This document shows, piece by piece, positions 1 through 47,825 of a stretch of 47,825 nucleotides of DNA. The notes beneath the pieces are model-generated. The model had not been told where the DNA came from. It did no database searches and worked only from the letters and a program-made list of their open reading frames with translations. The position numbers and the translations under genes are program-made. This DNA is from Bacteroidota bacterium. Its GTDB lineage: Bacteria; Bacteroidota; Bacteroidia; Bacteroidales; UBA1715. Location: NCBI GenBank assembly GCA_009786075.1, contig WQTX01000009.1, forward strand, positions 1 to 47,825, written 5' to 3'. Each line of letters starts with the position of its first letter. The first letter of the stretch is position 1.

Positions 1-21
1 TTTGTAGGATTTAATATGACA

Positions 22-146
22 TAAACGTAAGGTGCGTAGCACCGTAATATTGTGATAATCTTTTTGTTATTAATATTACGGTGCTACGCACCTTACGTTT
101 AGTATCATTGTTTTTACTACCAATATCTCGGTGCTCTGCACCTTTG
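22..146. repeat. GGTGC-hairpin repeat, partial cassette
   Basis: A perfect 30-bp inverted repeat (22-51 against 72-101, 20-base loop) is followed by a third copy at 127-146. Each arm is itself a small hairpin of the form GGTGC-gta-GCACC next to an AATATT tail. The same family occurs at 14861-15023 and 47123-47276. This fills the gene-free start of the window; no coding signal is seen in it. Its mobility or function is unknown. Confidence 0.85.
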
Positions 147-204
147 CTTTCGATTTGAAAGTTCTAAAATTGATAATTTAACTTTTAGGACAGCCTCTTT
201 TTAT

Positions 205-3200
205 TTATTGCACCAACAATTTTACGGTTTCGTTATAATTTTCGGCAGTAAGCGTTATCATATACAATCCGGCAGGCAAATTATCTACAAGCGTAGAGCC
301 TGTGAATTGCTGTTGTGACACCAATGCTCCGGTTATGCTGCGTATGGTACAGGTGTAAGTAGTTGAGGCGTTGCCTGTAATTGTTACACTTTGTCCGGCA
401 GTGAGCGGGTTGGGGAAGATTGTGATTGTGCTTTCGGGCGTTTGGTCAATGTCCACAGTGCAGGTACTGTTAATGCTGTTTGAATAAGATTCCAATGTGC
501 CACCATTGCTTGTACGTCCTAAAGTTTTGTCATTGTATGAGATAGTCAATAGCCCGCAAATTTCCTCAGTAAATTGTAGCAACACTTGCGTTTTATCGCC
601 TTCTCTAAAATAACCAACCGTAAACTCTGCCGCTTCGCCATTGATTGTTGCCGTTATTTCTTCAGCCAAAGGCAATGTTTCTATCAAACGGTCGTAAGTT
701 AAAACAAGTTGTCGCTTGTCGGTTCGTTGTATTTGTGCTCGTGTTACGTTTGCACCGCTTGGATTAGCACCTTTGCTAATTTCAAAATAATTGAGATTGG
801 GTTTTGTCGTAATCATTTTGAAAGTAATCATTTGTTTGCCTTCGGGCAATTCCACTGCCAATGCCGAATTGTTCCAAGTGGAAGCAGGAGCATACAAATC
901 ATAACTTTCGCCACCTGCGGTAATTTGAATTATACCCGATGATGAGCCGGAATGACGGAGTGAAATGGTATACACGCCAGCCTCTGCAACATCAATAGAG
1001 TAACCAAACACATTATTTATTTCTACAAAACCAAATTGCAAATTGCCATCTTTGTCATTGGTTTTCTCTATTTTCATGCTTGTACTTTGAAAAAATGTGT
1101 AATCTTCAATTTCTATTCGTGTTGTATTTTCAGTTATAGCCACCGGAGCGAGTTTCGGGTTCAAATTATTGGTAATTTCTTGCCCTGCTATATTGTCCAT
1201 ATAACCACCATTAAGGCTTTTTATGGCATCGTTATCGGTGTACCAAAGCGTGTAATCGGTTTTGCCCCACAGTGTGTCGGTAAGTATTATCGTCAAACGG
1301 TTATTGTCGTAATTGATTGATGAAATTTGCAGTGCTTTTTCGTCTTGCCGTATAGAAAAAACCGTTTTGAAATCGGTTTCAGCTAATGTGGTATTAGGAT
1401 ACGCATAGATAGTAAAGTTGTCGCGTGTTACAATAGAATCAATAATCGGCGAATTGTTCGGACCCTTATTAATCGCCTGCACTGAACTATTTTCATAACT
1501 CAATTGAATGATATCGAATTTTGTAATACGAGGATTAACTGAAATTTCGTATTGATACACATTGTCTTGATTTTGCTTTATTACAGTCCACGAACTTACT
1601 TTATTATTTTTTGTGAAAATCAACTTTGTGGTATCAATTTCTTTCGATGTGTTTACAATAATTGTTTTCCCGTTGTAGTTCACAAATGCGTCGAAAATCA
1701 TTGTTGGCGCATTGGTCAATAGATTTTTAATAATTACTGAAAAATCGTGTATTGGAAAATCATTTTTCCCAATAAAATTAATTCCATTGTAGCTAATTGT
1801 ACACAAACTATCATTTCCGGTAAATGTGTAATCAACATCAATTGTTATTTGATTGTCGGCTGTTTGTTCAAATTTTATAAATTCAATAGGCGTTCCATCT
1901 TCGGTAGTTATTTCAAAATTTGGCATAACTGCAGCATCAGATTGGGTAATGTTCGTATCAAAAGTAAGAACAATTGACTGTGCATTCTCAGCAGGAATTA
2001 CAGCATGAACAAGTTGCGTTTGGTCGGCAACTTGCAACACAAAGTGTGTAGCCGAATATGCCGGAACAGTGTAAATAAAGGTATTATTTTCAATAGCTGC
2101 AATAGCTTCTAATTCTTTGATGTCGCTGCTTTTTTCGTCGAAACCAAAGGCTTTTCCGTTTACAAATAAACCATTTTGCAATACATAATTAATTGTTTGT
2201 GCAGTTGGTTTTTTATTTACCACCATAAGGTGCAAGTTTCCAAATTCATCAAGCGAAGCCACTGTTGAAACAGTATCATTATGAGTAGTTGTGGCTCGCA
2301 CCGAAGTTTCGCCAAACGTTCCGCCTTTGCCATCGTAATTACGATATAAATTATAAGCCGCTATAGCATAATTTTGGTTAATCGGGTCCCATTTGTTTGC
2401 CATATACACACCTTCGCGACCAAATATGCCCAATACATCAACAAGAGCCAAACCACCCGAAAAGTGATTTTCGGCATCGTACTTAAATTCGGTAAAACCT
2501 AATTTTGTCCCGGGGTAATGTTCTGTAATCGATTTTTTCAAACGAATGATTAATGGTTCTTCTAATTGATTATCATTTCGTTGTGCGGTAGCATCCCACA
2601 ATTGGCGAGGTGCGTGCAGGCGAGCCTTTACCATTGATTCTGTTGTAAGGTCGTATCCCGCATGCCCTAAATCTACAATCCGCCCCTTATCGCCTCTGTC
2701 TTCGGGATACCAGTGAATACAAAGCACATCAAGCAAGCGTTTACCGTGTCTTTTTTCCATTATTCGCAAACTATCCAGATAAGCATCTACACGATATGAA
2801 GAAGTCGAGGACAAATAAGCATCTCTATAACCATAATACATTGGCCCATATACTTCGGCATGTGGTGCATATTCTTTTACGACCAAAGCAAGAGCTTCGG
2901 TTTTTGAAAATAACTCATCGCCTTTTACCAAAGCTGAATACGCATAAGAGTGAGTACTATGCCACAACGCCGGTTCGTTATCTATGGCGAAGCCGTCAAT
3001 GCCACCACGTCCGGGCATACCAAGTTTGTGGATTAAAAAATTAATTTCCTCATCAGAATACACAAACTTATCGGTTTTATCTGGTGTTAAACTCAATGGT
3101 AATTGATTACCTTGGGCATCTAATTTTCTAAATTTCACTTCATTCCAACGGGGGCTTGGAGCTTTTTCAGTTGCAGCTACATTGCCTTTTGCATCTGCTG

Positions 3201-3561
3201 CCACATAACCCATAGCTTGCAATGTTACCAAAGTATATTGTCCGCGAGTTTTAGCCGCTTGTACCATGTTTATAATTGGAGCCGCCGGTCCTTGCGCTTC
3301 GGTTCCTAAATGCGTATCGGAACGGTGAGGTCCGTAATCTTTGCCGGCATTTGAAAAATTCGTTTCCCAATTATAGGCAGTTGTTCGATTCCCCCCCCAG
3401 CGAATAGCTGTTGAAATAGTGTTGGCATCATTGGCGCCATACACATACGGACTGATTGGTCGCACATCAGATTTTATATCTACTGTTATGTTTATGGGTG
3501 TTTGTGCCTGCACACACAATGCGCTCATTAACGCAATAGTTACAATTGATAGTTTTCTCAT
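205..3561 (-). CDS. Secreted GH44-family glycoside hydrolase with CBM-like module and T9SS tail
   Basis: Probable endo-acting beta-glucanase, xyloglucanase or mannanase of glycoside hydrolase family 44, exported to the cell surface or medium. Visible parts: signal peptide (residues 1-20, ending VQAQ); GH44 catalytic region about 25-510 with the motif RWGGNRTTAYNWE near 54-66; the acid/base candidate Glu196 in DNEPALW; and the nucleophile candidate Glu358 in GFTEF. These spacings match the family's two catalytic glutamates. Ig-like or linker regions follow. A CBM6/35-like module lies at about 815-930 (starts IEIEDY, ends NYFEIS). A type A T9SS sorting domain occupies the last 80 residues (IFPNP then GLYMITL). 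It lies downstream of the SusCDE-like genes on the same strand, so it probably belongs to that locus. A run of eight C bases (3391-3398) falls in the RWGGN codons. Family assignment is firm; the exact substrate is not. Confidence 0.88.
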   Translation of the reverse strand: MRKLSIVTIALMSALCVQAQTPINITVDIKSDVRPISPYVYGANDANTISTAIRWGGNRTTAYNWETNFSNAGKDYGPHRSDTHLGTEAQGPAAPIINMVQAAKTRGQYTLVTLQAMGYVAADAKGNVAATEKAPSPRWNEVKFRKLDAQGNQLPLSLTPDKTDKFVYSDEEINFLIHKLGMPGRGGIDGFAIDNEPALWHSTHSYAYSALVKGDELFSKTEALALVVKEYAPHAEVYGPMYYGYRDAYLSSTSSYRVDAYLDSLRIMEKRHGKRLLDVLCIHWYPEDRGDKGRIVDLGHAGYDLTTESMVKARLHAPRQLWDATAQRNDNQLEEPLIIRLKKSITEHYPGTKLGFTEFKYDAENHFSGGLALVDVLGIFGREGVYMANKWDPINQNYAIAAYNLYRNYDGKGGTFGETSVRATTTHNDTVSTVASLDEFGNLHLMVVNKKPTAQTINYVLQNGLFVNGKAFGFDEKSSDIKELEAIAAIENNTFIYTVPAYSATHFVLQVADQTQLVHAVIPAENAQSIVLTFDTNITQSDAAVMPNFEITTEDGTPIEFIKFEQTADNQITIDVDYTFTGNDSLCTISYNGINFIGKNDFPIHDFSVIIKNLLTNAPTMIFDAFVNYNGKTIIVNTSKEIDTTKLIFTKNNKVSSWTVIKQNQDNVYQYEISVNPRITKFDIIQLSYENSSVQAINKGPNNSPIIDSIVTRDNFTIYAYPNTTLAETDFKTVFSIRQDEKALQISSINYDNNRLTIILTDTLWGKTDYTLWYTDNDAIKSLNGGYMDNIAGQEITNNLNPKLAPVAITENTTRIEIEDYTFFQSTSMKIEKTNDKDGNLQFGFVEINNVFGYSIDVAEAGVYTISLRHSGSSSGIIQITAGGESYDLYAPASTWNNSALAVELPEGKQMITFKMITTKPNLNYFEISKGANPSGANVTRAQIQRTDKRQLVLTYDRLIETLPLAEEITATINGEAAEFTVGYFREGDKTQVLLQFTEEICGLLTISYNDKTLGRTSNGGTLESYSNSINSTCTVDIDQTPESTITIFPNPLTAGQSVTITGNASTTYTCTIRSITGALVSQQQFTGSTLVDNLPAGLYMITLTAENYNETVKLLVQ

Positions 3562-3786
3562 TATATTATTTAGTTTATTAGTTTTTAGTTACCCCATATC
3601 TCATATCTGACATCTCAATACTGTTTTTACCCTTTATCGTTTTCAAAAAAAACTGTTATTTTGTTTATGTTTCTTTGTCTCAAAAATATGAAAAATCGCA
3701 ACAGTAATTTTAGGATACAAATATCGTAATTTTTGTCTAATAAGTCAACTTTTCCAAAGTTGAACTTTGGAAAAGTTAAATAGAAT

Positions 3787-3818
3787 AAAAAAGCCCCACC
3801 AAATGGCGAGGCTTTTAA
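3787..3818 (-). terminator. Rho-independent-type terminator
   Basis: Just downstream of the gene ending at 3846, on the minus strand, AAAAGCC and GGCTTTT arms enclose a GC-rich stem and a short ATTT loop, followed by a T run. It separates that gene from the GH44 gene. The rest of 3562-3786 is AT-rich spacer with no supported gene. Confidence 0.7.
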
Positions 3819-3845
3819 TTATAATTAATCGCTAAGAGCGTATGA

Positions 3846-4973
3846 TTATTTTACGATTTTAGCAGTTCCTTCTGCAGCTTTGATTACGTAAACGCCGCCT
3901 TTCAATGTTTTAGTGTCGAATTGACCGTTAGCTACTGCTACTACTTGACCGGTAATAGAAGTTACTACGATTTGACCTGCTGAGAATACTACGCCGTTTA
4001 CTACTTGCAATTCATCACCTTTTACAGTTTTGAAACCATCTACTACAGGGGTTTCACCCATTCTAAAGTTTTTAACGACAAGTGTTGCTGTTACACCAGC
4101 CAATTCGGCTTTACTTGCATCCGGCATAAGAGCAACTGCAACTCCACAAAGTCTGTTAACAGCCAATTCTCTGTCATTTGGCCCTTGTATAGGAAAAGAT
4201 GCTTTACCATGCCATTCTGGGCTATATCTGTCAAACAATACTAATTTACCTCCATTAAGGTCTGCCGGTAGTGGTGTTGTAACATCATAGTCTATCGGTT
4301 CTGGGTCCCATGCTGCGATAAAAGAAGTCCATTCGGTTGCCGGAGATATTGCTCCTGTAACTCGAGAAACATGACTATCGTTATCTGATAAAGGCTCGTT
4401 AGCATTTGCTCTACGGTCTAAAACATCAATAAGGTCAAATTGGATGTCAACTACAGGCAATGACGCTGTAAGCTTGTATTCAAACATGATATACGCCTTT
4501 CTAGGGTCTGAAAAATCAACTGTTTTTCCGCTCACTATCATAGGAGCTGCATTGTATTTTTTCGTTCCTGCATCAGCTTTGTCCAAATAAGAATAGAATT
4601 TGTCAGTCAATGTTGCCACACCATTGTCATCATTTTGCTCATCCCATTTCAAAAACTCTAAAACAATAGAAGACCAGTTTGGGTTATCATTGTTAAAATT
4701 ATTTCCGGTTAATTTCATCGTAAGCTCTGTGCCTGCTGTATTCCATTCTGTTCCGGCATAAATTTCGCCTTGCCACGCAGCACCACCTGAGATACCTGTT
4801 ATTGACACATCATCTGGTGTAAAGATAAACGGCACAGTTTGAACTTCAGAACCATCAACTACTGCCCAGCTACCACGTTCAACTAATTGTGTACCATCCG
4901 GTAACGTTGCTTGTGCCGTAGCACCAAAGCCGATTAATAAACCGGCTGCAATTGTAAATAAATTTCTTTTCAT
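3846..4973 (-). CDS. Secreted protein with T9SS-like C-terminus, function unknown
   Basis: A 375-residue exported protein with signal peptide MKRNLFTIAAGLLIGFGATAQA. The last ~50 residues (ITGQVVAV, then GGVYVIKAAEG and terminal KIVK) look like a short T9SS type A sorting domain, so the protein is probably exported through the type IX system and anchored or released at the surface. The middle is rich in Asp, Asn, Trp and beta-strand-like sequence, compatible with a carbohydrate-binding beta-sandwich, but no named family is recognised. It sits between the Sus-like genes and the GH44 gene, has its own promoter-like box and its own terminator, and so is probably a separately expressed surface component of the same polysaccharide locus. 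Role inferred from context only. Confidence 0.75.
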   Translation of the reverse strand: MKRNLFTIAAGLLIGFGATAQATLPDGTQLVERGSWAVVDGSEVQTVPFIFTPDDVSITGISGGAAWQGEIYAGTEWNTAGTELTMKLTGNNFNNDNPNWSSIVLEFLKWDEQNDDNGVATLTDKFYSYLDKADAGTKKYNAAPMIVSGKTVDFSDPRKAYIMFEYKLTASLPVVDIQFDLIDVLDRRANANEPLSDNDSHVSRVTGAISPATEWTSFIAAWDPEPIDYDVTTPLPADLNGGKLVLFDRYSPEWHGKASFPIQGPNDRELAVNRLCGVAVALMPDASKAELAGVTATLVVKNFRMGETPVVDGFKTVKGDELQVVNGVVFSAGQIVVTSITGQVVAVANGQFDTKTLKGGVYVIKAAEGTAKIVK

Positions 4974-5010
4974 AATAAATTAAATTTAGATTAATATTTT
5001 TAAATAATTG

Positions 5011-5037
5011 CAAATGTACGTGTTTTTACAATACAAA
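5011..5037 (-). promoter_or_regulatory. Bacteroidetes-type promoter for the gene starting at 4973
   Basis: On the minus strand a TACATTTG box (5011-5018) fits the Bacteroidetes -7 consensus TAnnTTTG. A TTTG (5034-5037) lies upstream with 15 bases between, slightly short for a -33 element. The leader would be about 30 bases. Confidence 0.55.
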
Positions 5038-5065
5038 GCAAATTTTTATGTTGTTTTTTACAAAA

Positions 5066-5098
5066 AAAAACGCTTCCTAATTTCTAAGAAGCGTTTTT
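5066..5098 (-). terminator. Terminator after the Sus operon
   Basis: Perfect arms AAAACGCTTC and GAAGCGTTTT flank an 11-base loop, followed on the minus strand by a T tract. It lies 20 bases after the stop of the lipoprotein gene ending at 5120 and so ends the SusC-SusD-lipoprotein transcript. Confidence 0.8.
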
Positions 5099-5119
5099 AT
5101 ACGAAACAAGTTTTGTGTT

Positions 5120-5920
5120 TTATTCCCATAACTTAACCGGCAACACGGTGTATGTACGTTCAAAACCTTCGGAACGCGCTTTTATAACCAATTCTTTTGC
5201 CGATGTTAAATCAACATTCGACCACGTATAATAACCACGTGAAGTATTGTATGGCAACTCTACACCGTTATACCAAATAGATGCTTTACCTGCGCTGATT
5301 TGCATAGAAGCATTGCTTGCACTTGCCATTACCGACGCTTTAAAGTATGGCTGAATTTTGTAGCCCGGCAATTGTTCTACTTTCGTATTAGCATCGGCAG
5401 GAGCTGAGAATCTAAACCGGTGTGTTGAATTAAGCAGGTCTAAGAAACACGCAGTATCAACAACAACAACATTCTTTGTGTATATCGTTTCTTTGTACTC
5501 TGCACCTTTTTCATAAATATTACGACCAACTAAGGTTGCGGTATATTCTCCGGGTTCGTCATAAAACGTTTTAACCATAAATTGACCTTTTGATTTGGTC
5601 ATAGCTACACCGGTAGGGTTTGCACCTACAAAATTTTCGTCGCCTTCTTTGGTTTCCGAAATTCTGGCATTTTTATAATCTGAAGCTTTATCTCCTTTCC
5701 AAAGAGAATACACATCGCCATCAGCGTCTTTCGCTACAAATACCATAACTACATTGGAATAAATCCGTTCTCCATCTGCCAATGGTTTATCAATACCTAA
5801 ATCATAATCGCCGGTTTGATAAATCTGTAAGCTACCACTTGGCGCTACTTGCTTATTGCAGGCTGCAAACAATAAGGCAACCGATGCAAGTAAAACATAT
5901 ATTATATTACGTCTTTTCAT
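5120..5920 (-). CDS. SusE/SusF-position surface lipoprotein
   Basis: A 266-residue lipoprotein. A longer reading frame from 6049 overlaps SusD by over 100 bases. The start at 5920 (MKRRNIIYVLL) was chosen because it gives a clean lipoprotein signal with lipobox LLFAAC (Cys21) and leaves a 19-base gap after susD. The mature part contains a PKD-like beta segment (GEYTATLVGRN) and a C-terminal segment rich in aromatic residues. Third gene of a susC-susD-X operon, the usual place for a glycan-binding outer-surface lipoprotein (SusE/F type). No specific family was recognised, so glycan binding is inferred from position. Confidence 0.75.
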   Translation of the reverse strand: MKRRNIIYVLLASVALLFAACNKQVAPSGSLQIYQTGDYDLGIDKPLADGERIYSNVVMVFVAKDADGDVYSLWKGDKASDYKNARISETKEGDENFVGANPTGVAMTKSKGQFMVKTFYDEPGEYTATLVGRNIYEKGAEYKETIYTKNVVVVDTACFLDLLNSTHRFRFSAPADANTKVEQLPGYKIQPYFKASVMASASNASMQISAGKASIWYNGVELPYNTSRGYYTWSNVDLTSAKELVIKARSEGFERTYTVLPVKLWE

Positions 5921-5939
5921 TTTTTTAAGTTTTATAAGA

Positions 5940-7610
5940 TTAATAACCATTATTTTGTCGTAATGAACCGCCATGAGCTCTAATTTCTTCGATGTTAATC
6001 GGGAATAAGCCTTTTTGTGCCGGTTTCCACATACGAGCTTCGCCTGCAATATCCGGACCTATATTTGCTAAAATTTCATCAGCAGAAATTCCATCGCCAT
6101 CTTGTGTTTTATTCCAACGAAGCAAATCGAAGTAGCGAGTTCCGTGTTCACAGAAAAGTTCTTTTTGACGTTCTTTTTTCACAACAGTTATAAGATTACC
6201 TTCCGATGCATTATACGCAGCAGGAATTGCAACGGTAGAAAACTTCCATTCATCCATTGTTATGCCCTTTTGTGTACATTTACTGTTACGGGCACGTTCA
6301 CGAATTTCGTTCACCCATGCTATGGCATCAGCAGAGTTTCCTGTACGTGCAGCAGCTTCGGCTCCAATAAGCAATACTTCAGCCCAACGCATAAGTATAT
6401 AATCTTTACCCGAAGGTTGACCGTTATATACAGCTTGGTTTAGGAAATTTTTCATGGTATAGTTTCCGGTATTCAAACCGTTTGCCATCTTACCAATTTT
6501 TTGCCATCTTCCGTCCCAATAAATAGTATCGGCAATACCATTAGGGTTCGTTTCTTTAGACTTAGCTATCATGTCGAGACGAGGGTCGTCCTTTTCAAAG
6601 GCATCAACCAATTTTTTGGTAGGAATAACCAAACCATAACCAATTGCCGTGTTTTCAGAAGCCACACCGGCAGCATTTACCGTAACACGCGGGTGGTTAT
6701 CAATTACACGGATATTACCTTCATTTTCACGGCTATCGTTTGCTCCATTTACATATTGTATTGCAAAAACAATTTCGTTAATAGTATGCTCTGTGGTTAT
6801 TTTATCAAAATCAAATACTCTTTGATATTGTGCCATTAAACCATAGCTGCTCTTTCCTGTTGCAATTAATTCTTTTGCGGTAGAGTATGATTTAGCAAAG
6901 TCGCCTGCATACAAATACGCTTTTGCTAAATACGCACATACTGCAGCGTCGGTAGCCATACCAAAATTTTCAGCAGGTTGTTTCATAGGCAACACTCCTT
7001 TGATTGCTTCCAATTCGGAAATAATAAATTTGTAGGTTTCTGCAATTTGTGCATCTGCAGCTCCATATTCAAAATTGCTAATTTTTTTCGCTTCAAGAGG
7101 ATTTACAACGCCTTTAATTAAAGGTACGGCACCAAACATTTTTACCAAATCCATGTAAGCAAAGGCACGTAAAAAGCGGGCTTCGGCACGCATTTGTTTA
7201 TATGCCGGAATATCTTCTTTGCTTACAGTTCGGTCAAGCATTAAATTGGTGCGTGCAATAATAATATAGTGCGTTTTCCAAAAGTTATTTGCTATAACGT
7301 TTGTCGGGTCTGCATTATACAGCGCCATTTTGTACATTTCGCTTTGGTCGGCTTTGTATGTGTTTATATTTATAACAGAGCCGCCCTTTTCAGCGTCGTC
7401 AGAAAGCATATCTAATACTTCTGCAGTTCGTTGATACAACACTTGCCAGCCAAGCGGGTCATACATTGCATTTACAGCCATACGGCATTGGTCTTCCGTA
7501 TCGAACCATGTAATATCACTACCTACTCCAAGAGGTTCTTTGGTAATAAAATCTTTAGTACATGATACCAGTACCAAGATTGAGATTAATAAAAATACTA
7601 TCTTTTTCAT
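5940..7610 (-). CDS. susD: SusD/RagB-family outer-membrane lipoprotein
   Basis: A 556-residue glycan-binding lipoprotein that caps the partner SusC channel at the cell surface. Seen: lipoprotein signal MKKIVFLLISILVLVSC (Cys17), a SusD-like N-terminal tetratricopeptide region with ARFLRAFAYMDLVKMFGAVPL near 145-165, and the RagB/SusD C-terminal signature KKERQKELFCEHGTRYFDLLR (split around residues 485-505). The length is typical for the family. Only 22 bases separate it from susC upstream and 19 from the lipoprotein gene downstream, so the three are co-transcribed. With the nearby GH44 enzyme the likely ligand is a beta-glucan, xyloglucan or mannan; this is inference. Confidence 0.93.
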   Translation of the reverse strand: MKKIVFLLISILVLVSCTKDFITKEPLGVGSDITWFDTEDQCRMAVNAMYDPLGWQVLYQRTAEVLDMLSDDAEKGGSVININTYKADQSEMYKMALYNADPTNVIANNFWKTHYIIIARTNLMLDRTVSKEDIPAYKQMRAEARFLRAFAYMDLVKMFGAVPLIKGVVNPLEAKKISNFEYGAADAQIAETYKFIISELEAIKGVLPMKQPAENFGMATDAAVCAYLAKAYLYAGDFAKSYSTAKELIATGKSSYGLMAQYQRVFDFDKITTEHTINEIVFAIQYVNGANDSRENEGNIRVIDNHPRVTVNAAGVASENTAIGYGLVIPTKKLVDAFEKDDPRLDMIAKSKETNPNGIADTIYWDGRWQKIGKMANGLNTGNYTMKNFLNQAVYNGQPSGKDYILMRWAEVLLIGAEAAARTGNSADAIAWVNEIRERARNSKCTQKGITMDEWKFSTVAIPAAYNASEGNLITVVKKERQKELFCEHGTRYFDLLRWNKTQDGDGISADEILANIGPDIAGEARMWKPAQKGLFPINIEEIRAHGGSLRQNNGY

Positions 7611-7632
7611 ATTATTCTGTTTTTTTTATTAA

Positions 7633-10600
7633 TTAAAATGTAATGTTTACGCCACCTACAAAAGTACGAGCTTGCGGATATACCCCACGGTCGATACCAA
7701 ATTCAGGACCTTCCCAATTCGTATCTTCATTTGAACCGATTTCCGGGTCGAAACCTGAGTATTTTGTGAATGTCAGCACATTTTGAGCTTGTACATACAC
7801 ACGGAATTTTTGTATATGGATTTTTTCTGTGATTCGTGTAGGTAAGGTATAGCCCAAGGTTATGTTTTTCAAACGCAAATACGAACCTTTTTCAATAAAG
7901 GCTGAATTAGGGAAATACTTTGTATTGGTAAACCACGAAGCATCAGCCGGTTCACTTGAACCTCTGTTGGTTTCACTCCACGCATCTAAGCGGCGAGTCG
8001 ACATATTTGATTGCTCAAAGCCACCGTCTAAGTACCATTTTGTTGCATTAAATAGGTCATTGCCTTGCACACCTTGGAATGCAATACCTAAATCAAAACC
8101 TCTATAGCCTGCATCAAAGTTCAAGCCATACGAGAATTTAGGATGCGGATTACCGATAAATGTTTTATCATTTTCTGTAATAACACCATCGCCGTCAATA
8201 TCAACGATTCTCCAGTCTCCGGGTTTTGCATCAGGTTGCGCACCTTTGTTTACTTCTGCCCAAGAATCGAATACTCCGTCAATTTTGTAACCAAAGAATG
8301 ATGCTATTGGGAAACCTTCCTTAGTTTCAGTTAACAGCAAATCCGGTGGAGCTACACGACCTCCATATAATACATTTTCTTCTTTCTCCATACCGGTAAC
8401 TTCATTTTTGTTAATGGTAAAGTTTGCGTTCACACTATACGTTAGCGCATGTTTTCGTGCAGTGTCGCTTGGAATAAACTGATTTTGATATGTTAAAGAA
8501 AACTCAGAACCAATATTGCGAATAGTTCCCGCATTTACTGTTGGATTTGAAGAACTCACAACGTCGACACCTGCAACTGCCGGCACTGCAATCGTAATAA
8601 GGTTATTGTAATTATGTTTTACAAAGAAATCATAGTTGAATATAAATTTATTTTTAAACATACTTAAATCCGAACCAACGTTCCAACTTGTAGCTTCTTC
8701 CCACATGATGTCGGGATTGATTGTTGACAGAGGGACAGCTCCATCTACACGAGTTCCGCCAAAGGAATAACCCGATTGAGTACTTTGACCATATTGAGAA
8801 ACAAAGAGGTAGTTGGCAATATTTTCGTTACCAATTTTACCCCAGCCTCCACGTATTTTGAACATACTTACATTGTCTTTCAACCATTCATTATTATAGA
8901 AGAAAGGCTCTTTATTAACTTTCCATGCAACACCTACTGATGGGAAAACACCAAATTTATTGATATTACCAAAACGAGACGAACCATCACGGCGAATTGT
9001 TCCGTTAATCAAATATTTATCCAGGAAGCCGTATTCCACACGACCAATATATGACAACATTGTGTGTTCATTAGGCAACATCCACGAAGGAACTATGTAA
9101 GAATTGTCGCCAATTGTTCCCATTGAAGGATAACGCATACTTTTTTCTTCCGGCACATTTTCCATACGTACTCTATACCCATCTTGATAATTATATAAAG
9201 CCTCATGTCCGGCTAAAACACGAATCGCATGTTTAGTACGGGGTATTTCACCTTCTGACAGAGCTTTTTCTTTCAAATTCAATGTGTACGTTAATGTGTT
9301 CGACACTGTCCAACCATAACCGCCATTTATGGTATTTTGCAAGAATGACGTTTCGTTGAGTTGATTGTGAACTTGCGAAATCATAAATACGGGAACATAC
9401 ACTTCTTGATTGTTTTCCCAACGGTTATAACTTGCGGTCGAACGGAATTCCAAACCTTCAACACGAGGAACTTTCACATTTAACCACGCTCCTGTTCCTA
9501 AGCCATATCCTTTTTGGGTATAATTACTTGCACCAACGTCATTGTACTTAATAAGACCAACAGGATTTTTGTATTTATATGTTTCGGCAAGTTGTCCATC
9601 TTCATTATATACCGGAGTAATTGGCGGAACTATCATTGCATTACCCAAAACGGTATTGCGCAGGTCGCTGCCGGCTGCCAATATATCTTGTGTTGTTTGA
9701 TTGAAACCCATATTTGCGCCCACATCAATGTATTTACTTAATTGCCACATTGCTTTATAACCGGCTTCGTAACGTTGATAACCCGAACCACGCACAATAC
9801 CTTCTTGTTTAGTAGAACCGACACCTGCGCTCCATGAACTTTTTGCCGTAGCACCTTCTAAGGTTATTTTAAATTTATCAATCAAACCTTTTCGGAACAC
9901 TTCGTCTTGCCAATCGGTATTTGGAACCGCAGTAGGGTCTGGAAACGGCAAAACATCACCCGGTTTATAACCAGGGGCTTTTTGGGCAAGTTTATTTTGC
10001 TCTATTGCATATTGTTCACCCGATAATAAATCAAGTTTTTTCCATGCTTGTTGAACTCCCATGTAAGCATCGAAACTTACACTAATGAATTCGCCGCCTT
10101 CCCCGGGAACCGAATTACCGCCACGAGTAGTAATAAGCACAACACCATTGGCGCCACGCGCTCCATAAATAGCACATGATGAAGCGTCTTTCAAAATCGA
10201 AATAGATTCAATATTCGAAGGGTCGCCTCTATAGTCGTTTCCTACCGGAACACCGTCAACTACATACAACGGGCGAGCATCGCCTGTCGTACCACGACCA
10301 CGCACTACGATATCCATACCACCACCGGGGCGTCCTGAATTTGCACGTACTTGTACACCGGCTGCTTTACCTTGAAGGGCTTGGTCAACTGCAAGTACCG
10401 GAGCCCTTGATACAGCCGACCCCCGTAATTGAGTAATACCACCTGTTACATCTTCGGGTCTAACACTTCCGTAACCGATTACCGTTACAATCTCCTTAAT
10501 GAGGGTTGCGTCCGGCTGCATTTTTACTACAAAATTACGGTTATTACCTACCTTTCTTTCTTGCGTTCCATACGTAGCCAATTCAAATACAAGAACCGAT

Positions 10601-10824
10601 TCGGCACCCTGCACCTTCAACGACCAGGAGCCATCGTCGCTCAGTACCATGGTTGCATTTACGGGTTTTGTACCTTTCTCTGTAATCATAGCTCCTGTAA
10701 GCCCCTGCCCATCCGGACCGGTCAGCTTACCCGAAACCTCAATTTGGGCATACGCATACCCAAGAGAAAACAACGCTGCGAGCAAAAGCAGCATGCGTTT
10801 TTTTAATGTGTTGAGTTGTCTCAT
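7633..10824 (-). CDS. susC: SusC/RagA-family TonB-linked outer-membrane transporter
   Basis: A 1063-residue TonB-dependent beta-barrel importing oligosaccharides in concert with SusD. Visible in order: signal peptide (about 1-26), a carboxypeptidase-regulatory-like Ig fold (IEVSGKLTGPDGQGLTGA), the TonB-box region (IKEIVTVIGYGSV), the plug domain with the SusC signature (VVRGRGTTG, PLYVVDGVP, SISILKDASSCAIYGARGANG) and a long barrel ending ARTFVGGVNITF, whose terminal Phe is typical of outer-membrane barrels. First gene of the susC-susD-lipoprotein operon, with a promoter about 40 bases upstream of its start. No sigma/anti-sigma or hybrid two-component regulator for this locus lies in the window. 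Confidence 0.95.
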   Translation of the reverse strand: MRQLNTLKKRMLLLLAALFSLGYAYAQIEVSGKLTGPDGQGLTGAMITEKGTKPVNATMVLSDDGSWSLKVQGAESVLVFELATYGTQERKVGNNRNFVVKMQPDATLIKEIVTVIGYGSVRPEDVTGGITQLRGSAVSRAPVLAVDQALQGKAAGVQVRANSGRPGGGMDIVVRGRGTTGDARPLYVVDGVPVGNDYRGDPSNIESISILKDASSCAIYGARGANGVVLITTRGGNSVPGEGGEFISVSFDAYMGVQQAWKKLDLLSGEQYAIEQNKLAQKAPGYKPGDVLPFPDPTAVPNTDWQDEVFRKGLIDKFKITLEGATAKSSWSAGVGSTKQEGIVRGSGYQRYEAGYKAMWQLSKYIDVGANMGFNQTTQDILAAGSDLRNTVLGNAMIVPPITPVYNEDGQLAETYKYKNPVGLIKYNDVGASNYTQKGYGLGTGAWLNVKVPRVEGLEFRSTASYNRWENNQEVYVPVFMISQVHNQLNETSFLQNTINGGYGWTVSNTLTYTLNLKEKALSEGEIPRTKHAIRVLAGHEALYNYQDGYRVRMENVPEEKSMRYPSMGTIGDNSYIVPSWMLPNEHTMLSYIGRVEYGFLDKYLINGTIRRDGSSRFGNINKFGVFPSVGVAWKVNKEPFFYNNEWLKDNVSMFKIRGGWGKIGNENIANYLFVSQYGQSTQSGYSFGGTRVDGAVPLSTINPDIMWEEATSWNVGSDLSMFKNKFIFNYDFFVKHNYNNLITIAVPAVAGVDVVSSSNPTVNAGTIRNIGSEFSLTYQNQFIPSDTARKHALTYSVNANFTINKNEVTGMEKEENVLYGGRVAPPDLLLTETKEGFPIASFFGYKIDGVFDSWAEVNKGAQPDAKPGDWRIVDIDGDGVITENDKTFIGNPHPKFSYGLNFDAGYRGFDLGIAFQGVQGNDLFNATKWYLDGGFEQSNMSTRRLDAWSETNRGSSEPADASWFTNTKYFPNSAFIEKGSYLRLKNITLGYTLPTRITEKIHIQKFRVYVQAQNVLTFTKYSGFDPEIGSNEDTNWEGPEFGIDRGVYPQARTFVGGVNITF

Positions 10825-10862
10825 GAATAAAATTTTAAAATTGAATATTTTGTTTATTAGGG

Positions 10863-10892
10863 CAAATGTACGATTATTTTTTATTCTGCAAT
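10863..10892 (-). promoter_or_regulatory. Promoter of the susC operon
   Basis: On the minus strand TACATTTG (10863-10870) matches the -7 consensus TAnnTTTG, and a TTG (10889-10891) lies 18 bases upstream at the -33 position. This predicts a leader of roughly 30 bases before the ATG at 10824. Confidence 0.65.
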
Positions 10893-10956
10893 GTTTTTCG
10901 CTGATTTTTATTAGTTTTTTTTATGAATAAGGGCATTTTCCGGTATCAATGAACAA

Positions 10957-12027
10957 TTAAAACAAAATTTTAGAAGTTACAGCCCCCACTTCTAAACGCA
11001 CTGTTCTACCAAAATAAAGCGGCATATTGGGGCTGCCGTGTCCTGTGGGAATGCCATACATTACGGGAATATTCAAATCGCTAACGTTGTTGAGAATAAT
11101 TTCGTTCAACGGCAAATCGCCGCCTTGTGTCATGTTTGTCATTTGTCCAACGATAATACCTCGAATATCGTTCAATTTCCCGCTCAGTTTTAAATTTTTC
11201 AGCATACGTTCTACATTATAATTTGCTTCGCCGGTTTCTTCAATAAAAAGAATTGAGCCTTTTACATTCAAGTCAAGAATAGTTCCGCCCAAGGCATGAA
11301 AGGTTGTTAAGTTGCCGCCCACCAATCGTCCTTCGGCTACGCCTTGAACACAATTGCTATTCGTTGCAATCGACAATTCGGTCATTTCGCCAAATAGAGC
11401 CTGTTTCAAAGCCGCAACACTTACGCTGTTTGAGAAATTATTAAGCATTGCGCCATGAATGCTTTGAATACCGAGATTATTCACGGCAGCGTGCAGCACG
11501 GTAAAATCGCTAAAGCCAACCAACCACTTCGGATTGCGTTCCAAAGGCGCGAGATTAAGATACGGAAACAGTTGCACCGCGCCAAAACCACCACGTGCGG
11601 CAATGATTGCTTTGACAGTGGGATTGTCAATCAAATTTTGCAAGCCTATTATTCGTTGTGCTAAAGTTCCGGCAAAGCGACCGTTGACTTCATACAGATT
11701 ATCGGCTTCCAACACATGCAACCCCCAACTTTTCAGTATAGCAATGCCGTTGCTTAATTCACTTGCGCTTACGGCATTAGAAGTGGCACAAATTGCCACC
11801 GTGTCGCCCGCCTGCAAATAGGCAGGCTGTAGTTCGCGCGTAATTTCCCGCTGCCGCGAAAGCACCACGGAATAAAACTCACGAATATATACCGAATCAT
11901 TGTTAGTAATATACTGATTGGTAATATACTCATTAGTAATATACTGGTTGGTAATATATTCTTTCTTGCAGGAAGTTGCAAAAAGTGCGATTACAATAAA
12001 AGCGAAGATTACATTATGTTTTTTCAT
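10957..12027 (-). CDS. Lipid-anchored LD-carboxypeptidase (peptidase family S66)
   Basis: Predicted murein tetrapeptide LD-carboxypeptidase, a serine peptidase of the LdcA type that trims D-Ala from peptidoglycan stem peptides. The N-terminus is a lipoprotein signal with lipobox FATSC (Cys20), so unlike cytosolic LdcA it should be membrane-anchored. Catalytic candidates: Ser173 in GFSD, Glu263/264 in FIEETGE and His330 in PTGH, in the family order. Between lipobox and enzyme lies a linker of four pentapeptides YITN[Q/E], encoded by a 15-bp tandem repeat (about 11903-11962) that could expand or contract. It is 130 bases upstream of the susC start on the same strand but has no obvious part in that operon. 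It could also act on microcin-like or other peptides, as some S66 enzymes do. Confidence 0.85.
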   Translation of the reverse strand: MKKHNVIFAFIVIALFATSCKKEYITNQYITNEYITNQYITNNDSVYIREFYSVVLSRQREITRELQPAYLQAGDTVAICATSNAVSASELSNGIAILKSWGLHVLEADNLYEVNGRFAGTLAQRIIGLQNLIDNPTVKAIIAARGGFGAVQLFPYLNLAPLERNPKWLVGFSDFTVLHAAVNNLGIQSIHGAMLNNFSNSVSVAALKQALFGEMTELSIATNSNCVQGVAEGRLVGGNLTTFHALGGTILDLNVKGSILFIEETGEANYNVERMLKNLKLSGKLNDIRGIIVGQMTNMTQGGDLPLNEIILNNVSDLNIPVMYGIPTGHGSPNMPLYFGRTVRLEVGAVTSKILF

Positions 12028-12064
12028 AGGTAAGTATTTAGTAAAATTTAATGATATATTTTCT

Positions 12065-12152
12065 GGATTGCTTCACTTCGTTCGCAATGACGCTCTTTCG
12101 AGGGGTTAGCACAAATCAACAAAAGAGCGTCATTGCGAGGAACGAAGCAATC
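12065..12152. repeat. Inverted repeat of the GATTGCTTCG...GCAATGACG type
   Basis: Arms 12065-12098 and 12123-12152 are inverted copies of a sequence containing GATTGCTTC, a TTCG stretch and GCAATGACGCTCTTT, with about 24 bases between them. It is a non-coding, MITE-like palindrome in the spacer between the S66 gene and the antitoxin-like gene. No transposase is nearby. Confidence 0.75.
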
Positions 12153-12231
12153 TATTTTTTCTAAAATATAACAATAATTATTTTTCATTACTTATCAAAT
12201 AAAGCAGGGCATAAAGAAAAAGGAAGATTTT

Positions 12232-12285
12232 TTATTTTTTGAATAAATCCGAATGAGTTCCCGTGTGAGTAAGTAATATGGTAAT
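12232..12285 (-). pseudogene. C-terminal stub of a YafQ/RelE-type toxin
   Basis: Directly after the TAA of the antitoxin-like gene, in the same frame, 17 codons read ITILLTHTGTHSDLFKK and then stop. The segment THTGTHSDLF resembles the C-terminal end of YafQ/RelE-superfamily toxins (pattern RTGTHSDLF). No start and no body of a toxin are present, so the toxin gene appears to have been deleted with only its tail left. Identification rests on one short motif. Confidence 0.55.
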
Positions 12286-12501
12286 TTATTGTGCGCTTAA
12301 TTTTTCAAATAATTCTTTTGAATTTTTATATGTATTCACACGTCCCTGTTTTATATCTTCCATTGCTAAATCTAATCCGTTTTTTTTCGGTTTTACTTGT
12401 GTAAAACTCCAATTTAAAGCCTTAGATATTGACTTTAATACCAAAGATTGCTCGGAAGGTACTGTTACAATCCACTGATTTTGCATTACCATTGTTGCCA
12501 T
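12286..12501 (-). CDS. Orphan antitoxin-like small protein (DUF2683/RelB-like)
   Basis: A 71-residue protein. The N-terminal half WIVTVPSEQSLVLKSISKALNW followed by a Lys-rich C-terminal tail (EDIKQGRVNTYKNSKELFEKL) is the layout of small Bacteroidetes antitoxins of the DUF2683/RelB type. It would bind and neutralise a YafQ/RelE-type mRNA interferase, but only a 17-codon stub of such a toxin follows it, making it a solitary antitoxin. A promoter-like box and a leader shared with the HicB-like gene at 15327 lie upstream. Family assignment is moderate because the protein is so short. Confidence 0.6.
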   Translation of the reverse strand: MATMVMQNQWIVTVPSEQSLVLKSISKALNWSFTQVKPKKNGLDLAMEDIKQGRVNTYKNSKELFEKLSAQ

Positions 12502-12520
12502 AATTGCACATATTTACTGT

Positions 12521-12537
12521 TTAACAATGCAAATATA
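12521..12537 (-). promoter_or_regulatory. Promoter and leader shared with the HicB-like gene
   Basis: On the minus strand TATATTTG (12530-12537) fits TAnnTTTG. The 17 bases TGTTTAACAATGCAAAT (plus-strand reading, 12518-12534) recur identically at 15339-15355, upstream of the HicB-like gene. This places the two small genes under look-alike promoters. Confidence 0.55.
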
Positions 12538-12550
12538 CGAAACTATAATT

Positions 12551-12639
12551 GTCTGAACTATGATAATATGATTTTTTTGATTATCATGATTTAAAAAATC
12601 ACAGAAATCATCATAATCACTTTAAAATCTTGGTTCAGA
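12551..12639. repeat. Palindromic repeat with GTCTGAAC ends
   Basis: An element of about 89 bases bounded by GTCTGAAC (12551-12558) and GTTCAGAC (12632-12639), with internal imperfect arms around ATTATCATGATT and ATCATCATAATC. It is the REP/MITE-like type seen in many Bacteroidetes spacers. It separates the antitoxin-like gene from the next gene's terminator. Confidence 0.65.
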
Positions 12640-12642
12640 CAA

Positions 12643-12677
12643 CAAAAAAGCCGATTCTTGCGAACCGGCTTTTTTGT
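12643..12677 (-). terminator. Terminator of the gene ending at 12697
   Basis: Minus strand: AAAAAAGCCGGTTCG and CGAATCGGCTTTTTT-like arms form a strong stem followed by T residues, 20 bases after the stop codon. It is also symmetrical enough to act in the other direction. Confidence 0.8.
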
Positions 12678-12696
12678 ATTTTTAATCAACTATTGA

Positions 12697-13419
12697 TTAT
12701 TTTTTCAAGAATAATGTTGTTTTTGCAGTACTTTGTGTTCCGCTAAAAGTAGCCAATTGACCAGCTCTGATTTCTTTTGTTTCTCCCACAATATATAACA
12801 ATAAGGTTGCGCCTGTATTTGCCGATGCCTCAACACCCGTAATTGTAGTAAGAGAAGCTGTTAAGAATGATTTTCCATCGTAGCTAATTTCCGCTGTAAT
12901 ACCATCACTAAAAGTTACTTTGTAACCTTTGTTACCCGGCAATACACTCGCAATTTTGAAAGTGCCTTTTTCTACACCATCATATTTGTAATTGTACACA
13001 TCACCTTCAGCTGCTATGAAAGAAGTTACAGCTTTTGTCCAGTCGAGTACGGGGTCTCCACCACCACCATTTTCGTTATTGATAGTGAAGTTTTTAGTAA
13101 TTTTTTCAGTTTTATCGTTATTATAAACGATTAATCTGTAATTACCCGGAGTTAGACCTGTTATAACAGTGTTGCCGTTTTTAACAAGAGCGTCCAATTG
13201 AGTTTTCCAAGTAGCAGAAATGTTTGATTCATTATCGCCATCAATTGACCATAATTCTACTGTTTTAGCTTCTGTTTGCTCTAAAAGAACTTTTCCTGTT
13301 GCATGGTCTTGAACTGTTACTGATGCTGACAAACCGTCTGTTCCGTTGCCACCACAAGAACTAAAGAAACCTAATGCTGCTACGCAAGCAGCCAAAATGA
13401 TTGAATTGATTTTTTTCAT
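12697..13419 (-). CDS. Putative lipoprotein, function unknown
   Basis: A 240-residue lipoprotein with signal MKKINSIILAACVAALGFFSSC (Cys22) followed by a Gly/Asn-rich tether (GGNGTDG). Residues about 30-115 look like an Ig/carboxypeptidase-regulatory-like beta domain (GLTPGNYRLIVYNND). A Gly-Gly-Gly-Gly hinge leads to a second beta-rich domain (KYDGVEKGTFKI to TTLFLKK). It is not a member of a family I can name. It follows the small secreted gene at 13877 by 74 bases on the same strand and has its own terminator, so the two may form a small operon for envelope proteins. Confidence 0.7.
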   Translation of the reverse strand: MKKINSIILAACVAALGFFSSCGGNGTDGLSASVTVQDHATGKVLLEQTEAKTVELWSIDGDNESNISATWKTQLDALVKNGNTVITGLTPGNYRLIVYNNDKTEKITKNFTINNENGGGGDPVLDWTKAVTSFIAAEGDVYNYKYDGVEKGTFKIASVLPGNKGYKVTFSDGITAEISYDGKSFLTASLTTITGVEASANTGATLLLYIVGETKEIRAGQLATFSGTQSTAKTTLFLKK

Positions 13420-13493
13420 TGTTTTAAAAAATTTAGTTAATAATTAATTGTTTTTGTTTGTTTTAGTTAAAAATATTTATTGTTTAAGTTTTT

Positions 13494-13877
13494 CTATTTT
13501 TTAAAATGTAATATATAATTGTGTGCGTTACTTCCTATTTTCATTTCCACAGTTTTAGTGGCGGTTAGGATTGTATTATTTTTCATGCGCCACAGTTTAA
13601 ATACTATTTCTTCGGGTTCTTCAAGTTCTTCGTTCGTTTCGCCATGCACTACCGATGAAATTGTGCTTTTGCCGTTTATTACCAGTACCGGCGCTACCAT
13701 TCTACATTCGCCGTTGATAAAAGCTCCAACAACATCGCCTTGCGTGGCTGCTTTGTTACCAATTCGCACTTCTGCCGAAAATAACATTGATTGCGTGTAA
13801 TTTACTCGTTCCCAGCCGTGTTGTGCACTTAGATAAGCAGGCAGGCAAACAAATATAAGCAATATGAATTTTTTCAT
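13494..13877 (-). CDS. Small secreted beta-domain protein
   Basis: 127 residues with a signal peptide (MKKFILLIFVCLPAYLSAQ). The mature part contains GDVVGAFINGECRM followed by VFKLW, a module found repeated in large Bacteroidetes and Fibrobacter secreted proteins, here as a single free-standing copy without a sorting tail. It probably forms a small beta-sandwich in the periplasm or outside the cell. No catalytic motif is visible. It lies 74 bases upstream of the lipoprotein gene and may share its transcript. Function unknown. Confidence 0.65.
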   Translation of the reverse strand: MKKFILLIFVCLPAYLSAQHGWERVNYTQSMLFSAEVRIGNKAATQGDVVGAFINGECRMVAPVLVINGKSTISSVVHGETNEELEEPEEIVFKLWRMKNNTILTATKTVEMKIGSNAHNYILHFKK

Positions 13878-13902
13878 AAGACTTTTTTGCTAATTGGTTG
13901 CG

Positions 13903-13910
13903 CAAACATA
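13903..13910 (-). promoter_or_regulatory. Promoter-like -7 box
   Basis: Minus-strand TATGTTTG fits TAnnTTTG, 26 bases upstream of the ATG at 13877. No clear -33 TTTG was found. Confidence 0.4.
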
Positions 13911-14021
13911 TATATATTTATTGAAAAAAAAATTAAAATCAATAAAAATTTTTATTTTGTTGATAAATATTATGAAAAAATATGATGTAGAGCATTGTTT
14001 ACAGGTATTAGGGAATAGGTG

Positions 14022-14777
14022 TTAGGATTTAAGGATACATTCCCTTGTTGAATCGTCGGCTTGTTTCTTTGCCCACTTAATAATTTCTCCCGCAATATGC
14101 AGTCCAAAAATAGCAGTAATGTGCATCAACGAGCCGTTTACCCGTTTTTGAGTGTTATCAACTGTGTGCAATTCGTGTCCTTCGTCGGTTTGCTCCATAC
14201 TATACACGCACAAAAAATCACGTTGGGGCAGTTCGCCTTTGCGTATGAGTTTGCGCAGGCGGCGGGCAAAAAGGCAGTTTTTTACTTTCCAAAACGGGGC
14301 AACGGCAACCATGCTTGCTTCTATTTTGCGTGCGGCACCCATTGATGAAATAAAAAACGCACCGGTTTTGCAGGCTTCGCGGATTAAATGGATTTTATTG
14401 TGAACGCTGTCGATGGCATCTATTATTATATTGTATTCATGCAAATGAAATGTGTCGGAATTTTCGGGGGTAAATGTTTCGCAGCGTTCGGTAATAGTGG
14501 CTTCGGGATTAATGTCGAGCAAGCGTTGTTTGAGAGCTGTAGTTTTTGCCATGCCAAGCGTGCTGTGCAGTGCCGGCGCTTGGCGGTTGACATTGCTTAG
14601 CGCAACTGTATCGTAATCCACAAGTGTGAGGTTGTAAAATCCGCTGCGCACCAAGGCTTCGGCGCACCAACTGCCTACGCCGCCTATGCCGAATATAATT
14701 ATACGCATGGTTCGCATGCGTTCCATGGTGGTGGCGCCGAGTAGCATTTCGCTTCTTTGGAATTGTTCGGGGGGCAT
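14022..14777 (-). CDS. tcdA: tRNA threonylcarbamoyladenosine dehydratase (TcdA/CsdL)
   Basis: A ThiF/E1-like ATP-dependent enzyme that cyclises t6A to ct6A at position 37 of ANN-decoding tRNAs in the cytoplasm. The adenylate-forming nucleotide fold is plain: FGIGGVGSWCAEALVRSG (about 29-46), the VDYDTVALSNVNRQ segment that includes the conserved Asn-Arg-Gln, GMAKT, and DAIDSVHNK. The SSMGAARK segment and a C-terminal helical tail match TcdA rather than MoeB or ThiF, as does the lack of zinc-binding CxxC pairs. 251 residues is the usual length. The gene stands alone on the minus strand, with AT-rich low-complexity sequence (AATTGAAT units) directly upstream. Confidence 0.9.
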   Translation of the reverse strand: MPPEQFQRSEMLLGATTMERMRTMRIIIFGIGGVGSWCAEALVRSGFYNLTLVDYDTVALSNVNRQAPALHSTLGMAKTTALKQRLLDINPEATITERCETFTPENSDTFHLHEYNIIIDAIDSVHNKIHLIREACKTGAFFISSMGAARKIEASMVAVAPFWKVKNCLFARRLRKLIRKGELPQRDFLCVYSMEQTDEGHELHTVDNTQKRVNGSLMHITAIFGLHIAGEIIKWAKKQADDSTRECILKS

Positions 14778-14860
14778 AATAATTGAATAATTGAGTAATT
14801 GAATAATTGAAAATATAAGAGGGTTGTTTAGTAATGTGAAATAAAAAACTTGTAACAGTT

Positions 14861-15023
14861 TACTATTACGGTGCTACGCACCTCGTGTTGCATTTATGTA
14901 TTTTTACTACAAAGATTAGCGGTGCTCTGCACCTTTAAATGCAGACGAAAAAGTTGCGTAGCAACGTAATATTTGTAGTATAAATGTTTGTTGTCAGCAA
15001 GGTGCAGAGCACCGTAATATTGT
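14861..15023. repeat. Four-hairpin GGTGC repeat cassette
   Basis: Four short palindromes in order: 14863-14883 (GGTGC-tac-GCACC), 14918-14936 (GGTGC-tct-GCACC), 14951-14974 (GTTGC-gta-GCAAC) and 14997-15021 (GGTGC-aga-GCACC). The last two are in reverse orientation to the first two, with ATATT or CTAC/GTAG flanks. The whole cassette is an inverted dimer. It fills most of the 373-base gap between tcdA and the HicB-like gene; four ACCTGATT-type octamers follow at 15052-15140. No gene is supported in the gap. Confidence 0.85.
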
Positions 15024-15150
15024 TATAAGTTTTTTCAAAAAAGGATTATCAAAACCTGATTTACACCTGATTTTTTCACAAAACAACCTAAGTAACAAAA
15101 GTAATATCTCTCTCAACCTGATTACCTGATTTTTCAGTTAGAAAATATTT

Positions 15151-15327
15151 TTAGAAGCACTCTTTACATTTATATTTGCGACATTGAAACACCAATTCAA
15201 TGGCATCAACCATATTTTCTTTCAGTTCACGGAGTGTGGGTGCTTGCGATATTGCCTCGGGAACTTCTTCACATTGCCCCGAATACCACCCATCGGCATT
15301 TTTTGTATATCTGAATGTATATTCCAT
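15151..15327 (-). CDS. Small HicB-like protein
   Basis: 58 residues. A longer frame starts at 15600, but the upstream part is not protein-like, and ATG 15327 begins the recognisable HicB/UPF0150 fold: MEYTFRYTKNADGWYSGQ, EVPEAISQAPTLRELKENM, DAIELVF. It ends in a Cys/Lys-rich tail (CRKYKCKECF). HicB proteins bind and neutralise HicA RNases, but no HicA (double-stranded-RNA-binding-like, ~60 residues) is seen on either side, so this is a solitary or truncated antitoxin. A TACATTTG promoter box lies 24 bases upstream of the start. Confidence 0.7.
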   Translation of the reverse strand: MEYTFRYTKNADGWYSGQCEEVPEAISQAPTLRELKENMVDAIELVFQCRKYKCKECF

Positions 15328-15338
15328 TGTTGTATTCT

Positions 15339-15358
15339 TGTTTAACAATGCAAATGTA
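15339..15358 (-). promoter_or_regulatory. Promoter and leader of the HicB-like gene
   Basis: Minus-strand TACATTTG at 15351-15358 fits TAnnTTTG. The adjoining TGTTTAACAATGCAAAT (plus-strand reading) is identical to the sequence upstream of the antitoxin-like gene at 12501. Confidence 0.6.
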
Positions 15359-15410
15359 TGATATTTTTTGTGGAAAATCAATATTTTTAGAAATATTCTT
15401 ACATTATCTC

Positions 15411-15482
15411 TGCGAAGAGCAAATAGCTGCGAAGAACGACCCTGCGAAGAGAAAAATCCTGCGAACACCCACTTCTGCGAAC
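15411..15482. repeat. TGCGAA array, five copies at 15-17-bp steps
   Basis: TGCGAAG occurs at 15411, 15428 and 15443, and TGCGAAC at 15460 and 15476 (steps 17, 15, 17 and 16 bases). It lies about 200-270 bases in front of mraZ. The regular spacing is near one and a half helical turns. No gene is supported between 15328 and 15679. Confidence 0.7.
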
Positions 15483-15608
15483 ATAAAACCCGCATATTTT
15501 CACCACCCCATCTTCGCCCGCTCCCCACAAGGCTTTTAAGTATTTTTCCCACAGTGAAAATTTTCCATTTCCAAGTAAAAACAATAATTTTTTTCAACAA
15601 TTTGCAAA

Positions 15609-15655
15609 AAAGTGTTAAAAAGTGTTAAAAAGTGGAAAATTATGTTATATATTTG
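15609..15655 (+). promoter_or_regulatory. MraZ operator and dcw promoter
   Basis: Three boxes, AAAGTGT (15609-15615), AAAGTGT (15619-15625) and AAAGTGG (15629-15635), are each separated by the same three bases TAA, giving a 10-bp period. Published MraZ-binding sites are short GTG-containing boxes in tandem at 10-bp period, and the mollicute version is AAAGTG[T/G]. A TATATTTG -7 box (15648-15655) follows 12 bases later, so MraZ bound here would cover the -33 region. The leader to the mraZ start would be about 20 bases. Confidence 0.8.
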
Positions 15656-15679
15656 TAGAAATTTTTCAAAAAAATCGAA

Positions 15680-16156
15680 ATGCTTACGTTTATAGGCGAA
15701 CATAGTAGTAAAATTGACCCGAAAGGCAGGGTTTCTCTTCCGGTGCAACTCAAACGGCAGTTTGGCAAGCCCGACGAAGAGTTGCGCTTTGTGTTGAAAA
15801 AAAGCACGTTCAAACCGTGTTTGGAGCTACACCCTATGGACACATGGCAGTTTATGATGGAGCGATTGACGAAAAAACTAAATCCTGTTTTCAATAAACA
15901 ACACAATGCGTTTCTCACGCAATTCAGCAAAGGCACTTCGGAAGTGTCGCTCGATGGATTGAGCCGCATTTTGATAAACAAAAACTTGTGCGACCTTGCC
16001 GGTTTCGACAAAGAAATTGTGTTTTTGGGTGTGGGAACGGTTATTGAATTGTGGGATAAACAAAAATACACGTCGCCGGAATGTGAAATGAGCCAGGAGG
16101 ATTTTGAAAACCTGGCAGGCGAAATTTTTGATGCTGATTTTAATTTATATGAATAG
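15680..16156 (+). CDS. mraZ: Transcriptional regulator MraZ
   Basis: 158-residue DNA-binding regulator with two SpoVT/AbrB-like domains; family members form rings and control the dcw cluster. Both diagnostic DxxxR motifs are visible: DPKGR at about 14-18 in the first domain and DGLSR at about 92-96 in the second. The first gene of the dcw cluster, preceded by three tandem boxes that match known MraZ sites, so it probably regulates itself and the downstream genes. rsmH starts 11 bases after its stop, with an AGGAGG-like sequence between. Length is at the upper end for the family. Confidence 0.96.
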   Translation: MLTFIGEHSSKIDPKGRVSLPVQLKRQFGKPDEELRFVLKKSTFKPCLELHPMDTWQFMMERLTKKLNPVFNKQHNAFLTQFSKGTSEVSLDGLSRILINKNLCDLAGFDKEIVFLGVGTVIELWDKQKYTSPECEMSQEDFENLAGEIFDADFNLYE

Positions 16157-16167
16157 GAGGAGCAAGC

Positions 16168-17136
16168 ATGGAATATCACAACCCGGTGTTGCTTCCCGAA
16201 AGCATTGAAAATTTGGCGATAAATCCAAATGGAGTTTATATTGATGCCACTTTTGGCGGCGGCGGTCATTCAAAAGAAATACTAAAACGCCTGCAAAACG
16301 GTCATTTATACGGTTTCGACCAAGATGACGATGCACGGCAAAACATTCCCGACAGCAAAAATTTTACGTTTGTTCATCATAATTTCCGTTACATTCGTCA
16401 TTTTATGCGCTACTACGGCGTGGAGCAGGTCGATGGCATTTTGGCGGATTTAGGCGTTTCGTCGCACCACTTTGATACGCCCGAACGGGGGTTTTCGTTT
16501 CGTTTCAATGCTCCGCTCGATATGCGTATGGACAAAAAAATGAAACTCTCAGCAGCTACTATTATTAATACGTATGACGAAATTGATTTACGCCGGATTT
16601 TTAAAGAATACGGCGAAATTGCAAATGCCTACAAACTTGCGCAAATTATTGTGCGCGAACGGGAAATTACCCCAATTGAAACCACCGAACAACTGAAAAA
16701 TATAGGAAAACGCCTAACTAATCCCAAAACAGAAACAAAATATTTATCGCAAATATTTCAAGCCCTGCGCATTGAGGTAAACGATGAAATGAGCGTTTTG
16801 CGTGATTTCCTGCAAGCCGGTCTTGCCGTTTTGAAACCCGGCGGCAGGTTTGTGGTTATTACCTATCATTCGCTTGAAGACCGTATGGTAAAGATTTTTT
16901 TTAAAACGGGGAATTGCAGCGGAGTGGTGGAAAAAGATTTTTTCGGGAATATAAAAACGCCGTTTGAACTTGTGCATAAAAAGGCGATTGTGCCAACGGA
17001 GGAGGAAATTGAAGTTAATAATAGAGCTCGGAGTGCTAAATTACGGGTAGCCAGCCCCCTAAATCCCCCTCAAGGGGGACTTGGAGCAGTGGCTAATCCC
17101 ATAGGTTTGCACAATGAACGAAGAAAGATGATTTAA
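16168..17136 (+). CDS. rsmH: 16S rRNA m4C1402 methyltransferase RsmH
   Basis: SAM-dependent methyltransferase for N4 of C1402 in 16S rRNA, the standard second dcw gene. Motifs: MEYHNPVLLPES start, the SAM-binding DATFGGGGHSKEIL (about 26-39), ILADLGVSSHHFDTPERGFSF (about 91-111, split across the active site), LRIEVNDE and VITYHSLEDRMVK. The usual protein ends around NNRARSAKLRVA. Here about 25 extra residues follow, starting SPLNPPQGG and encoded by a copy of the CCCCCT-AAAT palindromic repeat (17053-17082). The enzyme core looks complete. Confidence 0.95.
   Translation: MEYHNPVLLPESIENLAINPNGVYIDATFGGGGHSKEILKRLQNGHLYGFDQDDDARQNIPDSKNFTFVHHNFRYIRHFMRYYGVEQVDGILADLGVSSHHFDTPERGFSFRFNAPLDMRMDKKMKLSAATIINTYDEIDLRRIFKEYGEIANAYKLAQIIVREREITPIETTEQLKNIGKRLTNPKTETKYLSQIFQALRIEVNDEMSVLRDFLQAGLAVLKPGGRFVVITYHSLEDRMVKIFFKTGNCSGVVEKDFFGNIKTPFELVHKKAIVPTEEEIEVNNRARSAKLRVASPLNPPQGGLGAVANPIGLHNERRKMI
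17053..17082 (+). repeat. CCCCCTAAAT palindromic repeat inside the rsmH C-terminus
   Basis: Copy of the most frequent repeat family in the window. Core on this strand: AGCCCCCTAAAT, then a CCCCCTCAAGGGGG hairpin, then ACTT. Read in frame it gives SPLNPPQGGL at about residues 296-305 of RsmH, beyond the conserved core. Confidence 0.85.
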
Positions 17137-17157
17137 AATAAAAGATAAAGCTTAAAA

Positions 17158-17223
17158 ATTAAAACAGTACTAACAATTAAACCACTGAGCCAAAAGTCCC
17201 CCTTGAGGGGGATTTAGGGGGCT
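17158..17223 (-). repeat. CCCCCTAAAT repeat, long form, left of the beta-barrel gene
   Basis: Reverse-orientation copy (core 17194-17223) with a longer conserved flank: AAAACAGTACTAA, ATTAAACCAC, then CAAAAGTCCCCC. A second copy of the same ~65-base unit lies at 17910-17976. The two are direct repeats bracketing one gene. Confidence 0.8.
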
Positions 17224-17231
17224 TTTTAGAA

Positions 17232-17894
17232 ATGAAAACAATAAAATTACTAATAATAGGATTAACTCTTTCGCTATTTGCAAATGGGCAAACCATAAAA
17301 ATTCAAGGTGGAACTTCGATTTCAAAATTGAATTTGGAAGTATTTGATAACACAGCGTTTAATAACACCCTGATTGGTTATTCTTTTTTTGTGGGCATGG
17401 ATTATTTTGATAAAAAATATTGTAATCTGTCGAGCAACATTGGTATGTTCAGGAGAGGTGGCAAACATGACATTCCGGCATATGATGAAAATGGCGACCC
17501 ATTGGACTGGAGTGTTACGGGAAAAATCACATTAGATTATGTATCGTTAAACACCATGATTGATTTGAAATACCCAATAAAAGAAAAATTTTCGCCATTT
17601 ATTAGTGTTGGTCCTCGATTAGATTATTTGGCAGCGAGTAATCTCATTACCGATGCAGGAAAAGAATTTGGAATAAAAAAAGAGAAAATAAATGGTTATG
17701 AAAATTTTGCATTCGGATTGTTGTGCGGCGCAGGATTGCGCTACGATATTTCAAATTTTCAATTTGGTGTGCGAACCGATTACTATGTGGATTTTACAAA
17801 GATAGCAAAGGTAAATGCAACAAATCTTGCAGAAATAACGGCAAATACTTTCACCATTAATTTGACTTTGGGCTACAAATTAAATAAAAAATAA
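17232..17894 (+). CDS. Outer-membrane beta-barrel protein (PorT-like), accessory insertion
   Basis: 220 residues with signal peptide MKTIKLLIIGLTLSLFANGQ. The mature part has alternating hydrophobic strands (FFVGMDYF, LDYVSLNTMIDLKYPI, FSPFISVGPRLDYL, FAFGLLCGAGLRYDI, FQFGVRTDYYVDF, TFTINLTLGYKL), typical of the small eight-stranded PorT/OmpA-like beta-barrel group in Bacteroidetes. It interrupts the rsmH-ftsL junction and is bracketed by two ~65-base direct copies of the CCCCCTAAAT repeat, so it looks like a later insertion rather than a dcw gene. Whether it is expressed from the dcw promoter is unknown. Confidence 0.75.
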   Translation: MKTIKLLIIGLTLSLFANGQTIKIQGGTSISKLNLEVFDNTAFNNTLIGYSFFVGMDYFDKKYCNLSSNIGMFRRGGKHDIPAYDENGDPLDWSVTGKITLDYVSLNTMIDLKYPIKEKFSPFISVGPRLDYLAASNLITDAGKEFGIKKEKINGYENFAFGLLCGAGLRYDISNFQFGVRTDYYVDFTKIAKVNATNLAEITANTFTINLTLGYKLNKK

Positions 17895-17909
17895 AAAACA
17901 AAACATACA

Positions 17910-17976
17910 AAATAAAACCGTACTAATTATTAAACCACAATTCCAAAAGTCCCCCCTGAGGGGGATTTAGGGGGCT
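17910..17976 (-). repeat. CCCCCTAAAT repeat, long form, right of the beta-barrel gene
   Basis: Second direct copy (core 17947-17976) with the same flank (AAAACCGTACTAA, ATTAAACCAC, CAAAAGT). It ends four bases before the ftsL start, so the repeat replaces the normal upstream region of ftsL. Confidence 0.8.
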
Positions 17977-17980
17977 GATT

Positions 17981-18367
17981 ATGAAAGAAGGAATAGACGA
18001 ACCCAAAAAACAACCCAAAGAAAAAAAATCTTCGGGAACTGCGATTGGCTCAATGGCTCGAAACGCTATTGCCGGCGATTTCCTTGCCAATGAAAAAATC
18101 GACAAGCATATTTACTTCATTCTGTTTATTGTGGCATTGGCAATTGTGTATATAGGTCTTGGCAATCAGGTAGATGCTGCTTCGCGAGCTGCCGACAAAA
18201 AGGAAGCGCAAATAAAAGAACTGAGAGCTATATACATATCGAAATACCGAAAACTGAACGAACAACGAACCGCAATGCAAATAAAAGAACTTATAGAAAA
18301 AAATAATATTGATTTAAAAGAATTGAAAGAACCACCTTTCATTATTTCAACTGATGGAAATAAATAA
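17981..18367 (+). CDS. ftsL: Cell-division protein FtsL (Bacteroidetes type)
   Basis: 128 residues: a cytoplasmic Lys/Glu-rich N-terminus (1-43), one membrane segment about 44-62 (YFILFIVALAIVYIGLG) and a periplasmic coiled-coil-like helix (ADKKEAQIKELRAIYISKYRK, split at 70-90, to 110). This is the bitopic FtsL layout and it occupies the ftsL slot between rsmH and ftsI. Its 3' end overlaps ftsI by 14 bases, indicating coupled translation. FtsL links FtsQ and FtsWI in the septal complex. Sequence conservation is low in this family, so the call relies on topology and position. Confidence 0.85.
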   Translation: MKEGIDEPKKQPKEKKSSGTAIGSMARNAIAGDFLANEKIDKHIYFILFIVALAIVYIGLGNQVDAASRAADKKEAQIKELRAIYISKYRKLNEQRTAMQIKELIEKNNIDLKELKEPPFIISTDGNK

Positions 18368-20498
18368 AGAATTATCGGCACGTTACCTGTTAGTATGGAT
18401 TTTGATTACGATTTTTGGTATTGCAATCGTAGTCAGGGTGCTTTCTTTGCAATTTTTTTCAGCCGAAGGCAGTGCGTTGCGTGAAAAACAACAACAAAAG
18501 AGTACCAAACTCAAAGAGCCTGCACGGGGAATTATTTATTCGCGCGACGGCAAAGAATTGGCAATTGCAGTACCAATATATAAAGTGGCGTTGGATTACA
18601 GAGCGATAGAAAAAGACAGCACATTTGAAAATAACAAACACGCGCTTGCCGATAGTCTCGCCCGAATGTTCGGCAAACCAAAATCACATTATTTGCAGTT
18701 GCTCGAAAAAGCAAAAAAAACCAACAATATAGCATATCTTCATACAAATTATGTTGATTACGACATATACAACCGTATGATAAAATTCCCGATTTTGAAA
18801 CACGGCAAAAACAAAGGCGGATTGAACGTAGAAGAGAAATTTAAACGCGATTACCCCTACAACAATATTGCCCGACGCACCATTGGTAATTTTATAATAT
18901 CCGACGGTAAACCTGTGAGCGAATATGGTTTGGAACTCCATTTCGACAAAGAATTGAGAGGAAAAGCGGTGGAAATCGACACTCTTGTGAACGCCGACAA
19001 ACAAAAACAACCAACCAACGGCTACGATATAATAACCAATTTAGATGTGGGCATACAAAGCATAACGCACGAAGAATTGCTCAAAGCACTGCGCGAAAAA
19101 AAAGCCGAATGGGGTTGCGCCATTGTAATGGAAACCAAAACAGGTGCAATTCTTGCCATGACCAATTTGGCACGCGCCGAAAAAGATACTTCCTATACCA
19201 AATATTCCGAAGCAGTACGCAATTTTGCCGTAGAAGAACGCCGCGACCCGGGTTCTACCATAAAACTGCCCTCGCTTATAATTGCGCTTGCCGACGGTGC
19301 TATAACACTGGACGACACTATTCGTGTTAAAACCGACGGTAACGGACATGCTACGTACTATAACAAAGGTGTAAGAACTCAAGTGCGCGATTGGGACTGG
19401 TTCATAAAAGGATATTACAATAAAAAAATGACCGTGCGCGATGGGTTTGCCTATTCATCGAATTTGATTATAAGTAAAGTTATTTACGATAATTATGTGA
19501 GCCACCAAAAAAGCGAGGATTATTATAATCGCATGAAACTTATGGGGCTTTACAATAAAACCGGCATTGACCTGCCAAAAGAGGCTAATCCCGATATAAA
19601 AGATTTTGCTAATTGGGACGGCGGCACGCTCATACAAATGTCGTACGGCTACGAATTATCGCTTACTCCGTTGCAAATTCTCACATTTTACAATGCCGTG
19701 GCAAACAACGGCAAAATGATGAAACCCTATTTGGTACGGGAAATTAAAAACGGCTCCGAAGTTGTGCGGAAAATCAAACCCGAAGTGCTCAATGCGTCTA
19801 TTTGCAACAAAAAAACACTTGATTTGGCAAAAGAATTACTGCTCAGTGTGGTAGAAACTCCAAAAATAGGAACAGCAAAAGAAATAAAAAACGATAATTA
19901 TAGAATTGCAGGAAAAACAGGTTCAGCACAAACCTATAATGAGAATACCGGTGGATTCGATGGTAATATTCGAGGTTCGTTTTGCGGTTATTTTCCTGCC
20001 GATGCGCCTAAATATACCTGCATAGTGGTTATACAGGGTGCGCCGAAGGGTCTTCCGGTAGGCGGCGGTGTAGTTGCCAAAATTTTCAAAAAAATATCAG
20101 ACCGCATATATTACAGCGACCACGAATTGCGCAATCAAATGAATGTAGATGCAGGCAAATTTGTGAAAATTCCGGATTCGTACAACGGTTATGAACGTGA
20201 TTTTACCGGAATATTCAAATTGCTGAATTTACCGCAAGCGCAAACAATCACACGGGGCGAATGGGTGCAAACCGCCGTAGAGGAAAATAAAATGTACTAC
20301 ACCGCTGTAAATGTAGTCGACAGAAGTGAAAAAATTACGCCTAATTTAAAAGGAATGGGAATGCGCGATGCCGTGTATTTAGCCGAAAATGCAGGATTGA
20401 GAGTAAAATGTGTGGGTTATGGAAAAGTTGTAACGCAATCTATTGTAGCCGGAACGCCAACAAAAAATTATAGTGAAATAACGCTTGAATTTCGATAG
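18354..20498 (+). CDS. ftsI: Septal peptidoglycan transpeptidase FtsI (PBP3 class) with PASTA domain
   Basis: 714-residue class B penicillin-binding protein that cross-links septal peptidoglycan. A single N-terminal membrane anchor (about 11-33) is followed by the dimerisation domain with RGIIYSRDGKELA, then the transpeptidase domain. The catalytic triad motifs are all present: Ser301-Thr-Ile-Lys304 (SxxK) in DPGSTIK, Ser368-Ser-Asn370 (SxN), and Lys521-Thr-Gly (KTG). The C-terminal ~60 residues are one PASTA domain (TPNLKGMGMRDAVYLAENAG), common in Bacteroidetes FtsI. It overlaps ftsL and is followed after 3 bases by murE. It is free of repeat insertions, unlike its neighbours. Confidence 0.96.
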   Translation: MEINKELSARYLLVWILITIFGIAIVVRVLSLQFFSAEGSALREKQQQKSTKLKEPARGIIYSRDGKELAIAVPIYKVALDYRAIEKDSTFENNKHALADSLARMFGKPKSHYLQLLEKAKKTNNIAYLHTNYVDYDIYNRMIKFPILKHGKNKGGLNVEEKFKRDYPYNNIARRTIGNFIISDGKPVSEYGLELHFDKELRGKAVEIDTLVNADKQKQPTNGYDIITNLDVGIQSITHEELLKALREKKAEWGCAIVMETKTGAILAMTNLARAEKDTSYTKYSEAVRNFAVEERRDPGSTIKLPSLIIALADGAITLDDTIRVKTDGNGHATYYNKGVRTQVRDWDWFIKGYYNKKMTVRDGFAYSSNLIISKVIYDNYVSHQKSEDYYNRMKLMGLYNKTGIDLPKEANPDIKDFANWDGGTLIQMSYGYELSLTPLQILTFYNAVANNGKMMKPYLVREIKNGSEVVRKIKPEVLNASICNKKTLDLAKELLLSVVETPKIGTAKEIKNDNYRIAGKTGSAQTYNENTGGFDGNIRGSFCGYFPADAPKYTCIVVIQGAPKGLPVGGGVVAKIFKKISDRIYYSDHELRNQMNVDAGKFVKIPDSYNGYERDFTGIFKLLNLPQAQTITRGEWVQTAVEENKMYYTAVNVVDRSEKITPNLKGMGMRDAVYLAENAGLRVKCVGYGKVVTQSIVAGTPTKNYSEITLEFR

Positions 20499-20501
20499 AC
20501 T

Positions 20502-22067
20502 ATGGAAAAAGATTTACATATAAACCCCGAAAACTCATCTCTTCCGTCATTCCTGCGAAGGCAGGAATCTCCTACAAAAGGAGAGAGGCAGAATAGTCAA
20601 TCTCTCATTTTGGAGGAGATGCTGAAACAAGTTCAGCATGACGGTCTAATTATAGGCAATCCGTCTATTGAAATCCACGGCATAGAAACCAACTCAAAAA
20701 ATTGCATGGCAAGCTTTGCCTTTGTTGCCCAACGAGGCGTTGCCGTTGACGGACATACATTTATAGAAAAAGCAATAGAAAACGGCGCAACTGCCATTGT
20801 GTGCGAGGAAATTCCTGCAATCACCAATCCAAATATTTGTTACGTGCAAGTAGAAAATTCAGCCGCTGTTTGCGGCAAACTTTTGAAAGCGTTTTATGAA
20901 ATAGATTTCACGCAATTGCAAGTTGTGGGCGTAACCGGCACAAACGGAAAAACCACTGCCGCTACCCTTCTCTATCAAGTATTTACGCAGTTGGGTTATA
21001 CATGCGGATTGATTTCTACGGTGTGCAATTATACAGGTACGGAAAAATCGGAAGCAACGCACACCACACCCGATACGGTGCAATTATACCGTTTGTTCCA
21101 CGCCATGCAGCAAGCCGGTTGCACGCATTGTTTTATGGAAGTGAGTTCGCATGCCATTCATCAGCAACGCATTAGCGGCATTGATTTCACAGGTGCAATT
21201 TTTACAAACCTCACGCAAGACCATTTAGATTATCACAAAACTTTTGCGGAATATTTACGAGTGAAAAAACAGTTTTTCGATAATTTGTCGACTTCGGCAT
21301 TTGCGCTTGTGAACAACGATGATAAAAACGGGCAGGTAATGCTGCAAAACACTCGTGCAAAAAAATACAGCTATTCGCTGAAAAGCATGAGCGATTTTAA
21401 ATGCAAAATCATTGAAAGTCATATTGGTTGCACTCTGTTACAGATAGACGGCACGGAAGTATGGACGAAATTTATAGGCGCGTTCAATGCCTACAATTTA
21501 CTTTCGGTGTACGCCGCAGCCATACTTTTGGGCGAAGACAAACAGGAAGTGTTGCAAATTATAAGTATGCTTACACCGGTTGAAGGTCGCACACAATTTT
21601 ACCGAAATGCAGCCGGACTAACCGCCGTAATCGACTACGCCCACACACCCGATGCACTCGAAAATATTTTAACAACACTCAAAAAACTCTGCACGGCTGA
21701 TAATAAATTAATAACCGTAGTAGGCGCAGGCGGCAACCGCGATACCGCCAAACGTCCGCTTATGGGTGCAATTTCTGCACAATTGAGCGACACCGTTATT
21801 CTCACTTCCGACAATCCGAGAGATGAAAACCCTGCCTGCATTGCTATACAAATGTTAGACGGTATTCCTACCGAAGAACGTTCAAAAGTGATTACCATAC
21901 TCGACCGCAAAGAGGCAATTCGCACGGCTACCATGTTTGCCAAACCAACTGATATTATTCTTATTGCCGGAAAAGGACACGAAACGTATCAGGAAATTTT
22001 GGGAGTAAAACATCATTTTGATGATAAGGAGGTTGTGCAGGAAATTTTCAATATGCCAATAAAATAA
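20502..22067 (+). CDS. murE: UDP-MurNAc-L-Ala-D-Glu ligase MurE, with an N-terminal repeat insert
   Basis: Cytoplasmic ATP-dependent ligase adding the third stem-peptide residue. Seen: N-terminal MurE fold from about residue 50 (IEIHGIETNSKN, FAFVAQRGVAVDGHTFI), ATP loop VTGTNGKTTAATLL, the central EVSSHAIHQQR and the C-terminal SDNPRDENP. The DNPR motif marks meso-diaminopimelate specificity. The odd part is residues 15-48: 101 bases (20544-20644) bounded by CCGTCAT and ATGACGG are a mobile palindromic element read in frame (PSFLRRQESPT to QVQHD). It replaces the segment that is normally the first helix, LLxELL. The frame stays open, so the protein is probably made. Confidence 0.93.
   Translation: MEKDLHINPENSSLPSFLRRQESPTKGERQNSQSLILEEMLKQVQHDGLIIGNPSIEIHGIETNSKNCMASFAFVAQRGVAVDGHTFIEKAIENGATAIVCEEIPAITNPNICYVQVENSAAVCGKLLKAFYEIDFTQLQVVGVTGTNGKTTAATLLYQVFTQLGYTCGLISTVCNYTGTEKSEATHTTPDTVQLYRLFHAMQQAGCTHCFMEVSSHAIHQQRISGIDFTGAIFTNLTQDHLDYHKTFAEYLRVKKQFFDNLSTSAFALVNNDDKNGQVMLQNTRAKKYSYSLKSMSDFKCKIIESHIGCTLLQIDGTEVWTKFIGAFNAYNLLSVYAAAILLGEDKQEVLQIISMLTPVEGRTQFYRNAAGLTAVIDYAHTPDALENILTTLKKLCTADNKLITVVGAGGNRDTAKRPLMGAISAQLSDTVILTSDNPRDENPACIAIQMLDGIPTEERSKVITILDRKEAIRTATMFAKPTDIILIAGKGHETYQEILGVKHHFDDKEVVQEIFNMPIK
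20544..20644. repeat. CCGTCATTCCTGCGAAGGCAGG element inside murE
   Basis: A 101-base element with 7-bp inverted ends (CCGTCAT and ATGACGG). It contains two internal hairpins, TCCTGCGAAGGCAGGA and GCTGAAACAAGTTCAGC. It is related to widely dispersed non-autonomous repeats and encodes about 34 in-frame residues of MurE. Confidence 0.85.
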
Positions 22068-22084
22068 TACGACAATATGACAAT

Positions 22085-22160
22085 TAGAAAATTAAACAAT
22101 TAACACATTCATTCATTAAAATATTGGCACATTGGCATATTGTCCAATTGGCATATTAAA
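22085..22160. repeat. Low-complexity ATTGGCACATTGGCATATT spacer
   Basis: The murE-mraY gap contains repeated ATTGGCA/TGGCATATT and ACAATTA-like units, related to the murC-ftsQ gap (32284-32425). No gene is seen. Confidence 0.6.
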
Positions 22161-22179
22161 ATCAAACCACTAAAAATAT

Positions 22180-23430
22180 ATGTTATACTATCTATCAACC
22201 CTCCTCCAAGACCTCAACATCCCCGGCATGGGCGTGTTCAATTATTTAACTTTCCGCAGTGGCGGCGCGTTTATAACCTCGCTTATTATTACCATTATTT
22301 TTGGTAAATATGTGATTCAATTTTTGCAAAAAAAGCAAATGGGCGAAATTGTGCGTGATTTGGGTTTGGAAGGGCAAATGCAGAAAAAAGGCACGCCAAC
22401 TATGGGCGGCGTGTTGATTTTGGGGGCAATTATTATTCCTACATTGCTGTTTGCCAAATTGAGCAATGTATATATTCTGCTGCTGCTTTTTACCACCGTG
22501 TGGTTTGGTTTCGTGGGTTTTTTCGACGATTATTTGAAAAAAATAAAAGGCAACAAAGACGGACTTGCCGGTAAATGGAAAATTTTAGCGCAGGTTATAC
22601 TTGGTTTGTGCGTGGGTTTAACCCTGTATTTGAGCAACGATGTGGTGGTTGTGAAAAAAGCAACCGTACAAAATGTAACCGAAATACAAAAAGGCAAGCA
22701 TTATGCCGACGATAATATAGAACAAACTCGCGCTCAACGTTTTGGCGAAAAATCGACAAAATCGACCATTCCATTTTTGAAAAACAATGAATTTGACTAC
22801 AAATGGTTTGTGAGTTTTATGGGCGACAAAGCGCAAATGTTTGCGTGGATTGTGTTTGTAATAGCCGTAATATTTATTACCACCGCCGTATCGAACGGCG
22901 TAAATCTTACCGACGGTTTGGACGGACTTGCCGCCGGAACAACGGCAATTGTGGGCGTGGTGCTGGGCATACTTGCCTATCTTTCAGGTAATATTTTCTA
23001 TGCCGATTATTTGAATATTATGTACATTCCCCATTCCGGCGAAATGGTGGTGTTTGCAAGCGCATTTATTGGCGCCACGCTGGGATTTTTGTGGTACAAT
23101 TCCTTTCCTGCACAAATATTTATGGGCGATACAGGCAGTTTAGCCTTGGGTGGAATTATCGGCGTGTTTGCCGTTCTTATTCGCAAAGAGTTGTTGTTGC
23201 CGATTTTGTGCGGTATATTTTTTATGGAAAGCCTCTCGGTTATAATACAGGTAACATATTTTAAACACACCAAGAAAAAATACGGTGAAGGACGGCGCAT
23301 TTTCCTTATGACACCCTTTCATCATCATTATCAGAAAAAAGGTTTGCCCGAATCGCGCATTGTAGCTCGGTTTTGGATTATAGCTCTTTTACTTGGCGCT
23401 TGTGCTTTGATAACATTAAAACTTAGATAA
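22180..23430 (+). CDS. mraY: Phospho-MurNAc-pentapeptide translocase MraY
   Basis: 416-residue polytopic membrane enzyme that transfers phospho-MurNAc-pentapeptide to undecaprenyl phosphate, making lipid I. Family motifs: [11 protein letters not shown] (about 70-80), [11 protein letters not shown] (about 114-124, the Asp-Asp pair), [17 protein letters not shown] (about 240-256), [12 protein letters not shown] and the C-terminal [12 protein letters not shown]. About ten hydrophobic segments are visible. Residues about 155-205 form a longer hydrophilic loop ([19 protein letters not shown]), as is usual in Bacteroidetes MraY. The protein is intact, with no repeat insert. A CCCCCTAAAT repeat begins four bases after its stop. 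Confidence 0.96.
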
Positions 23431-23433
23431 AAA

Positions 23434-23490
23434 AGCCCCCTAAATCCCCCTCAAGGGGGACTTGGGGAAGTGCGAACTCCGAAGGGTAGG
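23434..23490 (+). repeat. CCCCCTAAAT repeat with GAACTCCGAAGGGTAGG tail
   Basis: Core 23434-23463, then the second flank type GAAGTGCGAACTCCGAAGGG. The same tail follows the core at 27391 and, degenerate, at 28139. It sits between mraY and an accessory membrane-protein gene. Confidence 0.8.
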
Positions 23491-23546
23491 AAAAAATAGA
23501 AGAATTGAAAAACAAAAAAATATAAAACAATTTAAAAATCAAAAAA

Positions 23547-23915
23547 ATGATAGAAGAAATAACACAAGAAAACCAATTCCCAGCAAAGACAAGAATTAGG
23601 TATGTCTTAATTATCATTTTGCTGACAGTGTTCAACATTTTTGCGTTTACATTTTTTGTTCACGGTAAAGATTTTGAAAAAGATATAATGGGAAATTTCA
23701 CAAACGCATTGACGACTTTTGTATTTGCCTTACCTATTTTAAGTTTAATAATTGGACTTATTGTTGCCCTTTTCACGTACAAACAATTGGAGTACAAAAA
23801 GAAATATTTTCGTTCATTTTTATTAACACTTGGAAGTATCAACGTTTTATTCGCAATAGGACTTTTTCTAACAATTGTAATGAAACTTTTAGGTTATCCT
23901 CTCTCATCTATTTGA
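23547..23915 (+). CDS. Small three-helix membrane protein, accessory insertion
   Basis: 122 residues with three predicted membrane segments (about 19-40 VLIIILLTVFNIFAFTFFV, 56-78 and 91-112) and short charged loops (KQLEYKKKYF). No family recognised and no catalytic motif seen. It lies between mraY and murD, which are normally adjacent, directly after a CCCCCTAAAT repeat. It has AT-rich codon use compared with its neighbours, suggesting acquisition. It could be co-expressed with the dcw genes, but a division role is not supported. Confidence 0.6.
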   Translation: MIEEITQENQFPAKTRIRYVLIIILLTVFNIFAFTFFVHGKDFEKDIMGNFTNALTTFVFALPILSLIIGLIVALFTYKQLEYKKKYFRSFLLTLGSINVLFAIGLFLTIVMKLLGYPLSSI

Positions 23916-23962
23916 TAAAAGAAAAAATAAGACACAAGTTAAAAAGATAAAAAAATAAAACA

Positions 23963-25393
23963 GTGAATAACAAACAACTCATAGTAATACTCGGAGCCGG
24001 CGAAAGCGGTGTTGGTGCGGCAATTTTGGCGCAGCAGCAGGGTTTTGATGTGTTTGTGAGTGATGCCGGAGCTATTGCCGAAAACTATAAAACGCAATTG
24101 CAAGAGCGGAATATAGAATTTGAAGAAGGCTCGCATGAGAGGGTGTTGGAAATTATCGCTAACGCCACCGTAGAGACGCAATGCATTGCGTCTCTACAAA
24201 TTGAGGTCATCAAAAGCCCCGGCATACCCGAAAAAGCACCGATTATTCAAGCAATTCGTAAAGCAGGAATACCTATAATTTCGGAATTGGAATTTGCCGC
24301 TCGCTACACCGATGCAAAATTAATTTGTATTACCGGCAGCAATGGAAAAACCACAACTACTATGCTTACCTATTATATATTGCAACAAGCAAGATTAAAT
24401 GTTGGGTTGGGTGGAAATGTAGGAAAAAGTTTTGCCTTACAGGTTGCCGAAGAAAACAAATCAACAAATCAACAAATTAACAAATCAACAAAATACTACG
24501 TCTTAGAAATCAGCAGCTTCCAACTCGACGACATGTACAATTTCAAAGCCGATATTGCAATTCTGCTCAACATAACTCCCGACCATTTAGACCGTTACGA
24601 GTACAATTTTCAAAATTATGTAAATTCAAAAATGCGGATTTTACAAAATATGACCGCCAACGACACCATTATTTTTTGCGCCGACGATGAAGTGCTTGTG
24701 CAAGAAATGCAAAAACACACAACGAAAGCCAAAGTACTTAGTTACACAACGAAAAACGACAATACAAAACAAGGTTTCTTAAGTCCCCCTAAGGGGGATT
24801 TAGGGGGCTTAATTACCATACAAAACACTGAAACACTTTTAATAGACCCTAACAGTATGCAACTTCAAGGAATACACAATTACGGAAATTCAATGGCAGC
24901 AGCCATTGCCGCACAAACAATTAATATAAAAAGCGAAGTTATTCGCGAAAGTTTGCAAACATTTGCAAGCGTGGAACACCGGCTTGAAAAGCTGCCGTTT
25001 ACCGTGCGCGGCGTAGAATATATAAACGACAGCAAGGCAACAAACGTAAATTCCACATGGTATGCCCTCGAAAGCATGACCGATAACGTGATTTGGATTG
25101 CCGGCGGAACCGACAAAGGCAATGAATATGAAACATTGTTCGATTTGGTTTCAGAAAAAGTGAAAGCCTTGATTTGTTTGGGAGTTGATAATACAAAATT
25201 GATTGAAAGTTTTAACGGTCGAGTACCGGTATTGGTTGAAACAAAAAGTATGCAAGAAGCCGTTGAAAAAGCCTACGAACTTTCACAAAAAGGCGATACG
25301 GTATTGCTTTCTCCGGCTTGTGCGAGTTTTGATTTGTTTAAGAATTATGTAGATAGAGGGGTGCAGTTTAAAAATGAAGTGAGGAATCTTTAA
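23963..25393 (+). CDS. murD: UDP-MurNAc-L-Ala D-glutamate ligase MurD, with three repeat inserts
   Basis: Cytoplasmic ligase adding D-Glu to UDP-MurNAc-L-Ala. It starts at GTG (23963), giving MNNKQLIVILGAGESGVGAA. Motifs: the uracil-binding GAGESGVG, ITGSNGKTTTTML (ATP loop), EISSFQLD, ITPDHLDRY, and the C-terminal HRLEKL and NDSKATN. Three stretches are explained by repeats: residues about 70-78 (VETQCIASL, the 28-bp palindrome at 24170-24197), about 165-177 (KSTNQQINKST, an ACAAATCA microsatellite at 24455-24493) and about 273-283 (SPPKGDLGG, a CCCCCTAAAT repeat at 24781-24810). All keep the frame and all fall outside the recognised motifs. Confidence 0.94.
   Translation: MNNKQLIVILGAGESGVGAAILAQQQGFDVFVSDAGAIAENYKTQLQERNIEFEEGSHERVLEIIANATVETQCIASLQIEVIKSPGIPEKAPIIQAIRKAGIPIISELEFAARYTDAKLICITGSNGKTTTTMLTYYILQQARLNVGLGGNVGKSFALQVAEENKSTNQQINKSTKYYVLEISSFQLDDMYNFKADIAILLNITPDHLDRYEYNFQNYVNSKMRILQNMTANDTIIFCADDEVLVQEMQKHTTKAKVLSYTTKNDNTKQGFLSPPKGDLGGLITIQNTETLLIDPNSMQLQGIHNYGNSMAAAIAAQTINIKSEVIRESLQTFASVEHRLEKLPFTVRGVEYINDSKATNVNSTWYALESMTDNVIWIAGGTDKGNEYETLFDLVSEKVKALICLGVDNTKLIESFNGRVPVLVETKSMQEAVEKAYELSQKGDTVLLSPACASFDLFKNYVDRGVQFKNEVRNL
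24170..24197. repeat. 28-bp perfect palindrome inside murD
   Basis: Half-site GTAGAGACGCAATG, perfectly palindromic over 28 bases. It is identical to the copies at 31008-31035 and 31605-31632 in murC but read here in a different frame (VETQCIASL). Confidence 0.9.
24781..24810 (-). repeat. CCCCCTAAAT repeat inside murD
   Basis: Reverse-orientation core (AAGTCCCCCTAAGGGGGATT, then TAGGGGGCTT) read in frame as SPPKGDLGG between two strands of the central domain. Confidence 0.85.
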
Positions 25394-25520
25394 GGTCAAA
25401 AATTTTGACCGCAAATTAAAAAAAAACGATATAAGACACTGAAATACAATAACTGGTGGAAAATTTCCACCAGTTCATAAAAAAGATAAAAACAATAGGT
25501 AGTCGAAAATTTCGACCACC
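25394..25520. repeat. Three covarying palindromes upstream of the ORF6N gene
   Basis: GGTCAAAAATTTTGACCG (25394-25411, touching the murD stop); a perfect 25-bp palindrome with half AACTGGTGGAAA (25451-25475); and an imperfect one with half GGTAGTCGAAA (25498-25520). All share a GGT...AAAATTT...ACC frame with different inner bases that still pair. The first is identical over 18 bases to a stretch inside the ORF6N coding sequence (25733-25750). Confidence 0.85.
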
Positions 25521-25538
25521 TTAAAAAAAAGATAAAAC

Positions 25539-26093
25539 ATGGAATTAGTAAAATATAACGATGTAAACGATAAAATTATATTGCTCCGCAATCAGCCTAT
25601 TTTATTGGACTGCGATGTGGCGGCATTGTATGGCGTGGAAACAAGGGACATAAATAAAGCTGTAAAAAATAATCCACAAAAATTTCCCGAAGGATATATT
25701 TTTTCAGTGCAAAGTGCTGAAAGACAGCAACTGGTCAAAAATTTTGACCGGTTCGATAATCTTAAACATTCGATAAGCACAAAAGCCTTCACAAAAAAAG
25801 GCTTATACATGCTCGCCACAATTCTAAAAAGCCCAATAGCAACACAAACCACCATTGCCATAATCGAAGCTTTCGACAAAATGCAAGAAATGTCGGCATC
25901 AATAGTAGAACTGATGAAAGACCACGAAAATGAACAAAAACAAAAAACGCTCATACAAAAAGGCGAAGAATTATTTGGCGAAATCATAGGAACTGCCTTA
26001 GACACGGTAGATACCGAAACGAGTTTTGAACTCAACCTTGCTGCATTTAAAATAAAACATACTGTGAAACGGAGTAAAAAAGAACATGGATAA
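25539..26093 (+). CDS. ORF6N-domain protein
   Basis: 184 residues with an N-terminal ORF6N DNA-binding domain (about 8-95): KIILLRNQPILLDCDVAALYGVETRDINKAV, split around 12-42, then NPQKFPEGYIF and the conserved TKKGLYMLATILKSPIATQTT. The C-terminal part is helical and charged. ORF6N proteins are phage- and mobile-element-associated regulators. It sits between murD and ftsW, normally adjacent. The segment QLVKNFDRF is encoded by a 25-base near-perfect palindrome (25729-25753) whose core is copied in the non-coding DNA upstream, suggesting self-recognition or spread of the palindrome. It is an accessory gene, probably not a division gene. Confidence 0.85.
   Translation: MELVKYNDVNDKIILLRNQPILLDCDVAALYGVETRDINKAVKNNPQKFPEGYIFSVQSAERQQLVKNFDRFDNLKHSISTKAFTKKGLYMLATILKSPIATQTTIAIIEAFDKMQEMSASIVELMKDHENEQKQKTLIQKGEELFGEIIGTALDTVDTETSFELNLAAFKIKHTVKRSKKEHG
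25729..25753. repeat. Palindrome within the ORF6N coding sequence
   Basis: Twelve-base arms AACTGGTCAAAA and TTTTGACCGGTT around one central base; one T-G wobble. Core identical to 25394-25411. Confidence 0.85.
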
Positions 26094-26098
26094 AAATA

Positions 26099-26178
26099 GA
26101 TAAAACGCTACGCTGATAAATTGTGCTATGCACGATAAATTTTATCGCCGCAGGCATTTATCAGCAAAGCGTTTTATC
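26099..26178. repeat. GATAAAACGCT inverted repeat before ftsW
   Basis: Arms GATAAAACGCTACGCTGATA (from 26099) and its near-complement ending TTTTATC (26156-26178) enclose a second small hairpin (GCACGATAAATTTTATCG). It is a non-coding palindromic repeat of a separate family filling the ORF6N-ftsW gap. Confidence 0.75.
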
Positions 26179-26207
26179 GCGAAGCATTTATCAAAAAAAA
26201 TTTAAGC

Positions 26208-27512
26208 ATGAAAATTTTAACCGACATATTCAAAATAAAATTAGAAGGTGACAAAGTAATTTGGCGTATCTTCTTCATTTTCGCGATTTTATCGTTGCTT
26301 GCGGTATATACAGCTTCGTATATGAAAGCATCGAGAGGCGGCGGCATTGATAAAGCGGCTTTTGATATGCTCATAAAACATTTTGTGGGTTTTGTTATCG
26401 GCTTCGCAGTTATGTATTTTGTGCACAAACGCGATTATCGTATTATTTTCCGCTGGTCGAATATTATTCTTGCTGTTAGTTTTATACTTGTTTTGCTGTT
26501 GCACATGGGGTTTGGGGTGTCCAAAAACGAGGCGGTGCGATGGGTAAATTTATATGGTCTGTCGTTTCAGCCGGGCGAAGTTGCCAAATTTGCACTTATT
26601 GTATTTATTGCAAAGCAACTCGCTATGAACCAAAAAGATATTGGCAATAAAAAGAAAGTGCTATACCCCATTGCTATTGTTACGTTTATCATGGTTGCTT
26701 TGTTGTGGAAATCGGGATTTTCTACCGTGCTGTTTTTGATTTTGATAGCATTTGTAATGCTTATTTTGGGACGTTTGCCGTGGAAACAAATATTTGCAAT
26801 CATTGGAATTGGCTGTGCTGCCGGAATGATTGTACTTGGGTTGGCACTCAAAAGTCCCGATACTTTGGGCAATCGAGGAGGAACTATACAAACACGTTTG
26901 ACCTCATTTGCACCGAAGTTGAAACCATACGCCAAAATTGTAACAACGTTAAGCGATAAAGAAAACAGTTTGCAACAAGACTACGCAAAAACCGCCGTAG
27001 CCTTAGGAAAAACACCTGCCGGACCGGGCAATAGTGTCATGAAAAAACGTGTACCCGAAGCCGAAAGCGATTTCATATTCTCAATTATTATTGAAGAATA
27101 TTCGGCTCTTGCGGCATTGTTGCTTGTGGGTTTATACATTGCCTTGCTTTTTCGTGCCGGACGTATTATGCAAAAATGCGAATATTCATTTCCGGCATTG
27201 CTGGTTATGGGATTGGCATTTTATATTGTATTTCAAGCATTTATACACATGGGAATTAACGTGGCGCTTTTGCCGGTAACGGGGCAAACGTTGCCGTTTA
27301 TCAGTTGGGGAACTACTTCGTTGATTGTTTCGTGCTTGTCGTTGGGAGTGATTTTGAGTATTAGTAAGGAAGTGCAGCCACAAAAAGCACAGCCCCCTAA
27401 ATCCCCCTCAGGGGGACTTGAAGAAGTGAAAACTCCGAAGGGTAAGAAAAAAACGGAAGAGGCAGAAACAGAAGAAATTGTAGAACAAATAGACAATAAG
27501 ACAGAAGACTAA
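26208..27512 (+). CDS. ftsW: Septal peptidoglycan glycosyltransferase FtsW (SEDS)
   Basis: 434-residue polytopic SEDS polymerase that makes septal glycan strands together with FtsI. About ten membrane segments. SEDS motifs: RWVNLYGLSFQPGEVAK (about 110-126), the ESDFIFSIIIEE segment holding the catalytic Asp (about 284-295) and NVALLPVTGQTLPFISWGTTS (in two blocks around 345-365). Beyond the last helix (about residue 390) there is a hydrophilic tail. Its start, QPPKSPSGGLEEVKTPKGK, is translated from a CCCCCTAAAT repeat (27391-27447), followed by an acidic stretch EEAETEEIVEQ. The enzyme core is intact. Confidence 0.95.
   Translation: MKILTDIFKIKLEGDKVIWRIFFIFAILSLLAVYTASYMKASRGGGIDKAAFDMLIKHFVGFVIGFAVMYFVHKRDYRIIFRWSNIILAVSFILVLLLHMGFGVSKNEAVRWVNLYGLSFQPGEVAKFALIVFIAKQLAMNQKDIGNKKKVLYPIAIVTFIMVALLWKSGFSTVLFLILIAFVMLILGRLPWKQIFAIIGIGCAAGMIVLGLALKSPDTLGNRGGTIQTRLTSFAPKLKPYAKIVTTLSDKENSLQQDYAKTAVALGKTPAGPGNSVMKKRVPEAESDFIFSIIIEEYSALAALLLVGLYIALLFRAGRIMQKCEYSFPALLVMGLAFYIVFQAFIHMGINVALLPVTGQTLPFISWGTTSLIVSCLSLGVILSISKEVQPQKAQPPKSPSGGLEEVKTPKGKKKTEEAETEEIVEQIDNKTED
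27391..27447 (+). repeat. CCCCCTAAAT repeat in the ftsW C-terminal tail
   Basis: Core 27391-27419 with the GAAGTGAAAACTCCGAAGGG tail; translated as about residues 395-413 of FtsW. Confidence 0.85.
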
Positions 27513-27531
27513 TAGACACAAGACAAAAACA

Positions 27532-27558
27532 AATTGTGTCCACAGTGTGGACACAATT
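27532..27558. repeat. 27-bp perfect palindrome (AATTGTGTCCACA half)
   Basis: Perfect 13-base arms around a central G. First of four related palindromes around the zinc-ribbon gene. Confidence 0.88.
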
Positions 27559-27597
27559 GACAGAAAAACATGAAAGGAATTTTGAAAAACAAAACTG

Positions 27598-27647
27598 AAT
27601 AATAACCACAGCTCAAAAAGTCCCCCTTGAGGGGGATTTAGGGGGCT
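27598..27647 (-). repeat. CCCCCTAAAT repeat, long form, before the zinc-ribbon gene
   Basis: Core 27618-27647, preceded by AATAACCACAGCTCAAAAAG. An equivalent direct copy precedes murG (28877-28923), so the pair brackets two accessory genes. Confidence 0.8.
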
Positions 27648-27662
27648 TTTAAACTAAAAGAA

Positions 27663-27941
27663 ATGGAAAACGATGTATTAATTTGTCAAAGTTGCGGAAT
27701 GCCTATGAAATCGGCACAAGATTTCGGTACGAATGTGGACGGAAATCCCAATCAGGAGTATTGTAATTATTGCTATCAAAACGGAGCATTTACCCGCACT
27801 GTTACGATGGAAGAAATGATGGAAACCAACCTGCAATTCCTCGACCATTGGAATAAAGAAACAGGGAATAATTTTACGCCCGATGAGGCTCGTCCGATTT
27901 TGCGGGAGTTTTTAGGTACTTTAAAAAGGTGGAAATCTTAA
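27663..27941 (+). CDS. Putative zinc-ribbon protein
   Basis: 92 residues. N-terminal zinc ribbon CQSCGMPMKSAQDFGTN (about 9-25) with a second pair CNYC (about 34-37) and YQNGAFTR. This matches the stand-alone zf-ribbon family often found as small cytosolic proteins, sometimes joined to transcription-regulator-like or methyltransferase domains. The C-terminal half is helical. It lies between ftsW and murG, flanked by covarying palindromes and bracketed by long CCCCCTAAAT repeats, so it is an accessory insertion. Its molecular role is unknown. Confidence 0.75.
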   Translation: MENDVLICQSCGMPMKSAQDFGTNVDGNPNQEYCNYCYQNGAFTRTVTMEEMMETNLQFLDHWNKETGNNFTPDEARPILREFLGTLKRWKS

Positions 27942-27950
27942 ATCAATCTG

Positions 27951-28065
27951 AATTGTGTAGACACTGTCGACACAATTGGCGGAAAACATGTAATAATTTA
28001 AAAAGTGTACTCAGTGAGTACACAATTCAGAAAAAACGAATTGTCGCGACAGTGTCGCGACAATT
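27951..28065. repeat. Three covarying palindromes after the zinc-ribbon gene
   Basis: 27951-27977 (half AATTGTGTAGACA, one mismatch), 28005-28023 (half GTGTACTCA, perfect) and 28039-28065 (half AATTGTCGCGACA, perfect). The long ones keep the outer AATTGT/ACAATT and ACA-N-TGT centre, while the middle bases change on both arms together. In the rest of this 339-base gap, 28078-28128 could encode an acidic C-terminal scrap (LEESSDENDDED) and a repeat follows. No gene is supported. Confidence 0.88.
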
Positions 28066-28138
28066 GACAACAAAAACAAATAAACTATTTTTTAGAAGAA
28101 AGTAGTGATGAAAATGATGATGAGGATTAAAAAGACAA

Positions 28139-28200
28139 AGCCCCCTAAATCCTCCCCCCTCAAGGGGGACTTGAAGAAGTACGAACCCCGAACGGTAGGA
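28139..28200 (+). repeat. CCCCCTAAAT repeat, degenerate tail
   Basis: Core 28139-28172 with an extra CCTCCC in the arm, then GAAGTACGAACCCCGAACGG. Between the zinc-ribbon gene and the next membrane-protein gene. Confidence 0.75.
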
Positions 28201-28280
28201 AAAAGAAGAAAAATAAACAATAACAGAAAAGACACAAGTTGCAATAAACAAAGAAAGATAAATCTATAAAAATAATTATT

Positions 28281-28880
28281 ATGGACGAAAAGGAAAAAAT
28301 AGAATTTGAAGAATCATTAGCATTGAGAAATTTAGAACTTAATCTCTTTTGGCAAAGAAGTTGGTTTTTTGGAGCATTATTGTTAGCAGTGGTTTCAGGT
28401 TATTTTGTCAATATTGAAAAAGGACCATTTGTACCACCAATATGCGTTTCATTTTTATTGGTGCTAATTTCGTTGTTTCAAAGTTTAATGAACAGAGGGA
28501 GCAAATATTGGCAAGAAAGGTGGAAACATTATACACAAGATATAGAAAAATCAATAAGGATAAATGTATTAAAAACAGAGATGCCTAACAGTAAGGAACG
28601 CAAAAAAATTGATAAGGACATAACAGATAAAAAGGAAAATTTTCTCACTAAATCTCGAAAATTTTCGGTTTCAAAATTAACAATTTTAGTTTGGGATATT
28701 ATTTGTTTATGTTCTTTTATGTTGTGGGGACATGATATTTTCAGAATATTTTCTTCTCCAAATATTGATTGTTACTTTACTGTGAAAATTGTCGGATTTC
28801 ATTTGATTATTGGAATTTATATCTTCCTTTTTTGGTGGAGAGGAAGAGTATTTGAAAACATCAACAAACAAAATAATTAA
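28281..28880 (+). CDS. Four-helix membrane protein, accessory insertion
   Basis: 199 residues. Two membrane segments near 30-45 (FFGALLLAVVSGYFV) and 52-69, then a charged cytoplasmic loop starting NRGSKYWQERWKHY (about 72-85) and rich in Lys, then two more segments near 134-150 and 170-187 (FHLIIGIYIFLFWW). The NRGSKYWQERW segment recurs in a family of small bacterial membrane proteins of unclear role, possibly RipA-like; I could not settle this. It is AT-rich relative to the dcw genes and lies between ftsW and murG inside a repeat-bracketed block. No division role is supported. Confidence 0.6.
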   Translation: MDEKEKIEFEESLALRNLELNLFWQRSWFFGALLLAVVSGYFVNIEKGPFVPPICVSFLLVLISLFQSLMNRGSKYWQERWKHYTQDIEKSIRINVLKTEMPNSKERKKIDKDITDKKENFLTKSRKFSVSKLTILVWDIICLCSFMLWGHDIFRIFSSPNIDCYFTVKIVGFHLIIGIYIFLFWWRGRVFENINKQNN

Positions 28881-28923
28881 ACCACAGCTCAAAAAGTCCC
28901 CCCAGAGGGGGATTTAGGGGGCT
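28877..28923 (-). repeat. CCCCCTAAAT repeat, long form, before murG
   Basis: Core 28894-28923 with the flank ATTAAACCACAGCTCAAAAA. Direct partner of 27598-27647. It overlaps the stop of the preceding gene by a few bases and ends 21 bases before murG. Confidence 0.8.
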
Positions 28924-28944
28924 GACTTTTTAAAACATAAAGCT

Positions 28945-30042
28945 ATGAGAGTAATAATAAGCGGCGGCGGCACAGGCGGACATATTTTTCCGGCAATTTC
29001 AATAGCCGAAGAACTGAAACGGCAAGACCCGAAAATTGAGATTTTGTTTGTGGGTGCAAACAATCGTATGGAAATGGAAAAAGTGCCGCAAGCGGGCTAC
29101 AACATTGTGGGTCTGCCTATTAGCGGATTTGAACGCAGTTTGTCGTTCAAAAATATGAGAACTATCAAAAATATTTTTCAAAGTTTAAGCCGTGCGAAAA
29201 AAATCATCAAAGATTTTCATCCCAATATTGCTGTGGGCGTGGGCGGTTACGCAAGTGGTCCAATGCTTTTTGCGGCGCAACGTACCGGTATTCCTACACT
29301 CATTCAAGAGCAAAATTCATACGCCGGTCTTACCAATAAAATTTTGGGCAAACGTGTTCAAAAAGTGTGCGTTGCCTACGATAATATGACCAAATTTTTC
29401 AAACCCGAACGTATTGTTTTTACCGGCAATCCGGTGCGTCCGGCTATTCAAAATATAAACTGCACCCGTGCGCAAAGCGAGGCGTTTTTTGATTTGGACA
29501 GTACGAAAAAAACTATTTTGGTTGTTGGCGGCAGTTTGGGCGCTCGCACTATCAATCAAAGCATTGCGACGAGTTTAGAGGAATTTGCAAAAGCAGGCGT
29601 ACAGGTAATTTGGCAAACAGGCAAATTATTTTTTGCACAAGCGCAAGAAATGGCGAAAAACTACGAAAACATCAAAGTTTTTGATTTTATAAAAAATATG
29701 GATTTGGCGTTTACCGCCGCCGATGTGATTGTTTCACGAGCAGGTGCGGGAACGATTTCGGAACTGTGCATTGTGGGCAAGCCCTGCATTTTTGTGCCTT
29801 CGCCAAATGTTACCGAAGACCACCAAACGCACAATGCGCTTGCGCTTGTAAACAAACAAGCCGCTTTGCTTGTGAAAGACGGCGAGGCTCGTGAGAAATT
29901 GTGCACCACCACACTTAATCTTTTAAACAACGAAAAACAAATGACAGAACTTGCACAAAATATTAAAACACTTGCAATTCCTAATGCGGCGGAACGGATT
30001 GTGAATGAGATATTTGGGTTGGTACAGAAACAATTTGCGTAA
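28945..30042 (+). CDS. murG: Lipid II synthase MurG (GlcNAc transferase)
   Basis: 365-residue GT28-family glycosyltransferase at the inner face of the membrane; adds GlcNAc to lipid I, making lipid II. Motifs: GGGTGGHIFPAISIAEEL (about 7-24), GGYASGPML, QEQNSYAGLTNK, VVGGSLGARTIN (about 191-202) and the UDP-GlcNAc-binding SRAGAGTISEL (about 265-275), plus PNVTEDHQTHNA. Length typical. No repeat insert in the coding region, although a repeat sits just upstream. The next gene starts 10 bases after its stop. Confidence 0.96.
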   Translation: MRVIISGGGTGGHIFPAISIAEELKRQDPKIEILFVGANNRMEMEKVPQAGYNIVGLPISGFERSLSFKNMRTIKNIFQSLSRAKKIIKDFHPNIAVGVGGYASGPMLFAAQRTGIPTLIQEQNSYAGLTNKILGKRVQKVCVAYDNMTKFFKPERIVFTGNPVRPAIQNINCTRAQSEAFFDLDSTKKTILVVGGSLGARTINQSIATSLEEFAKAGVQVIWQTGKLFFAQAQEMAKNYENIKVFDFIKNMDLAFTAADVIVSRAGAGTISELCIVGKPCIFVPSPNVTEDHQTHNALALVNKQAALLVKDGEAREKLCTTTLNLLNNEKQMTELAQNIKTLAIPNAAERIVNEIFGLVQKQFA

Positions 30043-30052
30043 ATATGAATTT

Positions 30053-30805
30053 ATGATACAAAAGACAACAAATAAAATGATTTTACAGGTAACACTTTTT
30101 GTTTTTATCACGCTCGTTTTGACCGTGGCATTTGCGATTATTCAACAAAAGACGGGGTTGAGTTTCGAGAAAATTTCATTACCTCAATTAGCCCCGGCAG
30201 TTGTGGTCTTGATTTTATTTTTCATTTTCAAAAACTTGCCTGCACGAATAAACTTGAATTTTGACAAAGTCATTTTGACAAAATCGTTGCTGGCACTCGC
30301 AGTTCCTGCATTTTTGTTTGCAATTGCTTTTTTTATTGGTAAGTACTTAAATCTGAATGTGAAAATTACAGAAAATTTGTCAACTCTTTTACCTGTAATG
30401 ATTACCGGAATGGTAATTGGCGCATTTGCCGAAGAAATTGGTTGGAGAAGTTTTTTACAGCCAATTTTAGAGAAGAAAAATTCAGTTTTAGTCGCTTCAA
30501 TATTGGTTGGAGTTATTTGGGGACTTTGGCACGTTGGACATTACAAAAGCGGACTTTTATTTATGACAGGTTTTCTTCTGTTTACAATTTCAGCGTCAAT
30601 AATTATTGCGTACTTATTGCGAGGCACAGAATATAATTTGATTATTTCCGCCATTTTCCATTTGTCTATAAATGTCTGTTTTTTGGTTTTCTTTCATAAC
30701 TCAATGGCAGACAGCAAATTTATGTTAGTGAATGGACTTGTTTGGCTAATCCCTGCAATTGGAATTGTAGTTTTGACAGGAAAAGACTTGATAAGGATTT
30801 ATTAA
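30053..30805 (+). CDS. CPBP-family intramembrane metalloprotease, accessory
   Basis: 250 residues from the ATG at 30053; an upstream ATG at 30005 would overlap murG by 38 bases and adds a segment that is not protein-like. Polytopic (six to seven segments). CPBP/Abi motifs are present: motif 1 Glu127-Glu128-x-x-x-Arg132 in FAEEIGWRSFL, motif 2 GVIWGLWHVGHY with His160, and motif 3 AIFHLSINV. These form the metal-binding site of a Rce1-like glutamic/metal protease. It interrupts murG-murC and ends 12 bases before murC. CPBP proteins are linked to prenyl-protein processing and bacteriocin immunity; the substrate here is unknown. Confidence 0.85.
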   Translation: MIQKTTNKMILQVTLFVFITLVLTVAFAIIQQKTGLSFEKISLPQLAPAVVVLILFFIFKNLPARINLNFDKVILTKSLLALAVPAFLFAIAFFIGKYLNLNVKITENLSTLLPVMITGMVIGAFAEEIGWRSFLQPILEKKNSVLVASILVGVIWGLWHVGHYKSGLLFMTGFLLFTISASIIIAYLLRGTEYNLIISAIFHLSINVCFLVFFHNSMADSKFMLVNGLVWLIPAIGIVVLTGKDLIRIY

Positions 30806-30817
30806 AAAAGAATATAA

Positions 30818-32293
30818 ATGAACAACAACATAACAACATATTATTTTCTTGGCATTGGCGGCATTGGAATGAGCGCTTTGGCTCGGTATTTCAATGCCAA
30901 AGGTTTTTGTGTTATGGGTTATGACCGCACGTGTACGCCTTTGACTTTGGAATTGGAATGTGAGGGGATTGATATTCATTACAGCCCGCAAGTTCCGTCG
31001 GTGTGTTGTAGAGACGCAATGCATTGCGTCTCTACGCCGGAAAACACAATCGTTGTATATACCCCTGCCGTTCCCGAAGATTTTGAAGAATTTCAATATT
31101 TTAAAAATAACGGTTTTACAATGTTGAAACGTGCACAAGTATTAGGCGAAATTACACGCAATAGCAAAGGAATTTGCATAGCCGGAACGCACGGAAAAAC
31201 TACAACTTCTACAATGACGGCGCATTTGTTATATCAATCGGAAATTGGTTGCAGTGCGTTTTTGGGTGGTGTTTCTAAGAATTATGATACGAATTTGCTC
31301 GTAGGGGCGCACCTATGTGTGCGCCCTGACACGGGTACAAACATTGATAATGGATGCGCACACGCCGACAATAAGGGCGCACACGCAGGTGCGCCCCTAC
31401 GGGAATACGTCGTTATTGAGGCAGACGAATACGACCGTTCATTCCACCAATTAACGCCATACATGGCGTTGATTACCACCGCCGATGCAGACCATTTAGA
31501 TATTTATGGGACAAAAGAGGAATTTCGTAAAAGTTTTGAAAAATTTGCCTCATTGGTCAAAGAAAATGGTTTTTTGGTTGTAAATGAAAAAGTTGATTTG
31601 GATTGTAGAGACGCAATGCATTGCGTCTCTACGTACACGTATGGAATGAACCGCGGCGATTTCCACGCCGAAAATATTACAATCGCAAACGGCGAAATTA
31701 CCTTTGATTTTGTAACGCCACAAGAAACCATAAAAAACATTCAACTCGGCGTTCCGGTATTAATAAATGTTGAAAATGCTGTAGGAGCTATGGCACTTGC
31801 ATATTTAGCAGGCGTAAAACCCGAAGAATTACGTAACGCAATGGCAACATTCAAAGGCATAAAACGCCGTTTCGATATTCAAGTAAAAACCGGCAAAATC
31901 GTATATATCGACGATTATGCCCACCACCCCGAAGAATTAAAAGCAAGCATTTCGTCAATCAAAGCATTGTACCCAAACAGAAAAGTATGCGGAATTTTCC
32001 AACCGCATTTATATTCTCGCACTCGTGATTTTGCACAGGAATTTGGCGCAAGCCTTTCGTTGCTCGACGAACTGATTTTGCTCGATATTTATGCCGCACG
32101 AGAATTGCCGATTGAAGGAATTACATCGGACGTGATTTTTGAAAACGTAACAATTGAAAATAAAATGCGAGCGAAAAAAGAAGATGTACTCGATATTTTG
32201 AAACGAAAAAATGATATAGATGTGCTGGTAACTTTTGGCGCAGGCAATATTGACCAACTTGTGAAACCGATAACAAATTTAATATGCCAATAA
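30818..32293 (+). CDS. murC: UDP-MurNAc L-alanine ligase MurC, with three repeat inserts
   Basis: Cytoplasmic ligase for the first stem-peptide residue. Motifs: FLGIGGIGMSALARYF (about 10-25), AGTHGKTTTSTM (ATP loop, about 125-136), EADEYDRSFHQLTP, DHLDIY, FQPHLYSRTRDF and DDYAHHPEE. Three inserts keep the frame: residues about 64-73 and 263-272, both CRDAMHCVST from identical 28-bp palindromes (31008-31035, 31605-31632); and about 161-195 (GAHLCVRPDTG to GAPLRE) from a 102-base palindromic element (31300-31401). The last lies exactly where other MurC proteins run directly from KNYDTNLL to YVVIEADE. The core motifs are intact, so the enzyme is probably functional. Confidence 0.94.
   Translation: MNNNITTYYFLGIGGIGMSALARYFNAKGFCVMGYDRTCTPLTLELECEGIDIHYSPQVPSVCCRDAMHCVSTPENTIVVYTPAVPEDFEEFQYFKNNGFTMLKRAQVLGEITRNSKGICIAGTHGKTTTSTMTAHLLYQSEIGCSAFLGGVSKNYDTNLLVGAHLCVRPDTGTNIDNGCAHADNKGAHAGAPLREYVVIEADEYDRSFHQLTPYMALITTADADHLDIYGTKEEFRKSFEKFASLVKENGFLVVNEKVDLDCRDAMHCVSTYTYGMNRGDFHAENITIANGEITFDFVTPQETIKNIQLGVPVLINVENAVGAMALAYLAGVKPEELRNAMATFKGIKRRFDIQVKTGKIVYIDDYAHHPEELKASISSIKALYPNRKVCGIFQPHLYSRTRDFAQEFGASLSLLDELILLDIYAARELPIEGITSDVIFENVTIENKMRAKKEDVLDILKRKNDIDVLVTFGAGNIDQLVKPITNLICQ
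31008..31035. repeat. 28-bp perfect palindrome in murC, first copy
   Basis: Half-site GTAGAGACGCAATG. Encodes CRDAMHCVST with flanking bases, inside the N-terminal Rossmann domain. Confidence 0.92.
31300..31401. repeat. 102-base CGTAGGGGCGCACCT element in murC
   Basis: Ends CGTAGGGGCGCACCT (31300-31314) and AGGTGCGCCCCTACG (31387-31401) are perfect inverted repeats; inner arms ATGTGTGCGCCC and GGGCGCACACG extend the pairing. 102 bases is a whole number of codons (34). Confidence 0.92.
31605..31632. repeat. 28-bp perfect palindrome in murC, second copy
   Basis: Identical to 31008-31035 and in the same reading frame, again giving CRDAMHCVST, in a loop of the central domain. Confidence 0.92.
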
Positions 32294-32425
32294 AACAATA
32301 TGCCAATGTGCCAATAAAATAATAAGACAATTTGAAAATATGACAATTTAAAAATTCGACAATGATGAACATAAAACAATTAAATAATTTACTCATTCAA
32401 TGTATTGGCACATTGGCATATTAAA
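32284..32425. repeat. Low-complexity TGCCAAT/ATTGGCA spacer
   Basis: The murC-ftsQ gap is made of AATATGCCAATGTGCCAAT-like units and their complement (ATTGGCACATTGGCATATT) around ACAATTTAAAAA runs, related to the murE-mraY gap. No gene is seen. Confidence 0.65.
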
Positions 32426-32461
32426 AAATTGGCGCATTTACTAATAACTAACCACTAATAA

Positions 32462-33250
32462 ATGAAACAAATATTAAAATATCTCCCCTTCGCACTCCTA
32501 CTCGCCATAGCAATAGCTGCAATTGTGTACGCGCAAAAGCAGCAAAAGGAAGCAGTGTGCGAGCAAATCAGCATTTTAATCGACAGCGATAGCGTTGGTA
32601 ATCAATTACTTGTTGACGAAGATGTGTTGCAAATGCTTGCTAAACACAACGATACGGTTGGCAAAAAAATACAGGATTTTGATTTGTTGCAAATTGAACG
32701 GCGTATTCTCGAAAATCCGTTTGTACTCTCGGCGCAGAGTTATTTCGATATGCACAACACTTTGCACATTCGCATAACACAACGAGTGCCGTTTGTGCGC
32801 ATCATAGGAAAAAGCGGCGATTATTACATAGATACGGCAGGTCGGTTGTTGCCGCTGTCGCCGCATTTTGCGCCCCGCGTATTGGTAGCTAGCGGCGAAA
32901 TTGCAGAGGCATATACAAAAAGTTACAATCTTTTTGCGAAAGCCGAAAACGATACTCTGCCTGCCAAGCACACAATATTGCACGATATTGTACTCTTAAA
33001 CCGCGCAATTGCCGGCGACCCGCTGTTGCAAGCGGCTATTGAGCAAATTTATGTACTCGAAAATAATGAAATGTACCTTATCAGCAAAATAGGACCACCG
33101 CAAATTATTTTTGGCACAATAGATAACTACCAACAAAAACTGCAAAATTTAAAAGCATTCTACCAATCGCAAAAATCGCAGGAAAATTGGGATTTGTATA
33201 AAGCAATAAATATAAAATATAGTAATCAAGTGGTGGCGATTAAGAAATAG
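32462..33250 (+). CDS. ftsQ: Cell-division protein FtsQ
   Basis: 262-residue bitopic divisome protein: a short cytoplasmic tail, one membrane segment (about 6-24, LPFALLLAIAIAAIVYA) and a periplasmic POTRA-like and beta region. Conserved Bacteroidetes FtsQ features are visible: DEDVLQML, the IERRILENPFVLSAQSYFD segment (split about 79-98), LHIRITQRVPFVRII and YYIDTAGRLLPLS. It occupies the ftsQ slot between murC and ftsA, with no ddl gene between, as in other Bacteroidetes. FtsQ recruits the FtsL/FtsB-like complex. A 254-base repetitive spacer separates it from the first ftsA. Confidence 0.92.
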   Translation: MKQILKYLPFALLLAIAIAAIVYAQKQQKEAVCEQISILIDSDSVGNQLLVDEDVLQMLAKHNDTVGKKIQDFDLLQIERRILENPFVLSAQSYFDMHNTLHIRITQRVPFVRIIGKSGDYYIDTAGRLLPLSPHFAPRVLVASGEIAEAYTKSYNLFAKAENDTLPAKHTILHDIVLLNRAIAGDPLLQAAIEQIYVLENNEMYLISKIGPPQIIFGTIDNYQQKLQNLKAFYQSQKSQENWDLYKAINIKYSNQVVAIKK

Positions 33251-33309
33251 ACTTTTAGACGTAAGACTTTTAGACACGAGATACAAGACACAAGGCAATT
33301 AGAAAATAA

Positions 33310-33490
33310 TAATTGAATAATTGAATAATTGAATAATTGAATAATTGAATAATTGAAAATAACAACAAATATCTATGAATATCAATCGAATATCAACTGA
33401 ATATCTATAAATATCAACAAATAACCAAATCAACAAATAACCAAATCAACAAATAACCAAATCAACAAATATCAACAAATATCAACAAAC
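33310..33490. repeat. Tandem microsatellites between ftsQ and the first ftsA
   Basis: Six units of AATTGAAT (33310-33356) are followed by AATATCAA-type units and three perfect 16-bp units AACAAATAACCAAATC (about 33415-33465), then ATCAACAA units. The 254-base gap holds no gene. Related units occur upstream of tcdA (14780-14812), inside murD and before ftsZ (38118-38205). Confidence 0.85.
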
Positions 33491-33504
33491 TAAATCCAAA
33501 AAAT

Positions 33505-35106
33505 ATGACAACACATTCAACACACAAAAAAATTGACGAAGCTAAGATGTTTTCGGCAATAGACATAGGCTCAACCAAAGTAGTGGCTCTTAGCGGCTAT
33601 CGTAACGAACGCGGCGAAATAGTGGTCGTGGGTCACGGCGTGGTCAATTCGCTCAATTTGGATATCGACAAAGAAAAAGAGCAATTGAACATTGAAAATA
33701 TCAGAACTGCAATTCTTGCGGCAGTAGACACAGCTCACAAAGAAGCCGGTTTTTTCTGCAAAAAAGTGGTAGTGGGTGCTGCCGGACGATTTATGCGCAG
33801 CGCTGCCAAACGTATAGATTTTATGCGACCTCTGCCATTTGACCCCATTACAGCAAAAGAAATTGACCAGCAATTCACACAAAAATTTAGCGATTTAGTG
33901 GAATACAACGAAAAAATTCTACACCTAAAAATTTTGAATTATACGGTTGATGAAGAATTTTATTCCGATGCGCCTATCGGCAAAACCGGCTCTTCGGTGT
34001 CGATGAGCGTGTGCATTATAAAAATAAAAAGCGATTATTTGCAACAACTTCGTTCGCTTATGGAGCAATGCGGAATGGAAGTTGCCGAATTTATGCTTGA
34101 ACCATTGGCATCGAGTGCGGCGGTATTGACTGAAAATGAACGAAATGCAGGTTGCACACTCGTAGATATTGGCGGCGGAACTACCGATATGGCACTGTAT
34201 GAAAACGGTAACTTGCAATTTGCCGAAGTTATTCCTTTGGCGGGAAATTGCATTACCAACGATATTCGTCAAGTACACATAATCAATGCGTTAGACGGCG
34301 GTAAAATACAGTACGCTGCCGAAGATTGGAAAATTGCCGAGCAAATTAAAATAAAATGCGGCAAATGTATGGCTGACGAAGCCGATGCGCCGCGAAGAAT
34401 AAAAATTGGGGCAAGCGCACACCGCGAAGCATTGGAAATTTCACTTTTTGAGGTGGCGCAAACTATTCAAAATCGTATGGACGAAATTGTGGCAGCGGTG
34501 CACGGTATGATACAATACTCGAAATGCTCCACAGCTACCGAAAAAGGAATTATACTTACCGGCGGCGGCGCAGAATTGAAAGATATTGCATATTTCTTTG
34601 AACAAAAATTACATTGTCCGGTGCGTGTGGCAGTGCCAAATCAAGTAGAGGTGCGCAGCAAAACGTTTGATTGCCACAATCCGCGCTATGCAACGGTTGT
34701 AGGGTTGCTTATGCGAGCATCTGAAATTCATGCCCAAACCTACGTTCCGCCGATGGAAACGCCCGAAGCTGAGGTAGTGAAAAAATCTGCGCCGCAAGTT
34801 TCGACACCAGCTTCGGCACAAGTGCAAACACCGGTTGTAACACAAGCTCCGGTTACAGCGGAAACTTCAAAAACTCCCGAGGTAAAAGCACAACCCGAAG
34901 TAACAGTGAAACCGGAAGTAACAGTAAAACCGGAAGTAAAAACAGAGCCAAAACCGGAACCTCCAAAAGTTACAGTAACAACCAAAAAAGAAAAAACCAA
35001 GAAACCCGGTTTACTTTCAAATTTTGGCAAAAAAATGAGCCAAGCAGCAAATGATTTTGCAGGCGCAGTATTTGCCGACACAGAAAATGATGAATTAAAA
35101 AACTAA
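33505..35106 (+). CDS. ftsA: FtsA paralogue 1 (divergent, long linker)
   Basis: 533 residues, actin-like ATPase of the FtsA family. Nucleotide motifs are intact: AIDIGSTKV (about 17-25), VDIGGGTTDMAL (about 220-231) and LTGGGAELKD (about 350-359). The 1C subdomain is present, but the usual VIPQxY segment is changed to LKILNYTVDEEF. After the fold (about residue 415) comes a long Pro/Val/Lys linker with repeats of EVTVKP and a C-terminal amphipathic helix (LLSNFGKKMSQAANDF), a probable membrane anchor. The second ftsA follows 22 bases later. Two tandem ftsA genes are unusual; this copy looks like the specialised one. Partner choice with FtsZ is unknown. Confidence 0.9.
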   Translation: MTTHSTHKKIDEAKMFSAIDIGSTKVVALSGYRNERGEIVVVGHGVVNSLNLDIDKEKEQLNIENIRTAILAAVDTAHKEAGFFCKKVVVGAAGRFMRSAAKRIDFMRPLPFDPITAKEIDQQFTQKFSDLVEYNEKILHLKILNYTVDEEFYSDAPIGKTGSSVSMSVCIIKIKSDYLQQLRSLMEQCGMEVAEFMLEPLASSAAVLTENERNAGCTLVDIGGGTTDMALYENGNLQFAEVIPLAGNCITNDIRQVHIINALDGGKIQYAAEDWKIAEQIKIKCGKCMADEADAPRRIKIGASAHREALEISLFEVAQTIQNRMDEIVAAVHGMIQYSKCSTATEKGIILTGGGAELKDIAYFFEQKLHCPVRVAVPNQVEVRSKTFDCHNPRYATVVGLLMRASEIHAQTYVPPMETPEAEVVKKSAPQVSTPASAQVQTPVVTQAPVTAETSKTPEVKAQPEVTVKPEVTVKPEVKTEPKPEPPKVTVTTKKEKTKKPGLLSNFGKKMSQAANDFAGAVFADTENDELKN

Positions 35107-35128
35107 AAACAACTATACAATATTATAT

Positions 35129-36502
35129 ATGGAATCAACAGTAACACACAGAGCACCAATAGACGAGCGCAAAGCGTTTTCGGCTATCGACATAGGAACA
35201 ACAAAAATTGTCGCCCTTACCGGCTATCGCAACGAGCGTGGCGAAATTGAAGTATTGGGTTGCGGCAGCGTAACATCGAACGGTGTAACACGCGGCAATG
35301 TGGTAAACATTGAATTGGTAGTGCAATCTATTAAAACTGCGGTGGAAAAAGCGCACGCCGAAGCCGGATTTTTCTGCAAAAAAGTAATAGTGGGCGTTGC
35401 GGGGCAGCACATTCGTTCGGCGCACAATCGTAACGCCGTCAATCGCGACAAGCCTTCGCAGGCTATTACGCAGAAAGAAATTGACAATTTGAAAGCCGAA
35501 AACCGTCATGTCAATTTAGATATTGACGAAGAAATTATCGACGTCATTCCGCAAAGCTATTTGATTAATTCACAGCATGTTACCAACACTCCCGTAGGTA
35601 TGGCGGCACACCGTGTTGAAGGAAATTACCACGTAGTGATAGGCAAAACCGAAGCGTTGAAAAACATTCGCACGGCAATTACCCGTATTGGTTTGGAATT
35701 GCAAAGTTTTATGTTAGAGCCGCTTGCATCGGCAAAATCGGTTACCACACCCGAAGAACGCGAACTCGGTTGCGCAGTGATTGACATAGGCGGCGGCACT
35801 ACCGATATAGCAATTTACCACGACAACACCGTGAAATTTACCGAAGTTATTCCTTTCGGCGGAAACGTTATTACATACGATATTCAAGAAGCATTTAAAA
35901 TGCTTTTCAACGAAGCCGAAACTATGAAAATCACTCACGCACACTGTATTCAAGATGCTGCGCCGAACGATATAATTACCATTCCGGGTGTAAATGGCAG
36001 AGCGCCTCGCGAATATACCATGAAAACGCTTGCCGGAATTACCCAGTGCCGCATGGAAGAAATTATTGATGCCGCGTCGTATGTAATTGAAACATCGGGT
36101 TATAAAAACCACTTGGGGGCAGGAATTATTGTAACAGGCGGCGGCAGCGAATTGAAAGATTTACCGCAACTGCTTTCGTTCAAAATGCGCAACGAAACCA
36201 AAATCGGCAAACCGCTTCACGCCGTGCGTTACCCACACCAACCCCGAACGTTCAACTCGCCGAAATATGCAACAGCAGTCGGTTTACTTATGCGTGCTGC
36301 CGAAGTGCACAACTATTCCGCAAGCGAACCAATTGCCGCACCGGAACAAGAAATTATTACGGCAACCAAAGAAACAGTTGAAGAAAAAACCAAATCAGTA
36401 ATGAAATCATTCGGAATTAAAGGTTTCCTTAAAGGAATTATTGGAAATAAAAATTATGATGAGGAATATGCTAAGCAGGATACGCGGATATTGGTTGAGT
36501 AA
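35129..36502 (+). CDS. ftsA: FtsA paralogue 2 (canonical divisome FtsA)
   Basis: 457 residues. All actin-fold motifs are present: AIDIGTTKIVALTGYRNERG (about 19-38), IDIGGGTTDIAIY, VTGGGSELKDLP, and the conserved DVIPQSYLIN in the 1C region that is lost in the upstream paralogue. The C-terminus has the membrane-targeting amphipathic helix VMKSFGIKGFLKGIIGN (about 425-441). This is the copy expected to tether FtsZ to the membrane. Nearly identical N-terminal blocks in the two proteins (FSAIDIG.TK, GYRNERGEI, AEAGFFCKKVIVG-like) indicate that they arose by tandem duplication and then diverged. Confidence 0.94.
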   Translation: MESTVTHRAPIDERKAFSAIDIGTTKIVALTGYRNERGEIEVLGCGSVTSNGVTRGNVVNIELVVQSIKTAVEKAHAEAGFFCKKVIVGVAGQHIRSAHNRNAVNRDKPSQAITQKEIDNLKAENRHVNLDIDEEIIDVIPQSYLINSQHVTNTPVGMAAHRVEGNYHVVIGKTEALKNIRTAITRIGLELQSFMLEPLASAKSVTTPEERELGCAVIDIGGGTTDIAIYHDNTVKFTEVIPFGGNVITYDIQEAFKMLFNEAETMKITHAHCIQDAAPNDIITIPGVNGRAPREYTMKTLAGITQCRMEEIIDAASYVIETSGYKNHLGAGIIVTGGGSELKDLPQLLSFKMRNETKIGKPLHAVRYPHQPRTFNSPKYATAVGLLMRAAEVHNYSASEPIAAPEQEIITATKETVEEKTKSVMKSFGIKGFLKGIIGNKNYDEEYAKQDTRILVE

Positions 36503-36589
36503 TTGAGTAATTGAACGTTTCGATAAATTTAACAACCGAAAAAAACGATTAGTCAGTTAGTCGATTAAGCAATTAATCAAAAAAAACAG

Positions 36590-36680
36590 TATATTTGCCC
36601 CGAAATTATTGCAAAAACAAACGATATTAGGTGCGAAAATAATGCAAAACACAACAAAGTTTGGTGCGAAAAAATGACAA
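36590..36680 (+). promoter_or_regulatory. Promoter and 33-bp triple operator of the AAA_14 gene
   Basis: TATATTTG (36590-36597) fits TAnnTTTG. CGAAA occurs at 36601, 36634 and 36667, exactly 33 bases apart, as part of imperfect repeats (GGTGCGAAAA at 36630 and 36663, TGCAAAA tails). The third repeat touches the start codon at 36674. This looks like an autoregulatory site and shows that the gene has its own promoter inside the dcw cluster. Confidence 0.65.
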
Positions 36681-37990
36681 CAAAATACATTAATCGAAAC
36701 ATAGACAGCGACTTATCGGCATGGAAAGACGAAAAAAATCGCAAACCTCTTTTATTGCGAGGTGCGCGACAAATCGGCAAATCTTCATCGGTACGTAAAT
36801 TAGCGGAACAGTTTGATAATTTTCTTGAAATAAATTTTGAGAAAAACCGGAACTTGTATCGTTTTTTCGACGGCGATTTGAATGTAAAAGAAATTTGCGC
36901 CAATCTTTCCGTGCAATTTCAAAAACCGATAATTCCGAATAAAACGTTGTTGTTTCTCGATGAAATTCAGGCGTGTCCGAATGCAATTTCGGCATTGCGA
37001 TTTTTTTATGAAGATTACCCTGAGTTGCACGTTATTGCCGCAGGTTCGTTGTTGGAATTTGCCTTGGAAGAATTGCCTTCGTTTGGCGTGGGACGCATTA
37101 GTTCTTTGTTTATGTATCCGTTTTCGTTTGCCGAATTTATGACGGCTTGCGGCAACCAAATGTTGTGGAATGAAGTTTGCAAATCATCGCCCGAAAAACC
37201 GCTTTTTCCCGTTTTTCACGAAAAATGTTTGGAATTTTTAAAGAAATTTTTAATTATAGGCGGAATGCCTGCCGTAGTGTCGAAATTTGTGGAAACAAAT
37301 GATATTTTGGCTTGTCAAAAAACGCTCAATGATTTGATAAATTCCTTGAAATCGGATTTTTCAAAATACAAAGCACGGGTGCCGGAATTGCGCATACAAA
37401 CGGCTTTCGAGGCAGTTGTGCATCAAACAGGCGGAAAATTTAATTACGCAAAAGTTGAACAATTGCAATATCGTCAAGTCAAAGAAAGTATTGAACTGCT
37501 GGAAAAGGCAGGGTTGGTAATTCCTGTTGTTCACACATCGGCAAACGGCATACCCTTGGGAGCGGAAGCGAATTTTAAGAAACAGAAAATAATGTTGCTC
37601 GATACCGGTATTTTTCAAAATGTATTGGGCTTGCAATTGTCCGATATTTTGTTTTCCGACGATTTCGATGTTATTAATAAAGGTGCTATTGCCGAACAAT
37701 TTGTTGGTTTGGAATTTTTGAAAAATTCATCGCCATACACGTCCGAAAATTTGTATTTTTGGATACGGGAAAAAGAAAAAAGCAGAGCCGAAGTAGATTA
37801 TGTAATACAAAAAAACGAAAAAATTATACCAATAGAAGTAAAATCGGGAATAAGTGGAAAAATGCAAAGTATGCACCTGTTTCTCAATGAAAAACAATCG
37901 GAATACGGCATTCGCACTTCGCTCGAAAATTTTTCAAAATACGACAACATTAGAGTTTTTCCACTATACGCAATAGGAAATATAAAGTAA
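36674..37990 (+). CDS. AAA_14/DUF4143 ATPase, accessory insertion
   Basis: 438 residues. Walker A LLLRGARQIGKSS (about 25-37), Walker B LLFLDEIQACP (about 92-102), AAGSLLEFAL sensor region, then a C-terminal DUF4143 domain with a nuclease-like block NKGAIAEQFVGLEFLK and EVDYVIQKNEKIIPIEVKSG (split at about 376-395). This two-domain family is common and multi-copy in Bacteroidetes and anaerobes; a DNA-related or defence role is suspected but unproven. It interrupts the ftsA-ftsZ junction and has its own promoter and repeated operator. Confidence 0.9.
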   Translation: MTTKYINRNIDSDLSAWKDEKNRKPLLLRGARQIGKSSSVRKLAEQFDNFLEINFEKNRNLYRFFDGDLNVKEICANLSVQFQKPIIPNKTLLFLDEIQACPNAISALRFFYEDYPELHVIAAGSLLEFALEELPSFGVGRISSLFMYPFSFAEFMTACGNQMLWNEVCKSSPEKPLFPVFHEKCLEFLKKFLIIGGMPAVVSKFVETNDILACQKTLNDLINSLKSDFSKYKARVPELRIQTAFEAVVHQTGGKFNYAKVEQLQYRQVKESIELLEKAGLVIPVVHTSANGIPLGAEANFKKQKIMLLDTGIFQNVLGLQLSDILFSDDFDVINKGAIAEQFVGLEFLKNSSPYTSENLYFWIREKEKSRAEVDYVIQKNEKIIPIEVKSGISGKMQSMHLFLNEKQSEYGIRTSLENFSKYDNIRVFPLYAIGNIK

Positions 37991-37998
37991 AAATCACA

Positions 37999-38190
37999 AT
38001 GAAAAAACAATCATTTATAACAATACTGCTGCTGTTTTTTTGTGCAACTACTGCAATTGCACAGGAAACAGGAAATCAAATAGTTACTAAAATTTACAAA
38101 GAACAAATTATTAAAAACAAACAACAAATATCTATTGAATATCAACCGAATATCAACAAATATCATAAAAAACTAATAACTAACCCCTAA
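37999..38190 (+). pseudogene. Signal-peptide-only remnant of a secreted protein gene
   Basis: A 63-codon frame beginning with a convincing signal peptide (MKKQSFITILLLFFCATTAIA, residues 1-20 plus cleavage at AQ). After about 30 residues it runs into the low-complexity AATATCAACAAATATC spacer (QQISIEYQPNINKYHK). The mature part is therefore not a real domain. It is best read as the 5' end of a secreted-protein gene truncated by repeat expansion, although a very small exported peptide is possible. Confidence 0.5.
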
Positions 38191-38210
38191 CAACTAATAA
38201 CTAAAAAATT

Positions 38211-39782
38211 ATGAACGACGAATTAATTGATTTTACAATGCCCGAAAAAAAACAAACATTTATCAAGGTTATAGGTGTTGGCGGCGGTGGCGGAAATGCG
38301 GTAAATTACATGTACCACCAAGGAATTCACAATGTGGATTTTATAGTGTGTAATACCGATGTGCAGGATTTCAAAAAAAGTCCGGTAAGAACTCAAATTG
38401 CGCTTGGGGGCGAACTCACAGGCGGACACGGCGCAGGCAGCGATGCCGAAGTGGGCGAAAAAGCGGCTCGTGAAAGCACCAACGCTATACGCGAACTGTT
38501 GGAAGACGGCACCCGCATGGTGTTTATTACTGCCGGCATGGGCGGCGGCACGGGAACGGGAGCAGCTCCGGTAGTTGCCGAAATTGCCAAAAACATGGGA
38601 ATACTTACCGTTGGGGTGGTTACGCTGCCATTCAAATTTGAAGGTACGCCGCGTATGAAACAGGCAATTCATGGAATTGAAAATTTAAGTCAAAACGTAG
38701 ATTCGCTATTGATTATCAACAACAATGCGTTGCGCGAAATTTATGGCGAAATGAAAATGAGCGTAGCATTCAGCAAAGCCGACACGATTTTGACCACCGC
38801 CGTGAAAGGCACGGTTGAAATTATGACAAAACCCGGTCAGCAAAATGTGGATTTCAACGATATGAAAAAAGTGTTGAAAGACAGTGGCGTGGCAATTATG
38901 ACCACCGGAATTGCCGAAGGCGAAGACCGTGCATACAAAGCCGTGTTGCAAGCGTTGGAAAATCCGCTGCTCAACAAAGCCGACATTAAAGGAGCGAAAA
39001 ATGCACTCGTAAATATTAGTTACGGCGCAGGCGAAAACGAAGCTACTATGGGCGAAGTGGAGCTTATCAACGAACTGATTCAAGAAAAAGCCGGCAACGA
39101 TGTTGATTTGAAATTCGGAGCGGTAATCGACGAAACTTTGGGCGGCGAAATAAAAGTAACGCTCGTTGCCACTGGTTTTGAAACAAAAGATATTCCCGAT
39201 TTTACAAACATCAACGTAAAATCAAAGCCACCTACGGTAAATCCAACTCCGAAACCGGAAGATTCCGGCAATGAGGGCGACGGACAAGGGCAACCGGCAA
39301 TAATATCGTATGAGGACGTTCAAAATGAAATAAATATCGAAGACTTTACAAGAATCCCACCCGGATTACGGTCTCAACAAATTGGTTTCATTTCTAAACC
39401 GCAATCAAGTAACACTAATTCTCAACCGGATTCGCCTCAAAACATCAGCAATTCCGTCAATGAATATGCGCAGGAAATTACCATACTCAATCCCGATAAT
39501 CAGTTTGCGCAAAAAATACAGGCAATTACACAACCGCGGGAACCACAGGCTTTTAACTATGGCAATGTGCGCCACGGCGGCGATATAAGTTCGTATGAAA
39601 ACATACCGGCATATATGCGTAAAAATCAGCCTATTGCACCGGCAAACGAAGTGCCCATGCCGCAACAGGAAATGCAAACGGTAAATCCGGCGTCGTCTAC
39701 TGTTTCACGTGTTTCGCTTGGCGAAAATGCCGATGGGATTTATTTAGATAAGAATAAATATGTTCATCGGAATGTGGATTAA
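38211..39782 (+). CDS. ftsZ: Tubulin-like division GTPase FtsZ
   Basis: 523-residue GTPase that forms the cytokinetic ring. Motifs: IKVIGVGGGGGNAVNYM (about 17-33), the tubulin signature GGGTGTGAAP (about 110-119), and the T7 loop NVDFNDMKKVL (about 210-220). The conserved core ends near residue 325 (VTLVATGF). The rest is a long Pro/Gln/Asn-rich linker that includes NIPAYMRKNQP and the extreme C-terminal peptide IYLDKNKYVHRNVD, the Bacteroidetes-type tail for FtsA binding. The last gene of the dcw cluster, closed by a strong hairpin 4 bases on. The spacer before it is repetitive. Confidence 0.97.
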   Translation: MNDELIDFTMPEKKQTFIKVIGVGGGGGNAVNYMYHQGIHNVDFIVCNTDVQDFKKSPVRTQIALGGELTGGHGAGSDAEVGEKAARESTNAIRELLEDGTRMVFITAGMGGGTGTGAAPVVAEIAKNMGILTVGVVTLPFKFEGTPRMKQAIHGIENLSQNVDSLLIINNNALREIYGEMKMSVAFSKADTILTTAVKGTVEIMTKPGQQNVDFNDMKKVLKDSGVAIMTTGIAEGEDRAYKAVLQALENPLLNKADIKGAKNALVNISYGAGENEATMGEVELINELIQEKAGNDVDLKFGAVIDETLGGEIKVTLVATGFETKDIPDFTNINVKSKPPTVNPTPKPEDSGNEGDGQGQPAIISYEDVQNEINIEDFTRIPPGLRSQQIGFISKPQSSNTNSQPDSPQNISNSVNEYAQEITILNPDNQFAQKIQAITQPREPQAFNYGNVRHGGDISSYENIPAYMRKNQPIAPANEVPMPQQEMQTVNPASSTVSRVSLGENADGIYLDKNKYVHRNVD

Positions 39783-39785
39783 AAT

Positions 39786-39833
39786 GGAATAAAATAAAAA
39801 AAGCGACTTCGGTCGCTTTTTTTATTTTATTCC
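39786..39833. terminator. Bidirectional terminator with UUCG loop
   Basis: A perfect 22-bp stem (39786-39807 against 39812-39833) closes on TTCG with GCGAC/GTCGC next to it, the extra-stable cUUCGg tetraloop, with A and T runs on both sides. It ends ftsZ in one direction and the Hdr-like operon in the other, overlapping the last two codons of the convergent gene. Confidence 0.93.
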
Positions 39834-41590
39834 ATAGCCTCCGCCACAATCTCAGCAATATCTTTTACCTGAATATCAACCCCTTTCACAAAAGTTTTTT
39901 TGCAGAGCGGACATGACGTAGCCAACACATCGGGATTGCCTTTGAGTAACACTTTCAGCGTTTCATCTTTTATACGATTTCTGTCGGTCATTGAAAGGCT
40001 TAAATCGCCGAGCGAACCGCTGCAACACAAAGCGTTTTCTTTTTGTTGGCGTACATCGGTCAATTTGCCGGTTTTGCGCAAAAGTTCACGGGGTTGTTCG
40101 TACACGTTGCAACCTCGTCCGAGTTCACACGGGTCATGATATACGAATGATTTTGCAGATGACGAAAGGGTAATTTTGCCCTGCTCAACTAATTCCAAGA
40201 AATATTCGCTGTGATGCACAATGTTTATTTGCCCCAACTCATAGTCGTCGCGGAACACTTTGTAGCAAATTGGGCACGACACAAGTAAGGTATGCGCTCC
40301 CGAAGCGAGAATTTGCTCACGATTGAAAGTGATTAATTTTTTAGCAGCTTCAATTTGCCCCGCCTGCATAAGCGGACGACCGCAACACGCGCCTTTATCT
40401 TTATCTAAAAATAAATAATTGATGCCGGCTTTTTCAAGCACTTTTACAATCGAATTTTTTATGCCCGGCGTGAGGTGCGTCATACAACCTGCATAATACA
40501 CCACATCGGCTTGTGGCACCGGCGAGTGTTCCAAGAAATCGTAGGTAGAATTGTATTCTTTACTCGATTTTATACGTTGCGAAATACGCAAATCGTTCAA
40601 ATTAATATTTACCGGACAGGCTTTTTCGCATCGTCCGCAAAGCAGGCAATTGTACAATTTCCGGTCAGTCAAATTATCATCACGCATATTTTTAAGAATA
40701 TACACCGATTGATTATTCGATATATTGGCGTGGTGCATTTGGCAGGCATCAACACAAATTCCGCAGCGCGAACATGAATACACCTGAATTTCGGAAAACG
40801 AATTGTATTCTTTTTTCAATTTTATGCCGTATTCTTTTAAGAAAATATACAGAACTTCGGTAAGAATGTGCATATAGCGAGTAAACGGCAAAGTTACAAA
40901 AAACAAACCCAAACTAATGGAATATGCCCACCACAAACCGCTTTCAACCACAGGCGTAACGTTCATAAACGACATAAGTTTTCCAACAGAGTTGGTCAAA
41001 AAACCACCATTGCCGTGCAACGCCGTCGTAGCTCCTTCGGCAAACAGGCGTAAAGGGAAAATTGCCCACAATGCAGTCATTGCAATATAATCGCGAGTAC
41101 GCAATTTTGTGGTGCGTTTCATGCCAAACAGTTTGCTGTTCAAGCGTTTGGCATACGCCATAAACACGCCGCTCAAAATATAGAGCAGAATAAAATCCAT
41201 CAATTGCGCAAAAAGTTTGTGTCCAACGAAAGGCTCATTTACAAAATACCGGAAAAATACAGCCTGCCACGGCGATACCGAAAGCGAACCGGCGTGCACG
41301 CATGCTTCAATGTGTCCCACAATGATAAGCACAAGCCAGCCAAAGGCAAAACTCATGTGCATATAACCCAAAATCGGGTTGGTTTTGTATAAATTGCGGT
41401 GCAACAAACTTTCCATTACCACTTCACGAATTGCCCGCAACGTGCGCACCGTGAAAATAGAATTGAGTATTCGCAGTTTGTCGATTTTTGAAAGTTGCAC
41501 AATCCATAATACGTATTTTGTGATTAACGTAACTGCTAATATGAGTGCTCCTATGCTGAATGGTAGGGTGAACCAGCTGAAATTTTCCAT
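39827..41590 (-). CDS. Membrane HdrDE-like iron-sulfur oxidoreductase
   Basis: 587 residues. The N-terminal ~240 residues form about five membrane segments resembling HdrE/NarI-type cytochrome b subunits. Two 4Fe-4S motifs follow: CSRCGICVDACQMHH (about 273) and CLLCGRCEKACPVN (about 317). Two CCG domains typical of HdrD/HdrB come next: YYAGCMTHLTPGI with GACCGRPL, and YHDPCELGRGC with ALCCSGSLGD. Expected to pass electrons between a membrane quinone pool and the soluble HdrA/B/C partners encoded upstream. Last gene of the minus-strand operon, but separated from the other hdr genes by two unrelated inserted genes. True electron donor and acceptor are unknown. Confidence 0.9.
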   Translation of the reverse strand: MENFSWFTLPFSIGALILAVTLITKYVLWIVQLSKIDKLRILNSIFTVRTLRAIREVVMESLLHRNLYKTNPILGYMHMSFAFGWLVLIIVGHIEACVHAGSLSVSPWQAVFFRYFVNEPFVGHKLFAQLMDFILLYILSGVFMAYAKRLNSKLFGMKRTTKLRTRDYIAMTALWAIFPLRLFAEGATTALHGNGGFLTNSVGKLMSFMNVTPVVESGLWWAYSISLGLFFVTLPFTRYMHILTEVLYIFLKEYGIKLKKEYNSFSEIQVYSCSRCGICVDACQMHHANISNNQSVYILKNMRDDNLTDRKLYNCLLCGRCEKACPVNINLNDLRISQRIKSSKEYNSTYDFLEHSPVPQADVVYYAGCMTHLTPGIKNSIVKVLEKAGINYLFLDKDKGACCGRPLMQAGQIEAAKKLITFNREQILASGAHTLLVSCPICYKVFRDDYELGQINIVHHSEYFLELVEQGKITLSSSAKSFVYHDPCELGRGCNVYEQPRELLRKTGKLTDVRQQKENALCCSGSLGDLSLSMTDRNRIKDETLKVLLKGNPDVLATSCPLCKKTFVKGVDIQVKDIAEIVAEAME

Positions 41591-41605
41591 ATCTTTATTT
41601 TTTGT

Positions 41606-42433
41606 TTATTCTAATCTATTTTTCTGTTTTGCAGGCGGTAAAAAGTTTTCGCCCGTAACAACCGATTTTCCTGTTTTTGTTTCCAATGCTTTACGTGCAT
41701 CTTTTGCTATACTGCCACCTTTTTTGCTTGCTTTGGCATTATCAACAAAACCTTTTGCCTGCTCGCTTTCGGCGATTTGCCGTGTTGAAAGTTCGGCTAA
41801 AGCTGTAAAAATCAATTCCGCCTCGCTCATGTGGTCGCGCAGGTTTTGAGTTTTTAAGTTTTTTAAATTTTTATGCTCTTTTACCGTCAATCCCGTCCAT
41901 TCTTGATGAATAATGTTTGTCAATGCGGCAAACTGTTGATTTTCCTCCACACCGGCTTCTTTCCAATAATCTGTCAATTTATTGCGAGTTTCCTGTCCGG
42001 TCATTCGTTGCTGTATCCATTTTTCGCTTCTTCCGAGTTTTTGCCAATTTTCACGTGCTCGGTCAATGCTTTGTACCGGGTCAATGGTTTCTTTTATGCG
42101 CTCGTAGCCCACTTTTGCCAACCATTGCTTAAACGGCTCAGCCTTTGGCGAGGGAATGGATTGAATAATACGCAACAAACTTTGTACGTTGGCGCAATCG
42201 GTCAAGCGCATTTTTCCATCGGGAGCAAGCATTTTCAACTGTCGACAAATTGTCGACAGTTCAATTCCGTCTTCAAGCTGTACACGCTGTTTCATTTTAA
42301 ACCAATAATCACGTGGATTTATGCTATCAGTCAAAACCTCAACTACGTCTATAACAGAGAAATACCATTCTTCCGATGTATCGTCCCAATGTGTACGAAT
42401 TTTCTGATTTTCAAAAAGTTTTATGTTGCTCAT
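41606..42433 (-). CDS. BRO-N/DinD-like protein, accessory insertion
   Basis: 275 residues. The N-terminal BRO/antirepressor domain (KIRTHWDDTSEEWYFSVIDVV, split at 11-31; INPRDYWFKMKQR) is followed by ELSTICRQLKM, DCANVQSLLRIIQSIPSPKAEPFKQWLA (in two blocks), VGYERIKETIDP, then the DinD-like C-terminal region (LTDYWKEAGVEE, LRDHMSEAELIFTALAE, ARKALETKTGKSVV). E. coli DinD inhibits RecA activity. This homologue could regulate transcription or repair, but that is inference. ELSTICRQL is encoded by a perfect 25-bp palindrome (42237-42261), nearly copied upstream. It is inserted within the hdr operon. Confidence 0.85.
   Translation of the reverse strand: MSNIKLFENQKIRTHWDDTSEEWYFSVIDVVEVLTDSINPRDYWFKMKQRVQLEDGIELSTICRQLKMLAPDGKMRLTDCANVQSLLRIIQSIPSPKAEPFKQWLAKVGYERIKETIDPVQSIDRARENWQKLGRSEKWIQQRMTGQETRNKLTDYWKEAGVEENQQFAALTNIIHQEWTGLTVKEHKNLKNLKTQNLRDHMSEAELIFTALAELSTRQIAESEQAKGFVDNAKASKKGGSIAKDARKALETKTGKSVVTGENFLPPAKQKNRLE
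42237..42261. repeat. Perfect 25-bp palindrome in the BRO gene
   Basis: Arms AACTGTCGACAA and TTGTCGACAGTT around one A. In the coding strand it encodes LSTICRQL. Confidence 0.9.
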
Positions 42434-42452
42434 AGTATTTGGTGTTAATTTC

Positions 42453-42520
42453 AGTTGTCGACAATTTGTCGACAGTTCAATTTTGTTACATTTATCATTT
42501 TGTTGAAGTCAACAAAATGA
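42453..42520. repeat. Two palindromes upstream of the BRO gene
   Basis: 42453-42477 repeats the TTGTCGACAATTTGTCGACA core of the intragenic palindrome plus its CAGTTCAATT flank. 42495-42520 is a separate palindrome (half TCATTTTGTTGA, centre AG) touching the RhuM remnant. They fill the gap in front of the BRO start. Confidence 0.88.
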
Positions 42521-42595
42521 TTAGGATTTCGACATCAAACTAATTGATGCTTTGCCGTCGGCGGTGTTGTATATGATTATTTCTTGGTTTTTCAT
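42521..42595 (-). pseudogene. N-terminal remnant of a RhuM-family gene
   Basis: 24 codons from ATG 42595: MKNQEIIIYNTADGKASISL then MSKS and stop. The start IIIYNTADGKAS is the typical N-terminus of RhuM/virulence-family proteins in Bacteroidetes, which continue for some 300 residues. The frame ends at 42521, exactly where a 26-bp palindrome starts. Too short to be functional. Confidence 0.65.
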
Positions 42596-42601
42596 TTGGG
42601 G

Positions 42602-43810
42602 TTAGTTATTTTTTGTGTTCACAAGTTCTTTTAAAATTCTAACGGGAGTATTTTGATTTTTGGCAACGCTACTACGCACTGTTAATTTACTATCTTTTGC
42701 TAATTCTCGTAATATTTCTATTGGAACATTCGGATTGAGAGCTACGCCACTGCGCACCCATTCACTAGTATCTTTTGCTAACTCTTTCAAAATTTCTATT
42801 GGAGTGTTTGGATTTTCTGCAACTGCTTTTCGAACTACTGAATATTTATCTTTTGTTAATTCTTGTAACGTTTCTATTGATGTATTTGGATTATTTGCAA
42901 CTGCAACCCGCACATCATAATCACTATTTTTTGCCAAGTTTTCTAACACTTTTGTTGGTGCATTTGGATTGCTTGCGACCCGCTTACAATCCTTCGCTAA
43001 TTCTTGTAAAATTTCTGTTGGTGTATTTCTATTTCCTGCAACTCTTGCACGAATATTAGAAAGAGTATCCATTCCTAACGCTTTTAAAGTATAAGGGTCG
43101 CGTGCAACACCCCAACGAACTACTGTATCAGTATTTTTAGCAAACTCACTTAAAATTTCTGCCGGAGTATTGGGATTGGCAGCAACCATCTCTCGAACAT
43201 CGGGAATAGTGTCTTTTGCCAATTGTTGCAATATCTCTATCGGTGTATTTCTATTTGCAGCAACATCCATACGCACCTTAACACCATTGTCTTTTGCTAA
43301 TTCTTGTAATATTTCTATAGGTGCATTTTTATTTCGAGCCACTGCTCTACGACTTTCATAAATTCCTCTCGCACGTTCAATTAAAATCTCTGTTGGTGTG
43401 TTTGGATTTTCTGCAATATCAACACGAACCCACCACTCTCTATCATTCGACAATTCTTTAAATATTTCTAAAGAAATATTTGGATTTTTAGCAACTGCAC
43501 AACGAATATGGAATGATTCAGATTTCGCTAATTTTTCCAATGTTTTCATCGGGGTTTGGGGATTTTCAGCAACTTGTATAAGAATACCTTGCTTATCATT
43601 CGTTGCTAATTTTTTCAACGTTTTTGGTGGTGTATTTGGATTTGCGGCAACAGTCCAACGAACAAAATAAACACTATCTTTTGTTAATTTTCGTAAAATT
43701 TTTATCGGTGTATTTGGATTTGAAGCGACAGCTACACGAACCTGTGATTGCCCCGAAACCGCCAAACAAACAGTCAATAATAAACCCGATAAAAATAATT
43801 TTGCTTTCAT
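42602..43810 (-). CDS. Exported leucine-rich-repeat-variant (LRV) solenoid protein
   Basis: 402 residues: signal peptide MKAKLFLSGLLLTVCLAVSG, then about 15 copies of a 24-residue unit with consensus VAxNPNTPxEILxELAKDxxxxVR. This is the LRV/HEAT-like alpha-helical repeat first described in a nitrogen-fixation protein of Azotobacter. The ninth unit is degenerate (VARDPYTLKALG) and the eleventh is short. No iron-sulfur Cys cluster is present. It should form a curved helical scaffold in the periplasm or at the surface for protein binding. The 72-bp DNA period makes copy-number change by recombination likely. It lies inside the hdr gene group with no known link to it. Confidence 0.85.
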   Translation of the reverse strand: MKAKLFLSGLLLTVCLAVSGQSQVRVAVASNPNTPIKILRKLTKDSVYFVRWTVAANPNTPPKTLKKLATNDKQGILIQVAENPQTPMKTLEKLAKSESFHIRCAVAKNPNISLEIFKELSNDREWWVRVDIAENPNTPTEILIERARGIYESRRAVARNKNAPIEILQELAKDNGVKVRMDVAANRNTPIEILQQLAKDTIPDVREMVAANPNTPAEILSEFAKNTDTVVRWGVARDPYTLKALGMDTLSNIRARVAGNRNTPTEILQELAKDCKRVASNPNAPTKVLENLAKNSDYDVRVAVANNPNTSIETLQELTKDKYSVVRKAVAENPNTPIEILKELAKDTSEWVRSGVALNPNVPIEILRELAKDSKLTVRSSVAKNQNTPVRILKELVNTKNN

Positions 43811-43829
43811 CTTTCAGTTATTCAGTTAC

Positions 43830-44171
43830 TCAGTCATTAATTCCTAAACTTACCAACCCCTTCTTAATAATCATAATAGCATTCCTCGTATTAATCCCCC
43901 GTGGACACACCAACAAACATTTGCCGCAAAGCATACATTTATCTATTTCCTGCCGAATGCCTTCCAATTCGCCGTGGCGGATTTGAATATTCAAGCGGCG
44001 AATATTGAAATTCGTCAAATTGGCGGCACTGCACGTTGCCGTACACGACCCACACGACAAACAAGCACTAAACGACGGCTCGTTTTGTATAATATAATCA
44101 AGGAGTTTGTTGTGCATACTGTCGTATTCTATCACACGAGATTTTGCAGTGGTGAAACCGAATTTGTTCAT
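43830..44171 (-). CDS. hdrC: HdrC-like 4Fe-4S protein
   Basis: 113-residue soluble electron-transfer subunit with two 4Fe-4S motifs: CLSCGSCTATCSAAN (about 37-51) and CMLCGKCLLVCPRGINTRN (about 79-97). This is the size and spacing of heterodisulfide-reductase subunit C. It should carry electrons between the HdrA-like flavoprotein and an HdrB/HdrD-type CCG subunit. It lies downstream of the hdrA-like gene in transcription order, separated by two CCCCCTAAAT repeats in opposite orientation (44181, 44320). Physiological substrate unknown; a quinone-linked Qmo-type complex is likely given the membrane subunit. Confidence 0.88.
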   Translation of the reverse strand: MNKFGFTTAKSRVIEYDSMHNKLLDYIIQNEPSFSACLSCGSCTATCSAANLTNFNIRRLNIQIRHGELEGIRQEIDKCMLCGKCLLVCPRGINTRNAIMIIKKGLVSLGIND

Positions 44172-44180
44172 AAGTTAAAA

Positions 44181-44245
44181 AGCCCCCCTAAATCCCCCCT
44201 CAAGGGGGACTTTTGGAACTGTGGTTAATTATTTATACTGTTTTA
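44181..44245 (+). repeat. CCCCCTAAAT repeat, long form, between hdrA and hdrC
   Basis: Core 44181-44212 with six Cs in each arm, then the complement of the long flank (TTTTGGAACTGTGGTTAATT). It faces the copy at 44320-44350 across about 75 bases. Confidence 0.8.
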
Positions 44246-44319
44246 ATTTTGTGCATTTCGTTTCTCTATAAAGAGTTGAAAATTTCAGGGTTATTGAAAA
44301 TATTCGTTACTTCTTCAGC

Positions 44320-44350
44320 AAGTCCCCCTTGAGGGGGATTTTAGGGGGCT
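44320..44350 (-). repeat. CCCCCTAAAT repeat supplying the hdrA stop codon
   Basis: Core AAGTCCCCCTTGAGGGGG then ATTTTAGGGGGCT. Read from the minus strand the frame of the hdrA-like gene enters it as Ala-Pro-stop (GCC CCC TAA), so the repeat provides the last two residues and the terminator codon (44341-44343). Confidence 0.85.
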
Positions 44351-45402
44351 AAGTAGTTTTTAACCGTCAAAGCTGCCGCCTTAGCGTGATTAACCGTATC
44401 AAACACCGAAAGCGGAGCAATGGCGCAGCCTGCGGTAAACATTCCTTCAATGTTGGTTTTGTTCGATGCTATGTGAAAATCAGCGGTTTCTACAAAACGA
44501 TTGGGCGCACAGGCAAGTTTGCAACTTTGTGCAAAATCTCCTGCCGCTTTGCTCGCTTCCATTCCCACAAGCAACACCAGCAAATCCACGTGCATACGCA
44601 ATGGACGCGCCGAAAGCGTGTCTTCGGCTTTTAGTTGCAGGCGTTTGTCAATCGTTTCGGCAACTTCCGACAATCTGCCGCGAATAAATTGCACACGCCA
44701 TTTTTCCTGCGCCTCACGGTACATTTCTTCAAAGCCTAAACCGTACATACGCAAATCCATATAGAAATTGAAAACCTGCGCTTCGGGCAATAATTGTCGC
44801 ATTTTGATAGCCTGTTTCACACCGGTAACGCAGCACACATTGGAACAATAGTGATTGCCCGATTTTTCATCGCGACTACCCACGCAGTGCACAAACGCTA
44901 CGCTTTTTATAGGATTTCCCGACGGTGAAAGCAATTCGCCTTTGGTGCTTTGCAGCAATTTTTCCAAATCGGCAGAAGTTATTACGTTGTCGTAAATTTT
45001 GTAACCGTATTCTTCTTTGCGTTCAGCGTTGAAGAGCGAATAACCGGTGGTCATAAGTACGGTTTTTGATTTAAACAGTACTTCGCGACTCGTATGAACT
45101 TCAAAAAAGCCGTTCACCTCCCCTTGTGGGGGAGGCAGGGAGGGGGCTTTGTCCTGTTTTTTAACCGACGTTACATCGGTATTCAAATACACGGTAATGC
45201 CTCGCCGTTGCACTTCTTTTACGTAGTGTTCAAGCACTTCCGAAGCCTTGCGTTTGGTAGGAAAAAGCGTGTCCCAATTTTGCAGATGTCCGCCCAATTG
45301 TTTGTTTTTTTCCAAAATTAAAATTTCAAAACCAAAATCGTGGAGCGTGCACGCTGCTTCCATTCCGGCTATTCCGCCGCCTATTATTATTACGTCAATC
45401 AT
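44341..45402 (-). CDS. hdrA: HdrA/QmoA-like FAD oxidoreductase
   Basis: 353-residue flavoprotein: FAD-binding IIIGGGIAGMEAACTLHDFG (about 5-24), KNKQLGGHL, TTGYSLFN, and the conserved FVHCVGSRD followed by CSNVCC (about 187-192), which ligates a cluster or redox Cys in HdrA proteins. It is the short form, lacking N- or C-terminal ferredoxin domains, as in the QmoA/B and sulfur-oxidation types. Residues about 86-98 (DKAPSLPPPQGEV) come from a repeat insert (45110-45150), and the stop codon comes from another (44341). Central flavin hub of the putative Hdr complex. Confidence 0.88.
   Translation of the reverse strand: MIDVIIIGGGIAGMEAACTLHDFGFEILILEKNKQLGGHLQNWDTLFPTKRKASEVLEHYVKEVQRRGITVYLNTDVTSVKKQDKAPSLPPPQGEVNGFFEVHTSREVLFKSKTVLMTTGYSLFNAERKEEYGYKIYDNVITSADLEKLLQSTKGELLSPSGNPIKSVAFVHCVGSRDEKSGNHYCSNVCCVTGVKQAIKMRQLLPEAQVFNFYMDLRMYGLGFEEMYREAQEKWRVQFIRGRLSEVAETIDKRLQLKAEDTLSARPLRMHVDLLVLLVGMEASKAAGDFAQSCKLACAPNRFVETADFHIASNKTNIEGMFTAGCAIAPLSVFDTVNHAKAAALTVKNYLAP
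45110..45150. repeat. CCTCCCC palindrome inside the hdrA-like gene
   Basis: Hairpin CCTCCCCTTGTGGGGGAGG (45117-45135) followed by CAGGGAGGGGGCT. It is related in layout, not in exact sequence, to the CCCCCTAAAT family. Encodes about 13 in-frame residues in an FAD-domain loop. Confidence 0.8.
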
Positions 45403-45447
45403 AGTTAGTGATTAGGGGTTAGTTATTAGTGATTAGTATTTTTTGCT

Positions 45448-45470
45448 GGCGCAAGTTTGTAACTTGTGCC
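45448..45470. repeat. 23-bp palindrome GGCGCAAGTTT...
   Basis: Arms GGCGCAAGTT and AACTTGTGCC around TGT, one wobble pair. It lies between the hdrA-like gene and a small secreted gene, next to TAGTTATTAGTGATTAG low-complexity sequence (45403-45440). It might act as a hairpin terminator for the secreted gene. Confidence 0.65.
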
Positions 45471-45484
45471 TTTTGTAATTATTT

Positions 45485-45991
45485 TTAATATCTCCAAATA
45501 TCTTCAATTATAGTCCATTTTTCTCCTATTTTCTTTAAAATAACAGTACTCCCTCCAATTCCTCGTTTATACACTATATCCACATTTACAATCGCGATAT
45601 TCAATTCCGGAAAAATAAGCGGATTACTTAAAAAACAAAAAGGTTTTTTTTCTTGAACAGCTTCAACGTCAAATATTGTTTGATAATCATAAAATTTAAA
45701 ATCATTCAAGTATTGTCTATTTAGTAAAATTCCAACATCATTTTTATCTCCATTTTTTAAAATTCTTTTTTGCTTTCGATTTAGATTTATTTTACTCTCT
45801 ATTTCTTTTCTATAAACCTTGTTTTTTAAATAAGTCGTACTGAGAGTATCTACAATTGCAAGGTCAGAATTTTTATTGTTTAAAACAACAACCCTAATTA
45901 TTGCATAAATGTCTTGTTCTTTATTTTCTTGTCCAAATGCAGAAAAACTGAAAGTTATCAAAGTAATTAATATAAAAATTTTAATTTTCAC
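45485..45991 (-). CDS. Small exported protein of unknown function
   Basis: 168 residues with signal peptide MKIKIFILITLITFSFSAFG and a Lys/Asn-rich mature part: IYAIIRVVVLNNKNSD near the start, NLNRKQKRILKNGD, and a C-terminal segment STVILKKIGEKWTIIEDIWRY that looks like the end of a small NTF2- or lipocalin-like beta-fold. No family assigned. It is strongly AT-rich and Lys-rich compared with the hdr genes on either side and has no link to redox chemistry, so it is a probable insertion between hdrA and hdrB. Confidence 0.6.
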   Translation of the reverse strand: MKIKIFILITLITFSFSAFGQENKEQDIYAIIRVVVLNNKNSDLAIVDTLSTTYLKNKVYRKEIESKINLNRKQKRILKNGDKNDVGILLNRQYLNDFKFYDYQTIFDVEAVQEKKPFCFLSNPLIFPELNIAIVNVDIVYKRGIGGSTVILKKIGEKWTIIEDIWRY

Positions 45992-46029
45992 TCTATTTTT
46001 AATAATTGGTTTTTCTCAAATCTCACGTC

Positions 46030-47112
46030 TCATATCTCAAATCTTCCCCTCAACGAACTCGGACACTCCGGCACCGGCAACTGATTACCGTGAATATCTT
46101 TATATTTATCCTCAGGTTTATATTCCATACCAATTTTATCGAGCAACGATTCCACGCCCACTTGGTGCATTTGCATTCCCAAATCCCACGGATTGTAGCC
46201 GAGTACCATTCCGGCGAGTTCTTCGTAAGTAAGTACCGGAATACCTTTGCCTTGCGTGTCGTAGGTTTTGCCGTCCATTTCGGCTATGGCGTATTGCCAA
46301 CGGTCTAAAAACATGGGGCAACCCGGGCAGTTGGTTATAATAAAATCGGGTTTAAACGGCTCCATTGATTCAAATTTTTTCTTCGTGTTCGATATTGAAT
46401 AGGCTCTGTTTGCCAGCACCAAATAATTTCTAAAACCAAATCCGCAACAGTGACGGCGTTCGGGGTAATCAACAATTTCGCCGCCAAATGCCTCAACCAT
46501 TCCGGTTAACACTTGCGGAAATTCTGCACCACCTACGCCCGAAGTCGGGAACATTTTTGAATAGTGGCAACCAATGTGTTCCACTACTCGCAACGGCTTG
46601 CCGGTTTCTTTGTTTACCAATTTATATTTTGCCTTTTGCGCTATTTCGTTGCGGAATTTATAAATCACATCGCTTGCGTGGGCAATATTTTCGGGCAATT
46701 CAAATTCCCGTTTAGTGGCTTTGTACAACATTTCACGTATTTTTTCCAACTGTTCGGGAAAATGATGCCACGTTTCCAAAATTTCAGTGTACAAACCAAA
46801 ACTTGTGATGCACGAAAGCGCCATATTTTTCAATCCCATTCCGGTCATCAGCGAAAACTGACGAGCCACAACGGTTTGCGTGGTATCGAAAGGCACCACA
46901 TCGGAATGATAGCCAATACCGGTGCAAGTGGTGTGATTGGGGTCTTCGAGAACGGTTTTGCCCAATTCTTCACGCAGGATTTTCAAAAACGTTTTTTCCG
47001 ATGCAGGGTAAAAATTTTGGCGAATACAACTTCTTCCGTAGAAATAATTATTGTCGGCTATTTCTTTTTGGTACAAAGCCCATTGGGTTGATTTTGGTTT
47101 CTTTTCTTCCAT
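46030..47112 (-). CDS. hdrB: HdrB-like CCG-domain protein
   Basis: 360-residue heterodisulfide-reductase subunit B type protein. N-terminal CCG region: YYGRSCIRQNFYPAS-like start, then TTCTGIGYHSDVVPFDTTQT and ALSCITSFGLY. C-terminal CCG region: VEHIGCHYSKMFP, ERRHCCGFGFRNYL and ITNCPGCPMFLDRW. The HCCG and NCPGC cysteines are the expected ligands of the non-cubane 4Fe-4S clusters where disulfide or thiol chemistry takes place. The gene is preceded by the HdrC-like gene at the window edge, with a hairpin repeat cassette between. The natural disulfide substrate in a non-methanogen is unknown. Confidence 0.88.
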   Translation of the reverse strand: MEEKKPKSTQWALYQKEIADNNYFYGRSCIRQNFYPASEKTFLKILREELGKTVLEDPNHTTCTGIGYHSDVVPFDTTQTVVARQFSLMTGMGLKNMALSCITSFGLYTEILETWHHFPEQLEKIREMLYKATKREFELPENIAHASDVIYKFRNEIAQKAKYKLVNKETGKPLRVVEHIGCHYSKMFPTSGVGGAEFPQVLTGMVEAFGGEIVDYPERRHCCGFGFRNYLVLANRAYSISNTKKKFESMEPFKPDFIITNCPGCPMFLDRWQYAIAEMDGKTYDTQGKGIPVLTYEELAGMVLGYNPWDLGMQMHQVGVESLLDKIGMEYKPEDKYKDIHGNQLPVPECPSSLRGRFEI

Positions 47113-47122
47113 AGTTATTCAG

Positions 47123-47276
47123 ATATTACGGTGCTCTGCACCTTACAAAAATGGATATTGTAATAACTACAAATGTTTCGGCACTCTGTGCCTTTAAAGT
47201 TTGTTAGCTGCATAGCAGCGAAATATTTGTAGCTAAATAAATTCATAAAACAAAAGGTGCGTAGCACCGTAATATT
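47123..47276. repeat. Four-hairpin GGTGC cassette, second full copy
   Basis: Palindromes at 47123-47145 (GGTGC-tct-GCACC), 47177-47195 (GGCAC-tct-GTGCC), 47204-47230 (GCTGC-ata-GCAGC) and 47252-47276 (GGTGC-gta-GCACC). Same order, orientation and spacing as 14861-15023, but with different, still complementary, stems in the second and third hairpins. Confidence 0.87.
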
Positions 47277-47282
47277 ACATTG

Positions 47283-47825
47283 TTATTCAAGTGTTTCAGT
47301 TTCAGAATGAGTCCCACTATTATAAGTATAAACATGCACCAAATAATCATTCATCGCACCATTCGTAGTGTCCAAATTCATTTCTTCGGCTTTTTTATTC
47401 GAATGATTTTCAATGGTGTTGTAAAAATCTTTACCACCGGTTACTTCAAAAATTTGTGCGAGTTCGCCTAAGGCATCATCGCTTATTTTGCGCAACGCAC
47501 CCGCACCGGCTTTTTTGAAATTTGCGCCCATACGCTCGTACACTGCCTCTTTGTTGGCAATTACCCATTCCCACATTGGACCCTGCTCCACGTGCAATTC
47601 GGGTGCAACCATTTCGGGACAAAGGCAATAACCGGTGTTCAAAATATTTTCGCCAATCACTTTTTTCAGTGCATACTGCTGACGACCTTTTTCGCTTTCG
47701 GTAAAAAATCCCAATTCCTGCGAAAGCGTGCGCAAAGCTTGAATTACCATACCCGCCGTATTGCCGCGTGGGCAACGGGTTTTGCACGACATACATTGAC
47801 CGCAATACCATATAGTATCACTTTT
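47283..47825 (-). CDS. HdrC-like 4Fe-4S subunit, 5' end outside the window
   Basis: Partial. The frame is open to the window edge: the codons before the internal Met read KSDTIWYCGQC, completing a CGQCMSCKTRCPRGN 4Fe-4S motif, so the true start lies beyond 47825. The visible 180 residues include that second cluster motif and a long C-terminal extension (ENILNTGYCLCPEMVAPE, DALGELAQIFEVTGG). An HdrC/QmoC-like electron carrier, first in transcription order of the hdr genes seen here, 170 bases upstream of hdrB. Confidence 0.8.
   Translation of the reverse strand, partial: KSDTIWYCGQCMSCKTRCPRGNTAGMVIQALRTLSQELGFFTESEKGRQQYALKKVIGENILNTGYCLCPEMVAPELHVEQGPMWEWVIANKEAVYERMGANFKKAGAGALRKISDDALGELAQIFEVTGGKDFYNTIENHSNKKAEEMNLDTTNGAMNDYLVHVYTYNSGTHSETETLE

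Follow-up and report, generated by a model that had tools for sequence, protein, structure and literature searches.

Palindromic elements in frame within murC and other genes of a Bacteroidales-type genome

The RPEs of Rickettsia are dispersed palindromic repeats translated in frame in unrelated genes, according to the account of Ogata et al. (2000, 2002) given in PMC6649704. GTAG-tagged REPs are palindromic repeats of 20–40 bp that start with GTAG; some are intragenic, and most are extragenic (Di Nocera et al., 2013, PMC3733652). The same study notes that the recB genes of two Xanthomonas species, X. campestris and X. oryzae, carry different REPs in roughly the same place (PMC3733652). REPINs are paired inverted REPs that form a long hairpin and occur as species-specific populations (PLoS Genet 2011, PMC3116915). 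In the mitochondria of Nematomorpha, perfect palindromes lie in functional coding genes, and template switching has been proposed to keep their perfection (PMC6649704). No description of such elements in Bacteroidales genes was found in the literature searched, the coverage of which was partial, and the element sequence, used as a string, matched in papers only unrelated, mostly primer-type sequences. Here we describe palindromic elements in a window of 47,825 nt (contig WQTX01000009.1) and in the rest of the genome to which it belongs.

Three palindromic elements in murC

The host gene murC (30818..32293, plus strand) is an intact ORF of 491 aa encoding UDP-N-acetylmuramate--L-alanine ligase. 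In a profile search its product scored 346 bits against TIGR01082, above the curated cut-off of 335, in agreement with the family assignment of an earlier note made from the DNA alone. That note also reported two identical perfect palindromes of 28 bp (GTAGAGACGCAATGCATTGCGTCTCTAC), which are present at 31008..31035 (site 1) and 31605..31632 (site 3); both consist of loop-free 14-bp arms and are read (T)GT-AGA-GAC..., giving CRDAMHCVST. The element of 102 bases, or 34 codons, between them (31300..31401, site 2) consists of facing GTAG-type REPs, namely GTAGGGGCGCACCTATGTGTGCGCCCT and its near-complement. Its inverted ends, described earlier as 15 bp, extend to 28 nt with 93% complementarity, the outermost 15 bp being perfect. 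With two inverted GTAG stem-loops and GTAG at both outer ends, it has the form of a GTAG REP pair or REPIN. The three elements are thus of two kinds: sites 1 and 3 hold GTAGAGACG...CGTCTCTAC palindromes that pair over their full length, whereas site 2 holds a GTAG-type REP dimer.

All three elements are in frame, and none of the invariant residues of 29 aligned MurC sequences falls inside any of them, in agreement with their reported position outside the ligase motifs. They occupy non-conserved positions, which correspond to loops of the predicted structure. In the AlphaFold2 model (mean pLDDT 88.8), residues 170–192 of the large insert are below 50, the block with most of element 1 averages 55, and element 3 lies in a block averaging 83; both short elements are placed between strands. 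HMMER alignment to solved MurC structures gave a 10-residue gap at about residues 63–72 and a break between residue 163 and residues 187–199. Against close homologues, the gaps are not exactly 10 residues.

Loop lengths were counted between invariant or conserved anchors and compared with those of relatives. Loop 1 has 27 residues here and 20–25 in relatives (median 23), and loop 2 has 47 against a median of 18. Loop 3 has 31 residues, equal to the median of relatives, despite containing 10 palindromic codons. The elements are therefore not simple 10-codon insertions. In MurC of one relative (G013, L048), an in-frame TAG stands at the Tyr of 'VYIDDYAHH', reflecting a sequencing error or a pseudogene.

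A dispersed palindrome family and its host genes

The metagenome-derived genome of this bacterium (G000) comprises 3.18 Mb in 176 contigs, with a contamination estimate of 5.76%, and the genome-wide analysis covers the places found by search and the stretches retrieved. The search proposed in the earlier note found dispersed copies: the exact 28-mer occurs 23 times and, within three mismatches, 29 times, while a reversed-pattern control gave 0. Dinucleotide shuffles of the window gave no match to the palindrome pattern. A wider pattern with constant arms and a free centre is found at 40 places, and palindromes of the GTAG...CTAC kind number about 45 in the genome. The 28-mer is laid out as a constant outer stem, GTAGAGACG...CGTCTCTAC, around a variable 10-bp centre. 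Being a palindrome, it reads the same in either orientation. Of the three frames, those giving VETQCIASL and RDAMHCVS are open; the third starts with a TAG stop, so that only two are usable.

The third copy in the window (24170..24197) lies in frame in murD, whose product scored 380.6 bits against TIGR01087, and uses the other open frame, giving VETQCIASLQ. murD also carries, at 24781..24809, an in-frame member of a second palindromic family (AAGTCCCCCTAAGGGGGATTTAGGGGGCT), which adds six codons (SPPKGDLGG) relative to eight relatives. Elements of the AAGTCCCCCTTGAGGGGGATTTAGGGGGCTT type of this second family occur about ten times between or within division-cluster genes (window 17048–28931 and 44178–44347); they add codons to MurD and TrpF, and in RsmH and FtsW they lie where the C terminus is encoded. 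Singles and pairs related to the 102-base element are present elsewhere in the genome. Two further features of the window were observed: two adjoining genes at 33505–36502 match FtsA (TIGR01174, 247 and 328 bits) and contain repeated DNA stretches, so that ftsA is duplicated in tandem within the division cluster, and a gene at 42602–43810 is made of about ten imperfect tandem repeats of 78 bp (26 residues).

Surface loops of about a dozen genes other than murC carry such palindromes in frame. According to the ORFs around the copies, the hosts are MurD, PolA, ValS, TrpF, a ThiE-like protein, efflux proteins resembling HlyD and CzcA, a permease, and two paralogous OMPs, to which several T9SS sorting tails are added. 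Models support the names of the T9SS tails (TIGR04183), MurD (TIGR01087), and ValS (the valS model); PolA, TrpF, the ThiE-like, HlyD-like, and CzcA-like proteins, the permease, and the OMPs are what we take the remaining hosts to be from sequence resemblance. A BioG-like protein holds a variant of the GTAGGGGCG type. A cellulase-like protein (L092:398 and 1535) has two palindrome variants, one in an N-terminal signal-like region and the other just before its T9SS tail.

The system would work, by analogy, like a protein-coding palindrome or an intragenic REP. Like the RPEs, as these are summarized in PMC6649704, it is a dispersed family (23 exact copies), lies in frame in unrelated intact ORFs, and is absent from orthologues at the same site. 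RPEs are mostly longer, whereas here a perfect 28-mer with a constant arm and a swappable centre replaces loop residues in another phylum; the likeness drawn here is one of mode. The Rickettsia parallel drawn in the earlier note thus stands for RPE-like coding palindromes in a Bacteroidales-type MurC, but intragenic GTAG/CGTC REPs of several phyla are another precedent (PMC3733652). The present elements share with GTAG REPs the GTAG start and the occurrence of some copies in genes, and the 102-base element has the described inverted pair form (PMC3733652). The GTAG of classical REPs is unpaired, whereas that of the 28-mer pairs with CTAC in a full palindrome, and we therefore do not file the 28-mer as a classical GTAG REP; in addition, 64% of the non-redundant set is intragenic here and no REP-associated transposase was seen. 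The 102-base element resembles REPINs in its inverted REP pair, long hairpin, and species-specific populations, but it lies within coding sequence and no RAYT gene was found. The Nematomorpha palindromes are likewise perfect and lie in functional coding genes, but their arms encode conserved residues and they are not a dispersed repeat family.

Intragenic location was scored by the same rule in all genomes (ORF of at least 200 aa, element well inside, non-redundant set). In G000, 23 of 36 palindromes (64%) were in frame in long ORFs, compared with 1/31 in G005, 0/23 in G127, 6/28 in G239, and 12/37 in G147; 28-mer loci of other species gave 19/130 (15%), and random positions gave a fraction of 0.61–0.71. 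Ten of the G000 copies are in T9SS tails, without which 13/26 were in long ORFs. No such tails were found by the filter in the other genomes, yet several C-terminal G239 matches resemble tails. Fisher tests of 13/26 gave p = 8e-5 against G005, 4e-5 against G127, 0.045 against G239, 0.20 against G147, and 2e-4 against other species, so the intragenic excess in G000 is clear against most of them but not against G147. In G147 (L352–L363), palindromes also form tandem arrays with a spacing of about 48–51 bp, some of which are read through in long ORFs.

Such palindromes are present in 97 of 295 genomes of the order, and the dominant centres of palindrome-rich genomes, such as G000, G005, G127, G147, and G239, differ from genome to genome. 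The exact 28-mer also occurs in other Bacteroidota and, with phyla taken from the record titles, in MAGs of Planctomycetota, Fibrobacterota, and Desulfobacterota, among others. IMG/VR contained no exact copy, and viral carriers of the 28-mer were rejected on this ground.

Replaced loop residues and different palindromes at the same sites

Orthologues of ValS, MurD, PolA, CzcA, and others in relatives lack the palindrome peptide, and the congener G001 has no palindrome at the three MurC sites or the TrpF site. The same residues were also not found at the MurC sites in distant Bacteroidetes. Relative to the nearest empty relative, the net change in codons is 0 in TrpF, +2 in CzcA and BioG, about +4 in HlyD, PolA, and ThiE, +7 in ValS, and, by eye, about +11 in MurD. 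On these alignments, the elements mostly occupy the space of native loop residues in relatives, with a net change mostly of 0 to +7 codons. Loop lengths rule out a plain insertion of 28 or 30 bp for most sites. The earlier view of the elements as insertions is thus supported by their genome-wide repetition and their absence from the three G001 sites, but they mostly replace native residues rather than forming clean inserts. No dinucleotide duplication of the target site is evident, the empty sites being too diverged. TT is over-represented 5' of GTAG, and in some genomes this holds for a single side, hinting at oriented insertion.

The sister species G002, whose MurC is 81% identical (DNA 78%), has its own palindromes at these sites. 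MurC site 1 is occupied by GTAGAGACGCACAGCCGTGCGTCTCTAC and site 3 by GTAGAAACGCACGGTCGTGCGTTTCTAC, which share the arm family but differ in their centres, while site 2 has an unrelated GC-rich hairpin that encodes APSTPSGGLGG. At the TrpF site of the G000 palindrome, G002 has GTTGAGACGCACGGCCGTGCGTCTCAAC. At most 0.8% of windows in the respective gene are as strong as these four hairpins. At a second TrpF site, the inserts of G000 and G002 are both palindromic and different. Drift in place of an ancestral palindrome was ruled out: the G000 copies are identical to more than 20 others, while the MurC DNA differs by 22% from that of G002.

Within G000, two OMP paralogues with flanks of about 87% identical DNA carry palindromes at a site that is the same to the nucleotide, with no indel nearby. 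Their outer arms are identical and their centres, CAATGCATTG and GGGCATGCCC, have 0 of 10 bases in common. Among the T9SS tails, the centre is GATAATTATC in one and CAATGCATTG in eight, and at a second site in the tails, various elements that start with GTAG are found. Because different palindromes occupy common sites in G002 and in the OMP paralogues, the sites seem older, as judged from these comparisons, than the sequences that occupy them.

The same data can be read as ordinary REP or MITE insertions that took place anew in every species, in the small number of tolerant loops, the loops varying anyway or being trimmed later, with no renewal of the palindrome. We consider this a serious candidate, though somewhat doubtful. 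MurC has only about nine indel-tolerant loops, which puts the chance of three coincident independent sites at about 1% (~0.01), not a negligible value; the recB REPs of the two Xanthomonas species are also in roughly the same position, and at five other G000 sites no palindrome of comparable strength is present in G002. The OMP paralogues argue against it, with wholly different centres at the same nucleotide and no indel nearby, and are a stronger case for site persistence than MurC. Perfect, identical palindromes also leave little time for trimming, yet TrpF and MurC loop 3 show no net gain over relatives.

Probable movement and translation of the elements, and their meaning

We consider the elements to be, probably, short, non-autonomous, REP-like mobile palindromes that are translated as part of their host proteins. 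A transposase that acts on hairpins of single-stranded DNA would move the copies in trans, with GTAG as a possible anchor; signs of such an anchor are seen only in a few native loops (e.g., ValS of G001). A copy would survive only if it lies in an open frame and in a loop that tolerates indels, and if its net length is 3n; it would then contribute or replace some ten residues, probably neutral ones. The Y1 transposase ORFs examined, four of which were scanned with NCBIfam, include no REP-type transposase: they are IS200-type or weak matches, none reaching the cut-off of the REP-associated model. None of them is flanked by palindromes, and no RAYT transposase flanked by the repeats was found. 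Mobilization by the genome's own Y1 transposases was rejected on these grounds.

In this reading, occupied sites would persist while the palindrome is renewed, either because a new copy inserts at the same GTAG or through template switching via the common 9-bp arms. Such renewal would explain perfect palindromes at sites that are already trimmed to fit. The turnover of centres is the part that the likeness to coding palindromes or intragenic REPs leaves unexplained. More tentatively, and with rather low confidence, the occupied loops may be persistent docking sites, at which an unrecognized process swaps the centre or the whole element in place via the constant GTAGAGACG/CGTCTCTAC arms.

If the palindromes were retained because they are useful, for instance as hairpins in mRNA that slow translation or, in essential genes, as sites of regulation or recombination, this would account for the strong hairpins and the unusually high intragenic share in G000. 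Such a function is improbable, since the host genes are unrelated, the sequence varies between species, and most orthologues have no palindrome. It is more improbable still that the inserts are bypassed or removed from the RNA: bypassed palindromes are known from a yeast mitochondrion, as mentioned in PMC6649704, but copies outside long ORFs in G000 are mostly near gene ends, often just past stop codons, the usual REP position, and no gene is cut by a stop-frame copy into a clear pair of long fragments. Finally, an assembly artefact is barely conceivable despite the fragmentation and contamination estimate given above, because frames are intact in many genes and G002, an independent genome, carries palindromes of its own at these sites.

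The range of translated palindromic elements is hereby extended to a genome of Bacteroidales type, in which an unusually large share is intragenic and essential single-copy enzymes are among the hosts. The sister-species and paralogue pairs, in which the same site holds another palindrome, make movement, perfection, and frame-keeping testable by comparison of strains. The palindromes also show one way for new sequence to enter the surface loops of proteins. If the occupied loops are indeed docking sites, each lineage would, in its own way, rewrite surface loops of essential proteins time and again with new peptides of ten residues.
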